From: an uncultured Oscillospiraceae bacterium
GTDB lineage: Bacteria; Bacillota; Clostridia; Oscillospirales; Oscillospiraceae
Assembly (NCBI GenBank): GCA_934623575.1
Contig: CAKTVL010000008.1
Location: 5,319-69,318, forward strand
Direction of reading: 5' to 3'
DNA length: 64,000 bases
Below the pieces are notes generated by a model that saw only the letters and a list, made by a program, of their open reading frames with translations, was not told the origin of the DNA and searched no databases. Shown in pieces: positions 1-64,000 of this stretch; the first letter of the stretch is position 1; each line of letters opens with the position of its first letter. Made by a program: the position numbers and the translations under genes.

Positions 1-1947
1 GTTCATGGCCACAATTTTCTGCTTAAAAACCGCAAAGTTCTGTTCGAGCAAAGTTGCAAGGTTCAGCATATCCATTTCGCTAATGGCCTTTTGAGCAATG
101 TGATGGTCACATGCATTAAAAGCACCTACATCGACAAAACGGCGATATATTCTTATAAGCTCAAAATCAACATATCCGATACCACTCTTTCTGCAAATGG
201 TATACCACTTTTGAAATTGTTCATCTGCATCATAGTCACTGCTACTCAATTTGTTTAATATATCGCGCACTCCTGTCCGGCCAAAAAATGAAACAAAATT
301 CTTAAATGGGCTCTGAAGAGTGCTGTCACAGACAAACTCAACAACATCTTTGTAGATGTCGGGAAATTCAACTGTTATATATTTTTTCAGCAAAGAGAAT
401 GTGGGTGATGCCAGTTCAATCATCCCCATAAGAGCAACAACGCGAGGCGTGGTTAAATATAGGAGATATAGTTTTTTATGGAGATCTGAAGATATGCCTA
501 ACAACTTTTCAGGCAAAAACTCGTTATCACTGATCAATGAAACAAACGAATCAACATTCCCCTCGAGCTGATCATACAGCCGATTCCACTCTTTAATCCT
601 GCGCTGGTTTCTATCCCAAGCACTCTTGCGGATAGCGAGTTCTTCTTTTGTTTCAGTTGTTCGCCCTCTACCACCTTCACTAAAGTGACCTCGAGCAGCG
701 ATCAATTTGTCCGGCATGCATAGATAGCGAACAAATTCATCTGCATCTTTGCCAAAATCCGCTTCAAAGAACGACCTGCTTCCAACCCCTTTGCCCTGTG
801 TAGGAATGAGCATGCATTGTACTGCTCTTAAAAACTTTGCATTCCATTTTGAGCCAACATAGCCACGCTCATGCGCGGACAAGGGAATATACCGCATAGG
901 GAAAGAAAATGCGCTTATTCTTGATCCCTCTGGCAACTCCTTGTTCAGTTTGTCCTTCAAATCGAGGGTAATTCTCATCCTGTTATACAAGTCTGCAGGC
1001 GTATCTGCAGCATACTGATGACCTTTACCGCCAAAGTCTTCGCTATTGTAAAGAACATAGTTAGAAAGTTCAGTTATTCCGTATTTTGCACACAGTCTTA
1101 ATGCCCGCTCATAGGTCTCGCGATCTTCAATATGATCAAATGCAATTCTGGCCGGCCGCAGCGCAATTTCACCTAAGCGTCGTGCCTTTGCCTCGGTTAA
1201 AAACATTGCATCAAGACCCTGGTTAAAGTCAACATATCGGCGAACAGTCTTTCCGGTCTTAGGGTTCACATAGGTAGCGCCCTTGCCAAACCCAGCCGCG
1301 ATAATATCGTCAATGATCTGATTGAATTTGGGAGACCGTAAAACATTATTATCCATCAGGAGTAGATCCTTTTTCGGACCATACTTTGCATCGATTTTTT
1401 TGATTTTTTCCTTTATATCTATGTACGGAATAAATGTGGGCTCCAACGTCTGGACAGCACAAAATCCACACTTGTTTCCGCAGCCCTTCGTTGCACTGAG
1501 GAAGTAAGCGTCTCTAAACGGATATTTGTAGTCAGTCTCATCCAGGATTGAATAATCCGGAACAATCTGATCGATGCATTCATCTCCAGGCAAGTTTAAT
1601 TTACCAGGCTCGTTTAACAGGCCACGAACCGGATTGATTCCTGTCTCTTCGAAGATCTGTTCAGGCAACATTGTCGCAGCAATACCGCCTACTGTGATTT
1701 GGTCAATCGAATCAACAAGTGTTTTTGCATATTCAATGGCCTCAATTGTAGCAGCCCATTCAAAAGTAAAGAGGGATGTCACATATACATGATCCCATTT
1801 GGTATTCGCAAACGCGGGAGGCAACTTACCTTTCGTAAACCGGACATAATCATGCATCTTTTCTCTATGAAATGATGCAATTTTCATGAGGCCAAGCGGC
1901 GGATATTTGTTCTTGTACTTGGGCTCTATTAGCAATATCTTTCTCAT
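1..1947 (-). CDS. Cobalamin-type radical SAM protein, truncated by the window edge
   Basis: The frame is open from an ATG at 1947 to the left edge, so at least 649 residues are present and the C-terminus is missing. The N-terminus (ILLIEPK, then PPLGLMKIA) is typical of the B12-binding-like Rossmann domain of cobalamin-type radical SAM enzymes. Residues 148-163 end in a Cys-x3-Cys-x2-Cys motif (C156, C160, C163) that would hold the 4Fe-4S cluster. Such enzymes cleave S-adenosylmethionine to start radical chemistry such as methylation or ring rearrangement; the substrate here cannot be read from sequence. It is the last visible gene of the minus-strand operon with two ParB-like proteins, a nuclease and a SNF2 helicase, starting 24 bases after the preceding stop. 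A nucleic-acid or nucleotide substrate is inferred from this context only. Confidence 0.8.
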   Translation of the reverse strand, partial: MRKILLIEPKYKNKYPPLGLMKIASFHREKMHDYVRFTKGKLPPAFANTKWDHVYVTSLFTFEWAATIEAIEYAKTLVDSIDQITVGGIAATMLPEQIFEETGINPVRGLLNEPGKLNLPGDECIDQIVPDYSILDETDYKYPFRDAYFLSATKGCGNKCGFCAVQTLEPTFIPYIDIKEKIKKIDAKYGPKKDLLLMDNNVLRSPKFNQIIDDIIAAGFGKGATYVNPKTGKTVRRYVDFNQGLDAMFLTEAKARRLGEIALRPARIAFDHIEDRETYERALRLCAKYGITELSNYVLYNSEDFGGKGHQYAADTPADLYNRMRITLDLKDKLNKELPEGSRISAFSFPMRYIPLSAHERGYVGSKWNAKFLRAVQCMLIPTQGKGVGSRSFFEADFGKDADEFVRYLCMPDKLIAARGHFSEGGRGRTTETKEELAIRKSAWDRNQRRIKEWNRLYDQLEGNVDSFVSLISDNEFLPEKLLGISSDLHKKLYLLYLTTPRVVALMGMIELASPTFSLLKKYITVEFPDIYKDVVEFVCDSTLQSPFKNFVSFFGRTGVRDILNKLSSSDYDADEQFQKWYTICRKSGIGYVDFELIRIYRRFVDVGAFNACDHHIAQKAISEMDMLNLATLLEQNFAVFKQKIVAMN

Positions 1948-1971
1948 ATCAGTTATACCCTTCGTGGGGAT

Positions 1972-2964
1972 TTATTTTCCCATGTCTTGAATGAGCTTAT
2001 TAACAGTCTTTTGGATTTTCTTCAACTCAAAACCAACAGATTTATTCGTGGTAGCTTCCAGCAACAATGCTTTCTGGAAATCGTCATCGTCAATCAAGTC
2101 ATGAAACTTCTTTATCCGCTGATATCCATTGCTTGCTTTTCCAGTCGCCTTAAATTTTTCATGCCCGTCATAAATGGACGTATTGCCCTGGATGATATCC
2201 TGCATAATTTTGGTGGCTGTTTTGTCTTTAGCCTTCGCGATCTCGCCCAGAACTGTTCGCACATCCATAGCTTGTTTGATCTGCTCTGTTTTGACCTGCG
2301 CCACGAAGGTATCATCCATTTGGGGATGAGTCTCACGGTATTTATTAATTCCTCTATTTTTTAAGTACTCCTCGTAGTAACTCCAGCGATCCGGGCGCAA
2401 ATCATCGTGCTCCAGCATGAAAGAGTATACTTTTAAGTACGCCAGCACTTTACTTTCTGTTAGGCCAACGTTTTTAGCAAGAATATCTGTGGCAATACCT
2501 GTTGACTCCTTCTGCCGATACAGATAGGCGGCTTGTTCAAAGACGCTCCAATCCTTGCGACCAACCAAATGATACTGACCTAAAAGGGTAAAAATATCCC
2601 CATCCGTAATCTCTTCTGGCAAAATACATGCTCGGACTTTTTGCCATTTAACAGGATCTTTGGCAGCCAATAACCTATAAGCCGCCAAACGGCTGTTCCC
2701 TTCAAGAACAATGTACTCATCATTGCGTTTTACAACCATTAACGGATCAATTAAGCCGCCATTCTGTTCAATGGACAGACGGAGCTGCTTGACATGATCC
2801 ATCGAAGTCATTTTTTCTTCGATGATCTCCTGGGTAGGGGTCGATCCATCAGCACGAAGAGCAGAATAAACACGAGGATTCTCTTCATAGAACAGCAACT
2901 CACACTGGTTTAACTGAACCTCACTAACCTCGTATTCTTTCTTCCCAATGGTTATCTTACTCAT
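1972..2964 (-). CDS. ParB-like domain protein (second of two in the operon)
   Basis: A 330-residue protein. The N-terminal third has the ParB/sulfiredoxin-type core: NPRVYSAL, then GGLIDPLMVV, then VLEGNSRLAAYR, matching the box that binds CTP or ATP in ParB relatives. The rest is helical and resembles the DNA-binding half of Spo0J/RepB-like proteins. The start is the ATG inside the 3' end of the SNF2 gene (8-base overlap), so the two are probably translationally coupled. The upstream ParB-like protein at 4857-5849 is also 330 residues long, suggesting duplication and specialisation. ParB-fold proteins outside chromosome partition occur in DNA-modification clusters as nucleotide-dependent enzymes or clamps. 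Whether this one is a nuclease, an ATPase or a loader is not visible. Confidence 0.8.
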   Translation of the reverse strand: MSKITIGKKEYEVSEVQLNQCELLFYEENPRVYSALRADGSTPTQEIIEEKMTSMDHVKQLRLSIEQNGGLIDPLMVVKRNDEYIVLEGNSRLAAYRLLAAKDPVKWQKVRACILPEEITDGDIFTLLGQYHLVGRKDWSVFEQAAYLYRQKESTGIATDILAKNVGLTESKVLAYLKVYSFMLEHDDLRPDRWSYYEEYLKNRGINKYRETHPQMDDTFVAQVKTEQIKQAMDVRTVLGEIAKAKDKTATKIMQDIIQGNTSIYDGHEKFKATGKASNGYQRIKKFHDLIDDDDFQKALLLEATTNKSVGFELKKIQKTVNKLIQDMGK

Positions 2965-4447
2965 AATCAAACTCCTCCTGTTCGGGGAACAGTATTGCAT
3001 TAATTAAATCACCGAAGCTATAATCAGCAATTTTCCTATATTTGCTAAGCGAGATATCTCCTTGAGCCAAAAATGCTGCATTTTGTTTTGCTTTCAGCAG
3101 AATATCAACCCATTCATCTATGCTGTCATTCACAATTATGTTGTGAACATAGCATGTCTTCTTCTGGGAAATTCGATGGATTCTATCTTGCGCTTGCAGA
3201 TAATCATCGAGGCTAAATCCTCTATCATAAAAAATTACATGGTTTGCCATTGTCAAAGTTAGCCCTTCTTTAGCTGAAGCAGGTGTAGCAAACAAAATGC
3301 GGTAATCATCTGTGTAAAAACGCTCCACAGAACGATTTCGATCTGCCATATTCATCCCGCCATGTATCTTTACACTGCCAAGCTCAGAATACTTTTTACA
3401 GAAATCGTTGACATTTTCGATAAAATTTGACCAAACAATACATTTTTCGCCATTTGTAAGGATCTCTTGAATAAGACGATCTAAGACAGCTTCTTTCGCA
3501 GATTCTCCAGAAAATGAATCGTCAACCAGTCGCGGGTTTGATGTGACCTGCACAAGCCGCAAAAGTCGCTTTACGATAGCAGACGAATCGTCCTCAACAA
3601 GTTCACCGTCTTTTACAACTTCAATCTTTAATTCCTCACGAACTCTATCGTACAAAGTTTTCTGTTCCGGGGCAAAGTCTACAGTTTCTCTAATATACAC
3701 TTTGTCCGGCAACTCAACAACTCCACTATTCTTGGTTTCGCGCACGGAGAAGTCCTTTATTCTGGCATGAATGCCAGAGACAACACCTTCAAAATTGCTC
3801 TGCGAGCCTTCGTCGCGAGATAGTTTATTTGACAGGTCTGTTTCCTTTCGGAATGAATTGAAATCTGTGCCAAGACTCTTTCCTTGATCTAAAAAGAAGA
3901 TTTGTGCCCAAATGTCATATGGGCGGTTTGCGACAGGAGTCCCCGTCATGATAACACGCTTTTTGAAGTGCGGTGATAATTCAAAGAATGCTTTTGTAAG
4001 TTTAGCGTTCGGATTTTTTAGTTTTGCGGATTCGTCAATGATAATAGCGACATTCCGAGTTTCTAAAAATAACTTAACCTGTTCAATCTCCGATACAAGA
4101 ACCTCAAAGTTTGTAACTACAACGCGTGCAGGGCCAGTAAAGACATAAAAGTTACCTTGTTTGTTCGTATCCAAAACAGCCGGCTTAATAGCCGTATGAT
4201 TCTTAAATTCTCTGATCCAATTCTGAACAAGTTGTTTTTTTGTAACAACCAGAACCGTATCTATAGAGGTTTCGGTTAGCCAATACAGCAGAAGATCGAT
4301 TGCGATTTTTGTTTTGCCAAGGCCTTGCTCATGAAAAATTGCAGCATACTCTAAATCCTTAATTGCTTCAAATGCCTCTTTTTGGTACTGGAAGGCATCG
4401 TATTTCGCAATGAAACTCGGTTCTTTTATTAGATGGATTCGCTTCAT
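2957..4447 (-). CDS. SNF2-family (SF2) DNA helicase/translocase
   Basis: A 496-residue protein with a complete SNF2-type motor. Walker A is EQGLGKT at about residues 40-46. The DEAH-equivalent box is DESAKLKNP at about 138, motif III is MTGTP at 167-171, and motif VI is QAQDRIHRISQ near the C-terminus. There is no obvious fused nuclease or methyltransferase, so it is a bare double-strand DNA translocase. It overlaps the upstream PD-(D/E)XK gene by 4 bases and the downstream ParB-like gene by 8, which implies co-translation and probably a complex. Bare SNF2 motors of this size are typical of defence and DNA-modification clusters such as DISARM or the deazaguanine (dpd) clusters. That comparison is context, not proof of function. 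Confidence 0.88.
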   Translation of the reverse strand: MKRIHLIKEPSFIAKYDAFQYQKEAFEAIKDLEYAAIFHEQGLGKTKIAIDLLLYWLTETSIDTVLVVTKKQLVQNWIREFKNHTAIKPAVLDTNKQGNFYVFTGPARVVVTNFEVLVSEIEQVKLFLETRNVAIIIDESAKLKNPNAKLTKAFFELSPHFKKRVIMTGTPVANRPYDIWAQIFFLDQGKSLGTDFNSFRKETDLSNKLSRDEGSQSNFEGVVSGIHARIKDFSVRETKNSGVVELPDKVYIRETVDFAPEQKTLYDRVREELKIEVVKDGELVEDDSSAIVKRLLRLVQVTSNPRLVDDSFSGESAKEAVLDRLIQEILTNGEKCIVWSNFIENVNDFCKKYSELGSVKIHGGMNMADRNRSVERFYTDDYRILFATPASAKEGLTLTMANHVIFYDRGFSLDDYLQAQDRIHRISQKKTCYVHNIIVNDSIDEWVDILLKAKQNAAFLAQGDISLSKYRKIADYSFGDLINAILFPEQEEFDYE

Positions 4448-4851
4448 ATTGCTCCTCCAATCCCGTCGATGATCCGTACCTCATATATTCCTGGATACTT
4501 CTGTTGAAGATTTCTAAGAATATTATGAATGGTGGCGTGCTCTGTCCACGGAACCGCAGCTAAAAACATAGCCTTTCCTCGGAAGAGAGAGCACTTTTTA
4601 AGGTACGATTCATACTGCAATTTACTATGTACACGGGCGACATCATCACTGGTTTTCGCCTCGCCGATAATCAAACTATGCTGATATTGATAATACACAT
4701 CAGGGCGATATCCCTCTTCCATAAGAGGAGAAAGTGCGTAGCCGTCTGCTGCATCTGACATGATAAAACACCTATTTGTTTCGCCAACTATACTGACGAC
4801 TTCGTCGATTATTAAATTGACCAGTTGCAAATGCTGCGCAGACTCGCCCAT
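4444..4851 (-). CDS. Small PD-(D/E)XK endonuclease-like protein
   Basis: A 135-residue protein with a recognisable PD-(D/E)XK active site. D51 lies in RPDVYY, E64 and K66 lie in GEAK, and Q79 lies in HSKLQYESY; D-x12-ExK with a downstream Gln is the arrangement seen in VRR-NUC and Holliday-junction-resolvase-like nucleases. No other domain fits in this length. It sits between the first ParB-like protein (5-base gap) and the SNF2 helicase (4-base overlap), so it is probably the nuclease of the complex, driven or targeted by the helicase. The family-level assignment comes from motif spacing alone. A catalytically dead structural role cannot be ruled out, although all four key residues are present. 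Confidence 0.72.
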   Translation of the reverse strand: MGESAQHLQLVNLIIDEVVSIVGETNRCFIMSDAADGYALSPLMEEGYRPDVYYQYQHSLIIGEAKTSDDVARVHSKLQYESYLKKCSLFRGKAMFLAAVPWTEHATIHNILRNLQQKYPGIYEVRIIDGIGGAI

Positions 4852-4856
4852 AGTGA

Positions 4857-5849
4857 TTACTCTCCCTTAACTTCACCCAGCACAAAGTTCAATTCTTCAA
4901 ATACGCGCTCTAAACTCTCTAATTTTTCTGAATACTCAGAATCATCGCGAAGATGTTCAACTTCTCTCAATTCAATTTTCGCCATTCGCTTGGTCAGTTC
5001 CTGTGCAAGCAGTTCATAGGGAACATCTTTCAATTTGTCCGTTGTAATCTCTTCAACAGCCAGTATTTTTTTAGCTTCTCTACTGTTTTCTTTCAAGAAA
5101 ACTTCCAAAGCATTTTTGCTTTTCAGGATCTCCGGTAGACGTCTAACATCTTGCAAAACAGAAAACCGGTCATCGATCATCCATTGAGAAAAATCAGTTT
5201 TGCTAAAGCCACGCATTGTAAGAGCATCGATAACATTCTTTCGCTGTAGCTCTACAAAACCATGGAAATTCCGATGGTCGAACTGCGTATCGTCGTCACA
5301 CAATGGCCGGTAATAGGTTTCCATGTCGTTGTATGCAGCAATCATATTTCGAATCTCAGATGCTTTTGAGGTGCCACCGCAAAAGGAAATTAACGTCGCC
5401 ATTGGCATATGCTCAACATTTGCGAGATGATGTAAATATAATGCCTTGGAATACGGATCCCACTCTCTTGGGCCAATAAGATGTGCCTGCAAACGAATCG
5501 CATGCATACGATCATCGTCTAAATCTTCGTAAACGATCGCACGAATCTTTGTCCAGTCACCAGGAACTCCATTTTTTATAAAGTCTTTATAAATTTGCAG
5601 TCTCGTGTTTCCCTCAACTACCACATAGCTCCCATCCACACGCCTGTTTACAACGATAGGATGAATGATTCCACCATTCTCCCTAATGGACTCTCGAAGA
5701 CTGGCGCACGCTTCGGATGTCGATCCCAGTAGTAGTGCCATTGTTTCACTTGTGATATTCTCGCCATAGTACGCAACGCCACGAGCAATGCGAGGGTTGC
5801 TCTTATCCAGTTCAATTGTTTCAACGGGAAGTTCAATATAATTATTCAT
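4857..5849 (-). CDS. ParB-like domain protein (first of two in the operon)
   Basis: A 330-residue protein with an N-terminal ParB-type core: NPRIARG, GGIIHPIVV and VVVEGNTRLQ. A helical C-terminal half follows, ending in an acidic coiled-coil-like tail. Two adjacent ATG codons at 5852 and 5849 both lie inside the 3' end of the upstream XRE regulator. The second is preferred because GAGGG is better spaced from it. The protein aligns in plan and length with the ParB-like protein at 1972-2964, with the GG(I/L)I(H/D)P and EGN(T/S)RL boxes conserved. Paired ParB-like paralogues flanking a nuclease and a SNF2 motor are not a standard partition locus, as there is no ParA ATPase in view. A role in DNA modification or sensing is inferred. 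Confidence 0.8.
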   Translation of the reverse strand: MNNYIELPVETIELDKSNPRIARGVAYYGENITSETMALLLGSTSEACASLRESIRENGGIIHPIVVNRRVDGSYVVVEGNTRLQIYKDFIKNGVPGDWTKIRAIVYEDLDDDRMHAIRLQAHLIGPREWDPYSKALYLHHLANVEHMPMATLISFCGGTSKASEIRNMIAAYNDMETYYRPLCDDDTQFDHRNFHGFVELQRKNVIDALTMRGFSKTDFSQWMIDDRFSVLQDVRRLPEILKSKNALEVFLKENSREAKKILAVEEITTDKLKDVPYELLAQELTKRMAKIELREVEHLRDDSEYSEKLESLERVFEELNFVLGEVKGE

Positions 5850-6081
5850 CATCGCCCTCATGTCCCTTCGTGTTGTTTTCGTCCGGCACGATCTCCATAA
5901 TATCCTCAACCCTACAATCCAGTGCCGCACAAATCTTCATGAGTATCTCTGTGGTAACATGTCCGTTCCGCCCCATTTTGGTGACGGATGCAGGGCTGAT
6001 ACCTGCCTTTTCACACAGGTCTTTTTTCTTCATGTCCTTATCGATAAGCAACTTCCAGAGTTTTTTATAACTCACAGACAT
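5842..6081 (-). CDS. XRE (Cro/CI-type) transcriptional regulator
   Basis: A 79-residue HTH protein. The N-terminal KLWKLLIDK leads into a Cro/CI helix-turn-helix around ISPASVTKMGRN, followed by TEILMKICAALDC, and it ends in an acidic tail. GGAGGAGA lies just upstream of the ATG. It is the first gene of the ParB-SNF2-radical SAM operon and overlaps the next gene. Close relatives head the type I restriction operon (24900-25115) and, in chimeric form, the operon at 33.7-44.8 kb (44483-44761). It is probably an autorepressor of the operon. A conditional-terminator-like leader also lies between its promoter and its start. Confidence 0.85.
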   Translation of the reverse strand: MSVSYKKLWKLLIDKDMKKKDLCEKAGISPASVTKMGRNGHVTTEILMKICAALDCRVEDIMEIVPDENNTKGHEGDDE

Positions 6082-6112
6082 AAACTATCTCCTCCGTACC
6101 AATATACAAAAA

Positions 6113-6163
6113 ATGCTCTGCCGCTTGGCAGAGCATCCGGTCTATTGCAGCCATACTGCCAAG
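6113..6163 (-). promoter_or_regulatory. Leader terminator with competing antiterminator pairing
   Basis: On the minus strand a perfect 10-bp stem with a 4-base loop (6113-6136) is followed by a run of T (A-run at 6107-6112 on the plus strand), an intrinsic terminator placed before the XRE start codon. Upstream in the transcript CTTGGCAG (6156-6163 as CTGCCAAG on the plus strand) can pair perfectly over 8 bases with part of the terminator stem (6124-6131). The two structures exclude each other. This is the layout of an attenuator or riboswitch-like switch, or a short RNA of about 75 bases ending at the terminator. Confidence 0.55.
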
Positions 6164-6195
6164 GCCTATTCCAACACATGACAGCGTTGTTTTTA

Positions 6196-6224
6196 ATGAT
6201 AACACATTCAGGCAGAGAAAGCAA
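6196..6224 (-). promoter_or_regulatory. Promoter of the ParB-SNF2-radical SAM operon
   Basis: On the minus strand TTGCTT (6219-6224) and TATCAT (6196-6201) are separated by 17 bases, a good sigma-A promoter. The predicted start near 6189 gives a leader of about 110 bases containing the terminator/antiterminator pair. Confidence 0.6.
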
Positions 6225-6359
6225 GAAAATGATAAATCCGCACGAATTTTGACTCTATTAGATTTCTTTTCGAGCCGCAGAAGAAAACAGTTGAACCTCC
6301 GGGCAGTCAGAGCTACAATGCCAATACCTCATCGCGAGAGCAAACTGATTGGAGGTCAG

Positions 6360-6839
6360 ATGATGAATTATGAAGCAAATCCGTGTCAGGACTACGAATC
6401 GATCACCATTGATGAGCTGAAGAATCAAGCTAACAGTCTACTGAATCTGGTAACGGAAGATCAGCGTCCACTGTGCGTATGTATGAATAACGGCAAGGAG
6501 TTTCTGCTGTTCCCTCAGGACCTGCTCGCACCGATCTGTGACTCTGACTTTCGCTTGATCCTGCTGTCGGCAATGCGGTATGCGATGGGCAGGAATACTT
6601 ATATGCCTGTGGTGGTTTCCGATTATATCAAGCGTCACATTCGGTTTCTGGACGATAAGTTTCTTGCGTTGGCTGCCGATGATATTCGGCGGCACCTCGA
6701 AGACTACGCAGAGCATGAGCCGAACCCGAATCTTTGGCAAGGCCTTTTTGATGCACTCGAAGCAGAGCAGAAATCGCGTGCCACTCGTCAGGCAAGGAAG
6801 ATTCGGTCTTGTCCGCCCTGCGGAAAGTCCTCGCTTTGA
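6360..6839 (+). CDS. Hypothetical protein near the element end
   Basis: A 159-residue soluble protein that I do not recognise. The start is set by GGAGGT seven bases before the tandem ATG-ATG at 6360-6365; an in-frame ATG 111 bases upstream lacks a ribosome site. The sequence is acidic in the middle (helical DDKFLALAADDIRRHLEDY) and ends in a basic, Cys-containing tail (RSCPPCGKSSL). It is transcribed away from the ParB-SNF2 operon and lies between that operon and the tRNA-Pro fragment. It may therefore be an accessory gene of the integrated element. No function is proposed. Confidence 0.5.
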   Translation: MMNYEANPCQDYESITIDELKNQANSLLNLVTEDQRPLCVCMNNGKEFLLFPQDLLAPICDSDFRLILLSAMRYAMGRNTYMPVVVSDYIKRHIRFLDDKFLALAADDIRRHLEDYAEHEPNPNLWQGLFDALEAEQKSRATRQARKIRSCPPCGKSSL

Positions 6840-6911
6840 GTGCCAATCGAAAAATATTCACGATAAAATTATGATGAAAGTCAACAGCGTTTTCCTCGCA
6901 GGGCGCAGATA

Positions 6912-6967
6912 CTTTCCCTTACTTCTGGTACGCTTTCCCTTAAAACGCAGTTCGGATTAAGGGAAAG
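6912..6967. repeat. CTTTCCCTTA repeats, candidate integrase arm sites
   Basis: CTTTCCCTTA occurs at 6912-6921 and again 21 bases (two helical turns) later at 6933-6942. An inverted copy TTAAGGGAAAG lies at 6957-6967 and forms an 11-bp inverted repeat with the second copy. They lie about 330 bases left of the tRNA-Pro fragment, where arm-type integrase or Xis sites would be expected. The assignment is positional only. Confidence 0.4.
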
Positions 6968-6970
6968 TCC

Positions 6971-7001
6971 CTATTCTTTGTCTATAGCGATGCAAATTCT
7001 G
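6971..7001. repeat. Dispersed TTATTCTTTG...GCGGCGCAG motif, copy A (diverged)
   Basis: This is the most diverged of five copies of a roughly 32-base motif ending near GCGGCGCAGTTTCTGAG. It lies about 290 bases left of the first tRNA-Pro fragment, much as copy D lies about 240 bases left of the second. Confidence 0.35.
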
Positions 7002-7107
7002 CGCCGCCTATCCCTACATAAAGAACTTGCTTAACCTCTCCAGCAGAGGTACAATGCGACAGACTGGAGAGGCAAATCATCCGTCCGCAGCGCTCCGACA
7101 AACTATG

Positions 7108-7157
7108 AAAAACCGCTTTCTGTCCCCTGTCACGAGGGTGTTCAGAAAGCGGTTTTT
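7108..7157. terminator. Perfect 15-bp inverted repeat near the element end
   Basis: AAAAACCGCTTTCTG (7108-7122) and its complement at 7143-7157 form a perfect 15-bp stem with a 20-base loop. A-tracts and T-tracts at the ends allow termination on both strands. The rest of 6840-7289 has a second inverted repeat (7035-7043 with 7064-7072) and no convincing gene. Confidence 0.5.
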
Positions 7158-7289
7158 GACCACATGTTTGACTACAGGCAGCCGTGGAGTGTGCGGAAAC
7201 AGTGGAGTCAAGAGTTGCGAAGAGCATCCATAATAAAGCAAAAGCGGCTATAAATCGTCGGAAAAAGTAGAAAAATTTTTATTCAAAAG

Positions 7290-7334
7290 TTTGGGAGCAG
7301 GATGCCGCAGGTTCGAATCCTGTCACTCGGACCA
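7290..7334 (+). other. 3' half of a tRNA-Pro(TGG) gene, probable attachment site
   Basis: The sequence runs from an anticodon loop TTTGGGA (anticodon TGG) through a 3' anticodon stem, variable loop, T-arm (GCAGG TTCGAAT CCTGT), acceptor strand CACTCGG, discriminator A and encoded CCA. The 5' half of the tRNA is absent. A 3' tRNA fragment is the classic trace of integrase-mediated insertion. With the tRNA reading rightward, the inserted element lies to the left and the intact tRNA-Pro should be outside the window. A normal tRNA terminator follows at once. Confidence 0.75.
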
Positions 7335-7341
7335 CCTTTCC

Positions 7342-7373
7342 CAGAAAAACCGCCTTTTTAGGCGGTTTTTCTG
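7342..7373 (+). terminator. Terminator after the tRNA-Pro fragment
   Basis: CAGAAAAACCGCC (7342-7354) pairs with GGCGGTTTTTCTG (7361-7373) across TTTTTA. It lies 8 bases beyond the encoded CCA, as expected for the original tRNA transcript. Confidence 0.7.
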
Positions 7374-7542
7374 CGTTATAAGTTCGATTTTTGAAGTGCG
7401 CTTGACCACATGCTAATTGTGGTCAGAGCGGTAAAATGGCGGCTTTATCCTTGGAACGGAAGAATGCAGAAAAACGCAAAATCCCTAACGCATCCCTAAC
7501 GGGAGTATTTTCAACATTTTTGTACGCAGGTGTGACAATATC

Positions 7543-7571
7543 TTGAATTTTTCGGCGTTATGCACTATAAT
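7543..7571 (+). promoter_or_regulatory. Promoter of the Lamassu-like pair
   Basis: TTGAAT (7543-7548) and TATAAT (7566-7571) are separated by 17 bases. The promoter overlaps the first ATG of the reading frame at 7560, so translation must begin downstream of it. A 9-bp hairpin followed by TTTTAT (7605-7632) lies in the leader and could attenuate transcription. Confidence 0.6.
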
Positions 7572-7619
7572 ATTTCTACGGTAGGCCTTTGCGCCGCCAA
7601 GGTAGCCGTACGGAATACC

Positions 7620-8696
7620 GTGCGGCTTTTATCATATACCAAAGGGGGAAAGCATCTTGGGGTAGTTGATGTCTATACCAAAATCCCATATGACCTTTCA
7701 GGCTCAATAAGTAAAAATAGATTTCGCCAAGAGCTCTGCTGGGGCATAAGCAAAATGTTTGACCTCTTTGATAAAGAGGATTTTTGCGTTGTTTTTGATT
7801 ATAAGTGTGATATTGAGATTCATTTCAATGATTCCATTGAATTCTATCAGATTAAAACACACAAAATTCAATCGCCTTACAAGTTTTCTAATCTTAAAAG
7901 GCACAAAGATGGTCCAAGTATAATCGCAAAGCTTTTTGTTCTAAAAGACACCTCCTCCCCTGATGTCCCGATCCGATGTGCGCTTGTGTCAAACGCCTTT
8001 CTCCAGATTGGAAAGGTCGCAATATCCGATAAGGAGTCCTTTTCATTTGAAGAACTGGACGAAAAAAGTCAATCGGCTGTAAAGGCTGCCCTTACCGAGG
8101 AACTTGTTCGAGAAAATGTAGATCTTTCGAACTTATATTACATTTACACACCAATGAATCTTTTTGCCCCGCAAAACGATATCATTGGAAAGATAACCGG
8201 AAGCTTTGAAAGAATCAAGGGCTGTGAACCGGTGAAGCCCAATGCACTATACCGTCTGATTGTTGATACTGTTACTGAAAAGGCGTGTTATGAACTTAGC
8301 TCTCAAGATTACTCTGAACTAATCAGGTGCAAGGGTATTACAAAAGCTGAATTGAATACTATGCTGGATCATCATATGGAGAAAACTGACAATTCAGTTT
8401 CTCTTGTCCAAGATTACATTGAACGGAAGCAAGTAACCATTGGCGAAAAACGAAAACTGAAGCAGTCTTTGGCCAAAATTGTTGAAGCTGAATGTAAATC
8501 ACTCGAACTGCAAACGAAGCAACAAACTTTGTTCGAGTATATGGATACCATTTCAACTGATGTATCCTTTGAAGAGATGGCTGAAACGCTTTTGTCTCGT
8601 TACTCTACCACATTCCCGATAGAGTACAGTCAAACGGACAGGTATATATTTATATTATTAGTCATTAAGAGGTGGGAGTGTGGTCTAAATGAGTAA
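7620..8696 (+). CDS. Cap4/DUF4297-type nuclease, LmuA-like effector
   Basis: A protein of about 358 residues. Its N-terminal part (PYDLSGSISKNRF, then CDIEIHFN, then SIEFYQIKT) matches Cap4/DUF4297 double-strand DNA nucleases, with the D-E-(Q)xK active site visible. The C-terminal half is helical and unassigned. The start is uncertain: an ATG at 7560 lies inside the promoter, so the GTG at 7620 is used here. It overlaps the next gene, an SMC-like ATPase, by 8 bases. A Cap4-nuclease subunit coupled to a zinc-hook SMC is the architecture of Lamassu (Ddm) systems, where the nuclease degrades DNA after the SMC senses foreign ends. LmuC is not seen, so this would be a two-gene variant. Confidence 0.7.
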   Translation: MRLLSYTKGGKHLGVVDVYTKIPYDLSGSISKNRFRQELCWGISKMFDLFDKEDFCVVFDYKCDIEIHFNDSIEFYQIKTHKIQSPYKFSNLKRHKDGPSIIAKLFVLKDTSSPDVPIRCALVSNAFLQIGKVAISDKESFSFEELDEKSQSAVKAALTEELVRENVDLSNLYYIYTPMNLFAPQNDIIGKITGSFERIKGCEPVKPNALYRLIVDTVTEKACYELSSQDYSELIRCKGITKAELNTMLDHHMEKTDNSVSLVQDYIERKQVTIGEKRKLKQSLAKIVEAECKSLELQTKQQTLFEYMDTISTDVSFEEMAETLLSRYSTTFPIEYSQTDRYIFILLVIKRWECGLNE

Positions 8697-10386
8697 GTTG
8701 ATTTTTAAGGATTTATATTTGTTTTCACCTTCCGAAAAATTAGCAAAGAAGATTTCATTTGCCCCTGGCCGCACAATGATTACTTCGGATGCACATGACG
8801 GAACTGATCGCGGCAAATCAGTTATTATGAAGGCCCTATATCATACAATGGGCGCTGATTGTTATTTCGAAGGGAAATGGGATGATTCAAGCAAAACGTA
8901 TATTCTTCGCTTCTGCGTAGATGATGACGAATATTATATATTCCGGCACAACAAGCTGTTTAAGGTATTTGATGGTGAAAAAAATCTTCTGTTTTCTGTA
9001 ATCTCACGACACGAATTATCAGAGCGTCTATCAAGCATTACTGGTTTCGCCGTTAAGTTACCGCCCAGAGAACGAAATTCGGACGATGGCTACATACAAG
9101 AATTAGAAATCGCTTCTGCAGTTTACAACTACCTTCTTTATTTTGTGGATCAAGACTATCAAAATGGCTCACAGTTTGCGTCCTTCCAGCATCTCGGTGA
9201 ATATCTCGATTACAAAGAAAATGTTTTGTACTACCACTTTGGTGCTTTTGACGATGATTATTATATGTTAGTACAGGAGCAGGACATCTTGTTAGCAGAG
9301 GGTAGACGGTTAGAGAACGAACACAAGATGACATGCATGATGCTCGATAAAATTTACGCAAACATTCATTCTGTTTCTTACTCTAAGGATATCAAACATT
9401 TAAGAGCCGATGTCAACCGCACAAGGGATGAGTATAACAAGCTGTCCAATGCTTTGAATCAGCTTCGTCAAAAGCTAATTCGCCTACGTAATGAGAAGGC
9501 AGATCTGGAATATCATCTGCATGCTCTAACACTGTTCGGCAAAGAAAATGATCTCCAAATTGCCTCGCTCAACAATCATGTCTGTCCATTTTGCAAGTCA
9601 GAAATAAATGATGCAATAGATTTAAGAATCAAAAAGTACAGCACCGGTGATGATATCATTCTACTTAGCAGCGATATGCAGTATAGTATTATGGAGATTG
9701 ACCGGAAAATTTCCGAATATGAGGCTGAGTATTCACAATGGCTTTCTAAATTGAGAAAATATGAAGAATCAATCAATATTGCATCGACAGAAATCAACGA
9801 CATCCTAAAGCACGAGGGCTTTATTGATATCAAGGAATCTGTTGCTGAAGACTTGGACACTATTCGCAACAGCATATCGGAAAATGAAAAGAAGCTTAGG
9901 GAGGTGAAAAAATCACTTCGCAAATATGGTGAAATCAAGAAAAAAATAAATGAGCGATACTACGCCTTGATGCTGTCTGATAAGAATCGTTTTGGCCTTG
10001 AAGGAATCAATGCAAAAAGCTTTGAAAATATAAAGCGAACTTTTTCTGCTGGAGGCAGCAACAATCCGCTTTCAACAATTATTTGGTATGTTAATCTAAT
10101 TCAGCTTAAGCATGAATTTAATCCTTCGGCAATAGATTTTCCTGTTGTTTTCGATAGTCCCAACAATGCGGAGACTGATGAAACGAAAAAACGCCAAATA
10201 TACAGTTATATTTGTGAGCGTATAACTGAAAACCAGCTTATTGTTTCAGGTCTTGGGTTTTCAGGAGACGAAATTTTGGATTCCTTTGATTCTATTATTA
10301 CCCTCACCAACAACAAGTACGAATTACTTTGTCAGAAAGACTATGATGCTAATGTTTCTTTGTTACGAGAATTGAACAATAAGTAA
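8689..10386 (+). CDS. SMC/Rad50-like ATPase, LmuB-like
   Basis: A 565-residue protein with an SMC-type plan. A variant Walker A (GTDRGKS, about residues 38-44) is followed by a long coiled coil broken by CPFC (C299, C302), a Rad50-style zinc hook. A second coiled coil and a C-terminal lobe follow, with SAGGSNNPLS as signature-like loop and VVFDSPNNAET as Walker B/D-loop-like segment. It starts within the 3' end of the nuclease gene. In Lamassu the SMC subunit clamps DNA and releases the nuclease. The same fold occurs in other ATPase-nuclease defence pairs, so the Lamassu label is a best match rather than certain. Confidence 0.72.
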   Translation: MSKLIFKDLYLFSPSEKLAKKISFAPGRTMITSDAHDGTDRGKSVIMKALYHTMGADCYFEGKWDDSSKTYILRFCVDDDEYYIFRHNKLFKVFDGEKNLLFSVISRHELSERLSSITGFAVKLPPRERNSDDGYIQELEIASAVYNYLLYFVDQDYQNGSQFASFQHLGEYLDYKENVLYYHFGAFDDDYYMLVQEQDILLAEGRRLENEHKMTCMMLDKIYANIHSVSYSKDIKHLRADVNRTRDEYNKLSNALNQLRQKLIRLRNEKADLEYHLHALTLFGKENDLQIASLNNHVCPFCKSEINDAIDLRIKKYSTGDDIILLSSDMQYSIMEIDRKISEYEAEYSQWLSKLRKYEESINIASTEINDILKHEGFIDIKESVAEDLDTIRNSISENEKKLREVKKSLRKYGEIKKKINERYYALMLSDKNRFGLEGINAKSFENIKRTFSAGGSNNPLSTIIWYVNLIQLKHEFNPSAIDFPVVFDSPNNAETDETKKRQIYSYICERITENQLIVSGLGFSGDEILDSFDSIITLTNNKYELLCQKDYDANVSLLRELNNK

Positions 10387-10392
10387 GCTACA

Positions 10393-10424
10393 TTGGGGCA
10401 TGCAGTTCAATCTGCATGCCCCAA
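10393..10424 (+). terminator. Terminator of the Lamassu-like pair
   Basis: TTGGGGCATGCAG (10393-10405) pairs perfectly with 10412-10424 around a 6-base loop, just after the ATPase stop. It also lies just beyond the end of the converging integrase gene and may serve both. Confidence 0.7.
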
Positions 10425-10430
10425 CGCATT

Positions 10431-11660
10431 TTATCCTACTTTTTCAAACGGAATCACCTTGCACCGGCTCTGCTCCGGCGGGTCGGGAGGCTCCGGAGTA
10501 GGCGTTGCCGTGGCCGATTCCATAAAGCCGCCGATTTTCTCAGCCGCACCTCTCTGCATATCGTTGGTGATGTGCGTGTAGGTGTCCAGCGTGAAGCCCG
10601 CGCTGAAGTGGCCCAACATACTGGACAGGGTTTTCACATCCACGCCGCTGGAGATTGCCATCGTTGCGAATGTGTGTCTGAGGTCATGGAAGCGCACATG
10701 CTCCTCGATGCCCGCGTTTTTCAGCAGTTTCCGGTTGATCCTTGACACGGCATCCGGACTCCAGTAGCCGCCCGTCCGGGGCGACGGGAACAGGATTGGA
10801 TTGTCCGGGTGCTGCTCATGCTCCTGCACCAGCAGGTCCACTGCCTGCTGAGACAGCGCCACCTTGCGGACGGAGTTTTTTGTTTTCGGCTCCGTCACAT
10901 CCAACTCGCCCTCCATGCGGGTGACCTGCTTATTCACCGTCAGGATGCGCTCTTTTACATTCAAGTCCTCCCACTGGAGTGCCAGCAATTCGCCCCGGCG
11001 CAGGCCGCTGGACAACTCCAGATAGAACATAGGCAGGACGCCGTATTTCTCCGCTTCCTGGAGGTATCTGCCGATCTTCTCCGGTGGGAGGATGGTCATC
11101 TCTTTCTTGTCCTTGGGCGGGATGCGGCAGTTCTCGCAGGGGTTGTACGGGATGAGCCGCTCTTTCACCGCCTGCTTCAGCGCCGCCTGCAGCACCGCAT
11201 GGACACGCCGCACGAAGGTGTTGGACAGGGGCTTGTCGTTCTGCTTCGACCCACGCTGCATCCTGCCGTTTTCTTTCAGGTCGTTATACATTCTCTGGAT
11301 GTGGATGGACGAGAGCTGCTTAAGCTTGATCGCGCCGATGGCCGGGATGATGTGGTGCTCGATGATCCCCTCATAGCCTTTAGCGGTGTTGTAGCGGATG
11401 TTGGGCTTGCTGTAAGTTTCAAACCACAGGCGGCACCACTCCGCTGCGGTGTAGTCGCCCATGTGATTGAGCGGCACGCCTCGATTCTCCCGAATGGCTT
11501 TCGCCAGCTTTTCTTTGCATTCCGCCTGGGTCTTGGCAGACACACTTTTCTGGATGGCCCGGCCGGTGACCGGGTCGATGCCCTGGGTATATCTGCCCTC
11601 CCAGCGGCCGCTGGGCTTTTTGCGGATACTGCCCTCTCCGTTGGCTCGTTTCTTTGCCAT
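10431..11660 (-). CDS. Tyrosine recombinase (Tn916-type integrase)
   Basis: A 409-residue integrase. The N-terminal GEGSIRKKPSGRWEGRY region is the AP2-like arm-binding domain, followed by a SAM-like core-binding domain and the catalytic domain. Catalytic residues are visible: R in SSGLRRGEL, H-x-x-R in FHDLRHT, the LGH box and the Tyr in LDTYTH. It is probably active. The C-terminal tail is Pro/Glu-rich. An Xis-type gene lies 55 bases upstream, and the relaxase module follows in the same direction. This is the standard int-xis-mob order of mobilisable elements in gut Clostridia. Confidence 0.92.
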   Translation of the reverse strand: MAKKRANGEGSIRKKPSGRWEGRYTQGIDPVTGRAIQKSVSAKTQAECKEKLAKAIRENRGVPLNHMGDYTAAEWCRLWFETYSKPNIRYNTAKGYEGIIEHHIIPAIGAIKLKQLSSIHIQRMYNDLKENGRMQRGSKQNDKPLSNTFVRRVHAVLQAALKQAVKERLIPYNPCENCRIPPKDKKEMTILPPEKIGRYLQEAEKYGVLPMFYLELSSGLRRGELLALQWEDLNVKERILTVNKQVTRMEGELDVTEPKTKNSVRKVALSQQAVDLLVQEHEQHPDNPILFPSPRTGGYWSPDAVSRINRKLLKNAGIEEHVRFHDLRHTFATMAISSGVDVKTLSSMLGHFSAGFTLDTYTHITNDMQRGAAEKIGGFMESATATPTPEPPDPPEQSRCKVIPFEKVG

Positions 11661-11715
11661 TTATGATCCCTCCTTTTTAACACAAACACATACCACAGAG
11701 TTTTTGGAATAGCTA

Positions 11716-11934
11716 CTAAAATATTTCAGATTTTTTCGCGGCCTGTTCGTCGATCCATTCCATGAATTTATCACGTGGGACGATGATGCGGCTGCCCAGA
11801 GTAATGGTGGGGAAATCCCTGCGGTGGGCTACCTCGTAGGCATGAGCCAAGCCGATGCCCAGCACATGGGACACATCCTCCACGGTCAGCATCAGCGGGA
11901 GTTCATCAAACGAATTGTATTTGGATTTTCTCAT
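11716..11934 (-). CDS. Excisionase-type DNA-binding protein
   Basis: A 72-residue protein with the MerR/Xis winged-HTH signature: LMLTVEDVSHVLGIG, AYEVAHRRDFPTITLGSRIIVPRDKFMEWI. This is typical of excisionases and recombination directionality factors of the Tn916 family. It lies directly upstream of the integrase on the same strand. Xis would bend DNA at the element ends to promote excision. A simple transcriptional role is the alternative. Confidence 0.85.
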   Translation of the reverse strand: MRKSKYNSFDELPLMLTVEDVSHVLGIGLAHAYEVAHRRDFPTITLGSRIIVPRDKFMEWIDEQAAKKSEIF

Positions 11935-11967
11935 TCAGTTCCTTTCTGCCTTCCGGGCGGAAGGGTT

Positions 11968-11997
11968 TTATTCTTTGTTTTGCGGCGCAGTTTCTGC
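11968..11997. repeat. Dispersed TTATTCTTTG...GCGGCGCAG motif, copy B
   Basis: TTATTCTTTGTTTTGCGGCGCAGTTTCTG-type copy between the Xis and relaxase genes. Related copies are at 25291, 29670 and 29994, with a diverged one at 6971. Confidence 0.45.
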
Positions 11998-12002
11998 GCC
12001 GC

Positions 12003-13943
12003 TTACATGGTCATGTCAGGCCACTGCTCCTCATGGTCATCCTGCTTGTGGCCCAGGGCGATGCGCTTTTCTTGAAGCTTCTTCAGCCGCTTCCGGTCGA
12101 TCTGGATACCGCCGGGTCGGGACTTGGGTACGGAGTTGTCCCGGAAGATCCGGCTCATGTGATGGAGCAGCCGGGTCACTGCCAACATCGCAGAGGGCGG
12201 ACGGTTTTCCTCCAAATGGTTCAGAAGGTACTGTGCATACTGATTGCCTTGCTCGGCGGATTGGGTCAGCCAATATGCGGCTTTCTCCTCGTCGCGGGGA
12301 ATCTCCTTACCAGCAAGGTACAGCTTGCCCAGCATATACTGGGCGTAGGGGTTTCCCCGCTCGGCTGACCGAGTGAACCACTCCACGGCGGCATCACTAT
12401 TTCGTTTGATTAAATCACCTTTGAACAGTTCTTTAGCCAGCCGATACATGGCGTAGTGGCTGCCGTTGGCCGCAGCGGTGTAGAGCCAGTTCATTCCCTT
12501 CCGGGTATCCCACACTTCCAAATCATCCGAGAAGTACAGTTTGGCAAGAGAGTACTGTGCCACCAGATGTCCCTGCTCCGCCGCCTGTTCGAACCAGTAC
12601 CGGGCATTCGCCGAGTCCGGGATCAGCAAAGGTCCGTCCCGCCAGAGTTTTCCCATCAAGCACTGGGCGTACATATCGCCGCGCTCCGCCAGCCTTTCCA
12701 TTTCAGAGACGGCTTCGCCGCGCTCCTCCATGGTCAGGCTCTCGTCCCGGATCACATCCCGGAGCGCCCCGTAGTCGTAGGAGGCGTTGCGGTATTCCTC
12801 CGGCTCGTCCTGCTGATTGAGATTCTTCTCCTCGAAGGTGAACTCACCCAGGCGCAGACGCTCCGCTTCACGGATAACTGCATTTTTGATCTGTGTGAAC
12901 TCTTTCTGCTTTGAGAGAGGAACACGCTCCCGGGACTTGTCGTGGTAGTAGCTGTCCACCTTGCCCTGAAGCATCAGCCATTGGTCATAACACCCGCTCA
13001 CGCCGGGGAGCCGCTCCATCTCATCAACAATTTCATCCACCAGTTTCTTCAGCCGTTTGGGGAGGTAGCCATAGGATTTCTTTCCCTTGACTGTTTCAAG
13101 CTGCGCCGCCAGCTCCAGCATGAGCCGCTCAGCGTCCGGGTGGTCGCACATGCTATCCTGCATGGTCTGCACCAGTTCCAGTATTGCCCGCCGCGCCTCC
13201 CGCACCAACTCATCTCTGGACTCAGACTTCTGTTCGTAGAGATGGAGCATTTCGTTGCGGAAGATATCGTTGGTGAGCTTGGACTTGATCTGACGGATGC
13301 CCTCTTTGGACAAGTAAGCCTGTCCCGGCTTTGCGGACCAGGCCATCATGTGGATGTGCGGGTGCTCGCCCTCGTCGTGGAAGGCCGCATACCAGCGGAA
13401 GTCACCGGGCGGTATCTTCATTGCCACCGCGATGTCGTTGCGGTGCGCCCGAATGAGATTGCGCCACGCCGCGGCGTTATCGAAGCCGAGCCGGACCGCA
13501 TCCTCACGCTTGAGGGAGATGATGTGCGTCCACACGTTTCCGGTGTAGTTCTCCAGTTCTTCCATGGCCTTGCCCAGAGAGACCGTTTCCTCATCACCGA
13601 ACAGACCGTGGGTACCGATGCGCTCGGCGCGTGGCCGGGTGGCAATGTACTTCATGTACTGTTCCGACTCGTGGATGGCATCCCAGTTGGTCTCCAGCGC
13701 CAGCGTGATGAACGCAGAGGCGCTGACCTTAGTGGGCTTCGTCAGGTAGTCCTCGTACTCATAGAGCGTTTTGCTGTCCGGGAAGTCCTTGACCAATTTA
13801 GCGGCGAGCTGTTCCTGCTTTCGTGTGGGCGGACGGTCATCCGGGATAAGCTCCACCCGCTCCCGGGTCGCGATGTAGCGAAGGTATCCGGAGGCCCCGC
13901 CGGTGCTTTTGATATAGGGACTCTTGAGGATCAGTCTTGCCAT
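12003..13943 (-). CDS. MobP-type relaxase with C-terminal Sel1 repeats
   Basis: A 646-residue protein. The N-terminus (ILKSPYIKSTGGASGYLRYI) is typical of MobP3-like relaxases. The metal-binding histidine motif is seen as EHPHIHMMAW at about residue 220. A helical middle section follows. From about residue 420 to 605 there are four to five Sel1-type repeats, for example AQYSLAKLYF and AQYMLGKLYLAG, a solenoid for protein contacts. The relaxase would nick oriT to start conjugal mobilisation by a helper element, since no type IV secretion genes are present. It overlaps the MobC-like gene by 13 bases. Confidence 0.85.
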   Translation of the reverse strand: MARLILKSPYIKSTGGASGYLRYIATRERVELIPDDRPPTRKQEQLAAKLVKDFPDSKTLYEYEDYLTKPTKVSASAFITLALETNWDAIHESEQYMKYIATRPRAERIGTHGLFGDEETVSLGKAMEELENYTGNVWTHIISLKREDAVRLGFDNAAAWRNLIRAHRNDIAVAMKIPPGDFRWYAAFHDEGEHPHIHMMAWSAKPGQAYLSKEGIRQIKSKLTNDIFRNEMLHLYEQKSESRDELVREARRAILELVQTMQDSMCDHPDAERLMLELAAQLETVKGKKSYGYLPKRLKKLVDEIVDEMERLPGVSGCYDQWLMLQGKVDSYYHDKSRERVPLSKQKEFTQIKNAVIREAERLRLGEFTFEEKNLNQQDEPEEYRNASYDYGALRDVIRDESLTMEERGEAVSEMERLAERGDMYAQCLMGKLWRDGPLLIPDSANARYWFEQAAEQGHLVAQYSLAKLYFSDDLEVWDTRKGMNWLYTAAANGSHYAMYRLAKELFKGDLIKRNSDAAVEWFTRSAERGNPYAQYMLGKLYLAGKEIPRDEEKAAYWLTQSAEQGNQYAQYLLNHLEENRPPSAMLAVTRLLHHMSRIFRDNSVPKSRPGGIQIDRKRLKKLQEKRIALGHKQDDHEEQWPDMTM

Positions 13944-14365
13944 TCGTCATCATCCCAGTCCGGCTCCTGACGGGAGCGCGCATACTTCTCCAGAGAGATA
14001 GTACCGTTGGTCGCTCTAACATTCCGGACACTCTGCGCGCGCCTACGCTTCAAGTCATCCCGGTCCATCTCGAACGCTTCCGCGATGATGCCGTTGGTCA
14101 TGTCCTGCTCCACGCATCTGGTAAAATCTCTGCGGGCAATATAGTCCTCCAGTCTGCTCAGCCTGCCGTCGATGGCAGACATGATTGCCATGGGCAGCAG
14201 CGTTGTGTTGTCCTGTATTCCCAGATAGTCCACATAGAAGTTCACGGCTTTTTCGATGAACTCATTTTTGCTCTGGCAGTTGTCGGCGGCGTACCATTGC
14301 TCGATCCTTCTTCTGGTTTCCGGCTGCATCCGGAATGCAATACGATCTCTGGTTTCTTTACTCAT
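13931..14365 (-). CDS. MobC-like relaxosome accessory protein
   Basis: A 144-residue protein. The N-terminus (RIAFRMQPETRRRIEQWY, then KNEFIEKAVNFY) is a ribbon-helix-helix DNA-binding domain, followed by a helical region and an acidic tail. The strong ribosome site AAAGGAGGG precedes ATG at 14365. Gene order and overlap with the relaxase identify it as the accessory protein that recognises oriT and helps the relaxase nick. Its start overlaps the stop of a small upstream frame by ATGA. Confidence 0.75.
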   Translation of the reverse strand: MSKETRDRIAFRMQPETRRRIEQWYAADNCQSKNEFIEKAVNFYVDYLGIQDNTTLLPMAIMSAIDGRLSRLEDYIARRDFTRCVEQDMTNGIIAEAFEMDRDDLKRRRAQSVRNVRATNGTISLEKYARSRQEPDWDDDEWQD

Positions 14366-14571
14366 TCAATCCCTCCTTTTTGCTGTAAGACATCCTTGAA
14401 AAGCCCTGCAACACGGGGCTTTGGGGAAAGCTGACGCCATCGGTGCTTTTTTCGCCTCTCAAAGACGCCAGCTTCAAACTCCCGAAACTGCCCGCACTGC
14501 GGGCAGAAGTGGCGGCTGCGGCGGCACGTGCGACGCCATGCCTTTATCCTGCTTTTTCTTTCGTCCCGCAA
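14362..14571 (-). CDS. Possible small basic CxxC protein
   Basis: A 69-residue frame, very basic, with a single Cys-pair motif (FCPQCGQ). It fills the gap between the HTH/replication protein and MobC, overlaps the former by 28 bases and ends in an ATGA overlap with the latter. It could be a coupled small zinc protein or a non-coding reading frame. There is no good ribosome site, so confidence is low. Confidence 0.28.
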   Translation of the reverse strand: MRDERKSRIKAWRRTCRRSRHFCPQCGQFREFEAGVFERRKKHRWRQLSPKPRVAGLFKDVLQQKGGIE

Positions 14572-15089
14572 AAGTCTGCCGAAAACGGCTCACATCCGGC
14601 TTCAATCCCCTGGTCGGGACTGGGACTCGCTTCTTCCCGGAAAGGCGCACACAAGGCGTTCTGGCGACCCTGGGCGTTGGACTTTTTGAGGAGTTCTGCC
14701 ACACGATAGCGGGCGGTAGCCTCCTCTGCCTGCCGGAACTGCCGCTCATAGAACGCTTCGAGTACACCCGGGATAGGACGAATGGTGTAGAGCAGATTCC
14801 CGTTCAGCGGTTTTCCGTCTTTGCTCTGCATGATGGTCGGCTCCGTGTAGATGAGGCCTTTCTCCTCCAGCTGCCGCACGTACTTTGCCACCGTATTTTC
14901 ACTCATGCCGATCGCATGGCCGATGGTTTTGTAACTGGGGTAGCACTGGTAGGTCTTACGATTCTCGCACCGGAGCAGATAGGAATAGAGGGAGATCTCA
15001 CGAAAATCCAGACCGATGCTGAATATCTCGTTTGGTACCATAAAATAGTTTTTCTCTGCACTGCGCTTGGGCCATTTGTTGAAACTCAA
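14544..15089 (-). CDS. Helix-turn-helix replication-type protein of the mobilisable element
   Basis: A 181-residue protein starting NKWPKRSAEKNYFMVPNEIF and containing a winged HTH (YPSYKTIGHAIGMSENTVAKYVRQLEEKGLI-type region). This is the family found in RepA/DnaD-like initiator proteins and accessory regulators of Firmicutes integrative elements. The likely start is TTG at 15089: AGGAGG lies 7 bases upstream, while the nearer ATG at 15094 is followed at once by a stop (Met-Asn-stop). The C-terminal third is low complexity. A replication-initiation role during transfer is inferred from family and position. Confidence 0.65.
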   Translation of the reverse strand: MSFNKWPKRSAEKNYFMVPNEIFSIGLDFREISLYSYLLRCENRKTYQCYPSYKTIGHAIGMSENTVAKYVRQLEEKGLIYTEPTIMQSKDGKPLNGNLLYTIRPIPGVLEAFYERQFRQAEEATARYRVAELLKKSNAQGRQNALCAPFREEASPSPDQGIEAGCEPFSADFCGTKEKAG

Positions 15090-15283
15090 TTCATACCTCC
15101 TGTATTGTCGTAGAGTCCGATGTCGCTCACACAGGGAACAGAAAAATTTTCATTGCTTTTCTGCTGTTTACCTGATATACTTTTATCAGTAGATTTGTGC
15201 GTGCCTGTGTGTGCGCCGAGCCGCCGGACTGTTGCCGCAGTCGCGGCGGTTTTTATTTTGCGGGTGTGTTGTGTGATCCACAT
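15086..15283 (-). CDS. Possible upstream small ORF
   Basis: A 65-residue Ser/Thr/Ala-rich frame whose stop overlaps the TTG start of the HTH protein. AGGAGG is only one base from its ATG. It resembles no family I know and may be a leader frame for translational coupling or chance. Confidence 0.22.
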   Translation of the reverse strand: MWITQHTRKIKTAATAATVRRLGAHTGTHKSTDKSISGKQQKSNENFSVPCVSDIGLYDNTGGMN

Positions 15284-15346
15284 TCCTCCTTTGCCCTCAT
15301 CTGTAAACTATCTTTTTCGCCTCCTCCGTGTTAGAATAAAAAGAGA

Positions 15347-15366
15347 CCGTGCTCCCGGGAGCACGG
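15347..15366 (-). terminator. Perfect 20-bp palindromic terminator in the mobilisation leader
   Basis: CCGTGCTCCC followed by its complement forms a 20-base palindrome. On the minus strand it is followed by TCTCTTTTT, an intrinsic terminator lying upstream of the HTH-MobC-relaxase operon. It implies a short minus-strand transcript from 15366-15600 that ends here or is read through. The remaining part of 15290-15600 holds no convincing gene and is a plausible place for oriT and promoters. Confidence 0.55.
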
Positions 15367-15601
15367 CCAGAGATGGAATGACCTTCCGAACGGATTGCCG
15401 TATGGCGGAGAGCACTCATGCTCTCATAGATGCTCTGTCGAAGACCATGTGGATTCGTCGGCGCGGAGACCGTGCCGTACCGAACCAGGGGCAACCTCAC
15501 CCGGGTGAAATTGTCCTTCTATTATTACTTAGAGAAAATTCACAAAATCGGAAGGTCTGGAATTGTAAACTTTTTGTGAACGCAGAAAGGGCGGTGAGCT
15601 C

Positions 15602-16366
15602 ATGTCCTTCAAGGATACTCAGTCGTACAAAGAACTTCAGTCTGACTGGCGCTGGATACACGAAATGGACCCGGAAGCTGCCGCCGCTGCAGACCAATGG
15701 GTGAAAGAGCATCCGGAGGAGTGGAAGGAGCTGGAGCATATGCTCTACTACAGCGAGGCGAACTTTCACAAGCGTGTAGCACCGGATACTCTGGAGGATT
15801 TGGATATAAAGCAGCCCCGATCTTACAATCCGGAAGCGTTCCTGCCGGAGGAAGTACGCAACGCGATTTACAATGACAGACGGTGGTTTGACCGAAGCAA
15901 GTATCTGCCGGAGGGTTCTGATGAATATCCCTTCATGTATTTGGACACCCAAATCTATGACGCCCTGCATGCACTGACCGAACTGCAGAGGGAGATTTTG
16001 TTCCGCACGATCATCAATGGCGAGTCCACTGAATCCGTCGCACAGGACAAACAGTGTTCGTCCAGAAACATCCGGGATATCCGAACCCGTGCGCTTCGAC
16101 AGATACAGGCCAAAATCAAAAGACGTGAAGGCTACGGCAGACCCGATGTTGTCATCATTATTTTGCTGTTTATGCTGCTTGTTGGTGTTCCGCTTGCTTG
16201 CTGGGGAGAACAGCTTTGGGCCGCATATCCCTGGCTGGAGTCTGTGGCTGCAGTGCTTAGCGCATTGGTTATGGCTGTCATGTTCCAAAATTCCCTTCGC
16301 AGAGAAGCAGAAAGGCTGCTGCGCCAGCACTGGGCCAGCCTGAATGGGGCGCAGGAAAATCAATGA
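15602..16366 (+). CDS. Sigma-factor-like protein with C-terminal membrane anchor
   Basis: A 254-residue protein. The middle section (LTELQREILFRTIINGES, then a HTH-like SVAQDKQCSSRNIRDIRTRALRQI) is a sigma-70 region-4-like domain. The C-terminal 80 residues hold two hydrophobic segments (VVIIILLFMLLVGVPLAC and LESVAAVLSALVMAVMF) and a basic tail. AGGGCGGTGAG precedes the ATG. No region 2 is evident, so it is not a complete ECF sigma factor. A membrane-tethered region-4 protein could act as an anti-activator or signal-responsive regulator. It is carried as cargo between the mobilisation module and the restriction operon. Confidence 0.6.
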   Translation: MSFKDTQSYKELQSDWRWIHEMDPEAAAAADQWVKEHPEEWKELEHMLYYSEANFHKRVAPDTLEDLDIKQPRSYNPEAFLPEEVRNAIYNDRRWFDRSKYLPEGSDEYPFMYLDTQIYDALHALTELQREILFRTIINGESTESVAQDKQCSSRNIRDIRTRALRQIQAKIKRREGYGRPDVVIIILLFMLLVGVPLACWGEQLWAAYPWLESVAAVLSALVMAVMFQNSLRREAERLLRQHWASLNGAQENQ

Positions 16367-16373
16367 CTGCGAA

Positions 16374-16410
16374 AGAGGGAGTGAAGCACTTGCGGTGCTT
16401 CACTCCCTCT
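16374..16410. terminator. Bidirectional terminator between convergent genes
   Basis: AGAGGGAGTGAAGCAC (16374-16389) pairs perfectly over 16 bases with 16395-16410 around a 5-base loop. It serves the sigma-like gene (plus) and hsdR (minus). Confidence 0.75.
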
Positions 16411-16421
16411 AACTATGCTTT

Positions 16422-19394
16422 TTACTCAGTTGAAGCTGCATCAGGATTCTCGTAAGGTTTACCATCCTTGTTATAGGTCAAATTAAATACAAGATCAGAC
16501 AGCCATTTCTTAAACGAAGGATTATCCTGGAACTGCTTAAACAATTCCATATTGTCCGCCATAATTGAAAAGATGACCTGTTGCAACGCACGTTCGCTTT
16601 CCAAGCGCGCACTCTGCTCATCAGAGTTTCTCATGGCATTCTGATATTTTTCGTCCTTAGAGACCATGGCCGGTATCTCAAGGATCTGCCGCCGCACGTT
16701 ATCCGCATCATTCCAATTGATGTTACCAAACATATCATTGAAATTGGAGAGAATGACAGACAACAAATCCATTTCCGGTTCAACGATATGCCCAACCTTT
16801 CCCGCCGGTACGGGAGCCACCTCCGTATCGGCATCTTCCAGGCGAATGGACATGACCTCACGCGCCTCGTTGCGGTAACTTTCGAGGTCGATCGTTTCAA
16901 GAATCCCCTGCGAAAGATCGTCCTCTCGTGGAGATGGCAGCTTTGGTATCAGCAAATTAAGAAAGATGGACAACCGTTCCCAGTCTGCGTTACCATATGG
17001 CAAAATCGCTCCGAGAAAGCCATAGGTACGCACAAACGCCTTTGCTGCGCTCTTAAATTTAATCTGGTCATCCGTGTCAAGCTGCTTGTAAACGGCAGTA
17101 CAGGCATCTAATGTGGGATCAAGTTTGTCGCGATCCGCTCCATCCAGGTACAAATTGACAAGCCGCTCGACATCTTCGTTGGAGAACACCTGGTATTCCT
17201 CCATTGTTGCAACCAGGTCGTATAGCTTGTTCGGATCGGTTTCGCCGGACAGAATCGTGGTGCGGTAATATCGCGAAAATGATTCCTGAATCATCTCCGG
17301 CTTGTTTGCAAAGTCCAAGACAAAAGTATCATACTTCTTCGGGCAGCAGCGGTTCAAGCGAGAGAGCGTCTGTACCGCCTTGATGTCATAAAGCACCGTG
17401 TCCACATACATAGTGTGGAGCAGCGGCTCGTCAAAGCCCGTCTGGAACATATCCGCAACAATGAGAATGCGATACGGGTCTTTTTTGAACTCTTTCGGAA
17501 TCTTAGCATCTGGGAAGCCATTCAGCCCTGCCGATGTCAGCGGCGGTTCCTGACCTTGATACTTGTTCTCGCCGGAAAAGGCGATGATCGTCTTATATGG
17601 ACTGTGCCTATCCGCAAGGCATTTATTGATGGCGTAATAATATTCGATACAGCGGGGAATGCGGGAGGTCACGACCATAGCACGAGCCTGCCCGCCGATT
17701 TTTCCTTTGGCAATGACCTGTTCGTGGAAGTGGTCTACCATCATAGCCGCTTTCTTGGCGATGGTATAGCTGTCACTTTCCACAAAGCTGCGTAGCTTCT
17801 TCTGCGCCCGCTTCTTATCGAACATCGGGTCATCCTCGACGGTTTTCATTAACTTATAGAAGCTGTCAATGGGCGTGTAGTATTGCAGCACATCCAGAAT
17901 GAATCCTTCCTGGATCGCCTGCTTCATCGTATAAACGTGGAAAGGTCTGTGCTTAACATCGTCGCCGTCCTGATACGGAACGCCGAAGGTTTCCAGTGTT
18001 TTGTTCTTCGGAGTGGCGGTAAACGCAAAATAGCTGGCATTGTTCAGCAGCTTGCGTCCTTCCATCATAGCGTTGATCTTATCCTCATTGTCCATTTCGT
18101 CATCGGAAGCAAGCCCGGAAAGTGCAAGGTTCATCTGCGCAGAGTTCCTTCCGCTCTGTCCGGAATGAGCTTCATCGATGATAATGGCGAAATGGTTATC
18201 CTTGTGTTCCGCTCCGATTTGCGGAACAATGTATGGGAACTTTTCAATCGTGGTGACAATAATACGTTTTCCATCCGTAATGGCTTTCGTAAGATCGCCG
18301 GAGTGCTCCGCCCATGCGACCGTGTTGCCGACCTGCATAAACTGCTTAATCGTATCCCGAATCTGCTTGTCGAGAATCCGGCGGTCAGTGACTACGATAA
18401 CAGAATCCAGCATCGGGCGACCGTCCTGTTCCAGCCCGATAAGCTGGTGAGCAAGCCATGCGATAGAGTTGGATTTACCGCTGCCTGCGCTGTGCTGAAT
18501 GAGATACTTTTTTCCGACACCGTTTGTTTTCACATCGGCAAGTAGCTTCGTTACAACATCGAGCTGGTGGTAACGGGGGAAAATCTGCTTTTCCTTTTTC
18601 TTTTTGGTGTCCTCGTCCACCTCGACGACGACCTGCGCGTAGTTTTCTATAATCAGCGTCAGTTTTTCCTTGGTGAGGATATCCTTCCAAAGATAATCGG
18701 TCATAAGGCCGTCTGGATTCGGCGGGTTACCTGCTCCATCATTATATCCCTTGTCAAAGGGCAGAAACCAGCTGTCTTGTCCGGCAAGTTTCGTGCAGAA
18801 CTTGACACGGGCATCGTCTACGGCAAAATGCACCATGCAGCGTTTGAACTGGAACAGCATCTCTCTGGAATCACGGTCATCCTTGTACTGCTGAACGGCA
18901 TCATCAACATTTTGCTTTGTGATCTGATTCTTTAGTTCAAATGTAATAACCGGGAGGCCATTGATAAATACACACAGATCCAATGCCAGTTTGGCTGCAT
19001 CCTGTGAATAGCGGAGTTGTCGTGTAACGCTGAAAACATTCTTTTGGAACAGCTCCTTCGCTTTTGCGTTGCCCTCAGAGGGAGTCAGGTAAAACATGAT
19101 CAGATCGGCAGGGTACACTTTGATTCCATTTCGCAGCACGTCAACTATGCCGCGCTTAGAAATCTCGCCCTGTAAGCGGTTGAGAAACTGTGCGTATTTT
19201 TGATGACTTTTCCGGATGCCCAGCTTCTCTAATTGCTCCGGTTGCGTATCCTGCAGGAACCGAAAAAGCCGAGTCTCATCAATGGCGTATTCTTTGTTGT
19301 AGTCGGTGTTGGAGCCTTCTTCATATCCGTTGTGCTCAACAAGCCAGTTTACAATGAGAGCTTCGAATCCGCTTTCCTTGGTATTGGTCGGCAT
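16422..19394 (-). CDS. hsdR: Type I restriction enzyme HsdR (translocase/nuclease)
   Basis: A 990-residue R subunit. The N-terminal nuclease domain shows LCVFINGLPVITFELKN, the D...ExK core. The SF2 motor carries Walker A (SAGSGKS, about residue 315), the DEAH box (IIDEAHSGQSG, about 410) and FTATPKN. Length and order match the family. In a type I complex, R translocates DNA from unmodified sites bound by M2S and cleaves at a distance. The stop and start overlap with the upstream DUF4145 gene, completing the operon XRE-AlbA-hsdM-hsdS-DUF4145-hsdR. Confidence 0.95.
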   Translation of the reverse strand: MPTNTKESGFEALIVNWLVEHNGYEEGSNTDYNKEYAIDETRLFRFLQDTQPEQLEKLGIRKSHQKYAQFLNRLQGEISKRGIVDVLRNGIKVYPADLIMFYLTPSEGNAKAKELFQKNVFSVTRQLRYSQDAAKLALDLCVFINGLPVITFELKNQITKQNVDDAVQQYKDDRDSREMLFQFKRCMVHFAVDDARVKFCTKLAGQDSWFLPFDKGYNDGAGNPPNPDGLMTDYLWKDILTKEKLTLIIENYAQVVVEVDEDTKKKKEKQIFPRYHQLDVVTKLLADVKTNGVGKKYLIQHSAGSGKSNSIAWLAHQLIGLEQDGRPMLDSVIVVTDRRILDKQIRDTIKQFMQVGNTVAWAEHSGDLTKAITDGKRIIVTTIEKFPYIVPQIGAEHKDNHFAIIIDEAHSGQSGRNSAQMNLALSGLASDDEMDNEDKINAMMEGRKLLNNASYFAFTATPKNKTLETFGVPYQDGDDVKHRPFHVYTMKQAIQEGFILDVLQYYTPIDSFYKLMKTVEDDPMFDKKRAQKKLRSFVESDSYTIAKKAAMMVDHFHEQVIAKGKIGGQARAMVVTSRIPRCIEYYYAINKCLADRHSPYKTIIAFSGENKYQGQEPPLTSAGLNGFPDAKIPKEFKKDPYRILIVADMFQTGFDEPLLHTMYVDTVLYDIKAVQTLSRLNRCCPKKYDTFVLDFANKPEMIQESFSRYYRTTILSGETDPNKLYDLVATMEEYQVFSNEDVERLVNLYLDGADRDKLDPTLDACTAVYKQLDTDDQIKFKSAAKAFVRTYGFLGAILPYGNADWERLSIFLNLLIPKLPSPREDDLSQGILETIDLESYRNEAREVMSIRLEDADTEVAPVPAGKVGHIVEPEMDLLSVILSNFNDMFGNINWNDADNVRRQILEIPAMVSKDEKYQNAMRNSDEQSARLESERALQQVIFSIMADNMELFKQFQDNPSFKKWLSDLVFNLTYNKDGKPYENPDAASTE

Positions 19395-19993
19395 TACGCT
19401 TCCTCCTCTTCTGCTAAATGAGGCATCTCATATAAGTTGCCCAATAGCTGTTTTATAAATACAATAACCTTATCGGCATCTTCTTGGGTTGCCATTCCCA
19501 TTTCGTGCGTATACTTGTTTCCTATCTTTCTTATTTTATCGACCCATGCTTTGTTTTGTCTACCGATATAGCCATTCACTTCCAAAAAATCTATGTATTC
19601 GACGAAGCGTTTTCCCACATCAGCACCCTTGTCAACCGCAATATACATTAACAATGTTCGTGAAACCATTATAACCGAGTGATAACACTCATTTAGAAAG
19701 CACTTTCTGCATTCGTTATACAGCTTTTCTACATTGGGCGGTAGAAAGCGTACATCTTCATAGGGCAGCAACTGTGACTGCGGTATGATTTTTCCGTCAA
19801 GACCAATGATGACCGGCATGAAGCACTCCGGGCATTTGTGAATTTGATATTTAATGGCACCGGTAGCTGTATCGACAATTCTGGTGGTAGAACCCGCCTG
19901 TACCCGCACGCCGCAGTATGGACAGGTTATTGTTTTTGCAGTCATCTCTTTTTTGGGAATGGCCTTCCAAGTCCATTCTTTTATCTCTATCAT
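19394..19993 (-). CDS. DUF4145-type zinc-ribbon protein within the type I operon
   Basis: A 199-residue protein. The N-terminal zinc ribbon has TCPYCGVRV and KCPECFMPV, two CxxC pairs. The C-terminal DUF4145-type helical region includes YNECRKCFLNECYHSVIMVSR and DKIRKIGNKYTHE. Such proteins often sit between hsdS and hsdR and occur as fusions to HsdR N-termini. It starts 2 bases after hsdS and overlaps hsdR by one base, so co-translation is likely. A role in holding the R subunit or modulating restriction is inferred from this position only. Confidence 0.75.
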   Translation of the reverse strand: MIEIKEWTWKAIPKKEMTAKTITCPYCGVRVQAGSTTRIVDTATGAIKYQIHKCPECFMPVIIGLDGKIIPQSQLLPYEDVRFLPPNVEKLYNECRKCFLNECYHSVIMVSRTLLMYIAVDKGADVGKRFVEYIDFLEVNGYIGRQNKAWVDKIRKIGNKYTHEMGMATQEDADKVIVFIKQLLGNLYEMPHLAEEEEA

Positions 19994-19995
19994 AC

Positions 19996-21354
19996 TTATT
20001 CCTCCTCAGGAGGCTCGTCCGCACCTTGTTCCGGGTTTTCATCTGCATTGTCTATATCTTCATCCACAAATTCATACTTGGGGATTTCAATGCCACGGAC
20101 ATCAATTTTGCCGGTGACGGCGTCAGATACAAGTCGATTCTTCAGTTCTTTGAGAAGTTCAACCTGTTTCTGTAAACACTCTATAAGTAGTTTCGTTTTA
20201 GATTCTTCTTCATCAATTGCGTGTACAATTTTCACCTGCTCTTCATATGGAGGCAGTGGAATTTCAAAATTCCTAAATGCACTTGCGGGTAAACGCCACC
20301 TTCCCACATTTGCAGCGCCTCGACCAAATCGATAAAAAGCATGACGACGATAGCATATTTGGAATACTTTTAGATAATATTGGGCATAGCACCGCTTTTC
20401 GTCAAATAGTCTAAATACGCGATAGTCTGGACTTGTAACGCCAAGGTGATCTGCAATACCAATACCTCCAGTGAGCAAATCCATATGGTTCATAGCAAAT
20501 TCGCCAGGATAAACAAACTGATAGCCAGAATAGTCGGAAGCGAGCTGACCTTCGTAGATGTTTATATCACGCACCTTAAGTCCCTCCTGCGTGACAGAAA
20601 ATACATCAAACCCCTCAGTTCCAGCTATTCGTTTGAGTATTTCAAAGTGGTTCCTTATACGACTTACTGACCAATCAGATGGAATTACAGGTGCCCAATC
20701 CATATCTGTTTTCATATAAGCGCAATTCTCCGAAATTCCGTGTGTCACAAAGGCATTTATAGCTGCAAGGAATTTTTCGTTAAGGCATGCAATTTGCTTT
20801 TGCTTTACACTAATCAGCCTATTGATGCTCGAAACTTTCCAATCCAGAAAGCGCACAATCTGATCCTGCTCGTCACGGGGAGGGACGGGTAGAAGATGAT
20901 TTTTCAACTTGGTGTAGTCTATATTCTGTCCCTCGCGAATGCCCGTCACGCACAATGTTAGCAGGCCGATAAACGGCTTGCTTTTCGCAAGATAGCGAAA
21001 ATATGGGGCTGACATAGGCTCATGTGGAACCAAAATTGTGTATGCTGGACTAATTATGCCTTGATAATAAGCATATTCAAGGCCTCCTTGAAAGGAACGT
21101 AAACTTATAACGAAGTCACCTATGTGTACGAGTTTCAGCAAATGTAAATCTTTTTGCGCTTCAACCGTTCGGTTGCCGTACACATTCTTCGGAACAACCC
21201 CCATGTTTTGGGATGCAACTAATAAAGGCTCATTCGGGTATCCTTTTTCAGATCGTTCAGCAAATAAACGTTTCATTTTATGCGCTTGCCAGTGCGCAGG
21301 AGTTTTCGAGAGCCATACATCCGGGAATTGGTCGTAATTATCGTACTTACTCAT
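19996..21354 (-). CDS. hsdS: Type I restriction enzyme HsdS (specificity subunit)
   Basis: A 452-residue S subunit with two target-recognition domains. Each is followed by the conserved linker: LPVPPRDEQDQIVRFLD plus coiled coil in the centre, and LPPYEEQVKIVHAID plus coiled coil near the end. The two half-sites of the recognition sequence would be read by the two domains. The C-terminus is acidic. It overlaps hsdM by 4 bases. No second, silent hsdS or inverting recombinase is present next to it, so phase-variable specificity is not indicated. Confidence 0.92.
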   Translation of the reverse strand: MSKYDNYDQFPDVWLSKTPAHWQAHKMKRLFAERSEKGYPNEPLLVASQNMGVVPKNVYGNRTVEAQKDLHLLKLVHIGDFVISLRSFQGGLEYAYYQGIISPAYTILVPHEPMSAPYFRYLAKSKPFIGLLTLCVTGIREGQNIDYTKLKNHLLPVPPRDEQDQIVRFLDWKVSSINRLISVKQKQIACLNEKFLAAINAFVTHGISENCAYMKTDMDWAPVIPSDWSVSRIRNHFEILKRIAGTEGFDVFSVTQEGLKVRDINIYEGQLASDYSGYQFVYPGEFAMNHMDLLTGGIGIADHLGVTSPDYRVFRLFDEKRCYAQYYLKVFQICYRRHAFYRFGRGAANVGRWRLPASAFRNFEIPLPPYEEQVKIVHAIDEEESKTKLLIECLQKQVELLKELKNRLVSDAVTGKIDVRGIEIPKYEFVDEDIDNADENPEQGADEPPEEE

Positions 21355-23357
21355 TCAATTCCCTCCATTATATTTTCCAATAACCCGTTCGCTCCCTGCT
21401 CCAATTCTTTTAGACTTTTCAAAATCTCATCCATGGGACGTAGTTCCACGGGCTTGTAAAAATACTTCGTAAAGCTGATCTCGTAGCCGATTTGGGCTTT
21501 CTTTTCATCCACCCATGCGTCCGGCGCATAGGTCAGCACCTCATTTTTCATAAAGGCGTCAATGCCGCCCTCATAGGTGAACGGAATATTCTCCGTGTCG
21601 CGCAGGTCAACATCCGGTTCACCCTCGATTGGTTGTGCGGACGGGCCTTTTTCAGTGATAAAGGGGCGTACCTTTTTCAATGCAGCGGCTTTCAGCCCGG
21701 TGGCTTTGGCAAATGCCGTCCAGTCGTCCAGCGGCGCAGTTTCGGCAGCCTTTTCGATAGCAGCAATTACGCCGTCGTATTCGTCCGACTTCTTGAATGT
21801 ATCTGCCGGAATCGGTCTGTCGGGGCGCACGCGCAGGCGCAGCGGTCGCTCCACCGTCACATTCCAATAACCGAAGTCCTCATTGTTCAGAATCATGCTG
21901 ACTACGCTTTCCTCCATTGCGAGAAAAATACGGACGATCTCCTTGCGGATCTCTTCGGTAAATTCGCAGTTTTTCTTGCCCATGTTCTTACGCAGCGCAG
22001 ATTTCATCGTCGTTGCGTCGATGAGCTGAATTTTCCCCTTGCGGCGTTCTTCTTTCTTATTGGAAAGCACCCAAATGAAGGTGCCGATGCCCGTGTTGTA
22101 AAACATATTCTCCGGCACGGCAATAATAGCTTCTACCAAGTCATTTTCGATCATATAACGGCGGGCGTTGCTTTCGCCGCTCCCCGCATCGCCCGTGAAG
22201 ATGGACGAGCCGTTATGTACTTCCGCAATGCGGCTGCCGAGAGGCGTGTCTTTCTTCATCTTCGCCACATTGTTCAGCAGGAACAGAAGCTGACCGTCGC
22301 TTGTGCGCGGGATCATAGTAAGCTGCTCACCGCCGTCCAGATAAGTGTTGAAACGGCTGTCGAGGATTTCCTTCTTGCCACCCATCTTTTCTGCATCGGT
22401 TTTCCAGCTCTTACCATACGGCGGGTTCGAGAGCATAAAATCAAACTGCCGGGTGGCGTTGCCGTCCAAAGACAGCGTTGAGCCGTAACTGATATGTTCT
22501 GCCTGATCGCCATCGCCCTTGAGCAGCATATCTGCCTTACAGATGGCGTAAGTTTCCGGGTTGATTTCTTGCCCGAAAAGGTGGATAGATACATTTTTGC
22601 CGCGCCGTGCTGCCAATGTGGTAAGACGATCCTGTGCAACGGTGAGCATGCCACCTGTTCCGCAGGCTCCGTCATAGCAGGAGTAAGTAGCGTCCTTGAT
22701 TTGATCCGCAATCGGCATAAAGATAAGGTCTGCCATCAGCTCAACAACATCACGGGGCGTCCAGTGTTCGCCGGCTTCCTCGTTGTTCTCCTCGTTGAAC
22801 TTACGGATCAGTTCCTCGAAAATCGTACCCATGCCGTGGTTGTCCAGACCGGGATGCTTGAGAATGGTCTTTTCTTCGTCTTTGTACACCGGGTTCGGAC
22901 TGAGGTTAATATCCGAAGATATAAATTTTTCAATGACTGCACCGAGGATATCTGCCTCGATCATAGTGTCGATCTGATTGCGGAACTTGAACTTCTCCAG
23001 GATCTCCTGTACATTTGGAGAGAAACCATCAAGATATGCTTCAAAGTCCGTTTTCAATGTCTGCTTCTTCGCACGGCTGGTAAGGTCGCGCAGACGGAAC
23101 GGCGATGCATTGCAAAAAGCCTGTCCCGCCACGTTGCACAGTGCAGGCCACTGGTTATCGATACCTGCTGCATCCAACTTTTTCTTCATATCCAGGACAG
23201 CCTCTTTACTGTCCTCCAAAAGAGCATCCAAACGCCGGATGACCGTCATCGGCAGGATCACATCACGGTACTTGCCGCGCACATAAACATCACGCAGGCA
23301 GTCGTCTGCGATACTCCATATAAAACTCACTATTTGATTATGCACCTGATTGTCCAT
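21351..23357 (-). CDS. hsdM: Type I restriction enzyme HsdM (N6-adenine methyltransferase)
   Basis: A 668-residue M subunit. An N-terminal helical HsdM_N domain is followed by the N6-adenine methylase with the SAM site (DGACGTGGML) and catalytic NPPYG. A long C-terminal part follows. The start at 23357 is chosen because GAACGAGGA lies just before it; a longer frame begins upstream without a ribosome site. With HsdS it methylates host sites. The XRE and AlbA-type genes precede it on the same strand. Confidence 0.94.
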   Translation of the reverse strand: MDNQVHNQIVSFIWSIADDCLRDVYVRGKYRDVILPMTVIRRLDALLEDSKEAVLDMKKKLDAAGIDNQWPALCNVAGQAFCNASPFRLRDLTSRAKKQTLKTDFEAYLDGFSPNVQEILEKFKFRNQIDTMIEADILGAVIEKFISSDINLSPNPVYKDEEKTILKHPGLDNHGMGTIFEELIRKFNEENNEEAGEHWTPRDVVELMADLIFMPIADQIKDATYSCYDGACGTGGMLTVAQDRLTTLAARRGKNVSIHLFGQEINPETYAICKADMLLKGDGDQAEHISYGSTLSLDGNATRQFDFMLSNPPYGKSWKTDAEKMGGKKEILDSRFNTYLDGGEQLTMIPRTSDGQLLFLLNNVAKMKKDTPLGSRIAEVHNGSSIFTGDAGSGESNARRYMIENDLVEAIIAVPENMFYNTGIGTFIWVLSNKKEERRKGKIQLIDATTMKSALRKNMGKKNCEFTEEIRKEIVRIFLAMEESVVSMILNNEDFGYWNVTVERPLRLRVRPDRPIPADTFKKSDEYDGVIAAIEKAAETAPLDDWTAFAKATGLKAAALKKVRPFITEKGPSAQPIEGEPDVDLRDTENIPFTYEGGIDAFMKNEVLTYAPDAWVDEKKAQIGYEISFTKYFYKPVELRPMDEILKSLKELEQGANGLLENIMEGIE

Positions 23358-23449
23358 ATTTCCTCGTTCCCTTCCTCGCTGTAATAAGGCACCAATGATC
23401 ATATCCTGAATGGTATCTTACTAAAGTTTCTACCCGTTATTCTGGACTA

Positions 23450-24907
23450 TTAAGATTTCAGCTTATAAGTTCTGTTTCGATTTCCGCCTTCGGCTACGAC
23501 AATTTCCTCCGCAGTCAGTTCAGAGAGGAGTTTCTTGGCTCGTGTACTTTTGACTCCAAGGAGCTCTGCAATATCGGCACTTCTGGCCGAAATATGATCA
23601 GTAAGGTATGCAACGATTTCTTCTTTCTGCCGGGCAGATTTTATCGTTGCTTTTTTATCGTCACTCTTTATCGCCGCTTTTTTATCGTCACTCTTGGAGA
23701 ATAAGAGCGTTAATGTTGTCCGCTCCGGCTCGAGTTGCTCTGTAATCTCCGGAGTTGTCCAATTTTGCTCGCGCCAGACGCGGAAGATATTCGGAATGCC
23801 GCTACCAGCACGCTCACCAATATCAATCAGGTTGAACATCTTCAGCATCGTTCCGTTCCGCGGATCAGAAACACCGCCGCTCTTTGCGGCATCAATTTCG
23901 ATGCGGAAGCTGCCCGGATTAGACATCGTAATGCTATTACGCTTTTTGACGATGACCAACCCCTGTCTGCCGTAGTAATCGGCATTCACCAAACAGTTGG
24001 CCAGTGCTTCACGCAGCGCCTGATGCACTGGGGTATCATCTATACGAGTACCACCGTCCATCTTGAAGGGCACCTTGATATCCTGGATCAGCTTGTTGTA
24101 GACCCGGAAATAGAAGTCGTATACATTTCCGCTCCAGTCGCCGGAAGAAGATATGATACGGTCAGTCCAACGGGTATCAGCGTCATACTGTTCCTGATAG
24201 TCCAGAAAGTAAGCGTTAAATTCTCGCACAATATCGTATTCGTTGCCGAACATGAGAAGTCCGGCAGAAGTGGGGTGCTTCTTCCCATCAGAGCCGATGC
24301 CCACAGCGCCCAGCTTCAGAAGGAAATCTTCATCCTCCAGCGCCTCCCATACATGACCGGGGCGGGAGAGGCGCATCCTCTGGCGATAGCTGCGAATGCT
24401 CTCTTTGTTGAACACAGTCATGTCCATTTCATTCAGGATGAGCATGTCCTGGGTTTTCACGGAAGCATCCCGCACCATGGCCTGATATTCTTCTTTGGTG
24501 CAACGGTAGTCGCCCTCACCGTCGCGGCGGTAGGTGCAGAGCGGATTGCCGTCTACATAGACCGGCTTGTAGGAGCGTTCTGCACGGGGTACATTGATGA
24601 CCACGATATGGTTGCCGTCCACCTCCTGAACAAACACATCCTTGGAGGACAGAACATTCACACTGGTCTTATTGGGGTTATTGGCGATGTCCCAGAACTC
24701 CTTGATGAGTCTGTCCGGATCGGGCAGATCTACCGTGTGCAAGGATTTGTCTGCCCATTCTTCTACTCCCAGCAGGATAATACCGCCGTGGGTATTGGCA
24801 AAGGCGGAATAGGTTTCCCAAATGCTCTTGGGAAGCCCGCCGAGGGCTTTCTTTGCCTCAATACGGTTGTTCTCCCGATACTGCTCGATTTTGGAAAAGT
24901 CAATCAT
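23450..24907 (-). CDS. AlbA/Schlafen-domain regulator with ATPase-like and winged-HTH regions
   Basis: A 485-residue protein of the COG2865 type. The N-terminal AlbA_2/Schlafen-like domain shows ESKKA-type RIEAKKALGG and FANTHGGIILLGVEE. A HATPase_c_4-like domain follows (ALREALANCLVNADY, then NPGSFRI), and a C-terminal winged HTH covers about the last 60 residues. A tandem 9-residue repeat (KSDDKKAAI) sits just before the HTH. It overlaps the XRE gene by 8 bases and precedes hsdM by 92. Relatives accompany type I systems (RloA-like genes). A regulatory or anti-phage accessory role is inferred. Confidence 0.78.
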   Translation of the reverse strand: MIDFSKIEQYRENNRIEAKKALGGLPKSIWETYSAFANTHGGIILLGVEEWADKSLHTVDLPDPDRLIKEFWDIANNPNKTSVNVLSSKDVFVQEVDGNHIVVINVPRAERSYKPVYVDGNPLCTYRRDGEGDYRCTKEEYQAMVRDASVKTQDMLILNEMDMTVFNKESIRSYRQRMRLSRPGHVWEALEDEDFLLKLGAVGIGSDGKKHPTSAGLLMFGNEYDIVREFNAYFLDYQEQYDADTRWTDRIISSSGDWSGNVYDFYFRVYNKLIQDIKVPFKMDGGTRIDDTPVHQALREALANCLVNADYYGRQGLVIVKKRNSITMSNPGSFRIEIDAAKSGGVSDPRNGTMLKMFNLIDIGERAGSGIPNIFRVWREQNWTTPEITEQLEPERTTLTLLFSKSDDKKAAIKSDDKKATIKSARQKEEIVAYLTDHISARSADIAELLGVKSTRAKKLLSELTAEEIVVAEGGNRNRTYKLKS

Positions 24908-25115
24908 GGTTTTCCTCCTTTACGAGCTCTATGATATCGCAGAAGTCGCAATCCAGCACAGTGCAGATCTTCGTCAGAATCTCTGTGCTGACATGCTGGT
25001 TCTTGCCCAGCTTGGCAAGGGCGGTTGTAGACATACCGGTAGCCAGACGCAGATCCTTCTTTTTCATGTTTTTATCGATCAGGAGCTTCCACAGCTTGTT
25101 ATAACAAATCGTCAT
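24900..25115 (-). CDS. XRE regulator heading the type I restriction operon
   Basis: A 71-residue Cro/CI-type HTH protein (KLWKLLIDKNMKKKDL, then TEILTKICTVLDCDF). It is closely similar to the regulator at 5842-6081 in the first 60 residues and shares KLWKLLxDK with the chimera at 44483-44761. It is the first gene of the restriction operon. A weak minus-strand promoter (TTAGAA-16-TATACT) lies just upstream. Probably it is an autorepressor that controls restriction on entry into a new host. Confidence 0.83.
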   Translation of the reverse strand: MTICYNKLWKLLIDKNMKKKDLRLATGMSTTALAKLGKNQHVSTEILTKICTVLDCDFCDIIELVKEENHD

Positions 25116-25290
25116 TGTAACACCTCATCCCCGGAGTATACACTGATACAGGTTAATTCTAACACAGCAGCTTCAGTTTGTCTATTGAGAATCCAATTTT
25201 CAGATTCGTGATGTCCTTTCCGGACGAGAGATTTCGAATTATAAACTGGCAAAGGGTAACCGCAGGAATGCTTTTTTTGCTCCCCTGCGG

Positions 25291-25323
25291 TTATTTCATT
25301 GTTTATGCGGCGCAATTTTTGAG
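25291..25323. repeat. Dispersed TTATTCTTTG...GCGGCGCAG motif, copy C
   Basis: TTATTTCATTGTTTATGCGG followed by CGCAATTTTTGAG, immediately after the DUF6550-type gene. On the left it is preceded by a 9-bp inverted repeat (AACCGCAGG/CCTGCGGTT) that may terminate transcription. Confidence 0.45.
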
Positions 25324-25324
25324 G

Positions 25325-25816
25325 TCAGCCCATGATGCCGATTTTATTGCCGTTCTCGTACATATCCTCGGCGTACTCGACATGGTTGGGGCCTTCACTT
25401 CGTATCCAGCCGAAGCCGGGGACATAGACCATATCCGCCAATCCGTTATCGTTGGTTATTGGCTCCGGTGCCGATTCAGACTGCGTAGGATGTACCGGGG
25501 TGGGATCTGTCTGCGTAGGAGGTGCAGATTTCTGTTCTGCCACGGGTTCATCTTCTATTTCAGGTGCAGGGACGGGTAGCTCCTCAGTGGTTGTTTCCGT
25601 GGCTGATTTAGTTTCCGGCATTTCCGACTCTTGCTTTTCTGTGATTGCTGGCAATATTAGTTCTTCCGGCTCCGGAAGTGTCGGCCGTGGAGTGGTCACG
25701 TTGGCCGTTTCGCTCGGTGTGGGTGTTTTCTCGACCTTTTCAGTCTGTGGCCACACAGCGGCACACAGGGCGAGACAGGCGGTGATTGCCGCGGTAACGA
25801 TGATTCTCTTTTTCAT
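25325..25816 (-). CDS. Exported protein with Pro/Thr/Glu-rich linker, DUF6550-like
   Basis: A 163-residue protein. The N-terminal hydrophobic stretch (IIVTAAITACLALCAAVW) is a signal peptide or anchor, with a Cys that might be lipidated. A roughly 90-residue Pro/Thr/Glu-rich linker follows. The C-terminal module (MVYVPGFGWIRSEGPNH, then YENGNKIGIMG) recurs in small exported proteins of Firmicutes integrative elements. It lies between the restriction operon and the recombinase pair. A cell-surface role related to transfer is possible but unproven. Confidence 0.6.
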   Translation of the reverse strand: MKKRIIVTAAITACLALCAAVWPQTEKVEKTPTPSETANVTTPRPTLPEPEELILPAITEKQESEMPETKSATETTTEELPVPAPEIEDEPVAEQKSAPPTQTDPTPVHPTQSESAPEPITNDNGLADMVYVPGFGWIRSEGPNHVEYAEDMYENGNKIGIMG

Positions 25817-25885
25817 TTTGGTTCCTCCTCTTTGGATGTAAAATGATTGAGTTCTGAGGACAACTCACCTTTTGCGGAATAGCTA

Positions 25886-26845
25886 TCAGAACTTCAGAAG
25901 ATTATCCAGAATATTTGCCGCCTGTTGCAGTTCGCTCTGGGTGGCCTCATTTGGTATATCTTCGTCCTTTTGTACCTTGTGGGGCAGATAGGGTTCATAG
26001 TTCTGCCTGGTGATCGTGGGGCGGTAGTGTCCAAGCATCTGCGCCAGTTCCTTGGTATCCACGCCGTTCTTCAGAGCGAGGATGGCGCAGGTGTGGCGGA
26101 GATCCACATACCTGATATGGTCGATGCCTGCTTCCTTTATGATCTCATCGTGCATCCGGCGCACCATCTGCGGCGAGTAAGGTTTCAGCGTGGCCGGGTG
26201 CATAAACATGAGCGGACTGCTTGGGTGCTTGTCGTGTTCCCTGATTAGGAGGTCGATTACCTCTGGTGTCAGTGCTATCGTCCTTGTCTGACTGCCGTAC
26301 TCCACCAGCTCTCGCCGTACCACGGCACGGTTTTCTGCGATGGTCAGCGTCCGATTTTCGATATCAAGGTCGCTCCATTTCAGGGCGATTAGCTCGCCTT
26401 GGCGTAGGCCTGTCGTCAGCGCCAGCATGAACATGGGGAGGTAGCCCAGCCGCTCGGCGGCGTCCAGATAGTCCTCCATTTCCAGAGGCGTCATGATATT
26501 TGCTTTCACCGTTGTGGACTTGCGGTGGCGGAATGCCTTGGCGGGATTCTCTGTCAGGAGACCGTCCCGTATGGCTTGATCCAAGCATTGTTGGAGCAGG
26601 CGGTGGATGTGCCGCATAGTTTCTTCGCCCAGGCCAGAGTTGCCGGGTCGATGATTGCCGAAGCGCCGCCGTTCCTCCAGAAATTCTCCGACCATCTCCG
26701 ATGTCAATTCAGAGAGCGGTATATCTCCCAAGCTGGGGAGAATATGGTTCTTGAATACATAGTTGTGTGCCGCATAGGTAGTCGGTCTGCTCTGATGCTT
26801 ATCATAGGTTTCCTGCCAGAAGAGGATGTATTCCCGGAGCGTCAT
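25886..26845 (-). CDS. Tyrosine recombinase, intact catalytic domain
   Basis: A 319-residue recombinase lacking the AP2-like arm domain. Catalytic residues are present: R in TTGLRQGEL, DLRHT, LGH and Tyr in RQNYEPY. The start at 26845 is the ATG overlapping the stop of the upstream recombinase (ATGA), so the two are translated as a pair. It probably forms a heteromeric recombinase with the catalytically degenerate partner, as in elements that carry tandem recombinases. Confidence 0.85.
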   Translation of the reverse strand: MTLREYILFWQETYDKHQSRPTTYAAHNYVFKNHILPSLGDIPLSELTSEMVGEFLEERRRFGNHRPGNSGLGEETMRHIHRLLQQCLDQAIRDGLLTENPAKAFRHRKSTTVKANIMTPLEMEDYLDAAERLGYLPMFMLALTTGLRQGELIALKWSDLDIENRTLTIAENRAVVRRELVEYGSQTRTIALTPEVIDLLIREHDKHPSSPLMFMHPATLKPYSPQMVRRMHDEIIKEAGIDHIRYVDLRHTCAILALKNGVDTKELAQMLGHYRPTITRQNYEPYLPHKVQKDEDIPNEATQSELQQAANILDNLLKF

Positions 26846-27555
26846 ATTCCCACCTCCATGCACTGGCGCTGCAGATCCCGAAAAGCCACCCACGGGAGCC
26901 GTGCCCGTTTCAATATCTTTTTGTGTAGGTAGTAGAACTCGTGCAGCTTATACGGTGCTCCGGTTTTGAGATTGAGGAATACATACGGCAAGTCCGTTTC
27001 CGGTATCTGCTTCAGAAGGCGTTCTGCTTTGGCGTTAAGCTTCAGCAGGCGCTGACCCTTGAGGATGTACCTGTAGCGGACATAAAAATCAGCCCACGAC
27101 AAGGTGATCAGTTCACATTGCCGCAGGCCGCTTGATAGTCCTGTATAGATGATGGAGAGTACGCCGAGCTGCTCTGCTGCGCTCAGGTAACGCTGGAGCT
27201 GCCCCAAGCGCAGAGGGGCTGCTTTGTATTCCTCTGCCTTTGATTCCTGGCAGAGCCGCACCGGGTTGTATGGAATAAACTGTTCCCGTGCTGCTTCGTC
27301 CATACACCGGCGCAGGAGCAAATGGACGCACCAGACACTTCTGGCGCTGAGTCTCTGACTCCGTAGCGTGTCATAGAAATTGGTGATGGTCTGCTCTGTC
27401 AGGTCAGAGAGCGCCACACTTCCGATGCTGGGGAGGATGTGGCTGTAAATCAGATTGCGGTACCCGCCCTCGGTGTTGCCGTTCCATTTGTGCCGATTGG
27501 CGGTGAACCACTGGCCGCACCACTGCTCGACTGTCAGGGTATTTTCTTTCTGCAT
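26842..27555 (-). CDS. Catalytically degenerate tyrosine recombinase
   Basis: A 237-residue protein with the core-binding domain and first half of the catalytic domain of a tyrosine recombinase. The first catalytic Arg is kept (SGLRQCEL), but the HxxR box reads FRDLQRQ and the chain stops 10 residues later, so the H, second R and nucleophilic Tyr are absent. GGAGG precedes the ATG at 27555. The stop overlaps the start of the intact recombinase. Clean coupling suggests a maintained, non-catalytic subunit rather than a random pseudogene, although decay is possible. Confidence 0.75.
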   Translation of the reverse strand: MQKENTLTVEQWCGQWFTANRHKWNGNTEGGYRNLIYSHILPSIGSVALSDLTEQTITNFYDTLRSQRLSARSVWCVHLLLRRCMDEAAREQFIPYNPVRLCQESKAEEYKAAPLRLGQLQRYLSAAEQLGVLSIIYTGLSSGLRQCELITLSWADFYVRYRYILKGQRLLKLNAKAERLLKQIPETDLPYVFLNLKTGAPYKLHEFYYLHKKILKRARLPWVAFRDLQRQCMEVGI

Positions 27556-27642
27556 ATCGTCGCCTCCTTTTGGCAAACGAACAATATCACAGAAAGCAGG
27601 AAATAGCTACTGGAAAGAATGGAATATTCGCGGAATCAAACT

Positions 27643-27708
27643 ATTCCGAATAATGTCGCTATTGTTCGGAATAATACAGTTGATTTTATGTGGAATAGTG
27701 GTTATAAT
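27643..27708 (+). promoter_or_regulatory. Operator-like inverted repeat and promoter of the HTH-AAA gene
   Basis: TTGATT (27680-27685) and TATAAT (27703-27708) with a 17-base spacer form a strong promoter. Just upstream ATTCCGAATAAT (27643-27654) and 27661-27672 make a 12-bp inverted repeat with one mismatch and a 6-base spacer. Further GGAAT/ATTCC copies lie at 27620-27636. The N-terminal HTH of the encoded protein is a candidate binder. Confidence 0.6.
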
Positions 27709-27741
27709 ATTCTTGACGAACTGCAATGGAGGTGTTCCAAT

Positions 27742-29607
27742 ATGACGATCAAAGAAGCGGCTGCCGCCTGGGGGATTACCGAACGACGGGTCAATGCGCT
27801 CTGCAAAGCCGGACGCATTTCCGGCGCATATAAGGATGGCAGGCAGTGGTTTATCCCGGACGGTACTCATAAGCCGATGGATAAGCGCAACCGCCGAAGT
27901 GCTGTGAAACCCGCAGTGTCATCCGCACGCAAGCCCTTGCCTATTGGTGTGTCTGATTACCGGGACGCCTGCAAAAACTACTACTATGTAGACAAGACTT
28001 TAATGATCAAAGAGTTTCTGGACGAGCGCCCCAAAGTATCCCTATTTACCCGCCCCAGACGCTTTGGCAAAACGTTGAACATGGATATGCTCCGCACTTT
28101 CTTCGAAAAGACGACCGAGGACACTTCCGTTTACTTCAGAGATAAGAAAATCTGGTCCTGCGGAGAATCCTATCTTGCTCACCATAGAAAGTACCCTGTG
28201 ATCTTCCTGTCCTTCAAGGATGTTAAATACACCTCTTGGGAAGAAACCTATCAGACGCTCCAAAAGCTGATCGCGCAGGAATTCCGCCGTCACGATGAAT
28301 TGGCCTCCAGTTCTGCGCTCAGTGATTACGAAAAAGAGGAGTATTCCCTTCTTGCAACAGAAGCCGCTGACGAAGTAGAATATCAAATGTCCCTGCGGAC
28401 ACTGACGCTGCTCCTCCATAAGCACCACAATGTTGCACCTATCGTCATCATTGACGAATATGATACGCCCATTCAGCAGGGCCATGTGATCGGTTTTTAC
28501 AACACGATCATCGGATTCATGCGAAACCTGTTCTCCGGCGGTCTGAAGGACAATCCGCATCTGAGCTATGGTTTCTTGACCGGCATCCTGCGTGTTGCCA
28601 AGGAAAGTATCTTCAGCGGCCTGAACAACCTGAAGATCAACTCAATTTTAGACGAGCGCTACAGTGAATATTTCGGCTTTACTTCAAGCGAAGTACATGA
28701 GATGGCGGACTACTATCATGCTTCTGATAAATATCAGGAGCTTTGCGAGTGGTATGATGGTTACCTTTTCGGCAATACCGAGATTTTTAATCCCTGGTCT
28801 GTCATTGGATACTTCAATAATAACTGCCGTCCCAAAGCATTCTGGCAGTCCACCGGAAGCAATGACATCATCCGCGAGGTGCTGGCTTCTGCAACGCCGG
28901 ATATTATGGAGCGTCTGGAACTGTTGATGAAGGGCGAATCCTTCGTTACGCACATCGACACCGGCGTCATTTATCCGCAGATCCAGAATGATCCGTCCTC
29001 TGTTTACAGCTTCCTGCTGGTGGCAGGTTATTTGAAGGCTGTGAGCTGCGACCAGTCTTATGGCGAGGATTATATGTGCGAAGTGGCTCTGCCCAACAAA
29101 GAGATTTCTTTCGTCTACAGCAAGGAGATCCTCTCTCAGCTTGAGAATATTATTCCTCGTTCCGTTGCTATTGCTATTCAGGAAGCTATCTACAAGGTAG
29201 ATAGCGACTCACTGCAAAAAACTTTGGAGAAGTTTCTGCTCCAAACAATTAGTTTCCACGATGCTGCCGACGAAACATTTTACCATGGTCTGATATTGGG
29301 TATGTGCGCTGTGATGGACAACAGCTATCGCATTACCTCCAATCGCGAAGCTGGTGATGGACGATTTGATATTCAGATGCTTCCTTTGAATAAGCGGCTG
29401 CCTGGTATTCTGATTGAATTAAAGGCCGGGAAAGACCGCTCTGAACCACAGCTTGAAGACCTTGCTAATGTTGCCTTGCAACAGATTAACGACCGTGCAT
29501 ATAGCGTTGATTTGCAGGCAATGAATGTTACGTCAATTATAAAAATCGGCATTGCATTCTCTGGCAAAAGAACACACATTGCTGCTGAAAAACAAAACAT
29601 CGAATAA
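27742..29607 (+). CDS. HTH-AAA ATPase-PD-(D/E)XK nuclease fusion
   Basis: A 621-residue protein. Residues 1-45 are a MerR/Xis-like HTH (MTIKEAAAAWGITERRVNAL, then GRQWFIP). Then comes the AAA-ATPase_like domain: PIGVSDYRDAC, Walker A PRRFGKT and Walker B VIIDEYDTPI. The C-terminal PD-(D/E)XK nuclease domain reads RFDIQ, then GILIELKAG. The start is fixed by GGAGGT before ATG 27742. The AAA/PD-(D/E)XK family is common in gut bacteria and of unknown role; the added N-terminal HTH is unusual. It lies alone behind its own promoter and operator next to the right-hand tRNA-Pro fragment. Confidence 0.82.
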   Translation: MTIKEAAAAWGITERRVNALCKAGRISGAYKDGRQWFIPDGTHKPMDKRNRRSAVKPAVSSARKPLPIGVSDYRDACKNYYYVDKTLMIKEFLDERPKVSLFTRPRRFGKTLNMDMLRTFFEKTTEDTSVYFRDKKIWSCGESYLAHHRKYPVIFLSFKDVKYTSWEETYQTLQKLIAQEFRRHDELASSSALSDYEKEEYSLLATEAADEVEYQMSLRTLTLLLHKHHNVAPIVIIDEYDTPIQQGHVIGFYNTIIGFMRNLFSGGLKDNPHLSYGFLTGILRVAKESIFSGLNNLKINSILDERYSEYFGFTSSEVHEMADYYHASDKYQELCEWYDGYLFGNTEIFNPWSVIGYFNNNCRPKAFWQSTGSNDIIREVLASATPDIMERLELLMKGESFVTHIDTGVIYPQIQNDPSSVYSFLLVAGYLKAVSCDQSYGEDYMCEVALPNKEISFVYSKEILSQLENIIPRSVAIAIQEAIYKVDSDSLQKTLEKFLLQTISFHDAADETFYHGLILGMCAVMDNSYRITSNREAGDGRFDIQMLPLNKRLPGILIELKAGKDRSEPQLEDLANVALQQINDRAYSVDLQAMNVTSIIKIGIAFSGKRTHIAAEKQNIE

Positions 29608-29669
29608 GCATCTTCGCTCAGCAGGCTGGCTATCATCCAAGTCAGCCTGCTGTTTCTTTGTTATCGCGC

Positions 29670-29702
29670 TTATTTCTTTGTTTATGCGGCGCAGTTTCTG
29701 AG
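29670..29702. repeat. Dispersed TTATTCTTTG...GCGGCGCAG motif, copy D
   Basis: TTATTTCTTTGTTTATGCGG then CGCAGTTTCTGAG. It lies about 240 bases left of the second tRNA-Pro fragment, the same relative place as copy A at the first. Confidence 0.5.
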
Positions 29703-29853
29703 CTGCTCTCTGCAGCAAAAAACACCCGCTGTTGGAGGTAAACCCGGTCGGAAGCACTTTTAATATACAGAATTTCATCCCACACAAATCCCAAAAGCCG
29801 AAAGCGGTGGCTGAAATAAACAGTCCAATAGAGTTCCAAAGAGGAACCGCAGG

Positions 29854-29879
29854 AGTGCCGGAAAGTGCCAAAGAGTGCG
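29854..29879. repeat. Three AGTGC iterons at 10-base spacing
   Basis: AGTGCC at 29854 and 29864 and AGTGCG at 29874 are exactly one helical turn apart. They lie 32 bases before the att core, suggesting integrase or Xis arm sites. The stretch 29608-29910 has no convincing gene. Confidence 0.4.
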
Positions 29880-29910
29880 ACACAGTTCTGCCTGAAGGTT
29901 TAGACATAGG

Positions 29911-29955
29911 TTTGGGTCCAGGAGACCGTGCGTTCGAGCCGCACTACTCGGGCCA
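29911..29955 (+). other. Second, divergent tRNA-Pro(TGG) 3' half, probable attachment site
   Basis: It aligns without gaps to the fragment at 7290-7334 (about 70% identity): anticodon loop TTTGGGT, stem, variable loop, T-arm GTGCG TTCGAGC CGCAC, acceptor TACTCGG, discriminator G and CCA. T-stem differences are compensatory, so it comes from a different but functional tRNA-Pro rather than decay of the first copy. The upstream half is missing. It marks the right end of the element lying to its left. Confidence 0.65.
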
Positions 29956-29957
29956 AA

Positions 29958-29992
29958 GCCCCTCTGAAATCGTTGATTTCAGAGGGCTTTTT
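29958..29992 (+). terminator. Terminator after the second tRNA-Pro fragment
   Basis: CTCTGAAATC pairs with GATTTCAGAG around GTT, extended by GCC/GGC, and is followed by TTTTT. It lies immediately after the encoded CCA, as after the first fragment. Confidence 0.7.
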
Positions 29993-29993
29993 C

Positions 29994-30024
29994 TTATTCT
30001 TTGTCTATTGCGGCGCAGAATCTG
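29994..30024. repeat. Dispersed TTATTCTTTG...GCGGCGCAG motif, copy E
   Basis: TTATTCTTTGTCTATTGCGG then CGCAGAATCTGAG, directly to the right of the second tRNA-Pro fragment and its terminator. Confidence 0.45.
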
Positions 30025-30086
30025 AGTCGTTTCATATTGAATCTCGCGACCCGTAACAATATAATATTTATATAGGAGGAATACAT

Positions 30087-30308
30087 ATGAAATGGGAAAA
30101 TATAAATCTGCAATTTGGAAATGTCCTCCGGAAAATACGAGAAGGGCGTTGTATGACGCAAGAGGAGTTTTCAGCATTTTGCGGAATAAGCCGTGCCTAT
30201 TACGGACGCGTTGAACGCGGGGAACATAGTGCTACTTTGGAAATCTGTCAGAAGATATCAGAGGCAACGGGACTATCCTTTTCGGAATTGTTTGAGGATA
30301 TTGTTTAA
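30087..30308 (+). CDS. XRE regulator of the AIPR gene
   Basis: A 73-residue Cro/CI HTH protein (LRKIREGRCMTQEEFSAFCG, then YYGRVERGEHSATLE). ATAGGAGGA precedes the ATG. It belongs to a different XRE subgroup from the three KLWKLL-type regulators in this window. It is followed by a perfect 18-bp palindrome that overlaps the promoter of the AIPR gene and is its probable operator. Confidence 0.85.
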   Translation: MKWENINLQFGNVLRKIREGRCMTQEEFSAFCGISRAYYGRVERGEHSATLEICQKISEATGLSFSELFEDIV

Positions 30309-30353
30309 AACGTCATATATGACGTTGATTACACTATTCGACGACTGTATAAT
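30309..30353 (+). promoter_or_regulatory. Palindromic operator overlapping the AIPR promoter
   Basis: AACGTCATATATGACGTT (30309-30326) is a perfect 18-bp palindrome starting directly after the regulator stop. It shares its last two bases with the -35 TTGATT (30325-30330), which is 17 bases from TATAAT (30348-30353). A dimeric XRE repressor bound here would block transcription of the AIPR gene. Confidence 0.7.
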
Positions 30354-30420
30354 CAAGCTGTGGATGGCAGTTCTGTCTGCGTATCCAAATACAACGTCTC
30401 GAATGACAAGGAGAACTATT

Positions 30421-31608
30421 ATGAGTAATCACGAAAAGCGAACCCTTACCTTTAAGGTGCAGTCCTTCCGCCGCATCCCAAACCCCTACCTCAAATCAGA
30501 GGAAGGAGAGAAAGGTGCGGAGATGTACATTGCTATCTGCGACGTTAAGGATATCCCTGACAATTTCCCTATGGAAACAAATCCCCGCGAGCAGAAAATG
30601 ACCACTAATGTGGCAAAAAGAATTAAAGAATCTCTTCTCAACGCCAGCGAACTGAACTTCTATCTGCTGAACCGTGGCATTCTGCTTTCTGCAAAAGATG
30701 TATCCTACAGCAATTACTCCAACGAGATGACCATCAGTTTTGAAGATAGCGAAGTTCACGGAAACGTCGACGGTGGCCATACTTACAGAACGATCCTCCA
30801 GTACCGTGACCAACTTGATCGTGGTCAGCAGTATGTAAAAATTGAGATTCTGACGGGCATTGAAGGAATTTTCCAGAGTCTTGCGGCTGCACGTAATACT
30901 TCCGTTCAGGTACAGGATAAGTCTATTGCCGAACTGGAAGATCGCTTTGATATTATCAAAAACACCCTTGCTAATGAGAGCTATATCTCCCGTGTTTTCT
31001 TCAAGGAAAATGACACCGGTGATATTGACGTTGCTGATCTGCTGGCTCTTCTGAATATGTTTAATATCACCCGTTACAATGGCATGGCCTCTTTCCCCAT
31101 CAACTCTTACAGTTCCAAGAAGAAATGTATCGATCTGTATATTGCTGACCATAAGCAGTACGGGGAATCCGGGGAGAATCCCTATGTGAAAATGATTGGT
31201 ATCATGCCTGATATTTTTCGCCTGTATGATGCTATCGAGGTCGGAATGAATAAATTCTATCGTCAAAAAAACCCCGGTGGTAGATATGGCTCTACCAAAG
31301 GTGTCCAGGTACCTAAGCCTGGTCAGCAGTTCCACTCCAAGTTCTTGGGTAACGACTTGGATGTTGCTTCTCCCAACGGCTTTATTTACCCTATCCTGGG
31401 TGCGTTCCGTGCGCTGGTCGAGGAAAAAGATGGCCAGTATCGCTGGAAGAAGAATCCCTTCGCTGTTCTGGAGAATGTTGGTGCTGATTTGGTTGAGTCC
31501 ACCGTATCTATGAGCCGTTCCTTGGGCAACAATCCCCAGTCCGTCGGCAAGGAAGCCAACATCTGGAAGACTCTGTATATGACCGTTGCTTTTGAAACTA
31601 TGGCATAA
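30421..31608 (+). CDS. AIPR (abortive phage resistance) family protein
   Basis: A 395-residue protein of the AIPR type. The central HGNVDGGHTYRTIL corresponds to the conserved DGxxT/R box, and ARNTSVQVQDKSIAEL and NITRYNGM are further family blocks. AIPR proteins were first seen in lactococcal abortive-infection loci; their biochemistry is not settled. AAGGAGAA precedes the ATG at 30421. It has its own promoter under the likely control of the upstream XRE protein, which fits a system that must be held silent until infection. Confidence 0.8.
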   Translation: MSNHEKRTLTFKVQSFRRIPNPYLKSEEGEKGAEMYIAICDVKDIPDNFPMETNPREQKMTTNVAKRIKESLLNASELNFYLLNRGILLSAKDVSYSNYSNEMTISFEDSEVHGNVDGGHTYRTILQYRDQLDRGQQYVKIEILTGIEGIFQSLAAARNTSVQVQDKSIAELEDRFDIIKNTLANESYISRVFFKENDTGDIDVADLLALLNMFNITRYNGMASFPINSYSSKKKCIDLYIADHKQYGESGENPYVKMIGIMPDIFRLYDAIEVGMNKFYRQKNPGGRYGSTKGVQVPKPGQQFHSKFLGNDLDVASPNGFIYPILGAFRALVEEKDGQYRWKKNPFAVLENVGADLVESTVSMSRSLGNNPQSVGKEANIWKTLYMTVAFETMA

Positions 31609-31662
31609 CACTATATCGCAAATTGCGCAATCCGCAAAATTAATCAAAATACCGATATCATG

Positions 31663-31698
31663 CCGACATGGGCGCCGATTACTCGGTACCCATGTCGG
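31663..31698. terminator. Terminator between AIPR and integrase genes
   Basis: CCGACATGGG (31663-31672) pairs with CCCATGTCGG (31689-31698). TTCTTTTTAT follows on the plus strand. It separates two convergent genes. Confidence 0.7.
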
Positions 31699-31707
31699 TG
31701 ATTCTTT

Positions 31708-33222
31708 TTATTTACTCTTTTTCGCCTTTTTCTTCCGCCCTTCCTTCTTATCCTTCTCCGGCTCCTGTGGTGACAGCGCACCCTCCGCCTTCTGCCGTTT
31801 CAGTTCTGCAAGCTCAGTTTTCATCTCTACGATCAGCACCTTTAGCTTTTCCTCGCACTCCTCGCGGGTGTGTGCATAGACATTGCGGGCGTGCTTTTTA
31901 CCGTCGGGCCATTTGGGAGAGTAGCGGCCTTCAAACAGGTGGTCGTTGATCTCGCTGACACAGCCGGTACCGGATCTGCGCTTGCGGCCCACGTAGGGCT
32001 TGAAATCGGTCATACTCGGCTTTTCCGCCTGGGCTGGGGCAGTTTCCTGCCCCGGCTCTGAAGTGTCCTCCTGCGGCGCTGCTTTGCCGATGCCGCGGTC
32101 GATGTTGGCGGCGGCCGTGAGCCGCATGTCGTCGGTGATGTGGGTGTAGATGTCCAGCGTGGTGGCCGCCGACACATGCCCCAGCATGGCGGAGAGTGTT
32201 TTCACATCCATGCCATTTTCCAGTGCCAGCGTTGCAAATGTGTGACGCAAATCATGGAAGCGCACATGCTTGCACCCTGCGTGTTCCAAGATGAGCTGCA
32301 GTCTGCGGCGTACTACGCCGGGGGTGATGGGGCAGTCCTCCTTCACCGGCGACGGGAACATCCAGCGGGAGTCCACCGTCTCTTTGTACTCCCGCAGTAC
32401 TACCACCACAGCGGGCGGCAGGACGATCTTGCGGACGGAGTTCTTCGTCTTAGGCGTGCTGATTTGAAGCTGACCCCGCACGTCGTAGACCTGCTTGTTC
32501 ACATTCAGCACGCCGGTTTTGAAGTTCAGGTCATCCCATTGCAGCGCCATCAGCTCGCCCCGGCGCAGACCAGTTGCTAAGTCCAGAAGGAACACTTCGT
32601 AGTAGCCCTCGAACTTTGCTTGAATAAGAAATCTTTGCAGCTCTTCCCGCGTCAGCACCTGCATCTCCCGAGCCTTCTTCGGCGGCAGCTTGCAGCCGAT
32701 GGCCGGGTTGACACGAATCAGCCCATCCTGCACTGCCTTTTCCAATGCGGAGCGGCAGGTGGCGTGGCACATGCGCACCATTCGGTCGGACAGCCCTTCG
32801 CCATACTTGTCAGTGAACCGCTTCCGGCCGCTTTTCTTGAGTCGACCGTAGAACTGCTGCAGGTCATTCTGCGTCAGCTTGTTCAGCGGGATGTCCCCGA
32901 TCTCCGGGATGACGTGCAGTCGGATGCGGCTCTCATAGGTCTCCTGCGTAGTGGGGCGGATCTTGGGCTTGGAGTGATTCTCGTACCAATATGTCAGCCA
33001 GTCCCCGAACGGCATCTCGGACCGCACTTTTTCGGGCTTCAACCCGCCGTAATCCTCCTTGAGCTTTTGGAGTTTCTCGAGGCACTCCTTCTTCGTTTTG
33101 GCAAGGACATTTTTCGTCTTGGGATAGCCGTTATCGTCATAGCCGATGACGATGCGTCCCTCCCACCGACCATCCTTGCGCTGTCTTACGGTTCCGTCGC
33201 CGGCTTTTCGTTTTCTTGCCAC
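31708..33222 (-). CDS. Tyrosine recombinase with a second arm-binding-like domain at the C-terminus
   Basis: A 504-residue integrase, about 100 longer than usual. The N-terminus (GDGTVRQRKDGRWEGRIVIG, then KTKKECLEKLQKL) is the AP2-like arm domain. The core and catalytic domains carry TGLRRGEL, FHDLRHT, LGH and LDIYTH. After the catalytic Tyr there is an extension with SGTGCVSEINDHLFEGRYSP, then HTREECEEKLKVL. This extension mirrors the N-terminal arm domain in motif order, and a Lys-rich tail follows. The catalytic set is complete, so it is probably active. Its 5' end overlaps the tail of another integrase gene by 37 bases. Confidence 0.88.
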   Translation of the reverse strand: MARKRKAGDGTVRQRKDGRWEGRIVIGYDDNGYPKTKNVLAKTKKECLEKLQKLKEDYGGLKPEKVRSEMPFGDWLTYWYENHSKPKIRPTTQETYESRIRLHVIPEIGDIPLNKLTQNDLQQFYGRLKKSGRKRFTDKYGEGLSDRMVRMCHATCRSALEKAVQDGLIRVNPAIGCKLPPKKAREMQVLTREELQRFLIQAKFEGYYEVFLLDLATGLRRGELMALQWDDLNFKTGVLNVNKQVYDVRGQLQISTPKTKNSVRKIVLPPAVVVVLREYKETVDSRWMFPSPVKEDCPITPGVVRRRLQLILEHAGCKHVRFHDLRHTFATLALENGMDVKTLSAMLGHVSAATTLDIYTHITDDMRLTAAANIDRGIGKAAPQEDTSEPGQETAPAQAEKPSMTDFKPYVGRKRRSGTGCVSEINDHLFEGRYSPKWPDGKKHARNVYAHTREECEEKLKVLIVEMKTELAELKRQKAEGALSPQEPEKDKKEGRKKKAKKSK

Positions 33223-33443
33223 GGTTTCAACTCCTTTCCGAAGATGTCCTCCATGAAGCCGCCCACGATGCCCGAGGCTGTCTTCTGCATATCCGATGTA
33301 ACATGGGTATAGGTGTCCAGCGTGAAGGACGCATTGGTGTGTCCCAGAATACCGGACAGCGTTTTGGCGTCCACGCCGCTGGTGAGGGCGTGGGTGGCGA
33401 AGGTGTGACGCAGATCGTGGAAGCGGATGCTGGGGAGTCCCGC
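33186..33443 (-). pseudogene. 3' remnant of an integrase gene
   Basis: About 85 codons encode only the end of a tyrosine recombinase: FHDLRHTFATHALTSG, LGHTNAS and LDTYTH, then a normal C-terminal tail. Homology begins near 33443; upstream sequence no longer resembles an integrase, so the first three quarters are gone. The junction lies close to 33443-33480 and marks a rearrangement or insertion boundary. Confidence 0.7.
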
Positions 33444-33518
33444 CCGCGGGTAGCTGTCCATAAAACAGGTTTCACGAAACAAATACTATGACAGTTGCCG
33501 GACAAGGGTTGCTGACAA

Positions 33519-33553
33519 AAAAGGGTATGTGCCGTTAAGGCACATACCCTTTT
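33519..33553 (-). terminator. Terminator of the ten-gene operon
   Basis: AAAAGGGTATGTGCC (33519-33533) pairs over 15 bases with 33539-33553. On the minus strand the stem is followed by six T. It lies downstream of the GIY-YIG gene. The remaining 33560-33713 shows no gene. Confidence 0.7.
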
Positions 33554-33713
33554 GCTGTTTTAAAGGTCGATTATGGCTGATTTTTTGCCGTCACGCATCT
33601 TTCAGAGGGTGCTTGATGGGATTTGCCGCCCCGCTTGAAAAGCGGGCTGAAACAGTCGTTTTGCCAAAGGAAAGTGAGAGCTATGTATTATCCAGAGGAT
33701 ACTGCGAGGAAGA

Positions 33714-34556
33714 TTAATTCGCGTTCATACCGAGAGGCTCATAGGTCAGCAGCTTTTTCTTCCAAAGGGTCTCCGTTTGGATCACTTCATCGGGCGTCAC
33801 GGCCTTTGGCAGGAGCTGCAAAATCGAGAACTGGAAGTGCGTATACCTATCCGGGTAGTCGCAGAGCAGCTCCTTCATCAGCTTGTTGTCGCCGTGCAGC
33901 GATTTCACATAGTGCGTCCAGCGTCCCAACAAACCGCCCTTGCCGTAAGCGGAGCCAACATACTTCCGGCCATTTTCACGGTCAACAATGAGATAGACCG
34001 CGTTGATGGAAGAAAGCGCCGTGTGCCACGATTCGTATGCCGTGGGATCCTGCACGATCTCCCAAAGCTCTTCATAGGTAAGGATCGCGTTTTCGTAGCC
34101 GGAAAAGATCTTCTTGTCCCGAATGGCCACAATAGGCTTTTCGTTTGTGCCTTTCTGCGCCCAGGCAAGCGCGCTTTTACCCCATTCGATCAAGAGTCTG
34201 CCTTCGTATTCCTTCAGCAGGTCAATGCGCTCCAGATTGTAAAACATTCGCTGTCCTTGGAACCAATCCTCCAGCGGGAAACCCTTTGGTTTCGTGTCCT
34301 GCGTGTCAATAACGCCGCCGCTTACCTTGTAGCAGGCGAAAAACTTTGCCGTCGTACTCTTGTCGCTGATAAATACGCACCAATAATCATACCCGTTGCT
34401 GAAGGTTTCACTCTGTACGCGGGTGTACTCCTCCACCATGTTCTTGTCATAGCATTTCTTGAATGCCTTGTCACCCAGCGAATGCCGGATCAGCTTTACC
34501 CGCTTCGGGTCAAGCCCCACATTTTTAAGCACATCGGAAAAGTTCAAAATTGCCAT
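33714..34556 (-). CDS. GIY-YIG nuclease-domain protein
   Basis: A 280-residue protein. The C-terminal 100 residues form a GIY-YIG domain: NAVYLIVDRENGRKYVGSAY with the expected Gly/Tyr/Arg positions, and a later Glu in VIQTETLWKKKL. The N-terminal 180 residues (NVGLDPKRVKLIRH start) are found in GIY-YIG proteins of phages and defence islands but have no assigned role. It is the last gene of the operon, 29 bases after the ADP-ribosylglycohydrolase. It probably cuts nucleic acid under the control of the N-terminal sensor part. Confidence 0.8.
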   Translation of the reverse strand: MAILNFSDVLKNVGLDPKRVKLIRHSLGDKAFKKCYDKNMVEEYTRVQSETFSNGYDYWCVFISDKSTTAKFFACYKVSGGVIDTQDTKPKGFPLEDWFQGQRMFYNLERIDLLKEYEGRLLIEWGKSALAWAQKGTNEKPIVAIRDKKIFSGYENAILTYEELWEIVQDPTAYESWHTALSSINAVYLIVDRENGRKYVGSAYGKGGLLGRWTHYVKSLHGDNKLMKELLCDYPDRYTHFQFSILQLLPKAVTPDEVIQTETLWKKKLLTYEPLGMNAN

Positions 34557-34585
34557 GGAAGCCCCTCCTTATTTTGTTCTCCATT

Positions 34586-35407
34586 TTAAATTCTACCACA
34601 GATTTTTTCGTTGTAAAGCGCGCTTTCCCACCGGCGCAAAATCTCCGCCAGCTCCGGTGTCAGGCGCGTGCGGCACTCCTGCCGCAGTTCCTCTGGCACG
34701 CCGTAGAACGCCTCGGCAATGCTGCCGGTAATGGCGGCAAGTGTGTCGCTGTCACCACCGAGGGACACCGCCGTGCGGAGAGCGTCTTCAAAATCGCGAC
34801 TCTCCAAAAACGCGGTAATTGCCTGCGGCACGGTTTCCTGGCAGCTCTCCACATGGTGATAAGTGGGGCGAATCTCATCGCAGGTTCGGCTGAGGTCGTA
34901 GCCGAATTCGCGCTCCACATACGCTTTGATTTCCGCTTTGTCGTGACCCGTGCGGGCGAGAAAGATGGCCGCGGCGGTGGCCTGTGCGCCCTTGATGCCC
35001 TCCGGGTGGTCGTGGGTCACCTGGGCGGTGAGCCGCGCCAGACGCAGCGTTTCCGCCATATCTGTTGCCAGCCATGCAGCGGGAGACACCCGCATGGCAC
35101 TGCCGTTGCCGTAGCTTTGGTAGGGCTGCGGGTCGTCCTCATAGAGCCAGTCGCCAAAATGGGTGCCATAGCCCCGGTCGGGGTAGGCGCGGCCCAGCTG
35201 CTGCATCTCCCGCACCAGTGCCGCTTTGATGGCGGCATCATCCTGCCCACGGCTGCTGAGTAGCGCCTTTGCTACCGCCAGCGTCATCACCGTGTCGTCG
35301 GTGAAGTCGGAACGGCGGCTGAACAGGGGGAAATCCTTCGCCTTATAGTTGTTGCAGTCGAACTCGTAGGGGCTGCCCACGATGTCGCCCAAAATCGCTC
35401 CGTACAT
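34586..35407 (-). CDS. ADP-ribosylglycohydrolase (DraG/ARH family)
   Basis: A 273-residue protein with both Mg2+-binding blocks of the family: SDFTDDTVMT near residue 33 and GGDSDTLAAITG near 228. It also has the N-terminal GAILGDIVGSPYEF. Such enzymes remove ADP-ribose from proteins or nucleic acids. It starts 4 bases after the VWA gene. Together with the macro domain protein (37316-38305) the operon carries two different ADP-ribose removal or binding activities. Confidence 0.92.
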   Translation of the reverse strand: MYGAILGDIVGSPYEFDCNNYKAKDFPLFSRRSDFTDDTVMTLAVAKALLSSRGQDDAAIKAALVREMQQLGRAYPDRGYGTHFGDWLYEDDPQPYQSYGNGSAMRVSPAAWLATDMAETLRLARLTAQVTHDHPEGIKGAQATAAAIFLARTGHDKAEIKAYVEREFGYDLSRTCDEIRPTYHHVESCQETVPQAITAFLESRDFEDALRTAVSLGGDSDTLAAITGSIAEAFYGVPEELRQECRTRLTPELAEILRRWESALYNEKICGRI

Positions 35408-35411
35408 ACGC

Positions 35412-36047
35412 TTACCTCCCTCTTTTCTGCACGTCCTCGTCGATGCGGCGTTTCCAGTCGGCGCTGAGAGGTTGGGCCGCTCGAACGCTGCACACGGCCT
35501 CGCTGATGACCTCGTAATTCAGCGCCGTGCCCGCCTCGTCGCACTTGTAGTTCACCGAGCGGTTCGCACCGATGCCGAAGCGTGCCGCCTCCTTGGCTGC
35601 GTCGATGTTTGCGCCGAGGAACAGGAACTCCCAGCCGTATCGCTCCTTCTGCCTCTCGATCATGCGGCGCACACGTTCGTAATCGTATCGGCGGCTGGCG
35701 TTTTCGTAGCCGTCGGTGGTGATGATGAACATTGTCTTTTCCGGTACATCCTCGCGGCGGGCGTACTTGTGGATGTTGCCGATGTGGTGGATGGCCCCGC
35801 CCACGGCGTCCAGCAGGGCCGTACAGCCGCGGGTGAAATACTCCTTTTTCGTCATGGGCGGCACCTTGGCAAGGGGCAGGCGGTCGTGGATGACCACGCT
35901 CTCATTGTCAAACAGCACGGTGGAGACCAGCGCCTCGCCTGCCTTCTGTTTTTGCCTCGCGATCATGGAGTTGAAGCCGCCGATGGTGTCTGCCTCCAGC
36001 CCCGCCATGGAGCCGCTGCAATCCAGGATGAAAACCAATTCTGTCAT
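35412..36047 (-). CDS. VWA-domain protein with intact MIDAS
   Basis: A 211-residue protein that is a single von Willebrand A domain. MIDAS residues are seen in FILDCSGSM, the Thr in RGCTALLDAVGG and the Asp in ITTDGYENAS. This TerY-like, cytoplasmic type lacks a signal peptide. The start at 36047 follows GGAGGG; a frame beginning 45 bases upstream lacks a ribosome site. Such VWA proteins act as metal-dependent scaffolds for enzyme complexes, here perhaps for the ADP-ribose enzymes encoded on both sides. Confidence 0.85.
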   Translation of the reverse strand: MTELVFILDCSGSMAGLEADTIGGFNSMIARQKQKAGEALVSTVLFDNESVVIHDRLPLAKVPPMTKKEYFTRGCTALLDAVGGAIHHIGNIHKYARREDVPEKTMFIITTDGYENASRRYDYERVRRMIERQKERYGWEFLFLGANIDAAKEAARFGIGANRSVNYKCDEAGTALNYEVISEAVCSVRAAQPLSADWKRRIDEDVQKRGR

Positions 36048-36126
36048 AATGAAAACCCTCCTTCGTTTGATTACGCTCCCATTGTAGCGCATCCGAAGGA
36101 GGGTTTGGTCGCCTGTGGGGCGACAT

Positions 36127-36483
36127 TTATTGGGTTTTCAGACGGCTCTCCCACTCGGCTTCTTTGAAGCCGACCAGCACGAAGTCATCGCCCACCAGCA
36201 GCGGGCGCTTGACCAGCATCCCGTCTGCCGCAAGGAGCTTCAGCATCTCGTCCTCGCTCATTTGGGGCAACTTGTCCTTTAGCCCCATAGATTTGTATAG
36301 CAGACCGCTGGTGTTAAAAAACCTTTTCAGCGGCAGCCCGCTGCGCTGATGCCACGCAGACAGTTCCTCATAAGCGGGATGTTCCATTTTGATGTCCCGG
36401 AATGTATAGGAAATGCCGTTCTCGTCCAGCCACTTCTGCACCTTCTGGCAGGTGGTGCATTTGGGGTAGCAGATAAAAGTCAT
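36127..36483 (-). CDS. ArsC/Spx-like thioredoxin-fold protein
   Basis: A 118-residue protein of the ArsC/Spx/YffB family. It has the N-terminal CxxC (YPKCTTCQKVQKWLDENG), DIKMEHPAYEEL, and the C-terminal RPLLVGDDFVLVGF corresponding to the RP(I/L) loop. It may be a glutaredoxin-like reductase or an Spx-type regulator that binds RNA polymerase. The start is ATG 36483 after AGGAG. It is embedded in the operon with 16- and 79-base gaps, which is unusual for a housekeeping arsenate reductase. Confidence 0.8.
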   Translation of the reverse strand: MTFICYPKCTTCQKVQKWLDENGISYTFRDIKMEHPAYEELSAWHQRSGLPLKRFFNTSGLLYKSMGLKDKLPQMSEDEMLKLLAADGMLVKRPLLVGDDFVLVGFKEAEWESRLKTQ

Positions 36484-36499
36484 GGTGTTACGCTCCTGA

Positions 36500-37306
36500 T
36501 TACAAAAGTATACTTCTTGCCCACTCCGTGCAGGCATCCGATTCCATCAATCCAAGTTCCTGCCAAATGCCCGCGTAGTATAATCCCTTTATTGGATCCT
36601 TTGCGCCGTTCTTTCTCTTTCCGTATATGTGCTGCGTATCGTACACTTCATTCATCGCCCAAGTTGCTTTTGTTGCGCCCTCTAGCGTCAGCACACGCTT
36701 TTTGTCAAAGGGCAGCAATCCCGCTCCGGGCTTGGTGATATCCAGAGAAAGCCTCTCAGATGCTTTGAATATAACATTCGCTATGCCGCTTGTCCGCTCA
36801 TCGGTTGAATGGGGGTGCCACCACGCTTCTTTTTGTTTTTCGGGCACAGAAAGGATTTCCCCCACCTGTAGGTAGCCCCAAATCACCTGAATATCTTTTT
36901 CACGGTAAAAATCACCGCACTCCCGCGAATACTTGTATTCCCCGTTTTTGCACTCAACAAAGTGGAAATTTCCAAAAAACAGGAAAATATCTCCCGGCGC
37001 AACGCCCAGATTCTTCAGGTAAGAAGCCGCGGCATCCCGCTGACCGAACGCCGGAAACCAGCCATCAATTTCCTTTGCACGCCGACTCAAATCCAAATCC
37101 GGGTCGACATGGCAGTGGTTCCCACCCTTATACCTCAAATCATGTAAAATCTTGGAGTATGGAATCCCATTGTAGTAAAGCGAATCATAGGTATCGGTAT
37201 CCCCACTGGGAATGGGAAAGGAAATCATCGTGCCATCTTCAAAGATAGGGCTGACAATGCCGCCGTTTGCGGAATCAAATCCTTTTCGACTGAGTATAAT
37301 TTTCAT
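36500..37306 (-). CDS. Nmad3-type putative nucleotide-modification protein
   Basis: A 268-residue protein whose N-terminus (MKIILSRKGFDSANGG, then PIFEDGTMISFPIPSGD) and later GDIFLFFGNFHFVE block match the Nmad3 family. That family was predicted from phage and bacterial clusters to take part in hypermodified-base synthesis. It is conserved through to the C-terminus (ATWAMNEVYD) and appears full length. It sits 9 bases after the macro domain gene. Activity is unknown; the family is linked to modification of nucleic acids on genomic context only. Confidence 0.7.
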   Translation of the reverse strand: MKIILSRKGFDSANGGIVSPIFEDGTMISFPIPSGDTDTYDSLYYNGIPYSKILHDLRYKGGNHCHVDPDLDLSRRAKEIDGWFPAFGQRDAAASYLKNLGVAPGDIFLFFGNFHFVECKNGEYKYSRECGDFYREKDIQVIWGYLQVGEILSVPEKQKEAWWHPHSTDERTSGIANVIFKASERLSLDITKPGAGLLPFDKKRVLTLEGATKATWAMNEVYDTQHIYGKRKNGAKDPIKGLYYAGIWQELGLMESDACTEWARSILL

Positions 37307-37315
37307 TTCTCTTCC

Positions 37316-38305
37316 TCACGCCCCCAGTAAACTCTGGTCGAACGCGAACAGCGCCTCGTTGATCTTGAAAATGTCGTAGTCCCGCTGCATGATGAAATAC
37401 TCGATGATGACATCAAACTTGCTGCTGGGGCTGAGGGCGTAGCCCGCCCGGGCGATGAGGTCGCGGGTCTCCGGCAGGCTCAGCTCAAGCGCGATGGCGA
37501 AGGCCACCGCCGTGGGCTTGGAGGGCTTGTAGTCCGGGTTGTTGCGGATTTTCGAGAACAGCTTGCGATCCACATTGGCCTTCTTGTAGACCTCGGCGTC
37601 CTTTTTGCCGCTGCGGTCGATGAGCTTCAGCAGCGTCTCCGAAAACCCGGCGTCCAAATGCGCAAGCGCCTCGTCCAGCCCGGAGGCCACCATGGGCACG
37701 TCCTCGTAGGCGGTCAGCATCCGGCTTTCGACGACGCCCATCCGGCGCATCCGCTCCCGGCGGGAATCGGTGTGGGCATCCACATAGTGGTCGTCGATGT
37801 AGGCGGCGATATCCGCGAAAAGCTTATTGCCGATCTGGTACGCCGCGCGGTCGAAAATGACGATGTACACCGTCATGTCGTTCTCTGCGAGGAATTCACT
37901 GATGGTGTCCACCGCCACCCGGAGCGCCTGATCCTTGGGGTAGCCGAAGATGCCGGAGGAGATCAGCGGGAAGGCAACCGTCTCGCAGCCATGCTCTTTC
38001 GCCAGCGCAAGGCTCGTCCGGTAGCAGGAGACCAGCTGCTTCCGCTCGCCGTGGCTGCCGCCGTTCCACACGGGGCCCACGGTGTGGATGATGTAGCGGC
38101 ACGGCAGGCGGTACGCGCCAGTGATCTTGGCCTCGCCGGTTCGGCAACCGCCCAGCGTCCGGCACTCTTGGAGCAGCTCCGGCCCCGCCGCCCGGTGGAT
38201 GCAGCCATCCACGCCGCCTCCGCCCAGCAGAGATTCCTTCGCTGCGTTGACGATGACGTCCACGCTCATTTTCGTAATGTCGTTTCGAACAATTTCAAGA
38301 GGCAT
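37316..38305 (-). CDS. Macro domain protein with helical HTH-like C-terminal domain
   Basis: A 329-residue protein. Residues 1-170 are a macro domain: [20 protein letters not shown] binds ADP-ribose, and IIHTVGPVW and [13 protein letters not shown] form the second loop. The C-terminal 140 residues are helical. They contain a Cro-like segment ([19 protein letters not shown], then [27 protein letters not shown]), probably a nucleic-acid- or protein-binding module. It likely hydrolyses or reads ADP-ribose or O-acetyl-ADP-ribose marks. It lies within the operon (31- and 9-base gaps). Confidence 0.88.
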
Positions 38306-38336
38306 GGTTCTATCCCTCAATTCCTATCATTCAAAA

Positions 38337-38543
38337 TCAAACCAACGCGCCGTTGTCTTCCTCCTTTTCCACTTCGGACAGTTCTTCCCAATCCTTACGA
38401 TTTCCGCATCTACGAAGGTAATCGTGACCGCCATCCACAGCGCACGAACCGCAGCTGCAAAACTTGAAATCATGGACAGTCTTGCTTTCAATAATGTCTC
38501 CACATTTCTTGCATCTGATCGCGTTCCTGATAATTTTCGGCAT
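38337..38543 (-). CDS. Small zinc-binding protein
   Basis: A 68-residue protein with CKKCGDIIES, then FCSCGSC, two Cys clusters for one zinc ion, and a C-terminal acidic tail. GAGGG precedes the ATG at 38543. It starts 2 bases after the stop of the SF1 helicase gene. Similar stand-alone zinc ribbons occur widely in Clostridia and are of unknown role. Confidence 0.7.
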   Translation of the reverse strand: MPKIIRNAIRCKKCGDIIESKTVHDFKFCSCGSCAVDGGHDYLRRCGNRKDWEELSEVEKEEDNGALV

Positions 38544-38545
38544 AA

Positions 38546-41254
38546 TCAGTCCCTCTTTAGTGCATTTTTGATTTTCTCTTTTTCCCCGCTGCCATCTGTG
38601 CGGAGGCGCAGCAGCGGGACGGCGCACTTCTCCAGAATGGAGTTTTTCTTCATATCTCGCTCTGCCTGCTTGCTCCCCGCTTCGTGGAAGCCAGTCCCGT
38701 CTACTTCAATCGCCAGCACAGGTTGCTTATCCATCTGATTAAACAGCAGAAAATCCACATGGGTCAATGGATTGCGGGCATATTTGCGTTCTCCCTCTGT
38801 CAGCGGTTCATAGTTCTTCACCAGTGTCGCAAGAGAAACATGCACTGCACAACCGATAGAGGAAAACGCCTCCTCAGACAACATCTCTTGAATCACAGAG
38901 TACATGAGATTCTCGGAATCGTATTCTGATATCCGCTTATGTTTTTTCAGATATGCTCTGCGCTGCTCAGCATAGCCCTGATAGAGCATATCGAACACGG
39001 AGTAGACCTGGCTCTGGATAACCTCAAAATTGTTATATTCGATGTACCGCGTTAGGTCGCCGTAGTTGGTCTGGTCATTGCGCGGATCCTGCGATGTAAC
39101 CACCGCCAGCGAATGAACTGCGCGGGAAACTGCCACATTCAGCATGTGGGGATCATCCACGAAATCCGTGATGACATTGTCGACTGAGGTCAGAATGATA
39201 GCATCTTGTTCTCGCCCCTGAAACTTGTGGACGGTGTCCACCTCATAAGTATCTCCCAGTTGCTTACGAATGGCTGTCACCTGATCCCGATACGGCGTAA
39301 TAATGCCGATGCTCTGGAAATTCTGCTGATGCAGCCGCGGAAGTACCTCCTGCTGGATGACATCAATCTGTCGCTGGTTGAGATGCCCACGGGCGTGATT
39401 ACCGGCAATCGTCCGGTACATGGTCAACACATCCGGCTCATCATGGTCTTTTGTCATAACGATCAGCTGTCCGTGGTAGAACTTCTGATTGCAAAAATTG
39501 ATGATTTTCGGGTGACAGCGGTAGTGTTCCCGCAGCAGCGTAACAGGTGCATCCTGCCATATTTCCAATGCAGAGGACAGCAAACTGTGGGTAGAAAAGC
39601 GATAACGCTCATCCAAGGAATGCTTTTGCCAAATGGCATCGCTGGTGCGAATGTCATCCTCCGTCAGCACATTGGGGAGCTGCTTCAAGTCCCCGACAAT
39701 CACGATATTCCGCGCACAGGAAAATGCCAGCACCCCTGTGGCTAAATCGACCTGTGAGGCTTCATCCACGATTAAATAATCATAGATATGATCGATGCTC
39801 AGCGTTCCCTTGATGGAATAGGTCGTGCTGAGCACCACCGGGTACTCACGGGTAAACTCCGCGGAATTCCGGCGGAAATCGTTCTTTTCAAAGCATCGCC
39901 TATTATTCCGCCAATGATACCGTGTTGCCAGCTCCGCCCGGAACAGCCGCAGGGACTTTTGTGTGAGTTCGTCCAGCTTCGCGTCGAAAGCGTAGCGCTC
40001 CAGCTTTCGGTTCAATTCCTGCTTTTCGGCCTCCAGTTCCCGCCTCTTTACGAAATAGAATTGGTTTTGCAAATAGGGAATGACCTGTTCTGGGGAGCGG
40101 ATAAACAATTTGAGCGCATTACGGTTGAATCGGAACATGATGGAGATTTTTTGCAACAGGCTCAAGCGAGTCTCACGCTCTGCGTGCTGTTCAAATTCCA
40201 TCCAAAGCGCAAGGATCTTCTGCGAGGACAGCTTGTCCATGCTATCCATTGGCACATCGCTGTAACTTGCGTAATATTCCTCAAAATAATGCTGCTCCGG
40301 GTTTAGCCGCAAGAACTCCTGATCAATTTCCGCAATGCGGTTCTTGGCATTGAGCATTTCATTTAGCTCTTTGGAAAGCGCAGTTGTTTCCTGATCCAAC
40401 TGCTGCCGTTGCTCCGGCAGCATCTCCCAATCGCTCATATCTGGATAGACACCGGTCTGAGCCTCCAGAAACTTTTGCTTGTTGGCAAGGCTCCCGAGAA
40501 ACGCAGTCAGAAAGTCAACATTCTTCTTTTCCAGCTTTTCCGCCACATTGTGCGTTGCAGAGTTGTTGTTAGATACGACCGCCACGGTTTTCCCGCTCCG
40601 AACCACATTGGCAATGATATTCAGGATCGTCTGTGTCTTTCCAGTACCCGGAGGCCCCTGAATGATGCTGATTTTGGAAGAAAGCGCCCGCTCCACCGCC
40701 AGTTTCTGACTTTGGTTCAAGCCAAACGGATAGATCACCGCCTCCGGCATCTGGGGCATTTTGACGTCTTTCTGCGGTGCAAGATAGCTTGCCAACACGG
40801 TATCCTCGCTGACCTGCTGGATCTTGTCATACTGCATGCTTAGAATGTTGATACCGTTTTCCGCCACCAGACTGATTGCAGCGGCAGTCTCCTTGAAATA
40901 TTGGAATGTTTCTTGATTTTTACCGTCTGTCAGGCAATTTTGCTGGAACTGCACTTCGCTCCTGTGGAATGATAAATCTCTCTTTCCGTTGCGGACAATA
41001 CGATAATACCCACTGAAGTCGAGAATCTCATCAATTCCGCTGATGGTCTGCCCATTTGCGGTGACAATCACCCGTGCAGGGTCGATTTTCTTTTGCAGGG
41101 GTAGGATCTCCACATTGCTACGCTGAAAGCTGTATGTCTTATTGGGCGCACTGGTATAGACGACCTCACACTTCCCGTCATGGAACTGAAAGCTCGCGAC
41201 CGAGTCCGTCTGGTCTTTTCCTTTTATGATGATTAAGCGCTTTCGTGCGTCCAT
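38546..41254 (-). CDS. SF1 helicase fused to a C-terminal nuclease-like (DUF2726) domain
   Basis: A 902-residue protein. Walker A GPPGTGKTQT is near residue 205, motif II reads VDEASQVD, and later UPF1/DNA2-like motifs include QGREQDAIILTSVDN and LNVAVSRA. The C-terminal 100 residues (THVDFLLFNQ, then AIEVDGTGFHE, then KKNSILEKC) are a DUF2726/PD-(D/E)XK-like domain with D and ExD residues. The start at 41254 follows GGGAGA. With the adjacent PLD-SF2 helicase it gives the operon two motors and two possible nuclease centres. Confidence 0.85.
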   Translation of the reverse strand: MDARKRLIIIKGKDQTDSVASFQFHDGKCEVVYTSAPNKTYSFQRSNVEILPLQKKIDPARVIVTANGQTISGIDEILDFSGYYRIVRNGKRDLSFHRSEVQFQQNCLTDGKNQETFQYFKETAAAISLVAENGINILSMQYDKIQQVSEDTVLASYLAPQKDVKMPQMPEAVIYPFGLNQSQKLAVERALSSKISIIQGPPGTGKTQTILNIIANVVRSGKTVAVVSNNNSATHNVAEKLEKKNVDFLTAFLGSLANKQKFLEAQTGVYPDMSDWEMLPEQRQQLDQETTALSKELNEMLNAKNRIAEIDQEFLRLNPEQHYFEEYYASYSDVPMDSMDKLSSQKILALWMEFEQHAERETRLSLLQKISIMFRFNRNALKLFIRSPEQVIPYLQNQFYFVKRRELEAEKQELNRKLERYAFDAKLDELTQKSLRLFRAELATRYHWRNNRRCFEKNDFRRNSAEFTREYPVVLSTTYSIKGTLSIDHIYDYLIVDEASQVDLATGVLAFSCARNIVIVGDLKQLPNVLTEDDIRTSDAIWQKHSLDERYRFSTHSLLSSALEIWQDAPVTLLREHYRCHPKIINFCNQKFYHGQLIVMTKDHDEPDVLTMYRTIAGNHARGHLNQRQIDVIQQEVLPRLHQQNFQSIGIITPYRDQVTAIRKQLGDTYEVDTVHKFQGREQDAIILTSVDNVITDFVDDPHMLNVAVSRAVHSLAVVTSQDPRNDQTNYGDLTRYIEYNNFEVIQSQVYSVFDMLYQGYAEQRRAYLKKHKRISEYDSENLMYSVIQEMLSEEAFSSIGCAVHVSLATLVKNYEPLTEGERKYARNPLTHVDFLLFNQMDKQPVLAIEVDGTGFHEAGSKQAERDMKKNSILEKCAVPLLRLRTDGSGEKEKIKNALKRD

Positions 41255-41284
41255 AGGTGTCTCCCAAAAATCATGCAAAGTACG

Positions 41285-44200
41285 TCAGCCCACTACCAAC
41301 TTATTGGTCTTCTTCAAGAACTTCGCCGGGATTGGGCGGTCCAGCTGCCAGGTGATATTCATCGGCCTGCTGCCTGTGTGCTTCACGTAGTTCGCCGTAC
41401 CCAAATAGGTGTACGCCTCCGCGCCGCCGGTCATACGGTCCGACTTAAACTCACGGACAAACAGCAGTACCTTACTGCCGCGTTCTTTATGATGGATATA
41501 GCGCTGACCGGTGGACGAATTCTCCGCCGTGGTGCTCTGGCTCTGCCAATGAAACAAGCTCTCATTGATGGAATAATCGTTGTACATGGTGGTTGGCGAA
41601 TAGTCCTTGTCCGCCTTGTTCAGCGTCACAAAGAACACATCGATGTTTTTCTCCGGCAGCCACTTCACGCCCTCACGCACGGTTGCCGGTTTCATAAAGT
41701 CCATCGCCACCAACAGTTGATCGCGGGTATAGGTGCAGTGCAGATCCAACGGGCAGTCGAAGCCCAGCTCCACCGGCTCGTCGATAAAGTCGATCTGCTC
41801 GAAGCGATAGCGCAGCAGCTCCATGAGCTCACCGAGCAGAACTGTGCTGTCAGACAGGGCATAGAGGTTACTAAGCACCTCTTCGTCATCCCAGTCCTCC
41901 ACAGCCTTGCCCCAGACGGTGATGTAAAACATCTGCATCATCCGCTTTTCCGCATCCGGAAGCGCTGCAAAATCAAGGTTGTCCAACCGCGGAAGAACAT
42001 CCAACAGGAACGAAATCCAGCGGCGGGAATCAGCCACAGCAAGCTTTGCAAACGCTTTGGTCAGAATATCCTCCAGCGGCTCCGAAAAGTCCTCGATGGC
42101 ATTCGCTCTGGCGCAAATGCGAGAGAAGGAGGAAAACTTGTAGATCGCACGTGGGTCAAGATGGTAGTAATCCAAGAAGTTTTTGAGCGTCAGCTCCAGC
42201 CCGCTGTCCTCCGCAAAGGAGGCCGCGCGAGCCACCAACCCAGCCGTATTGCCATAGGAGGCGCGGATATTCTCCAAAATGTATTTGGCCGCCTTCTTCT
42301 CCAACTGGATATAGCAGCCCTTGGGGACGGACACAAAACCGTCCTTGATCTCCCGGCTCACGCTGCGGGTGGCATTCGACAGCAGCGCCGCAAACTTATC
42401 TTCAAAATTGTATTTTCGATTTGCCTGACCGATAAAGTCCAGCACGGTCAGACATTCCTTGTCCTCGGATAGACGCAGACCGCGTCCCAGCTGCTGTAAG
42501 AAGATCGTCAGCGATTCGGTAGGACGTAAGAACAGAACGGTATTGACTTCCGGAATATCCACGCCTTCGTTGTAGATGTCCACAACGAAGATAAAACGAA
42601 CTTCGCCAGTTACCAAACGCTGCTTGGCCGCCGACCTTTCCTCGTCCGAAGATTGCCCGGTGAGGCACATGGACGGGATGTTGTGGTCGTTAAAATAGCG
42701 GCACATAAACTCCGCGTGATCGACCGTCACGCAGAAGCCGAGGCCCTTCACCTCGTCAATGTCCGTCACATATTTCAGCAGTGCCGTCACCACATGGTCG
42801 GCGCGGCGGTCGGCAACAGCCCCGCTGAACGTGTAGATGTGCTCCAGCTCGCTCTTTTGATAGCCGCCGGCAGACCATTTGAGCGCATCCAGATCCACCG
42901 TATCGGTAACACCAAAATATTGGAACGGGCACAGGAGCTTTCGATCAATGGCTTCCGGTAGACGGATCTCAGCGGCGATACGATTGTTGAAGTAGGGCAG
43001 GATGTTCTTGCCGTCCATACGCTCCGGAGTAGCGGTCAAGCCCAGCAGGATGCGCGGCTGGTAGTAGGACAACAACTTCTGGTAAGTCGGCGCGGCGGCA
43101 TGGTGGAATTCGTCCACGATGATGTAATCATAAAAATCGGGGCTCGTCTTTTCCGTGAAGCTCTGTGAGTTGAAGGTCTGAATGGACAGAAACAGGTTGT
43201 CGATGCTCTCCGGCTTATAGTTGCCCACAAACAGCTCACCAAAGTTTGCGTCCTTGAGCACGGCACGGAAGGTGTACAAGCTCTGCTTGAGGATTTCCTC
43301 TCGGTGCGCCACAAACAGCAGGCGGCAGGGTCTATCCGGATTCTGCTTGCGGAAGCGCTTGTAGTCCAGTGCAGAGATGACCGTCTTGCCGGTACCGGTG
43401 GCCGCCACCACCAGATTGCGCGTATAGCCACGGACAGTGCGCTCTGCCTCCAGCTTGTCCAAAATCTTCTGCTGGTAGGAATAGGGGTTGATGTCCATGG
43501 TGTAGACGCCAGGATTGTTGGTGTCGAAATATTTTTCCGCTTTCAATGCCCGTGTCAAGCGCTCCCGCTGATCCTCCGCATAATATTCAAATTCCCGGTC
43601 GTTCCAGTAATACTCAAAGGTAGCGGCGATCTTGTCGATGGTTTCGGGTAGGTCGCGTTTCGTTACTTTGGTGTTCCATTCAAGGCCGCTGGTCAATGCG
43701 GCATTGGACAGGTTGGACGAGCCCACATAGGCCGTCGTGAAGCCGGTTTCGCGGTAAAAGATATATGCCTTGGCGTGGAGCCGGGTCGTCTTGGTGTTGT
43801 AGCTGACCTTGATCTGCGTATTGGGCAGCTGGCGAAGTTCCTCGATGGCTTTCACATCCGTTGCGCCCATGTAAGAAGTGGTGATAATGCGAAGTTCGCC
43901 GCCGCTGTGCGTAAACTCCCGCAGCTCGTCCATGATGAGCCGCAGGCCGCTCCATTTGATGAAGGACACCAGCATGTCGATCCGGTCGGCCGAGACGATT
44001 TCCTTTTTGAGTTCTGTAAACATCTGCGGCTCATGCACGGCCCCGGTGAAAAGTGAGCTTTGTGCGATGGAGGTCTCTGGGCGCTCTATGTCCGCCGCTG
44101 TTTTTCCTACGGCCAGCCGCGGATCGGCTTCCCGCAAAAGCGCAAGAAGCTGCTCTGCCCGCCGGTCAACGCCCAGCGCGGCAAAGTCAGCTTCTTTCGT

Positions 44201-44440
44201 TGTATTTTGAATGAGATCAACGATCTGGTTGGTCAGCCCGATTTGGGCAGAAATATCCCCGCCGTTGTCCAGCACGTTATCCAAGCCCTTTTGAACCACA
44301 TCTGCCAGATACTGCGCCAGCACCTTGGAGGCCTCCGCCTTGTCAATGGGCGCAACAGACTTGCGAGCCTCCGGAATCTCCGCAAGCTCGCCCGTCAAGG
44401 CGTTGTTGATGACTTGTTCGTAAAGACCGGGGTGCAGCAT
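41285..44440 (-). CDS. PLD-domain SF2 helicase with DUF3427-type C-terminus
   Basis: A 1051-residue protein. After an N-terminal helical region, residues 180-265 hold a phospholipase-D-like module (RLHAKAYIF, then GSSNLSNAAL). An SF2 helicase follows, with ATGTGKT (about 345), DEFHH (about 445), LTATPER and QQLGRGLR. The last 300 residues are the DUF3427-type region. This PLD-helicase-DUF3427 architecture is frequent in defence islands. The single HxK motif suggests dimerisation to form a PLD active site. It is the first enzyme gene of the operon, 42 bases after the chimeric regulator. Confidence 0.88.
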   Translation of the reverse strand: MLHPGLYEQVINNALTGELAEIPEARKSVAPIDKAEASKVLAQYLADVVQKGLDNVLDNGGDISAQIGLTNQIVDLIQNTTKEADFAALGVDRRAEQLLALLREADPRLAVGKTAADIERPETSIAQSSLFTGAVHEPQMFTELKKEIVSADRIDMLVSFIKWSGLRLIMDELREFTHSGGELRIITTSYMGATDVKAIEELRQLPNTQIKVSYNTKTTRLHAKAYIFYRETGFTTAYVGSSNLSNAALTSGLEWNTKVTKRDLPETIDKIAATFEYYWNDREFEYYAEDQRERLTRALKAEKYFDTNNPGVYTMDINPYSYQQKILDKLEAERTVRGYTRNLVVAATGTGKTVISALDYKRFRKQNPDRPCRLLFVAHREEILKQSLYTFRAVLKDANFGELFVGNYKPESIDNLFLSIQTFNSQSFTEKTSPDFYDYIIVDEFHHAAAPTYQKLLSYYQPRILLGLTATPERMDGKNILPYFNNRIAAEIRLPEAIDRKLLCPFQYFGVTDTVDLDALKWSAGGYQKSELEHIYTFSGAVADRRADHVVTALLKYVTDIDEVKGLGFCVTVDHAEFMCRYFNDHNIPSMCLTGQSSDEERSAAKQRLVTGEVRFIFVVDIYNEGVDIPEVNTVLFLRPTESLTIFLQQLGRGLRLSEDKECLTVLDFIGQANRKYNFEDKFAALLSNATRSVSREIKDGFVSVPKGCYIQLEKKAAKYILENIRASYGNTAGLVARAASFAEDSGLELTLKNFLDYYHLDPRAIYKFSSFSRICARANAIEDFSEPLEDILTKAFAKLAVADSRRWISFLLDVLPRLDNLDFAALPDAEKRMMQMFYITVWGKAVEDWDDEEVLSNLYALSDSTVLLGELMELLRYRFEQIDFIDEPVELGFDCPLDLHCTYTRDQLLVAMDFMKPATVREGVKWLPEKNIDVFFVTLNKADKDYSPTTMYNDYSINESLFHWQSQSTTAENSSTGQRYIHHKERGSKVLLFVREFKSDRMTGGAEAYTYLGTANYVKHTGSRPMNITWQLDRPIPAKFLKKTNKLVVG

Positions 44441-44482
44441 AGTAAAATCCTCAATTTCTTCGATCGTTAGGAATTCTCAAAT

Positions 44483-44761
44483 TTAGTTTTCATCAAATGC
44501 TCGGTCGATTAGAGGCTTTGCCTTCTCGAAATCCGCACCACTTTGCAAATAGAGCTCAACCGCACCGCAGCCCCAGTGACCGATGTTTGTAACATCTCTT
44601 GAAAAGCCTTCTTCAAATGATACAGTAGCCAGCGTGACTTCCTCATCCCGCCGCAGCCGGGTCATGGTGTTCGGCGCGATGCCTGCCGCTTTGCGCAGAT
44701 CAGCCTTGCTCATCTTCTTATCGACGAGCAGCTTCCATAGCTTGTTATACGAAATAGCCAT
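44483..44761 (-). CDS. Chimeric XRE regulator fused to a DUF5655 tail
   Basis: A 92-residue protein. Residues 1-46 (SYNKLWKLLVDKKMSKADLRK, then a HTH) match the other KLWKLL-type regulators at 5842 and 24900. From residue 49 (EEGFSRDVTNIGHWG, then DFEKAKPLIDRAF) the sequence is instead the C-terminal end of DUF5655 proteins. The join replaces the last HTH helices, as expected from an internal deletion between two once-adjacent genes. DNA binding may be impaired. It still heads the ten-gene operon. Confidence 0.7.
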   Translation of the reverse strand: MAISYNKLWKLLVDKKMSKADLRKAAGIAPNTMTRLRRDEEVTLATVSFEEGFSRDVTNIGHWGCGAVELYLQSGADFEKAKPLIDRAFDEN

Positions 44762-44874
44762 TTCCGTTCGATTTCCGGCTACAAATATTGTTCTTATTAT
44801 ACATCTTTCTCGACCACAAGACAAGAGAGCTTCGCATCGCGTTGCGAAGGGGAAAAACGGCGTCTAACCTGCAC

Positions 44875-44923
44875 TTGACTTTCTGTCAAAAGCGTCTATA
44901 ATATAACTAACGAATATTAGTTA
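44875..44923 (+). promoter_or_regulatory. Promoter and TetR operator
   Basis: TTGACT (44875-44880) and TATAAT (44897-44902) with a 16-base spacer. Immediately after the -10, TAACTAA (44904-44910) and TTAGTTA (44917-44923) form a 7-bp inverted repeat with a 6-base spacer, a typical TetR site covering the transcription start. Confidence 0.7.
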
Positions 44924-44936
44924 GCGAGGCGTGATG

Positions 44937-45587
44937 ATGAAGCAGGAAGATACGAAGCAGAAGATTTTGGACAAAGCCTTGGAGCTGTTTTCCACGCAGG
45001 GCTATGATTCCGTCAGCGTGGGCGAGATCGCAAAGGCGGTGGGCATCAAGGCACCTTCCCTCTACAATCACTTTCCCAGCAAGCAGGCGATTTTTGACGC
45101 CATTGTGGAATCCACGGCGGCGCAGTATGAAGCGGATACGGACAAGATCGACATCCATGTACAGAACGCGAAGCAGGACATCCCCGTTTTTACGGAGATC
45201 ACCGCCGACGCGCTCTTCGAAAAGGTGCGGCAGATATTCGAATACTCTCTCCATAATGAAACGATCAGCCGGTTTCGCCGCATGATGACCATCGAGCAGT
45301 TCCGCTCACCGGAGCTGGCGGCGCTCTATTCCCGGCGATATGTGGAGCGCATTTTGCGCTATCACGCCGGTATCTTCCGGGCGCTGATCGCCTCCGGCGA
45401 GATCTGCGCAGAGGATCCGGACGCGCTGGCCATGATGTACGTTTCGCCTGTGCTGACGCTCATCGGCATCTGCGACCGCCAGCCGGAAAGAGAGCCTGAG
45501 TGTCTGGAAAAGCTCCAAAACCATGTGCAGCTCTTTTTTCGCATGGTTCATGGCAGCAGCGCGCAAAGGGGTGAAGGTCATGAGTAG
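44937..45587 (+). CDS. TetR/AcrR family regulator
   Basis: A 216-residue regulator. The N-terminal HTH reads KILDKALELFSTQGYDSVSV, then IAKAVGIKAPSLYNHFPSK, and a long helical ligand-binding domain follows. Several start codons are possible (GTG 44931, ATG 44934, ATG 44937); the last has the best spacing to GAGG. It probably represses its own operon through the inverted repeat on its promoter. The next gene (KTR) overlaps it by 8 bases, a pairing often seen in Clostridia. Confidence 0.9.
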   Translation: MKQEDTKQKILDKALELFSTQGYDSVSVGEIAKAVGIKAPSLYNHFPSKQAIFDAIVESTAAQYEADTDKIDIHVQNAKQDIPVFTEITADALFEKVRQIFEYSLHNETISRFRRMMTIEQFRSPELAALYSRRYVERILRYHAGIFRALIASGEICAEDPDALAMMYVSPVLTLIGICDRQPEREPECLEKLQNHVQLFFRMVHGSSAQRGEGHE

Positions 45588-45771
45588 TCCGGAAGAAAAA
45601 TGGCTGCTTTGCCCCATCTGCGGCGCAAAAACGCGGCTGCGGCTGCTACAAAGGACGGTGCTGCGGGACTTTCCGCTCTTTTGCCCCAAGTGCAGGCAGG
45701 AGCGCATCATCAACGCGCAGAATTATCAAATAGAGATCATTGATCAGCCAGACGCAAAGACGCAGTGCTGA
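45580..45771 (+). CDS. Cysteine-rich KTR domain protein
   Basis: A 63-residue protein with the motif LLCPICGAKTRLR, then FPLFCPKCRQERII, a two-CxxC zinc ribbon with the Lys-Thr-Arg signature. It starts inside the end of the tetR gene. Function is unknown; it is a typical partner of TetR genes in Firmicutes. Confidence 0.85.
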   Translation: MSSPEEKWLLCPICGAKTRLRLLQRTVLRDFPLFCPKCRQERIINAQNYQIEIIDQPDAKTQC

Positions 45772-46073
45772 CCGCAATTTCCGTGGTCATGCACTGCATC
45801 TTTTTCAGGCGGAGCCGCATAAAGAAATCATTGCTGCAAAAGCTGGGGCTGCTGGGTGTTGTCAGCTTTCTTTCGCACGCGGCGGCGGTGCTGTTTGCGC
45901 CGCTGGCTTATCCCGGCTACAACTGGATGGCGCAGGCGGTCAGCGATCTGAACGCCGCCAATGCGCCGTCGCTGGCGCTGCGGAATCAGCTCAGCGCGTT
46001 ATACAATGTATGCGAAGTCGTCTGCGTCACGGTCGTCTGCATCGGCAGCCAGGGGCACGCTGCGTACCGGTAA
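45765..46073 (+). pseudogene. Truncated DUF998 membrane protein
   Basis: About 100 codons correspond to the N-terminal part of DUF998 proteins: LGVVSFLSHAAAVLFAPLAYP, NWMAQAVSDL and VCEVVCVTVVCI. The reading frame stops where further membrane helices should follow. The first helices are intact, so this looks like a 3' truncation. A frame shift at the end (GSQGHAAYR) may explain the loss. Confidence 0.6.
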
Positions 46074-46158
46074 ACTACAAATATATATTAGCTCTGTGTA
46101 CATGTAGGCCGATTTCCTAACATGGCAGAGAACGCTACAGTGTCATGGCCTGACATGC

Positions 46159-46192
46159 AAAGGTGGCTGACTTTTGTTAATCAGCCACCTTT
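46159..46192. terminator. Terminator after the TetR operon
   Basis: AAAGGTGGCTGA (46159-46170) pairs over 12 bases with 46181-46192 around a 10-base loop, separating convergent transcription units. Confidence 0.65.
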
Positions 46193-46243
46193 TGCAGTCA
46201 TGCGTCGCCCCAAACGTCCACTTAAAATCAGGCTAATATGCAG

Positions 46244-46561
46244 TTAAAGTCTCCCCAGCTTTTCCAACCGGGACTCGATTGAGCCGGGGCTGCGCTTGAA
46301 ATGGGCGCACAACTCTTTTTTCTTCATCCCCTCATCGAACAAGCGGCACAGCTCGCTGTCCAACTCCTCCGTCCACGGCTTTCCATTGTTCTCCGGCAGC
46401 GGTCTTTTTCGTCTGCGGGACATCTCCTCTACGGCGCAATGCAGCGCACGGACGATCTCACCCTTGTTGCAGACATGATCGTCCGGCAGCACCTCGCCGG
46501 TCAAAGGATCGATGCCATCTGCTAAAATCTCCAGCAGCTCTTTTGCTCGTTGGATCTCCAT
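46244..46561 (-). CDS. Hypothetical SANT/Myb-like HTH protein
   Basis: A 105-residue protein. The C-terminal half (KPWTEELDSELCRLFDEG, then KKELCAHFKRSPGSIESRL) is a Myb/SANT-like helix-turn-helix that occurs in small Firmicutes proteins of unknown role. The N-terminal half has DPLTGEVLPDDHVCN. GGAGGGG precedes ATG 46561. It stands alone between the TetR group and the two-component system. Confidence 0.65.
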   Translation of the reverse strand: MEIQRAKELLEILADGIDPLTGEVLPDDHVCNKGEIVRALHCAVEEMSRRRKRPLPENNGKPWTEELDSELCRLFDEGMKKKELCAHFKRSPGSIESRLEKLGRL

Positions 46562-46648
46562 GATACCCCTCCTTTTTTGTTCTCCGCCTCGCATTTTACC
46601 ACACATTTCGCTGCTATTAAAGCATATTTTCCCAGTTTTGCGTAAATA

Positions 46649-46680
46649 AGAACAAGCCCTCCTGCCGGAGGGCTTGTTCT
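46649..46680 (-). terminator. Terminator of the two-component operon
   Basis: AGAACAAGCCCTCC (46649-46662) pairs over 14 bases with 46667-46680. It abuts the histidine kinase stop codon. Confidence 0.7.
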
Positions 46681-48627
46681 TTATATCAGCGGGAACACAA
46701 TGTCCGCGCGGAAGAGGTCGGCGTCGATGGACAGGGCGAACGTCCCGCCCTGCAGCTGCACAAGGCTCCGGGCGATGGACAGCCCCAGACCGCTGCCCTC
46801 CGAATGGCGGGAGGCGTCGCCCCGGACGAACCGCTCCATCAGCTCATCGGGGGAGATATTCAGCTCGTCACGGGACACGTTCTTGAAGCTGATGACCGCC
46901 TGCCCGTCCCGCACAGCCGCCGTCACATAGACCCGCGTGTTCTCCATGGCGTACTTGCACACGTTGGACACCAGATTGTCCATGACCCGGCTGAGAAGCC
47001 GGCTGTCGGCCTGTATCATGGTGCCGGGAGCCGGCGGCTGCGTGACCAGCGTCAGATGGCAGGCGGCCAGCCGCTCCTGATACTCGCCCTCGATCTGGGA
47101 GAGCAGCACGTTCACGTCCGTGGGCTGAAGTTCCACGTTCAGCGCGCCGGAGGACGCCTTGGACGCCTCCACCAGATCCTCCGTCAGCTTTTTCAGCCGA
47201 TGGCTCTGCCGGTCCAGCACGGCGATGTATTCCTGCGCGTTCGGCGAGTGGATATCCTCCTTCTTCAGCAGATCCACATAGTTGACGATGGACGTCAGCG
47301 GCGTCTTGATGTCGTGGGACACGTTGGTGATGAGCTCTGTCTTCAGATGCTCGGCCTTCATCTGCTCCTGCACCGCCTGCTCTAACCCGCCCTGTACATC
47401 GTTCAGCTCCTGTCCGTATCGCTTGAAGTCCCAGAGGAGATATCGGGTGTCGATGGGCGAGGAGAAGTCGCCGCGCGCCAGCTTTTCGCCGCCCTTTTGC
47501 AGCGTCCGCAGGCTTACGGCGATATACAGCACCGCCAGCAGCTCGATGAGCTTCATCACCAGAAAGACACCGTATCGCACACGGTAGAAATCGTTGATAT
47601 AAAGCAGGAACTCCGCACCGGCGATGACCAGCCCCACCAGCGCGGTCTTCCACACCAGCGGCAGCCGGACGAGGGTGTGCAGCAGTGCCCGGAAAACGGC
47701 TCTGACAATGCGCCAGAGGAACCGGGCTATACGCCCGATCAGCGCGCTCCGCAGGACGGTGCCCGCCTTGCACTGGGCGGCAAAGGCGCACAGGAACAGC
47801 AGCACCAGCGGCACCAGCGCCGCGCAGAAGAACACTCTGCCCCATTCATAGTAAAACGCTTCCCAGCCAATGAAAAACGTACACAGCAGCACCAGCAGCC
47901 ACACGTCGGCGGGGATCTTGTCCAGCCACGTCAGATGGATGCCCTCGTGCCCTGCCCAATGGCCGGCGGAGGCCATGAGGAAGCAGAAGAAGAACAGTGC
48001 CAGCAGCGCGAATAGTGCGGTGAGGAAGATAGTCAGGCCGGTGTGCTCCGTCAGCCACGAGAGCAGCAGGTAGGAATAGGTGGGGGCGGTCTCCACCTGA
48101 AGCAGGTCGACGGTGTAGGTCAGCGCATAGATGCTGCCGTCCGAGAGAGTATAGAGGCGGGTGCTCTGGGCGGTGTACAGCGGCTTGTCGGTGTAGGTCA
48201 GGGCGAAGTTTTCCAGATACACCTCGCCGGTGTCGTCGCTGGCTACGGTCAGGTGGCAGCCGAAGCCCTCCAAGGTAAATTCGTTGGAGAAGTCCTGCGA
48301 AAGCTCCTTCAGAAAGCTCGGTATACTCTCCTCGCCGGGGACGGCGGTGGGGGAATTTTCGATGTTGGAGTAGTCGTAGCCGTCGGCATCGGACAGCAGG
48401 CCGGCGTTGGCCAGATTGCCCCGGAGAAAGCTGTCCGCATGATCCACGGCGCTGTAGCACCGGTTTTCATACAGACTCTGGCGGGCAAAGGCGCCATCAT
48501 CCAGAAATACGTCGTAGGAGATGAGCGCCGCCACGCCCACGCCGCCCAGAACGGTCAGAACGCCGAACACCAGCGTCAGCACGAAGGCGGCGGCCTTCGC
48601 CCACGTCTTGTCTAAAAATCCCTTCAT
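46681..48627 (-). CDS. Membrane sensor histidine kinase (VanS-like)
   Basis: A 648-residue kinase. There is an N-terminal membrane helix, an extracellular domain of about 150 residues, then an unusually large set of five to six membrane helices (about residues 190-350). The HisKA domain carries the phospho-acceptor H in NVSHDIKTPLTSIVNY. The ATPase domain has the N box MDNLVSNVCKYA and G box SGLGLSIARSL. It overlaps the response regulator by 4 bases. The multi-helix membrane region suggests sensing within the membrane or of a transported molecule. The ligand is unknown. Confidence 0.92.
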   Translation of the reverse strand: MKGFLDKTWAKAAAFVLTLVFGVLTVLGGVGVAALISYDVFLDDGAFARQSLYENRCYSAVDHADSFLRGNLANAGLLSDADGYDYSNIENSPTAVPGEESIPSFLKELSQDFSNEFTLEGFGCHLTVASDDTGEVYLENFALTYTDKPLYTAQSTRLYTLSDGSIYALTYTVDLLQVETAPTYSYLLLSWLTEHTGLTIFLTALFALLALFFFCFLMASAGHWAGHEGIHLTWLDKIPADVWLLVLLCTFFIGWEAFYYEWGRVFFCAALVPLVLLFLCAFAAQCKAGTVLRSALIGRIARFLWRIVRAVFRALLHTLVRLPLVWKTALVGLVIAGAEFLLYINDFYRVRYGVFLVMKLIELLAVLYIAVSLRTLQKGGEKLARGDFSSPIDTRYLLWDFKRYGQELNDVQGGLEQAVQEQMKAEHLKTELITNVSHDIKTPLTSIVNYVDLLKKEDIHSPNAQEYIAVLDRQSHRLKKLTEDLVEASKASSGALNVELQPTDVNVLLSQIEGEYQERLAACHLTLVTQPPAPGTMIQADSRLLSRVMDNLVSNVCKYAMENTRVYVTAAVRDGQAVISFKNVSRDELNISPDELMERFVRGDASRHSEGSGLGLSIARSLVQLQGGTFALSIDADLFRADIVFPLI

Positions 48628-49319
48628 GAGACGCCGCCCTCCATCTTATAGCCCTTGCCCCAGACCACCTTGATATAGCGCGGCTCCGAGGGGTTGATCT
48701 CCAGCTTTTCCCGCAGGTGCCGGATGTGTACGGCGATGGCGCCCGCGGCGTTCAGCGGCACGTCCTCCCACACCCGGCGGTAGATCTCATTGGGGGAGAA
48801 CACCGTTCCGGCGTTGCGCATGAGAAAGCGCAGGATGTCGTACTCCTTGGGCGTCAGCGCCACCGGGTCGCCGTCCACGGTGACGGTCTTGGCGTTGTCG
48901 TCCAGACAGATACCGCCGATGACCAGCGTGCTGGCCTGCACCTGTCCGCCGCCCAGCTGTAAATACCGCCGCAGCTGGGAGTGCACCCGCGCCAGCAGCT
49001 CCACCGGGTTGAAGGGCTTGGTGATATAGTCATCCGCGCCCACGTTGAGTCCCAGCACCTTGTCGGTGTCCTCGCCCTTGGCGGTCAGCAGGATCACCGG
49101 CACGTTGCTGGTCTGGCGCAGCTGCGCCATGGCGGTCAGACCGTCCATGACGGGCATCATGATGTCCATGAGGATCAGATGCACGTCCTCCCGCGCCGCT
49201 ATGCTCAGCGCCTCCCGCCCGTTGCTGGCGGACAGCACCCGATAGCCCTCCGAGCGGAGATAGATCTCCAGCGCGGCCACGATGTCCTTTTCGTCGTCAA
49301 CCACCAGAATGTTGTACAT
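48624..49319 (-). CDS. OmpR-family response regulator (VanR-like)
   Basis: A 231-residue regulator with a receiver domain (ILVVDDEKDIVAALEIYL; phospho-Asp in LILMDIMMPVMDG; K in ITKPFNP) and a winged-HTH DNA-binding domain (WEDVPLNAAGAIAVHIRHLR). ATG 49319 is used because a longer frame upstream runs through repeat DNA without a ribosome site. A -10-like TACAAT lies about 20 bases upstream of the start. It pairs with the overlapping sensor kinase. Confidence 0.93.
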   Translation of the reverse strand: MYNILVVDDEKDIVAALEIYLRSEGYRVLSASNGREALSIAAREDVHLILMDIMMPVMDGLTAMAQLRQTSNVPVILLTAKGEDTDKVLGLNVGADDYITKPFNPVELLARVHSQLRRYLQLGGGQVQASTLVIGGICLDDNAKTVTVDGDPVALTPKEYDILRFLMRNAGTVFSPNEIYRRVWEDVPLNAAGAIAVHIRHLREKLEINPSEPRYIKVVWGKGYKMEGGVS

Positions 49320-49359
49320 GGTAAGTTCCTCTCTGATTATTGTACCCGGTATGCCTCTT

Positions 49360-49436
49360 TGTAGGGGACGGCGTCCCCGACGTCCCGCCGTAGGGACGGA
49401 CGACTCTGTCCGCCCGAACACCGGCGTGGGAATCCG
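49360..49436. repeat. GC-rich intergenic repeat with GGCGTGGGAATCCG
   Basis: The gap between the regulator and glycosyltransferase holds GTAGGGGACGGCGTCCCCGA-type palindromes and the 14-mer GGCGTGGGAATCCG (49423-49436). The same 14-mer occurs at 63489 and 63952. It is a dispersed chromosomal repeat. Confidence 0.6.
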
Positions 49437-49443
49437 TCTCCCC

Positions 49444-50700
49444 TCAGCGCGGCTCTGCCGCGGTGGGCAGACCTGCCAGCTTCACCCCATGGTGGATGGG
49501 CTTCCACTCCACCTTCATGAACAGCGCCGCCAGCGAAATGGGCAGGTACGTCAGCATGAACAGGGGAAACGTCAGCGTATACAGTATCTTTTTCCAGCCG
49601 GGCGCGTGGATGCGTCTCCACTCGCTGGCGGTGGTGATGCCGCCCAGCACCAGCAGTGTGGCCAGAATACTGCCCATACATTCCAGCAGGGAGCGAAGGG
49701 CGAACCACGCGCCGTCTCCCTGCGCCAGACCCAGCACTGTCAGCGTCAGGTTGGCCAGCAGGCACAGGGCGGTAAGGATGAAGGCCGGCAGGATGGACAT
49801 GGACATGTCGAAGCAGCTCCAGCTGCCCTTGGCCGTGCCCCGCAGCAGCTGCGCACCGTACCGGCGGAACACCTGTATATAGCCCTTTGCCCAGCGCAGA
49901 CGCTGGCGCACGGACTGGCGGAAGTCGGTGGGCTGCTCGTCGTACAGCACCGCGTCCTCGCAGATGGCGATCTTCTCGCCCCGCAGGATGTGGTACACGG
50001 AAAACTCGATATCCTCCGTCAGCAGATAGAACCGCCAGCCGCCGCTCTCCGCCAGTATCCGCCGGGAGAACAGGAACCCGGTGCCGCCCACGGCGGCGCT
50101 GGCGCCCAGCCGGTTGCGGGCGCAGTTGAGATACCGGCTCTCCCGCAGGAACCACAGGGCGTAGCCCGCGCTGATCCAGTTATCGCCGAAATTCTTGCTG
50201 TTGCGATAGCTGGTGACGATCTCGTGACCGGCGGAGAACGTCTCGTTCATCCGCTGGATGTAGTCCGGAGACAGCAGGTTGTCCGCGTCGAATACGAAGT
50301 AGCCGTCAAAGCCCTCCGGATAGTCCGCACCAATGTGCTGCAAAAGGAAGTCCAGCGCGTAGCCCTTGCCTACGTTCACATGGTTGAACCGCTCGTACAC
50401 CACCGCGCCGTGGGCGCGGGCGATGGCGGCGGTGCTGTCGGTGCAGTTGTCCGCCGCCACGAACACCGTGACCAGGGACATGTCGTAGGTCTGGGCGGCC
50501 AGGGAATCCAGCAGCCCGGCGATGACATTCTCCTCGTTCCGGGCGGCGATCAGCACCGCGTACCGGTGGGGCGATGCCGGGAGCGCCGCCGGGCGGCGCT
50601 TTTTCAGCAGCACCAGCGGTATGTACAGGAATTGATAGGTGTAGCAGATGAAAAACAGTGCCGATATAACGGCATTGATGGTACGCAGAACAGGCTCCAT
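49444..50700 (-). CDS. Membrane glycosyltransferase family 2
   Basis: A 418-residue GT2 enzyme. An N-terminal membrane helix (VISALFFICYTYQFLYIPLVLL) is followed by a GT-A domain with VLIAARNEE, DxD as FDADN and the QxxRW motif in RQRLRWAKG. Three to four C-terminal membrane helices follow. The plan matches processive or polyprenyl-linked polysaccharide synthases of the BcsA/NodC group. It lies alone, upstream of the two-component genes on the same strand, with repeat DNA between. The product cannot be named from sequence. Confidence 0.88.
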   Translation of the reverse strand: MEPVLRTINAVISALFFICYTYQFLYIPLVLLKKRRPAALPASPHRYAVLIAARNEENVIAGLLDSLAAQTYDMSLVTVFVAADNCTDSTAAIARAHGAVVYERFNHVNVGKGYALDFLLQHIGADYPEGFDGYFVFDADNLLSPDYIQRMNETFSAGHEIVTSYRNSKNFGDNWISAGYALWFLRESRYLNCARNRLGASAAVGGTGFLFSRRILAESGGWRFYLLTEDIEFSVYHILRGEKIAICEDAVLYDEQPTDFRQSVRQRLRWAKGYIQVFRRYGAQLLRGTAKGSWSCFDMSMSILPAFILTALCLLANLTLTVLGLAQGDGAWFALRSLLECMGSILATLLVLGGITTASEWRRIHAPGWKKILYTLTFPLFMLTYLPISLAALFMKVEWKPIHHGVKLAGLPTAAEPR

Positions 50701-50806
50701 GGGGATACCTTCCTTTCTCTCGTTCTGCGTACCATGGTAAAGAAAGTCGGATTAAGAAACAAGCAGAGGGCACATTAAGTATTTCTTAAGGCAGCTGCGC
50801 ACAGGC

Positions 50807-52009
50807 TCACAGCAGCTGTCCCGCCAGATGCCCGGACGACCACGCCCACTGCAGATTGAAGCCGCCGCAGTCGCCGTCCACGTCCAGCACCTCGCCGCAG
50901 GCGTAAAGCCCCGGCACAAGGCGGCTCTCCAGCGTCTGCGGGTCAAATTCGTCCGTGCGCAGGCCGCCGGCGGTCACCTGCGCCTGGTCGAAGCCGCAGG
51001 TGCCGGTGATGGGCAGCTCGAATTGCGTTGCCTGCCGGGCGATGCGCTCCAGATCGCCGTCGGTGAGGTCGGCGGCGCGCTGGTTGGTGAACCCGGCGGC
51101 CTTGCACAGCATCTGCCCCAGCCGCGTGTGGCAGGAGCCTGTCAGCAGAGTGGACGCCTCGTGCGCGCCCATGGTCTGCCGCCGCAGCCGCAGCCAGTCC
51201 AGCACCTCCCGCCTCTCCCAGTCGGGGAAGAAGTTCAGCTGGCAGATCAGCCCCTCCCCGCCGGTGGACACCGCCCGGGAGATGTCGAAGATAGCCGGGC
51301 CGCTGACGCCGTATTCGGTGAACAGCACCTCGCCCCGGTTCTCCGCCACCACATCGCTGCCCCGGCGGACGGTGATGCCGCACTCGGCCTTGATGCCCTT
51401 CAGCGCCCTGGGATAGGTGGGGTCGGTCTTCAGCTGCACCAGCGAGGGGTACAGCACCGTGCGGTGGTGCCCCAGCGCCTTGGCCAGGCGATAGCCGTCC
51501 ATCACGCCGCCCACCTTGCCGCCCGCGCCGCCGCCGGCGGCCAGAATGACCCTCCGGGCGGCGAAGGCGTCCGTCTCGGTCTTGACGGCGAAGCCCTCCG
51601 CCGCGGGCTTCACGGCGGTGACCACCTGCCCGGTACGCACCTCGATACCGGGGCGCTCCAGCGCGTAGCGCAGCACGTCCAGCACGCTGCCGGCCATGTT
51701 GCTCATGGGATAGACCCGCCCGCTGTCCTCGCTGACCGTCAGCAGCCCCAGCGAGGCGAAGTATTGCAGCGTAGCGCCCACGTCGAACTCCTGCAGCGCG
51801 TGGGCGCAGAAGGTGCCGTCCTCCCCGTGGTAGCGGTCGGGCGCGGCGTGGTAATTGGTGAGGTTGCACCGCCCGTTGCCGGTGGCCAGCAGCTTCCGCC
51901 CCACCCGGCTCTGCCGCTCCAGCAGGAGCACGCTGTGCCCGCTCTCCGCGGCGGTCAGCGCCGCCAGCATACCGCTGGCGCCGCCGCCGATGATGATCAC
52001 ATCCGTCAT
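50807..52009 (-). CDS. HI0933/BaiN-family NAD(P)/FAD-dependent oxidoreductase
   Basis: A 400-residue flavoprotein. The N-terminal dinucleotide fold (VIIIGGGASGMLAALTAAES) is followed by the family signature GRKLLATGNGRCNLTN, RVILAAGGGA and a C-terminal TAGGLRTDEFDPQTLESR, GLYACGEVLDVDGDCGG. The start at 52009 overlaps the RuvX stop by 4 bases. Members include BaiN-type steroid reductases, but most have unknown substrates. Confidence 0.9.
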   Translation of the reverse strand: MTDVIIIGGGASGMLAALTAAESGHSVLLLERQSRVGRKLLATGNGRCNLTNYHAAPDRYHGEDGTFCAHALQEFDVGATLQYFASLGLLTVSEDSGRVYPMSNMAGSVLDVLRYALERPGIEVRTGQVVTAVKPAAEGFAVKTETDAFAARRVILAAGGGAGGKVGGVMDGYRLAKALGHHRTVLYPSLVQLKTDPTYPRALKGIKAECGITVRRGSDVVAENRGEVLFTEYGVSGPAIFDISRAVSTGGEGLICQLNFFPDWERREVLDWLRLRRQTMGAHEASTLLTGSCHTRLGQMLCKAAGFTNQRAADLTDGDLERIARQATQFELPITGTCGFDQAQVTAGGLRTDEFDPQTLESRLVPGLYACGEVLDVDGDCGGFNLQWAWSSGHLAGQLL

Positions 52010-52431
52010 CGGCCGCCCTCCAGTCTCCGCCGGGTCAGGTAGCCCTCCAGCATCAGCGCCGCCGCCACCGCATCCACGGTCTTTTTGCGCTTTTTGGCGT
52101 TCTGCCCGTTGCGCTGGAGGATGTTGTGGGCGTCGATGGTGGTGCGCCGCTCGTCCCAGAGGACGACCTCCAGCCCCGTCTCCTGCCGCAGCACCTCGGC
52201 GAAGGCGGCGCACTTCTCCGCCCGGACGCCCACCGTGCCGTCCATGTTCCGGGGATAGCCCAGCACCAGCAGCTCCACGCCGTGCTCGGCGATGAGCCGC
52301 TGCACACCGGAGAGCACCTCCTCCTGCTTCCGGGAGTGGATCACGTCGGAGTATCCCGCCAGCGTCTCTGTATAGTCGGAAATGGCGATACCGGTGTGGG
52401 CGTCGCCGTAGTCGATAGCCATGATCTTCAT
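52006..52431 (-). CDS. ruvX: RuvX/YqgF Holliday-junction resolvase-like RNase
   Basis: A 141-residue protein: MAIDYGDAHTGIAISD with the first catalytic Asp, LVLGYPRNMDGTVG, WDERRTT and a final DAVAAALMLEGYL with the last Asp. This matches RuvX/YqgF, implicated in pre-16S rRNA maturation. The start ATG 52431 fits the family N-terminus. It is coupled to the downstream flavoprotein gene. Upstream is an odd run of nine C (around 52524-52533). Confidence 0.9.
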   Translation of the reverse strand: MKIMAIDYGDAHTGIAISDYTETLAGYSDVIHSRKQEEVLSGVQRLIAEHGVELLVLGYPRNMDGTVGVRAEKCAAFAEVLRQETGLEVVLWDERRTTIDAHNILQRNGQNAKKRKKTVDAVAAALMLEGYLTRRRLEGGR

Positions 52432-52545
52432 GCGTAGCACCTGCACTTTCTGTTCAGTGACACTATCATACACAAAATACGCCTCCTGTGCAACCAAAAC
52501 CGCACAAAAGCCCGCCGTCTCCCTCCCCCCCCCGGCCGCAATCCA

Positions 52546-52578
52546 AAAAATGTTCCGGGCGGTGCCCGGAACATTTTT
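52546..52578 (-). terminator. Terminator of the aromatic operon
   Basis: AAAAATGTTCCGGGC (52546-52560) pairs perfectly over 15 bases with 52564-52578 and gives a T-run on the minus strand, 33 bases after the DAHP synthase stop. Confidence 0.8.
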
Positions 52579-52610
52579 GCTTTTTTCGTATTCACATCTG
52601 CTGCGCCGGC

Positions 52611-53642
52611 TCAGCCCCGCAGCTCCGCCAGCTCCAGCACCAGCTGCTCGGTTTTCTCCCAGCCGATGCAGGGGTCGGTGATGGACAGGCCGTACACGCC
52701 GCCGTCGGGCTTCTGGCAGCCGTCCAGCAGGTACGACTCGATCATCAACCCCTTGACCATGCGGCCGATATCCCCGTTGTGGCGGGTGCTGTGGAGCACC
52801 TCCTTGGCGATGCGCGCCTGCTGATCCCACTGCTTGCCGGAGTTGGAGTGGTTGGTGTCGATGATAACGGCGGGATTGGCCAGTCCGCTTTTGGCGTACA
52901 GCTCATAGAGCTGGCTGAGATCCTCGTAGTGATAGTTGGGCAGGGAGCGCCCGTATTTGTTCACCGAGCCGCGGAGGATGGCGTGCGCCAGCGGGTTGCC
53001 CTTGCTGTGTACCTCCCACTGGGCGAACAGGAACGTGTGGGGATGCTGGGCAGCCAGGATGGAGTTCATCATCACCGACAGGTCGCCGCTGGTGGGATTC
53101 TTCATGCCCACGGGCACGTCCAGGCCGCTGGCGATCAGCCGGTGCTGCTGATCCTCCACCGACCGGGCGCCGATGGCCGCGTAGGAGAGGATATCGGACA
53201 GGTAGTAGTAATTCTCCGGATACAACAGCTCGTCGGCGCTGGAAAAGCCCGTCTGCTCCAGCACCTTCATGTGCATCTTGCGGATGGCGATCAGCCCCTT
53301 GAGCATGTCCGGCTGACCGTTGGGGTCGGGCTGGTGCAGCATGCCCTTGTACCCGTCGCCGGTGGTGCGGGGCTTGTTGCTGTAAATGCGGGGGACGATG
53401 AGGATCGTGTCCTTCACCCGCTCCTGCAGTGTCCGGAGCCGCGCCGCGTACTCCAGCACGGCGTCCTCCCGGTCGGCGGAGCAGGGGCCGATGAGCAGCA
53501 TCAGCCGCTGATCCTCCCCGGTGATGACGGCCTTGATCTGCCGGTCGTTTTCCCGCTTCTGCCGCGCCAGCTCCTCCGTGACGGGGTACATGTCCTTGAC
53601 GGTCTGCGGGGTGGGCAGCTTACGTTTGAATTCCATGTTCAT
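52611..53642 (-). CDS. aroF: 3-deoxy-D-arabino-heptulosonate-7-phosphate synthase (class I)
   Basis: A 343-residue enzyme of the AroF/G/H class. It shows LLIGPCSADREDAVLEYA, RIYSNKPRTTGDGYKG, VGMKNPTSGD and IDTNHSNSGKQ, which carry the phosphoenolpyruvate, erythrose-4-phosphate and metal ligands. It catalyses the first step of the shikimate pathway. It is the last gene of the operon, an unusual end position for the committed step. The isozyme's feedback specificity cannot be read; Phe is plausible given the Phe-type leader of the operon. Confidence 0.93.
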   Translation of the reverse strand: MNMEFKRKLPTPQTVKDMYPVTEELARQKRENDRQIKAVITGEDQRLMLLIGPCSADREDAVLEYAARLRTLQERVKDTILIVPRIYSNKPRTTGDGYKGMLHQPDPNGQPDMLKGLIAIRKMHMKVLEQTGFSSADELLYPENYYYLSDILSYAAIGARSVEDQQHRLIASGLDVPVGMKNPTSGDLSVMMNSILAAQHPHTFLFAQWEVHSKGNPLAHAILRGSVNKYGRSLPNYHYEDLSQLYELYAKSGLANPAVIIDTNHSNSGKQWDQQARIAKEVLHSTRHNGDIGRMVKGLMIESYLLDGCQKPDGGVYGLSITDPCIGWEKTEQLVLELAELRG

Positions 53643-53671
53643 GGATGAATGTTCCTTTCCGTGCAAGGGTT

Positions 53672-54868
53672 TCAGGGCTGGATGTCCATGCGCAGCCCCA
53701 GCGCTTCCAGTGCGGGGAAGAAGTCCGGCCAGCTCTTGCTGACGGCCTCCGCGCCGCGTATGGTGCCGCCCAGCGAGGCGCACAGCACCGCCAGAGCCAT
53801 GACGATGCGGTGGTCATTGTGTCCGTCCAGCACCTCCCGCGGAGGGTGAAGTGGACGGTGCAGCACCGTCACCCGATCTTCCTCCTCCCTGATCTGCGCG
53901 CCGAATTTCGACAGTTCCTGCGCCATGGCCGCTATGCGGTCACTCTCCTTGATGCGCAGGCGGTGGGTTCCTGTGAACACGCCGCCGCAGCTCCGCGCCG
54001 CCGCAGCGAACAGTATGGGCCCCAGATCGGGGCAGGCGGAGATGTCCAGCACCGCGCCGGGACTTTCCAGCCGGTGCAGCATGCCGCGGCACACCCGGTC
54101 GCCCTGCAAGCTGTCCGGGCGCAGGCCGGTGACGGTGACGCCGTCCAGCGCCAGCAGAAACGCCGCGTTGGACCAGTCGCCCTCCACCGCCGCGCAGCGG
54201 CTCTCGTACCGCTGCCCGCCGGGGATCGAAAACAGGTTCGGCTCCCGCTCCTCCACCCGGACGCCGAAGGTGGCCATGATGTCCAGCGTGATGTCGATGT
54301 AGGGGCGGCTCTCCACCGGCGGCAGGACGCGCAGGGTGCTGCTGTCCGGCAGCAGCGGCAGCGCCAGCAGCAGTCCGGTGACGAACTGGCTGCTCACATC
54401 GCCCCGGAGGGTGTAGTCCCCCGGCGTCAGCCGCCCGGAAAACGTGACGGCGTCCCGCGTCCGGGACACCGACATGCCCTTCTGCGCCAGAATCGTCTCA
54501 TAGATGCCCACGCCCCGCTCCATGAGCCGGGGCGTGCCGGTAAACACGGCGCTGCCGCCGGACAGCAGTGCCGGAGGGATGCAGAACCGCAGGGTGCTGC
54601 CGCTTTCGCGGCAGGGATACGTCCCGCCGGGGCGGATATGTCCGCCGGTGCCGGTGATGTACGCCGTATCGCCCTCCAGACGGCACGCGCCGCCCATGGC
54701 GCGGATGCAGTCCACGGTGGCCAGCATGTCCTGACTGGGGGCGATGCCCTCGATGACGCTCTCGCCCTCTGCCAGTGCGCCGCACAGGAGCATCCGGTGG
54801 GCGCAGCTCTTGGATGGCGGCGCTGCCGCCGTGCCCGCCGCCCGTCCGGGATAGATGGTCACGGTCAT
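53672..54868 (-). CDS. aroA: 5-enolpyruvylshikimate-3-phosphate synthase
   Basis: A 398-residue EPSP synthase: PPSKSCAHRMLLCGALAEG with the substrate Lys, GNSGST-equivalent PCRESGSTLRF, and KESDRIAAMAQEL near the C-terminus. It makes EPSP from shikimate-3-phosphate and phosphoenolpyruvate, the sixth step of the pathway. The start at 54868 overlaps the aroQ stop by 4 bases. Confidence 0.94.
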   Translation of the reverse strand: MTVTIYPGRAAGTAAAPPSKSCAHRMLLCGALAEGESVIEGIAPSQDMLATVDCIRAMGGACRLEGDTAYITGTGGHIRPGGTYPCRESGSTLRFCIPPALLSGGSAVFTGTPRLMERGVGIYETILAQKGMSVSRTRDAVTFSGRLTPGDYTLRGDVSSQFVTGLLLALPLLPDSSTLRVLPPVESRPYIDITLDIMATFGVRVEEREPNLFSIPGGQRYESRCAAVEGDWSNAAFLLALDGVTVTGLRPDSLQGDRVCRGMLHRLESPGAVLDISACPDLGPILFAAAARSCGGVFTGTHRLRIKESDRIAAMAQELSKFGAQIREEEDRVTVLHRPLHPPREVLDGHNDHRIVMALAVLCASLGGTIRGAEAVSKSWPDFFPALEALGLRMDIQP

Positions 54869-55305
54869 GACTCCGCCGCCCCCTTCAGCAGGATGTCCAC
54901 GGCGTCCAGATAGCCCGCAAAGCCCCGGCCTGTCACAGTGGCGATACACGCCGGACGGACGTAGCTGATCTGCCGGAAGTCCTCCCGTGCGGCCACGTCG
55001 GAGATGTGTACCTCCACCGCAGGGATGGCCACAGCCTTCAGCGCATCCAGCAGCGCCACGCTGGTGTGGGTATAGGCCGCCGGGTTGAGGATAATGCCCT
55101 CCACCCCGTCGAAATACGCCTGCTGGATGGCGTCCACCAGCGCGCCCTCGTGGTTGGACTGGAAGAAGGACACCTCCGCGCCGCGCCTTTCTGCGTGGGC
55201 GCGGATCAGCTCCAGCAGCTGGGCATAGGTGCCGCTGCCGTAAATGGCCGGCTCCCGGATGCCCAGCATATTGAGATTGGGGCCGTTGATGACCAGCAGC
55301 TTCAT
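54865..55305 (-). CDS. aroQ: 3-dehydroquinate dehydratase, type II
   Basis: A 146-residue type II dehydroquinase: LVINGPNLNMLGIREP with the catalytic Tyr in IYGSGTY, QSNHEGALVDAIQQA, ILNPAAYTHTSVAL and EVHISDVAAREDFR. It dehydrates 3-dehydroquinate to 3-dehydroshikimate. ATG 55305 follows AGGAG at 8 bases; a GTG three codons upstream is less likely. It overlaps the aroEK stop. Confidence 0.95.
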   Translation of the reverse strand: MKLLVINGPNLNMLGIREPAIYGSGTYAQLLELIRAHAERRGAEVSFFQSNHEGALVDAIQQAYFDGVEGIILNPAAYTHTSVALLDALKAVAIPAVEVHISDVAAREDFRQISYVRPACIATVTGRGFAGYLDAVDILLKGAAES

Positions 55306-56540
55306 ATCGTCCACTCCTTTTCGATCCGCTCCGCCGTGTCCTCCGGTGAGCCGTCGCCGTTCACCCGCAGGTCAGCGGCAGCGCAGTAGATGTCGTAGCG
55401 CTCCTCGTACCGGCGGCGCAGCGCTTCCGGGTCGGCGGAAAGCGGCCTGTCCGCCGTGGCGGTCAGCTTGTCCGGCGAGCGATCCAGAAACACCAGCCGT
55501 CCGGTGCGCCGCAGCGCCCGCAGGTTCTCCGGCCGCAGGACGGCGCCGCCGCCGGTGGCGATGACCTTGCCGCCGCTTGCCGCCGCTGATGCCACTGCCT
55601 CCTTCTCCCGCTCCCGGAAGGCGCTCTCGCCCTTTGCGGCGAAATAGTCCGGGACGGGCATGCCCACGGCCTGCTCCACCAGCGCGTCCGTGTCCACGAA
55701 TTCCTTTCCGGTGCGCTGCGCCAGCAGCCGCCCCACGGTGGTCTTGCCGGAGGAGGGCATGCCGATGAGCACAATGTTCTCCATCCGGCGCAGCACCGTG
55801 CGATAGGCCAGCTCAATGTCCCCCGCCGTGGCTTCACAGCCCCGGAACAGGGCGCTGGCATAGGCGGCCTGCGCCGCCAGCATATACAGCCCGCCCTCCG
55901 CAGGGATGCCCCGCTGCCGGGCGCTGAGCACCAGCTCGCTGCGCAGAGGGTTATAGATCACGTCCACCACGCCCTCCAGGCAGGGAAAGCCGTCCAGCTC
56001 CACCGGGCAGCCGCCCAGATCGGGGTACATGCCGCAGGGCGTCGTGTTGATGATGCAGGCGGCGTCCCCGTGCTCCTCCGCCGCCTGACGGTAGGTAACA
56101 GCGCCGTCTCTGCCGCTGCGGGAGACGCGGTACACCTCCGCCGCGCCCAGCTGCGATGCCGCCGCCCGCGCCGTTTTGGATGTGCCGCCGGTACCGAGGA
56201 TCAGCACCTTTTTGCCGGACAGCACCAGACCCATGCGGCGTATCAGCGCCAGCATACCGGCAAGATCCGTGTTGTCGCCGTACAGCTTGCCGTCCCGGTT
56301 CACCACGGTGTTCACCGCGCCGATGGCCCGCGCCGTATCGGACAGCTGATCCAGATAGGGAATGACCCGCTCCTTATAGGGGATCGTCACGTTGATGCCC
56401 GCAAAATCGCGCTTCACGAGAAACGCTTCCAGCTCCTCCGGCTTCAGCGGCCAGAGGCGGTAGTCGTAGTCCGCCAGCGCGCGGTGTATCTGGGGCGAGT
56501 AGCTGTGCCCCAGAGGGTAGCCGATCAATCCGCAGTTCAC
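55302..56540 (-). CDS. aroE-aroK: Fused shikimate dehydrogenase-shikimate kinase
   Basis: A 412-residue bifunctional protein. Residues 1-252 are AroE: PLGHSYSPQIHRAL, GINVTIPYKERV, AVNTVV and NADP-binding GTGGTSKTARA. From about residue 253 to 412 AroK follows: ENIVLIGMPSSGKTTVGRL (P-loop), DTDALVEQ, GESAFREREKE and ATGGGAV. The fusion combines the dehydroshikimate reduction and shikimate phosphorylation steps. The start is GTG 56540, overlapping the aroC stop (GTGA). Separate genes are the rule in most bacteria. Confidence 0.93.
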   Translation of the reverse strand: MNCGLIGYPLGHSYSPQIHRALADYDYRLWPLKPEELEAFLVKRDFAGINVTIPYKERVIPYLDQLSDTARAIGAVNTVVNRDGKLYGDNTDLAGMLALIRRMGLVLSGKKVLILGTGGTSKTARAAASQLGAAEVYRVSRSGRDGAVTYRQAAEEHGDAACIINTTPCGMYPDLGGCPVELDGFPCLEGVVDVIYNPLRSELVLSARQRGIPAEGGLYMLAAQAAYASALFRGCEATAGDIELAYRTVLRRMENIVLIGMPSSGKTTVGRLLAQRTGKEFVDTDALVEQAVGMPVPDYFAAKGESAFREREKEAVASAAASGGKVIATGGGAVLRPENLRALRRTGRLVFLDRSPDKLTATADRPLSADPEALRRRYEERYDIYCAAADLRVNGDGSPEDTAERIEKEWTI

Positions 56541-57637
56541 AGCCCCGCCCCCTTCGCCAGATAGTCCGTGCCGAAGCGCTGGGTCAGCAGGTCGCACAGC
56601 ACCAGCGCCGTGACACTGTCCAGCACCGGGCAGATGCGGCGGATAATGGCCGGGTCGTGGCGGCCGTGAATGGTCAGCTCCGCGTCCTCGCCCCGGAGGA
56701 AGTCCACGGTCTGCTGGGGCTGGCCGATGGAGGGCGTGGGCTTCACGGCGCACTGGAACACCACGTCCATGCCGTTGGTGATGCCGCCGTTGATGCCGCC
56801 GTTGCGGTTGGTCTCCGTCACCACCCGCCCGTTCTCCATGCGGAGGCTGTCGTTGAAATCGGAGCCGTATCCGCACACGGCGGAGAAGCCGCCGCCGAAT
56901 TCAATGCCCTTCACGCCGCCGATGGAGAACACCGCGTGGCTCAGCAGGCTCTCCACGCTGTCGAACCACGGCTCGCCCACACCGGCGGGCAGGCCGCACA
57001 CGGCGGTCTGGGTGATGCCGCCTACGCTGTCCTGACGCTCTCTGGCTGCCAAAATGGCGGCGCTGATGGCTTGGGCGGCCTCGTCCGTCAGGGCGGGGAA
57101 ATCCGCCCCCTGCAGGGCGGCCACGTCCGCCGCCGCACGGTCGGCAAAGGGGCGATCCCACGCGTCGCCGCAGCGAAGGATGTGTGTGCCCACGGTGACG
57201 CCCACACCGGCAAGGGCGGACAGCAGGATGGCGCCCGCCGCCACCAGCGGCGCGGTGACGCGGCCGGAGAAGTGTCCGCCGCCCCGCCAGTCCTCATAGC
57301 CGTGGTATTTGCAATAGGCGGCGTAGTCCGCGTGGGAGGGGCGGGCAAGGCCGTAGGTATAATCCCCGCTGCGGGTGTTCTCGTTGGGGATGACGATGGT
57401 CAGCGGCGTGCCGGTGGTGCGCCCCTGAAAGACGCCGCTGAGTATCTGATAGTTGTCCGGCTCCTGCCGGGCGGTATCCAGCGCCGTGGTGGGACGGCGG
57501 CGGGACAGCTGGCGGCGGAGGAAATCCCCGTCCACCGGCAGACCGGGTGCCAGACCGTCCAGCACCGCGCCCACGGCAGCGCCGTGGCTCTCGCCGAACA
57601 GCGTCAGCGTGACCGCTTGTCCAAAGGTGTTTTTCAT
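56537..57637 (-). CDS. aroC: Chorismate synthase
   Basis: A 366-residue enzyme with GESHGAAVGAVLDGLAPGLP, the FMN-binding RRPTTALDTARQEPD and GNRNGG-type NRNGGINGGITNGMD near 285. It converts EPSP to chorismate with reduced FMN. GAGGAGAGG precedes ATG 57637, and the gene overlaps aroB by 4 bases. Confidence 0.95.
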   Translation of the reverse strand: MKNTFGQAVTLTLFGESHGAAVGAVLDGLAPGLPVDGDFLRRQLSRRRPTTALDTARQEPDNYQILSGVFQGRTTGTPLTIVIPNENTRSGDYTYGLARPSHADYAAYCKYHGYEDWRGGGHFSGRVTAPLVAAGAILLSALAGVGVTVGTHILRCGDAWDRPFADRAAADVAALQGADFPALTDEAAQAISAAILAARERQDSVGGITQTAVCGLPAGVGEPWFDSVESLLSHAVFSIGGVKGIEFGGGFSAVCGYGSDFNDSLRMENGRVVTETNRNGGINGGITNGMDVVFQCAVKPTPSIGQPQQTVDFLRGEDAELTIHGRHDPAIIRRICPVLDSVTALVLCDLLTQRFGTDYLAKGAGL

Positions 57638-58644
57638 GCGTTCCTCTCCTCCCAGCGGCGGAGTATCTCCTCCGGCGTCATTGTTTCCATGCGGAAGGTG
57701 CCCGGCTCGTCCACCAGCACGGCGGTAACGGAGCCAGAGGCCGCTTTTTTGTCGTGCAGCAGATAGGGCAGCAGCTGCCCGGCGGTGCAGCCGCACTCCG
57801 TGGGCAGGCCGCACCTCTGCAATATGGCGGTCAGCCGGGGGCGCAGCGGCGGCGCGCACATGGGCACCATGCCCAGCGCCACGCATTCGCCGTGGAGCAG
57901 CTCTCCCCCGGCGCAGCTCTCGATGGCGTGGCCGAGGGTGTGGCCGAAATTCAGCACCCGGCGCAGCCCCTGCTCGGTGGGATCCTGCTCCACCACCTGC
58001 GCCTTGATGCGCAGAGAGCGGGCGATGATCTCCGGCAGGGCGGCGGTCAGGTCGGAAGCCGTCTCGATCAGGCTCAGGAGCGATGCGTCGCAGGTCATGG
58101 CCATTTTCACGCTCTCGGCCAGTCCCTCGGCTATCTGCCGCGGGGAAAGCGTCCGGAGGACGTCCGTGTCGATGAGCACGGCGCGGGGCTGGTGGAACGC
58201 GCCCACCGCGTTCTTCACACCGTCCAGGTCGATGGCGGTCTTGCCGCCCACGGAGGAATCCACCTGCGCCAGCAGCGTGGTGGGGATGTTGTAAAAATCA
58301 ACGCCGCGCATGTAGGTGGCGGCGGCAAAGCCCGCCAGATCGCCCACCATACCGCCGCCCACGGCGGCCACGCAGTCGCCGCGATCCATGTGTAGGCGCA
58401 GCATCTCCCGCAGAAGCAGGTGATAGCTGTCCATGCTCTTGCTGCCCTCCCCTGCTGGCAGGGTGCAGATGCGGGACTGGCGGCACCGGCTCGCTATGGC
58501 CTGTGCGTATTCCTGCGGCACGCCGCTGTCCGTCACCACCAGCACGCGGCGGTCAAGGGACAGGTGCTCCCCGGCGCGAGCCAACGCGCCGGGCTCCAGC
58601 AGGATGGGGTAGCTCTGCGCTCCCAGTGAAACGGAAATGACCAT
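57634..58644 (-). CDS. aroB: 3-dehydroquinate synthase
   Basis: A 336-residue enzyme: LVVTDSGVPQEYA, AVGGGMVGDLAGFAAATYMRG with the NAD site, LLAQVDSSVGGKTAIDL and LNFGHTLGHAIE with metal-binding His residues. It is slightly shorter than the usual 350-370 residues. It forms 3-dehydroquinate from DAHP. It starts 13 bases after pheA. Confidence 0.94.
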   Translation of the reverse strand: MVISVSLGAQSYPILLEPGALARAGEHLSLDRRVLVVTDSGVPQEYAQAIASRCRQSRICTLPAGEGSKSMDSYHLLLREMLRLHMDRGDCVAAVGGGMVGDLAGFAAATYMRGVDFYNIPTTLLAQVDSSVGGKTAIDLDGVKNAVGAFHQPRAVLIDTDVLRTLSPRQIAEGLAESVKMAMTCDASLLSLIETASDLTAALPEIIARSLRIKAQVVEQDPTEQGLRRVLNFGHTLGHAIESCAGGELLHGECVALGMVPMCAPPLRPRLTAILQRCGLPTECGCTAGQLLPYLLHDKKAASGSVTAVLVDEPGTFRMETMTPEEILRRWEERNA

Positions 58645-58657
58645 GGTCTGCTCTCCC

Positions 58658-59755
58658 TCAGATGGTATTGGCGTAGTAGGAGCCAACCAGCCGGAGCTTG
58701 GCGCAGGTGGCGGACAGCTCCTGCAGCATCTCCCGGCCGTTGGTGTTGTTGACGCAGCCCTCGGCCTCTACGTAGAAGTAATACTTCCACGAAAGCCCCT
58801 TCATGGGGCGGCTGCGCAGGGTACGCATGTTGTAGCCGTGGGCGCCGATGATGTTCAGCGTCTGCGCCAACGAACCGGCGTCGTTCTGCACGGTGAACAC
58901 CAGCACGAAGTTCTCGTCCTCCCGCTTTTTCGTCGTCTCCGGCTGGCTGCGGGTGCGGGACAGGGCGGCGAAGCGGGTGGTATTCGTCCGCACCGTGTTG
59001 ATGCCCCGCTCCAGCACCCGCAGGCCGAATACCTCCGCCGCCGCCTCCGATGCAATAGCGGCCAGCGCGGGGTCGTTGACGTCGCGCACATGCGCCGCCG
59101 CCAATGCCGTGTTGGAGTATGTCTCCGTGGCGTAGCCATGGCGCTTGATGTAGTCGTCGCACTGGCGCAGCGCCTGCGGGTGGCTGACCACGGTTCTGAC
59201 CGTGTCAACGGCGGCGCCCTCCACACCCAGCAGGCTGTGGTCGATCTCCAGATCCATCACCTGGTTGATGTACAGCTCGCCGGAGAACAGCAGATCCATC
59301 ACCGCGCCCACCTCGCCGGCATAGCTGTTTTCCAGCGGCAGCACGGCGCTGTCCGCCTCGCCCTGCTCCACGGCTCTGTGGGCGGCGGCGAAATCGGGGT
59401 AGGCGATCAGCTGCGCCTCCGGGAACATGCGGCGCGCCGCGATGTAGCCGTAGGCGCCCTCCACCCCGCTGTACGCCACCTTCATGCCGTTGAGAAGCCG
59501 GCTCTGGTAGGCGCAGGACAGGTCGAGAACGCTCCGCAGGAACTGCACATAGTACCCGTCCACCGCCGGATCCTTGATGAACCGGCGGTCGCGGTCGATC
59601 AGCTCCCGCTCCCGCTCGGCGTCCCGGATGGACAGCCCTCTGTCCTTTTTGAAGGCCGCCACCTGCCGGCTCATCTCCATACGCTCCTGAAACAGCTGCG
59701 CCATCTGCTCGTCAATGCTGTTGATATTTTCCCTGATCTTGTCCAGCTCGCTCAT
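58658..59755 (-). CDS. pheA: Bifunctional chorismate mutase/prephenate dehydratase (P-protein)
   Basis: A 365-residue protein. Residues 1-85 are an AroQ-type chorismate mutase (LDKIRENINSIDEQMAQLF, then VAAFKKDRG). About 90-270 is the prephenate dehydratase (YSGVEGAYGYIAARRMFP, then VRTNTTRFAALSR with the conserved TRF). About 280-365 is an ACT domain (DAGSLAQTLNII, then TLRSRP in place of the common ESRP) for Phe feedback. It is the first gene of the operon, placing Phe synthesis under the upstream Phe-codon attenuator. ATG 59755 follows GGAAAGG. Confidence 0.95.
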   Translation of the reverse strand: MSELDKIRENINSIDEQMAQLFQERMEMSRQVAAFKKDRGLSIRDAERERELIDRDRRFIKDPAVDGYYVQFLRSVLDLSCAYQSRLLNGMKVAYSGVEGAYGYIAARRMFPEAQLIAYPDFAAAHRAVEQGEADSAVLPLENSYAGEVGAVMDLLFSGELYINQVMDLEIDHSLLGVEGAAVDTVRTVVSHPQALRQCDDYIKRHGYATETYSNTALAAAHVRDVNDPALAAIASEAAAEVFGLRVLERGINTVRTNTTRFAALSRTRSQPETTKKREDENFVLVFTVQNDAGSLAQTLNIIGAHGYNMRTLRSRPMKGLSWKYYFYVEAEGCVNNTNGREMLQELSATCAKLRLVGSYYANTI

Positions 59756-59785
59756 CGTCGTAAAACCTTTCCAAACATAAAAAAT

Positions 59786-59808
59786 CGGCCTTCCTGCATG
59801 GAAGGCCG
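59786..59808 (-). terminator. Attenuator terminator before pheA
   Basis: A perfect 9-bp stem (CGGCCTTCC/GGAAGGCCG) with a 5-base loop, followed on the minus strand by ATTTTTTAT. It lies between the leader peptide stop (59843) and pheA. Its 5' arm (CTTCCATGCAGG, 59793-59804) can instead pair with CCTCTGGAAG of the leader coding sequence (59854-59863), a competing antiterminator. Confidence 0.8.
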
Positions 59809-59842
59809 TTGTACACGCAAATTTATCGGTTTTCACCGCGCG

Positions 59843-60010
59843 TCAATGACAGACTTCCAGAGGCATCTCCTTACCGGTAAAGGCAAAAAAGCCGAAAAAG
59901 TGCAGCATGCCAAACAGCACGCTGCACGCAAAGTCAAAAATAGCGCTGGTGGAGGCAGAATGGGCGCACTTCACCACGGCACGGTCGGAACACGCAGCGC
60001 GACGGGTCAT
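59843..60010 (-). CDS. Phe-rich leader peptide of the aromatic operon (PheL-like)
   Basis: A 55-residue frame with AGGAGG nine bases before ATG 60010. Residues 25-44 contain eight Phe (FDF, LF, FFGFFAF), like the Phe run of E. coli PheL. The final codons (PLEV) coincide with the antiterminator strand. Ribosome stalling on Phe codons would leave that strand free to break the terminator; fast translation to the stop would cover it. This is classical ribosome-mediated attenuation. It is longer than enterobacterial leaders. Confidence 0.75.
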   Translation of the reverse strand: MTRRAACSDRAVVKCAHSASTSAIFDFACSVLFGMLHFFGFFAFTGKEMPLEVCH

Positions 60011-60041
60011 GGCAGCACACCTCCTGCTAAGATATGCACTG

Positions 60042-60070
60042 ATTGTATGCCTTTTTTTCGTTCCCGTCAA
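60042..60070 (-). promoter_or_regulatory. Promoter of the pheA-aro operon
   Basis: On the minus strand TTGACG (60065-60070) and TACAAT (60042-60047) are 17 bases apart. The transcript would begin near 60035, just before the leader peptide ribosome site. Confidence 0.75.
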
Positions 60071-60160
60071 GGGGACAGCCGCACTTTTCGCTTATGCACA
60101 AAAATCCGGGATACAGCGGCAGCCGGTTTGTGCTTACGCTACTATGAGTGGTAAAATCAC

Positions 60161-60589
60161 TCAGGGATTATGTGACTTGCTAAAATCAAATCCCTTCGGC
60201 TTTCCAGGTGGGTTCTTCATATATATGGTGTAAATAGAAAACGGAATAATATAGATGAAAAAGTAGCATCCCATAAAAACATATCCAAAGACTTCTAAGG
60301 CGCGATTGTTCCAACTCAGAATACAAATGATTCCCGCAACGGCTAAAACTGTTAAATTGACCTTCCGCGCAATTTGGCAAAACCGCATATGCCGTGGTGC
60401 ATAGCAAGGAATCATCTCGCGATAGGGAAGTAATATGCGGAGACGCCGGCTACGCCAATTAAGCGCATAATAACTTCTCTCTTCTCGATGAGTTTTTTTG
60501 AACAAGAACGCGTCTTCAATAACACAGCGAAGCAGCAAACTATTGTAGAATACAGCTAAAATAAACAGCAAAAAAGCTTCCTTAATCAT
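60161..60589 (-). CDS. Small membrane protein, unknown function
   Basis: A 142-residue protein with three or four hydrophobic segments (AFLLFILAVFYNSLLL, LTVLAVAGIICILSW, VFGYVFMGCYFFIYIIPFSIY) and a basic loop between the first two. ATG 60589 lies at once after the stop of the 46-residue membrane peptide at 60590-60730, so both are probably co-translated. Its lower GC than the core genes and its place next to an RHS remnant suggest an acquired cassette, perhaps an immunity-type protein. Confidence 0.6.
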   Translation of the reverse strand: MIKEAFLLFILAVFYNSLLLRCVIEDAFLFKKTHREERSYYALNWRSRRLRILLPYREMIPCYAPRHMRFCQIARKVNLTVLAVAGIICILSWNNRALEVFGYVFMGCYFFIYIIPFSIYTIYMKNPPGKPKGFDFSKSHNP

Positions 60590-60730
60590 CTAAATACCCT
60601 CTTGAAAAAACTCTTCGCCGCAGAGTACATGGAACCTATGCCAAACGAAAAAAGTTGAAACATTTTGCCCCAGCATGCCAAAGAACAAAAGCACCAAAGC
60701 AAAGAAAAGAATATACTTCCTCATTAGCAT
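60590..60730 (-). CDS. 46-residue membrane peptide
   Basis: A short frame with AAAGGTGG before ATG 60730. The N-terminal half is a membrane helix (YILFFALVLLFFGMLG), followed by a Phe/Cys-containing tail. The stop abuts the start of the next membrane protein. It may be a true small membrane subunit or a remnant. Confidence 0.5.
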   Translation of the reverse strand: MLMRKYILFFALVLLFFGMLGQNVSTFFVWHRFHVLCGEEFFQEGI

Positions 60731-60780
60731 GAGTCCACCTTTCCCTTATACACCGGCTGCAGCTAATTCTGGCATTATCA

Positions 60781-61050
60781 TTAGGTGTACGCCACCACCT
60801 GCGTACCGCTGCTGTTGACCAGCCCGGTCACGTCGCCCTGCGCGTTCTTCAGGTAGAAGTATTCCGCGCCATCATAGGTGACGGACATGGGGCCGATCTC
60901 GTCGTAGGTAAAATGCAGAGTTGCGCTGCTGTTAGGCTCAACAATTCTGACCTGCGTCAGCGTGTCACCGAGGTAGGAGTAGCTTGTCCGCGTAGTCTCG
61001 CCCGCGTAGACGGCCTCGCCGCCGGAATAGCCGATGTGATAGATACCCGG
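60781..61050 (-). pseudogene. RHS/YD-repeat protein remnant
   Basis: Ninety codons on the minus strand read as RHS-repeat sequence (HFTYDEIGPMSVTYDGAEYF, then KNAQGDVTGLVN, then TQVVAYT) and end in a stop. An in-frame TAG lies immediately upstream, so no start is present. It is a fragment of a large RHS protein; the following small genes may be leftover tip or immunity genes. Confidence 0.7.
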
Positions 61051-61055
61051 CTAGG

Positions 61056-61084
61056 GGGCTGGTGCAGACACGCTGCACCAGCCC
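61056..61084 (+). terminator. Strong hairpin next to the RHS remnant
   Basis: GGGCTGGTGCAG (61056-61067) pairs perfectly over 12 bases with 61073-61084, followed on the plus strand by GCTTTT. No plus-strand gene precedes it, so it may be left from a deleted gene. Confidence 0.5.
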
Positions 61085-61129
61085 GCTTTTAGAGCGTACC
61101 GTATACCTATGTAGCAAGAAACGTTGCCG

Positions 61130-61702
61130 TCACTCGCCGCATTTTTTGGCAGCCTTTTTGCCCTCGAAATAGCTGATCGATGCAGCTACCAAGTGGTAAA
61201 GACATATAGCTCCTATAAGGACACTGCCCACCAAAACACTCCCCCGTCGCCACGGCGTATTTGACAAGAGATTCACAATTTGAATAGCAACCGGAAGTAT
61301 GATCCAAACCACAAGACATTCCATGTGGTATCTGGCGGTATGCTTCATGCGCTTTGCAACCAAAGCTTGTAGCACAGTTTCTGGCGTGTCCGGCTTCACT
61401 TTACCAATGAAAGCGAACCCGTTACATTCGAAAATCTCTTCACAAAGTGGTGCAAGTTCAATCAGGGCGGCTTCACGGGGATCTATAGGCTGGACATGAG
61501 CCTTTCCTAAATCATCCATCTGAAAGACAAAGTACCGACAACTTTGAGGCATTGTTTCATCAAAGAAGAGAGTATAAAGAAACATGTCATTTTGCATTGA
61601 GGTAAGTGAGCATCCTTCCAGAGCCAACTCTTGCAATTTGCGCTCAGTCCAACACGACAAAAATGGCGAAAGGAAGCTATAAATTCTTTTGGGTTTCTTC
61701 AT
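61130..61702 (-). CDS. DUF2812-like membrane protein
   Basis: A 190-residue protein. The N-terminal region (FLSPFLSCWTERKLQELALEG, then MFLYTLFFDE) resembles DUF2812 proteins that usually accompany PadR regulators. Two membrane helices follow (VVWIILPVAIQIVNLL and VLVGSVLIGAICLYHLVAA), with a basic tail. GGAGGCGTGGAG precedes ATG 61702. No PadR gene is present; a short stop-free stretch upstream (about 61680-61830, minus) may be the tail of a lost gene. Confidence 0.6.
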   Translation of the reverse strand: MKKPKRIYSFLSPFLSCWTERKLQELALEGCSLTSMQNDMFLYTLFFDETMPQSCRYFVFQMDDLGKAHVQPIDPREAALIELAPLCEEIFECNGFAFIGKVKPDTPETVLQALVAKRMKHTARYHMECLVVWIILPVAIQIVNLLSNTPWRRGSVLVGSVLIGAICLYHLVAASISYFEGKKAAKKCGE

Positions 61703-61909
61703 AACTCCACGCCTCCATTCCGGAATTATCTTTTTTGTATTGTGCAATTTGGTGTTCAAACTCAGATAATGCTAGAATCTCTTCCCCAATAATGTCCAGT
61801 GAGTTGAGCGCCCAGTAATACTATTACATTGCAAATATACCACATTTTGCCCCACATTGCAACCTTACATCCACTTTCCCGCCACCTTTTCCTTACTTTT
61901 CCGCCGCAC

Positions 61910-61938
61910 TTGACAAATACCGCCTTCTTATGTATAAT
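61910..61938 (+). promoter_or_regulatory. Promoter of the CNNM-type transporter
   Basis: TTGACA (61910-61915) and TATAAT (61933-61938) with a 17-base spacer, a consensus promoter. The transcript has a leader of about 195 bases before the GTG start of the transporter. Confidence 0.8.
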
Positions 61939-61974
61939 AAATAAGATTTACTTCGAAGGAGGGCATACGACCTT

Positions 61975-62082
61975 ATGGATACCGACGGCGGCGATCATCC
62001 CTGTACTGACCTTACCTGCCATCTGATACCAGCATATCTGCACGGCACGCGCCGGGGCAGACGTGCTTTTTTGCGCCTTTAG
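61975..62082 (+). CDS. Leader ORF upstream of the transporter
   Basis: A 35-codon frame with AGGAGGG 11 bases before its ATG. The N-terminus is rich in Asp and Pro (MDTDGGDHPCTD) and the end in Arg. A weak stem (GCACG 62045-62049 with CGTGC 62062-62066) followed by six T lies within the frame. Translation of the frame could control whether this terminator forms, as in Mg2+-responsive leaders. The comparison is structural inference. Confidence 0.45.
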   Translation: MDTDGGDHPCTDLTCHLIPAYLHGTRRGRRAFLRL

Positions 62083-62140
62083 GCGTCCCGTTCGCACCGG
62101 GAAATACACCAAAAGATGACAGAATAAGGAGTATCTGATC

Positions 62141-63397
62141 GTGTCAACGACTACATATATCATTATCATGGCGGTCTGCCTGCTGCTGTCCGCCTATTTC
62201 TCCGCTACGGAGACGGCATTTTCCTCCGCCAACATCACGCGGCTGAAAACGCGGGCGGAGAAGGGCAACAGCCGCGCGGCGCTGGCCTGCAAGCTGCTGG
62301 AGCGCTACGACAAGCTGCTGTCCACCATTCTCATCGGCAACAATATTGTGAACATCGCCATGGCCTCTCTGGGCACGGTGCTGTTCGTCAGGAGCTTCGG
62401 CGACATGGGCGCCACGCTGTCCACCGTGGTGGTGACGGTGGTGGTGCTGATCTTCGGCGAGATCTCCCCCAAGAGCATCGCCAAGGACTGCGCAGAGGAG
62501 TGGGCCATGACTGCGGCGCCGTTCCTGCGGTGCCTGATCTGGCTGCTGATGCCGCTGAACGCCCTGTTCTCCCTGTGGAAGAAGCTGCTGGCAAAGGTGT
62601 TCCATCTGGACGCGGACAGCAAAATGTCCCCGGAGGAGCTGCTGATGCTGGTGAATGAGGTACAGCAGGACGGCAGCATCGACAAGGACGAGGGCGACCT
62701 GCTGAAGAACGCCATCGGCTTTTCCGAGCAGGAGGCACAGGACATCCTCATCCACCGTGTGGATCTGGCGGCGCTGCCCGTCACCGCCTCCAAGGAGGAG
62801 GTGGCCGACCTGTTCACCCAGACCAAGTACTCCCGGCTGCTGATCTACCGGGAGGACATCGACCACATCATCGGCACCATTCACCAGAAGGACTTCTATG
62901 TGGGCTGCGGCGTAACAGACAAGCCGCTGGAGGAGATTCTCTCCCCCGCCCTGTTCGTGCTGGAAAACGAGCCCATCAGCCTGCTGCTGAAAAAGCTGCA
63001 ATCGGCCAAAACGCAGGTGGCCGTAGTGGTAGACGAATACGGCGGCACCTGCGGCATCGTCACCATGGAGGACATTCTGGAGGAGCTGGTGGGCGAGATC
63101 TGGGACGAGCATGACGAGGAGGAGGTCTTCATCCGCAAGATCGGCGAGGACACCTATCTGGTAGACGCCTCCATGGACTTCGATGACTTTGCCGAATTCT
63201 TCCACCTGACCGGCGAGACGGACATGACCTCCGTCAGCGGCTGGGTCATGGAGCAGTGCGACCGTGTACCGGAGGTAGGCGACCACTTCACATGTCAGGG
63301 ACTGCGGGTGCAGGTGACGCGGGTGGACAACCACCGCACCGGCGAGATCCGTGTGACGGTGGAGCAGAAGCCGGAAGAGCCCATGCAGGAAAACTGA
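62141..63397 (+). CDS. CNNM/CorC-family (DUF21-CBS-CorC_HlyC) transporter
   Basis: A 418-residue protein. The DUF21/CNNM membrane domain has four hydrophobic segments (YIIIMAVCLLLSAYFSATET, IGNNIVNIAMASLGTVLF, VVVTVVVLIFGEISPKS, FLRCLIWLLMPLNALFSLWKK), then two CBS domains (VDLAALPVT and VVVDEYGGTCGIVTMEDILEE) and a C-terminal CorC_HlyC domain. The family exports or handles Mg2+ (for example MpfA). The start is GTG 62141 after AAGGAG. It has its own promoter and long leader. Confidence 0.92.
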   Translation: MSTTTYIIIMAVCLLLSAYFSATETAFSSANITRLKTRAEKGNSRAALACKLLERYDKLLSTILIGNNIVNIAMASLGTVLFVRSFGDMGATLSTVVVTVVVLIFGEISPKSIAKDCAEEWAMTAAPFLRCLIWLLMPLNALFSLWKKLLAKVFHLDADSKMSPEELLMLVNEVQQDGSIDKDEGDLLKNAIGFSEQEAQDILIHRVDLAALPVTASKEEVADLFTQTKYSRLLIYREDIDHIIGTIHQKDFYVGCGVTDKPLEEILSPALFVLENEPISLLLKKLQSAKTQVAVVVDEYGGTCGIVTMEDILEELVGEIWDEHDEEEVFIRKIGEDTYLVDASMDFDDFAEFFHLTGETDMTSVSGWVMEQCDRVPEVGDHFTCQGLRVQVTRVDNHRTGEIRVTVEQKPEEPMQEN

Positions 63398-63415
63398 GTA
63401 TAGGCATAAACAAAC

Positions 63416-63441
63416 AGCCCCGCGGCGTACGCCGCGGGGCT
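63416..63441 (+). terminator. Terminator after the transporter
   Basis: AGCCCCGCGGCGTA and its exact complement make a 26-base perfect palindrome 19 bases after the stop, followed by CTGTTTT. Confidence 0.75.
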
Positions 63442-63488
63442 CTGTTTTCCCGAAAAGTATGTCAATGAGAGCCAGTGACCGCGTCACC

Positions 63489-63502
63489 GGCGTGGGAATC
63501 CG
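63489..63502. repeat. GGCGTGGGAATCCG dispersed repeat, copy 2
   Basis: The 14-mer, followed by CATCCCCT, matches 49423-49436 and 63952-63965. The interval 63445-63670 otherwise has no supported gene. Confidence 0.55.
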
Positions 63503-63673
63503 CATCCCCTTATGTACATACACCCTCAAGGCCGCCCGTAGAGCGACTCGCCCTCAGACCGTCGTTTATCCCCGCAGGCGTTTTCGTCTACCGTGCAGCG
63601 GAACAAAGCATCCCGCCCGTTATGCAGTGCGCCCACCTGACCTTTCGTAGGCAACAGGCATCGTCCCACCCAT

Positions 63674-63756
63674 TGACCTGTCACGGGATGGTGCCGCAGG
63701 CATCCCGAACTGCACTTTTCCGGCATAACAAAGCCCCGCGACTTTCGTCGCGGGGT
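63674..63756. repeat. 83-base two-hairpin repeat, copy 1
   Basis: The unit starts TGACCTGTCACGGGATGGTG and ends CTTTCGTCGCGGGGT. It contains two hairpins (CGGGATG/CATCCCG and CCCCGCGAC/GTCGCGGGG). Copy 2 at 63826-63907 differs by one deletion and one substitution. Confidence 0.75.
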
Positions 63757-63825
63757 TTTGTGTTGGCGCTACCTATCTTCCCAGGCCGTCTCCAGCCAAG
63801 TATTGTCAGCAGAAGCGAACTTAAC

Positions 63826-63907
63826 TGACCTGTCACGGGATGGTGCCGCAGGCATCCCGAACTCACTTTTCCGGCATAACAAAACCCCGCGACTTTCGTC
63901 GCGGGGT
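63826..63907. repeat. 83-base two-hairpin repeat, copy 2
   Basis: Near-identical to 63674-63756 in direct orientation, 152 bases downstream, with both hairpins kept. Frames read through it on either strand are repeat artefacts. Confidence 0.75.
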
Positions 63908-63939
63908 CAGTCTGTCAAAAAAGCCTGTCATTCCGAGCC

Positions 63940-64000
63940 AGTGCGCGCACTGGCGTGGGAATCCGTTTCCCCTTGCCTCCCTCTGCGAGGGAGGTGGCAG
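63940..64000. repeat. Dispersed repeat with GGCGTGGGAATCCG, copy 3, running off the window
   Basis: The 14-mer at 63952-63965 is preceded by a small palindrome (CCAGTGCGCGCACTGG) and followed by CTCCCTCTGCGAGGGAGGTG, another hairpin. It is likely a chromosomal repeat family member cut by the window edge. Confidence 0.55.

What the first reader, a model, noticed from the sequence alone, without database searches (positions are those of the whole stretch)
1..6224. Operon of XRE, two ParB-like proteins, PD-(D/E)XK nuclease, SNF2 motor and cobalamin-type radical SAM enzyme
Six overlapping or closely spaced minus-strand genes behind one promoter combine a nuclease, a bare SNF2 translocase and two ParB-like proteins of equal length with a B12-type radical SAM enzyme. 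ParB-like and SNF2 proteins are known together in DNA-modification clusters, but no TGT, methyltransferase or Dnd/Dpd core enzyme is visible here. The set suggests a DNA-modification or anti-phage system in which radical chemistry makes the mark or toxin. The operon lies inside an element inserted at tRNA-Pro.
Basis: partly seen in the sequence, partly recalled or inferred. Interest (0 to 1): 0.86.

Follow-up and report, generated by a model that had tools for sequence, protein, structure and literature searches.

The report
ParB, nuclease, SNF2, radical-enzyme gene set
A set of neighbouring genes found together in several unrelated bacteria, plasmids and virus-like contigs links two DNA-clamp-like proteins, a DNA motor and a DNA-cutting enzyme with a free-radical enzyme that may chemically mark DNA, which would be a new chemistry for telling own DNA from invading DNA, although neither the mark nor a defence role has been shown.

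Summary
Window 1-6081 (minus strand) carries XRE, ParB1, a PD-(D/E)XK nuclease, a bare SNF2 motor, ParB2 and a radical SAM enzyme, overlapping or 5-24 bp apart; the window edge cuts the last gene. The set is a real unit: ParB1-nuclease-SNF2-ParB2 is present in 17 further loci, and all 11 found with ParB1 as query have a radical SAM gene of one signature in the same locus. A GHKL/HSP90-like ATPase adjoins it in 14 of 17, and in six plasmid loci a DGQHR (DndB/DpdB-type) gene precedes it. The radical SAM-GHKL pair is modular: relatives sit in a DISARM-like DrmA-DrmB operon in which I saw no methyltransferase and in a NurA-like/HerA-like operon; a tree suggests repeated partner swaps. Some phage relatives pair with a ParB-like gene. 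Best reading: a mobile-element-borne, restriction-modification-like defence system whose mark is written by the radical SAM enzyme, guided by ParB/DGQHR proteins. Defence and mark are inferred. It does not meet the definitions of Dnd, Dpd, DISARM or Zorya; ten searches of an open-access library found no description.

The parts
5842..6081 (-). XRE-family (HTH_26, VanU-like below cut-off) regulator, 79 aa, first gene of the operon; similar genes precede the cassette in L003 and L014 and one DISARM-like operon (L096, 62% identity over 74 aa)
6111..6138 (-). terminator-like hairpin plus T-run in the leader upstream of the XRE start; possible attenuator
   Evidence: 1 found; shuffles mean 0.4, sd 0.8, so it may be chance; no Rfam match at its family's gathering score in 5800-7600
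4857..5852 (-). ParB1, ParB-like protein, 331 aa (EGNTR and QAHLIG motifs)
4444..4851 (-). small PD-(D/E)XK-type nuclease, 135 aa; D51, E64xK66 and Q79 invariant in 34 sequences
2957..4447 (-). SNF2-family motor, 496 aa, no further domain in Pfam; Walker A GLGKT and DESA box
1972..2964 (-). ParB2, second ParB-like protein, 330 aa (longer ORF to 3000), 26% identical to ParB1 over 247 columns
1..1947 (-). radical SAM enzyme, cut by the window edge; CGNKCGFC cluster motif and DNN, QGLD, AFDH motifs; B12-binding-like plus radical SAM fold in residues 1-420 and an all-helical C-terminal region (model of a 91%-identical relative)
7288..7334 (+). 3' fragment of a tRNA gene (tRNA-Pro by own reading), candidate attachment-site scar to the right of the operon
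   Evidence: the tRNA's identity is my reading, not a tool result

Best explanation
A mobile-element-borne, restriction-modification-like defence system made of two exchangeable modules. Module 1 (attack): ParB1 and ParB2, presumed sliding clamps, load on DNA and deliver the SNF2 motor, which drives along DNA and lets the small PD-(D/E)XK nuclease cut it. Module 2 (mark): the radical SAM enzyme, guided to DNA by a ParB or DGQHR partner and usually helped by a GHKL/HSP90-like ATPase, puts a chemical mark on host DNA (probably on a base) that module 1 reads as self. Shown here: gene content, conserved motifs, conserved linkage across phyla, and the same radical SAM family in other motor-nuclease operons. 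Inferred: DNA as the substrate of the radical SAM enzyme, use of the mark for self/non-self, clamp action of the ParBs, anti-phage function.
For: Linkage: searches with ParB1 as query gave 11 distinct new cassettes (2 of 390 non-seed genomes of the class of G002; 3 viral-collection contigs; 6 distinct loci among 7 plasmid records), and all 11 have a radical SAM gene in the same stretch. The gene directly upstream of the radical SAM gene is ParB2 in 8 and DGQHR in 6 of 18 loci (window plus 17). The plasmid DGQHR protein matches TIGR03187 (2.1e-41) and, below cut-off, DpdB (6.1e-15); that DGQHR proteins belong to the Dnd and Dpd DNA-modification systems is from the family names and otherwise recalled. 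The same radical SAM family with GHKL sits in a DrmA/DrmB operon that begins with a further GHKL gene in 10 of 10 extended loci and in which I saw no methyltransferase, so it could fill the methyltransferase's role in DISARM. Conserved motifs in 17 loci: CxxxCxxC 17 of 17, EAKT of the nuclease 17 of 17, Walker A GLGKT 15 of 17. Phage relatives: a ParB-like ORF adjoins the radical SAM ORF in 8 of the 17 phage loci most like our family. Structural relatives include methylases and MiaB, which modifies RNA. Other defence genes lie in the window.
Against: No nucleoside data; the substrate is unknown and the best structural relatives act on a sugar, a peptide or small molecules. The C-terminal half was not identified. 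Three cassettes lack GHKL (L046, L048, L049; no tblastn hit). The radical SAM gene is on the opposite strand to the cassette in L047, L102, L186 and L188, so co-transcription is not universal. L045 has an SNF2 frame without its Walker A, and L188 is divergent in ParB and SNF2. Four cassettes are in viral-collection contigs, where they could serve the phage. The absence of a methyltransferase rests on HMM scans of one operon (L027) and a simple motif scan upstream. The phage ParB profile is partly circular: 3 of its 4 seed ORFs were picked for adjacency (without the seeds 5 of 10 hits adjoin).
Confidence: 0.45

Rival explanations
1. Same defence system, but the radical SAM enzyme is part of the attack: it alters or damages invading DNA after ParB loading and the nuclease clears it. 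No self mark exists; the ParBs recognise phage replication or packaging structures.
For: A radical SAM gene accompanies the nuclease in 11 of 11 ParB1-found cassettes; phage contigs carry short relatives, 12 of 79 loci with one terminase family nearby, a plausible counter-player.
Against: DGQHR partners and the DISARM-like context point to modification systems; DGQHR-radical SAM-GHKL also occurs without this nuclease cassette in the annotated stretches of L189-L191.
Confidence: 0.15
2. Element or phage housekeeping rather than defence: a partition, replication or packaging aid of islands, plasmids and prophages, with ParBs and SNF2 handling element DNA and the radical SAM enzyme modifying that DNA or a partner.
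For: Cassettes lie on plasmids, in viral-collection contigs beside tail- or lysis-like ORFs (L045-L047, L102; own reading) and near an integrase here. A ParA-family gene lies near the cassette in L186 and an ScpB gene in L184.
Against: No ParA gene inside any of the cassettes read; a PD-(D/E)XK nuclease and a writer shared with a DISARM-like set are more typical of defence; the cassette is rare and patchy (with seeds 3 of 391 and 1 of 398 genomes by ParB1, 1 of 296 by ParB2).
Confidence: 0.18
3. The radical SAM enzyme does not act on DNA: it matures a partner protein (as MgmA methylates a glutamine) or makes an antiviral small molecule (viperin-like), while the ParB-SNF2-nuclease set works as a plain nuclease system.
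Against: DGQHR and ParB-like genes overlap the radical SAM start in annotated plasmid loci (8 bp) and in phages such as L103, which suggests a DNA-linked role; viperin matches cover only about residues 146-388.
Confidence: 0.14

Closest known systems
Dpd (7-deazaguanine DNA modification-restriction)
   Same: A DGQHR protein (DpdB type, below cut-off), an SNF2-like motor (DpdE is the second-best PADLOC match of the window's SNF2) and a nuclease in one cluster
   Different: No TGT (DpdA) or 7-deazaguanine gene among the operon genes or the annotated plasmid neighbours; radical SAM and GHKL instead
Dnd/Ssp phosphorothioation
   Same: DGQHR (DndB) family protein next to the radical SAM gene in plasmid loci, and near it in L003
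   Different: No DndA, DndC, DndD or DndE among operon genes or annotated plasmid neighbours; PAPS-reductase genes only near 8 of 79 phage relatives
DISARM and DISARM-like YprA-helicase systems
   Same: The radical SAM-GHKL pair is shared with a DrmA-DrmB operon (GHKL, UvrD, weakly FapA-like, DrmA, DrmB, NERD/UvrD, radical SAM, GHKL)
   Different: The window cassette has no DrmA, DrmB or DrmC. A legend in PMC12458937 says the DISARM-like clade holds many uncharacterised classes, so the DrmAB variant may be listed in supplements that I could not see
Zorya type I (ZorD helicase)
   Same: ZorD is the best PADLOC match of the SNF2 motor (1.4e-46)
   Different: No ZorA, ZorB or ZorC among the operon genes; the nuclease is a separate gene
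HerA-NurA anti-invader systems and MADS (mad8)
   Same: A third operon type couples a NurA-like and a HerA-like gene to GHKL and this radical SAM family
   Different: Different motor and nuclease from the window cassette; the mad8 match (5.7e-7) and the HerA match (2.1e-4) of L070 are weak
B12-type-fold radical SAM enzymes (AprD4, MgmA, TsrM) and MiaB
   Same: Fold of residues 1-420 and CxxxCxxC cluster motif
   Different: 12-19% identity in the structure alignments, an extra helical C-terminal region, unknown substrate, cobalamin binding untested

Membership tests
Dpd | DpdA (DNA-guanine transglycosylase) with 7-deazaguanine genes in the cluster | tested here: not met
   none among the six operon genes or the annotated genes of five plasmid loci (the gene tables are incomplete and the sixth record has none); the window's left flank is not held
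Dpd | DpdB-type DGQHR protein | tested here: inconclusive
   plasmid DGQHR hits NF041060 at 6.1e-15, below its cut-off; the window's left flank is not held
Dnd phosphorothioation | DndC-type PAPS-reductase-like enzyme with DndD and DndE | tested here: not met
   none among operon genes or annotated plasmid neighbours; same limits as above
DISARM | DrmA, DrmB and DrmC with a DNA methyltransferase | tested here: not met
   window operon has none; the related operon L027 has DrmA (2.1e-162) and DrmB (4e-53) but no DrmC or methyltransferase among the seven L027 genes scanned; upstream motif scan of 10 loci
Zorya | ZorA/ZorB pair with ZorC/ZorD | tested here: not met
   only the SNF2 domain matches ZorD; no other Zorya model hit in the operon
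SNF2 family | SF2 core with Walker motifs and Helicase_C | tested here: met
   SNF2-rel_dom 1.2e-30, Helicase_C 1.8e-19; GLGKT and DESA
PD-(D/E)XK nuclease superfamily | D...(D/E)xK motif on the alpha-beta core | tested here: met
Radical SAM superfamily | CxxxCxxC cluster motif and radical SAM barrel | tested here: met
   Pfam score is below its cut-off
Cobalamin-dependent radical SAM enzymes | cobalamin bound by the N-terminal domain | not testable with these tools
   fold present; that AprD4 has the fold without using cobalamin is recalled
ParB CTPase clamps | CTP binding and clamp closure | not testable with these tools
   ParB-like N-terminal region by PHROG, PADLOC and NCBIfam/Pfam, mostly below cut-offs; EGN(T/S)R in place of the classical GERR motif (the latter recalled)

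The most novel reading that the evidence does not exclude
A ParB/DGQHR-guided radical SAM enzyme writes a previously unknown base modification on host DNA, and this writer is a portable cartridge that has been plugged into at least three motor-nuclease machines (ParB-SNF2-PD-(D/E)XK, DrmA-DrmB, NurA-HerA) and is also carried in short form by phages, perhaps as a counter-measure.
Probability: 0.33. Interest if true: 0.92.

Novelty: new variant of a known kind. Interest (0 to 1): 0.74.

Why it matters
If true, it adds radical SAM chemistry to the ways bacteria mark their own DNA and could explain a DISARM-like class in which no methyltransferase was seen. It turns scattered 'hypothetical', 'ParB N-terminal', 'DGQHR' and 'radical SAM' annotations on plasmids, islands and virus-like contigs into one testable system, and it names a compact four-gene cassette and a two- or three-gene writer that can be cloned and assayed apart.

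Tried and rejected
Considered and dropped: (1) A private six-gene unit: XRE is seen in few relatives and the radical SAM gene is shared with other systems. (2) GHKL only with long radical SAM proteins: the plasmid, L101 and L102 enzymes of 471-547 aa also have GHKL. (3) Riboswitch in the leader: three Rfam matches in 5800-7600, all below their gathering scores. (4) Second attachment site: no exact repeat of 13 or more bases of the tRNA fragment elsewhere in the window. (5) Close relative of the host: window 53000-57500 matched 99 of 148 genomes of the family of G006, the long matches at 75% identity or less. (6) Near DNA matches: plasmids none for 1-12000; phages 3 unannotated records covering at most 8% of 6000-12000. 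(7) ParB1 in named phage records: none. (8) ParB2 profile in viral contigs: none confirmed, although ParB2 genes are present in contigs found with ParB1, so that scan is insensitive. (9) PDB sequence searches: no relative for ParB1, one unrelated match at E 0.56 for radical SAM of L003; GHKL of L003 matches HSP90-type chains weakly, best 0.0025. (10) Foldseek gave the nuclease no match at E 0.001 or better and ranked clamp-loader chains first; I judge these generic alpha/beta similarity. (11) The viral fold library gave four matches at E 0.001 or better, to methylthiotransferase-like, B12-binding-like and radical SAM proteins. A printed line ('77 of 77 loci with ParB-like') is a script error; its list shows 13 of 77. 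My working note that GHKL goes with long radical SAM proteins was later found wrong.

Papers: PMC12458937 (outline, abstract and passages), PMC5379612 (passages), PMC10853773 (outline, abstract and passages); none describes this set in what I saw. All others: search listings only. The statement that no description was found rests on the ten searches in one open-access library; supplements were not available.
Full report

The unit is real. A radical SAM search of one genome per species gave 32 loci. Five have ParB1-nuclease-SNF2-ParB2 beside the gene (L001, L003, L011, L014, L029). Twenty-two have at least the NERD/UvrD gene of a DISARM-like set (L009 and L015 only that gene, next to a contig end). 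One (L030) has the HerA-like type. Four have neither (L004, L012; L028 and L032 are cut at the gene). That search is biased toward the radical SAM gene, so ParB1 was used as query. Genomes: 3 of 391 in the class of G002, seed included; 1 of 398 in the phylum of G005, the seed itself. Viral contigs: 3. Plasmids: 7 records, two of them one strain; 6 were opened. ParB2 as query: 1 of 296, the seed. All 11 new cassettes (L045-L049, L183-L188) have the four genes and a radical SAM gene in the same stretch. L188 is divergent, with three ParB-like genes, and my motif patterns miss its ParB and SNF2 boxes; the L045 SNF2 frame lacks its first 37 residues. L102, found by the radical SAM query, is one more cassette. 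Independent hint: of 36 contig lengths of 10 kb or more typed from the nuclease listing, 9 equal one of 75 typed from the radical SAM listing.

Partners. A GHKL/HSP90-like ATPase gene (HATPase_c_3 6.7e-11 in L003) adjoins the radical SAM gene in 14 of 17 cassettes; L046, L048 and L049 have none in the stretches held and the window is cut. L028, 90% identical over its radical SAM fragment, has GHKL next, so I expect it left of base 1. In six plasmid loci a DGQHR gene (TIGR03187 2.1e-41 for L184) precedes the radical SAM gene, overlapping its start by 8 bp in the five annotated ones and at the same place in L187. L003 has a DGQHR_dnd_1-like gene (8.7e-57, below that model's cut-off) two genes after GHKL. 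Three other plasmid stretches carry DGQHR-radical SAM-GHKL without the ParB cassette (L189-L191); the annotated radical SAM hits on plasmids have DGQHR next to them in 11 of 11 records, the twelfth having no annotation.

Other machines use the same family. In L027, DrmA (2.1e-162), DrmB (4e-53), a NERD/UvrD helicase, a UvrD helicase and a weakly FapA-like protein (0.0022, below cut-off) precede radical SAM-GHKL. Extending 10 of the 22 loci upstream showed a further GHKL gene at the head in 10 of 10 (37-43% identity). The methyltransferase motif scan of those stretches gave one SPPF in a minus-strand ORF of L089 outside the operon; it is a motif scan, not an HMM search. In a radical SAM search of the class of G002, 11 of 391 genomes matched, G002 and G140 included. 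Of the 9 other neighbourhoods opened, 7 have NurA-like and HerA-like genes with GHKL (L062-L065, L068-L070), one GHKL alone (L066), one a ParB-like gene (L067). The HerA-like and NurA-like genes of the other six match those of L070 at 44-63% and 30-49% identity; L070's own HerA-type hits are weak (mad8 5.7e-7, HerA 2.1e-4). Its NurA-like protein is 27% identical (5e-21) to the gene annotated as the Rad50/Mre11-associated exonuclease beside HerA in Marinitoga camini virus 1, which also carries a radical SAM relative.

Swaps. On a tree of 43 radical SAM proteins the label 'ParB cassette' (9 rows) needs 8 changes, 7 forced by starred branches, no fewer than in 228 of 500 shuffles; between ParB and DrmAB rows alone 5 changes are needed. 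It is a quick tree with several long branches (L047, L048, L029 among the ParB rows), so exact counts are soft.

Phage relatives. Of 419 viral-contig matches the best 80 were kept; four of these (L099-L102) carry full operons, and the other 76 plus L180 were examined. ParB-like ORFs occur in 13 of these 77 loci. By ORF order 8 of 14 ParB-like ORFs adjoin the radical SAM ORF, against 140 adjacent among 1352 other ORFs (P 2e-5). Three of the four seed ORFs were picked for adjacency; without the four seeds 5 of 10 adjoin. All 8 fall in the 17 loci most like our family. Other neighbours among 79 loci (L101 and L102 included): PAPS reductase 8, N6/N4 methylase 6, cytosine methylase 6, one terminase family 12 (one member of each was named by Pfam); no background rate was computed.

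Setting. The window also holds a Lamassu pair (LmuA 4e-116, LmuB 6.8e-189), an integrase, a MobL relaxase, a type I restriction set at 16422-23402 (my reading of the ORFs), an AIPR gene and a PLD-helicase. L045-L047 and L102 lie in viral-collection contigs beside tail- or lysis-like ORFs (my reading).

How it most likely works. Motor, nuclease and ParBs form the attack arm; ParB/DGQHR plus radical SAM plus GHKL form a writer; in the DISARM-like relative the writer could take the methyltransferase's role. I give 0.45 to a self-mark, 0.15 to radical attack on invader DNA, 0.18 to element or phage housekeeping and 0.14 to a non-DNA substrate. ParB-family proteins acting as nucleases or nucleotide-degrading effectors, raised in passages of PMC10853773, is compatible with each.

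Noticed in passing
window 7560-10386 (+): Lamassu-type pair LmuA (Cap4 nuclease domain) and LmuB on the other side of the tRNA fragment from the operon.
   Followed up: partly
window 12003-44440: MobL relaxase with Sel1 repeats, type I restriction HsdR/S/M-like genes (own reading), AIPR gene, PLD-ResIII-DUF3427 helicase and an AAA_11/12-DUF2726 helicase: an island rich in defence-type genes.
   Followed up: partly
L005, L010, L013, L017-L020, L022, L024, L027 with L089-L098: DISARM-like operon GHKL-UvrD-FapA-like-DrmA-DrmB-NERD/UvrD-radical SAM-GHKL in which no methyltransferase was seen by HMM in L027 or by motif scan upstream; itself a candidate undescribed system.
   Followed up: partly
L030, L062-L065, L068-L070, L101; Marinitoga camini virus 1 (L192): NurA-like and HerA-like genes with GHKL and the radical SAM gene; the named virus has radical SAM, HerA and NurA-like genes.
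   Followed up: partly
L067 8295-11521: Neighbouring genes for a PD-Lambda-5_A-like ParB/DUF5677 protein and a radical SAM enzyme, without GHKL.
   Followed up: no
L183-L185, L188-L191: A PIN-like domain gene, in several cases with a further ATP-binding gene, recurs beside the DGQHR-radical SAM-GHKL trio on alphaproteobacterial plasmids; possibly another attack module.
   Followed up: no
L045 11400-11527: The SNF2 frame of this copy starts late and lacks the Walker A region.
   Followed up: no
L046 6219-7790: Reverse-transcriptase-like gene upstream of the radical SAM-ParB cassette in a viral-collection contig (own reading).
   Followed up: no
L015: Contig labelled Planctomycetales carries a radical SAM gene that groups with Clostridia DISARM-like copies; possible misbinning.
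   Followed up: no
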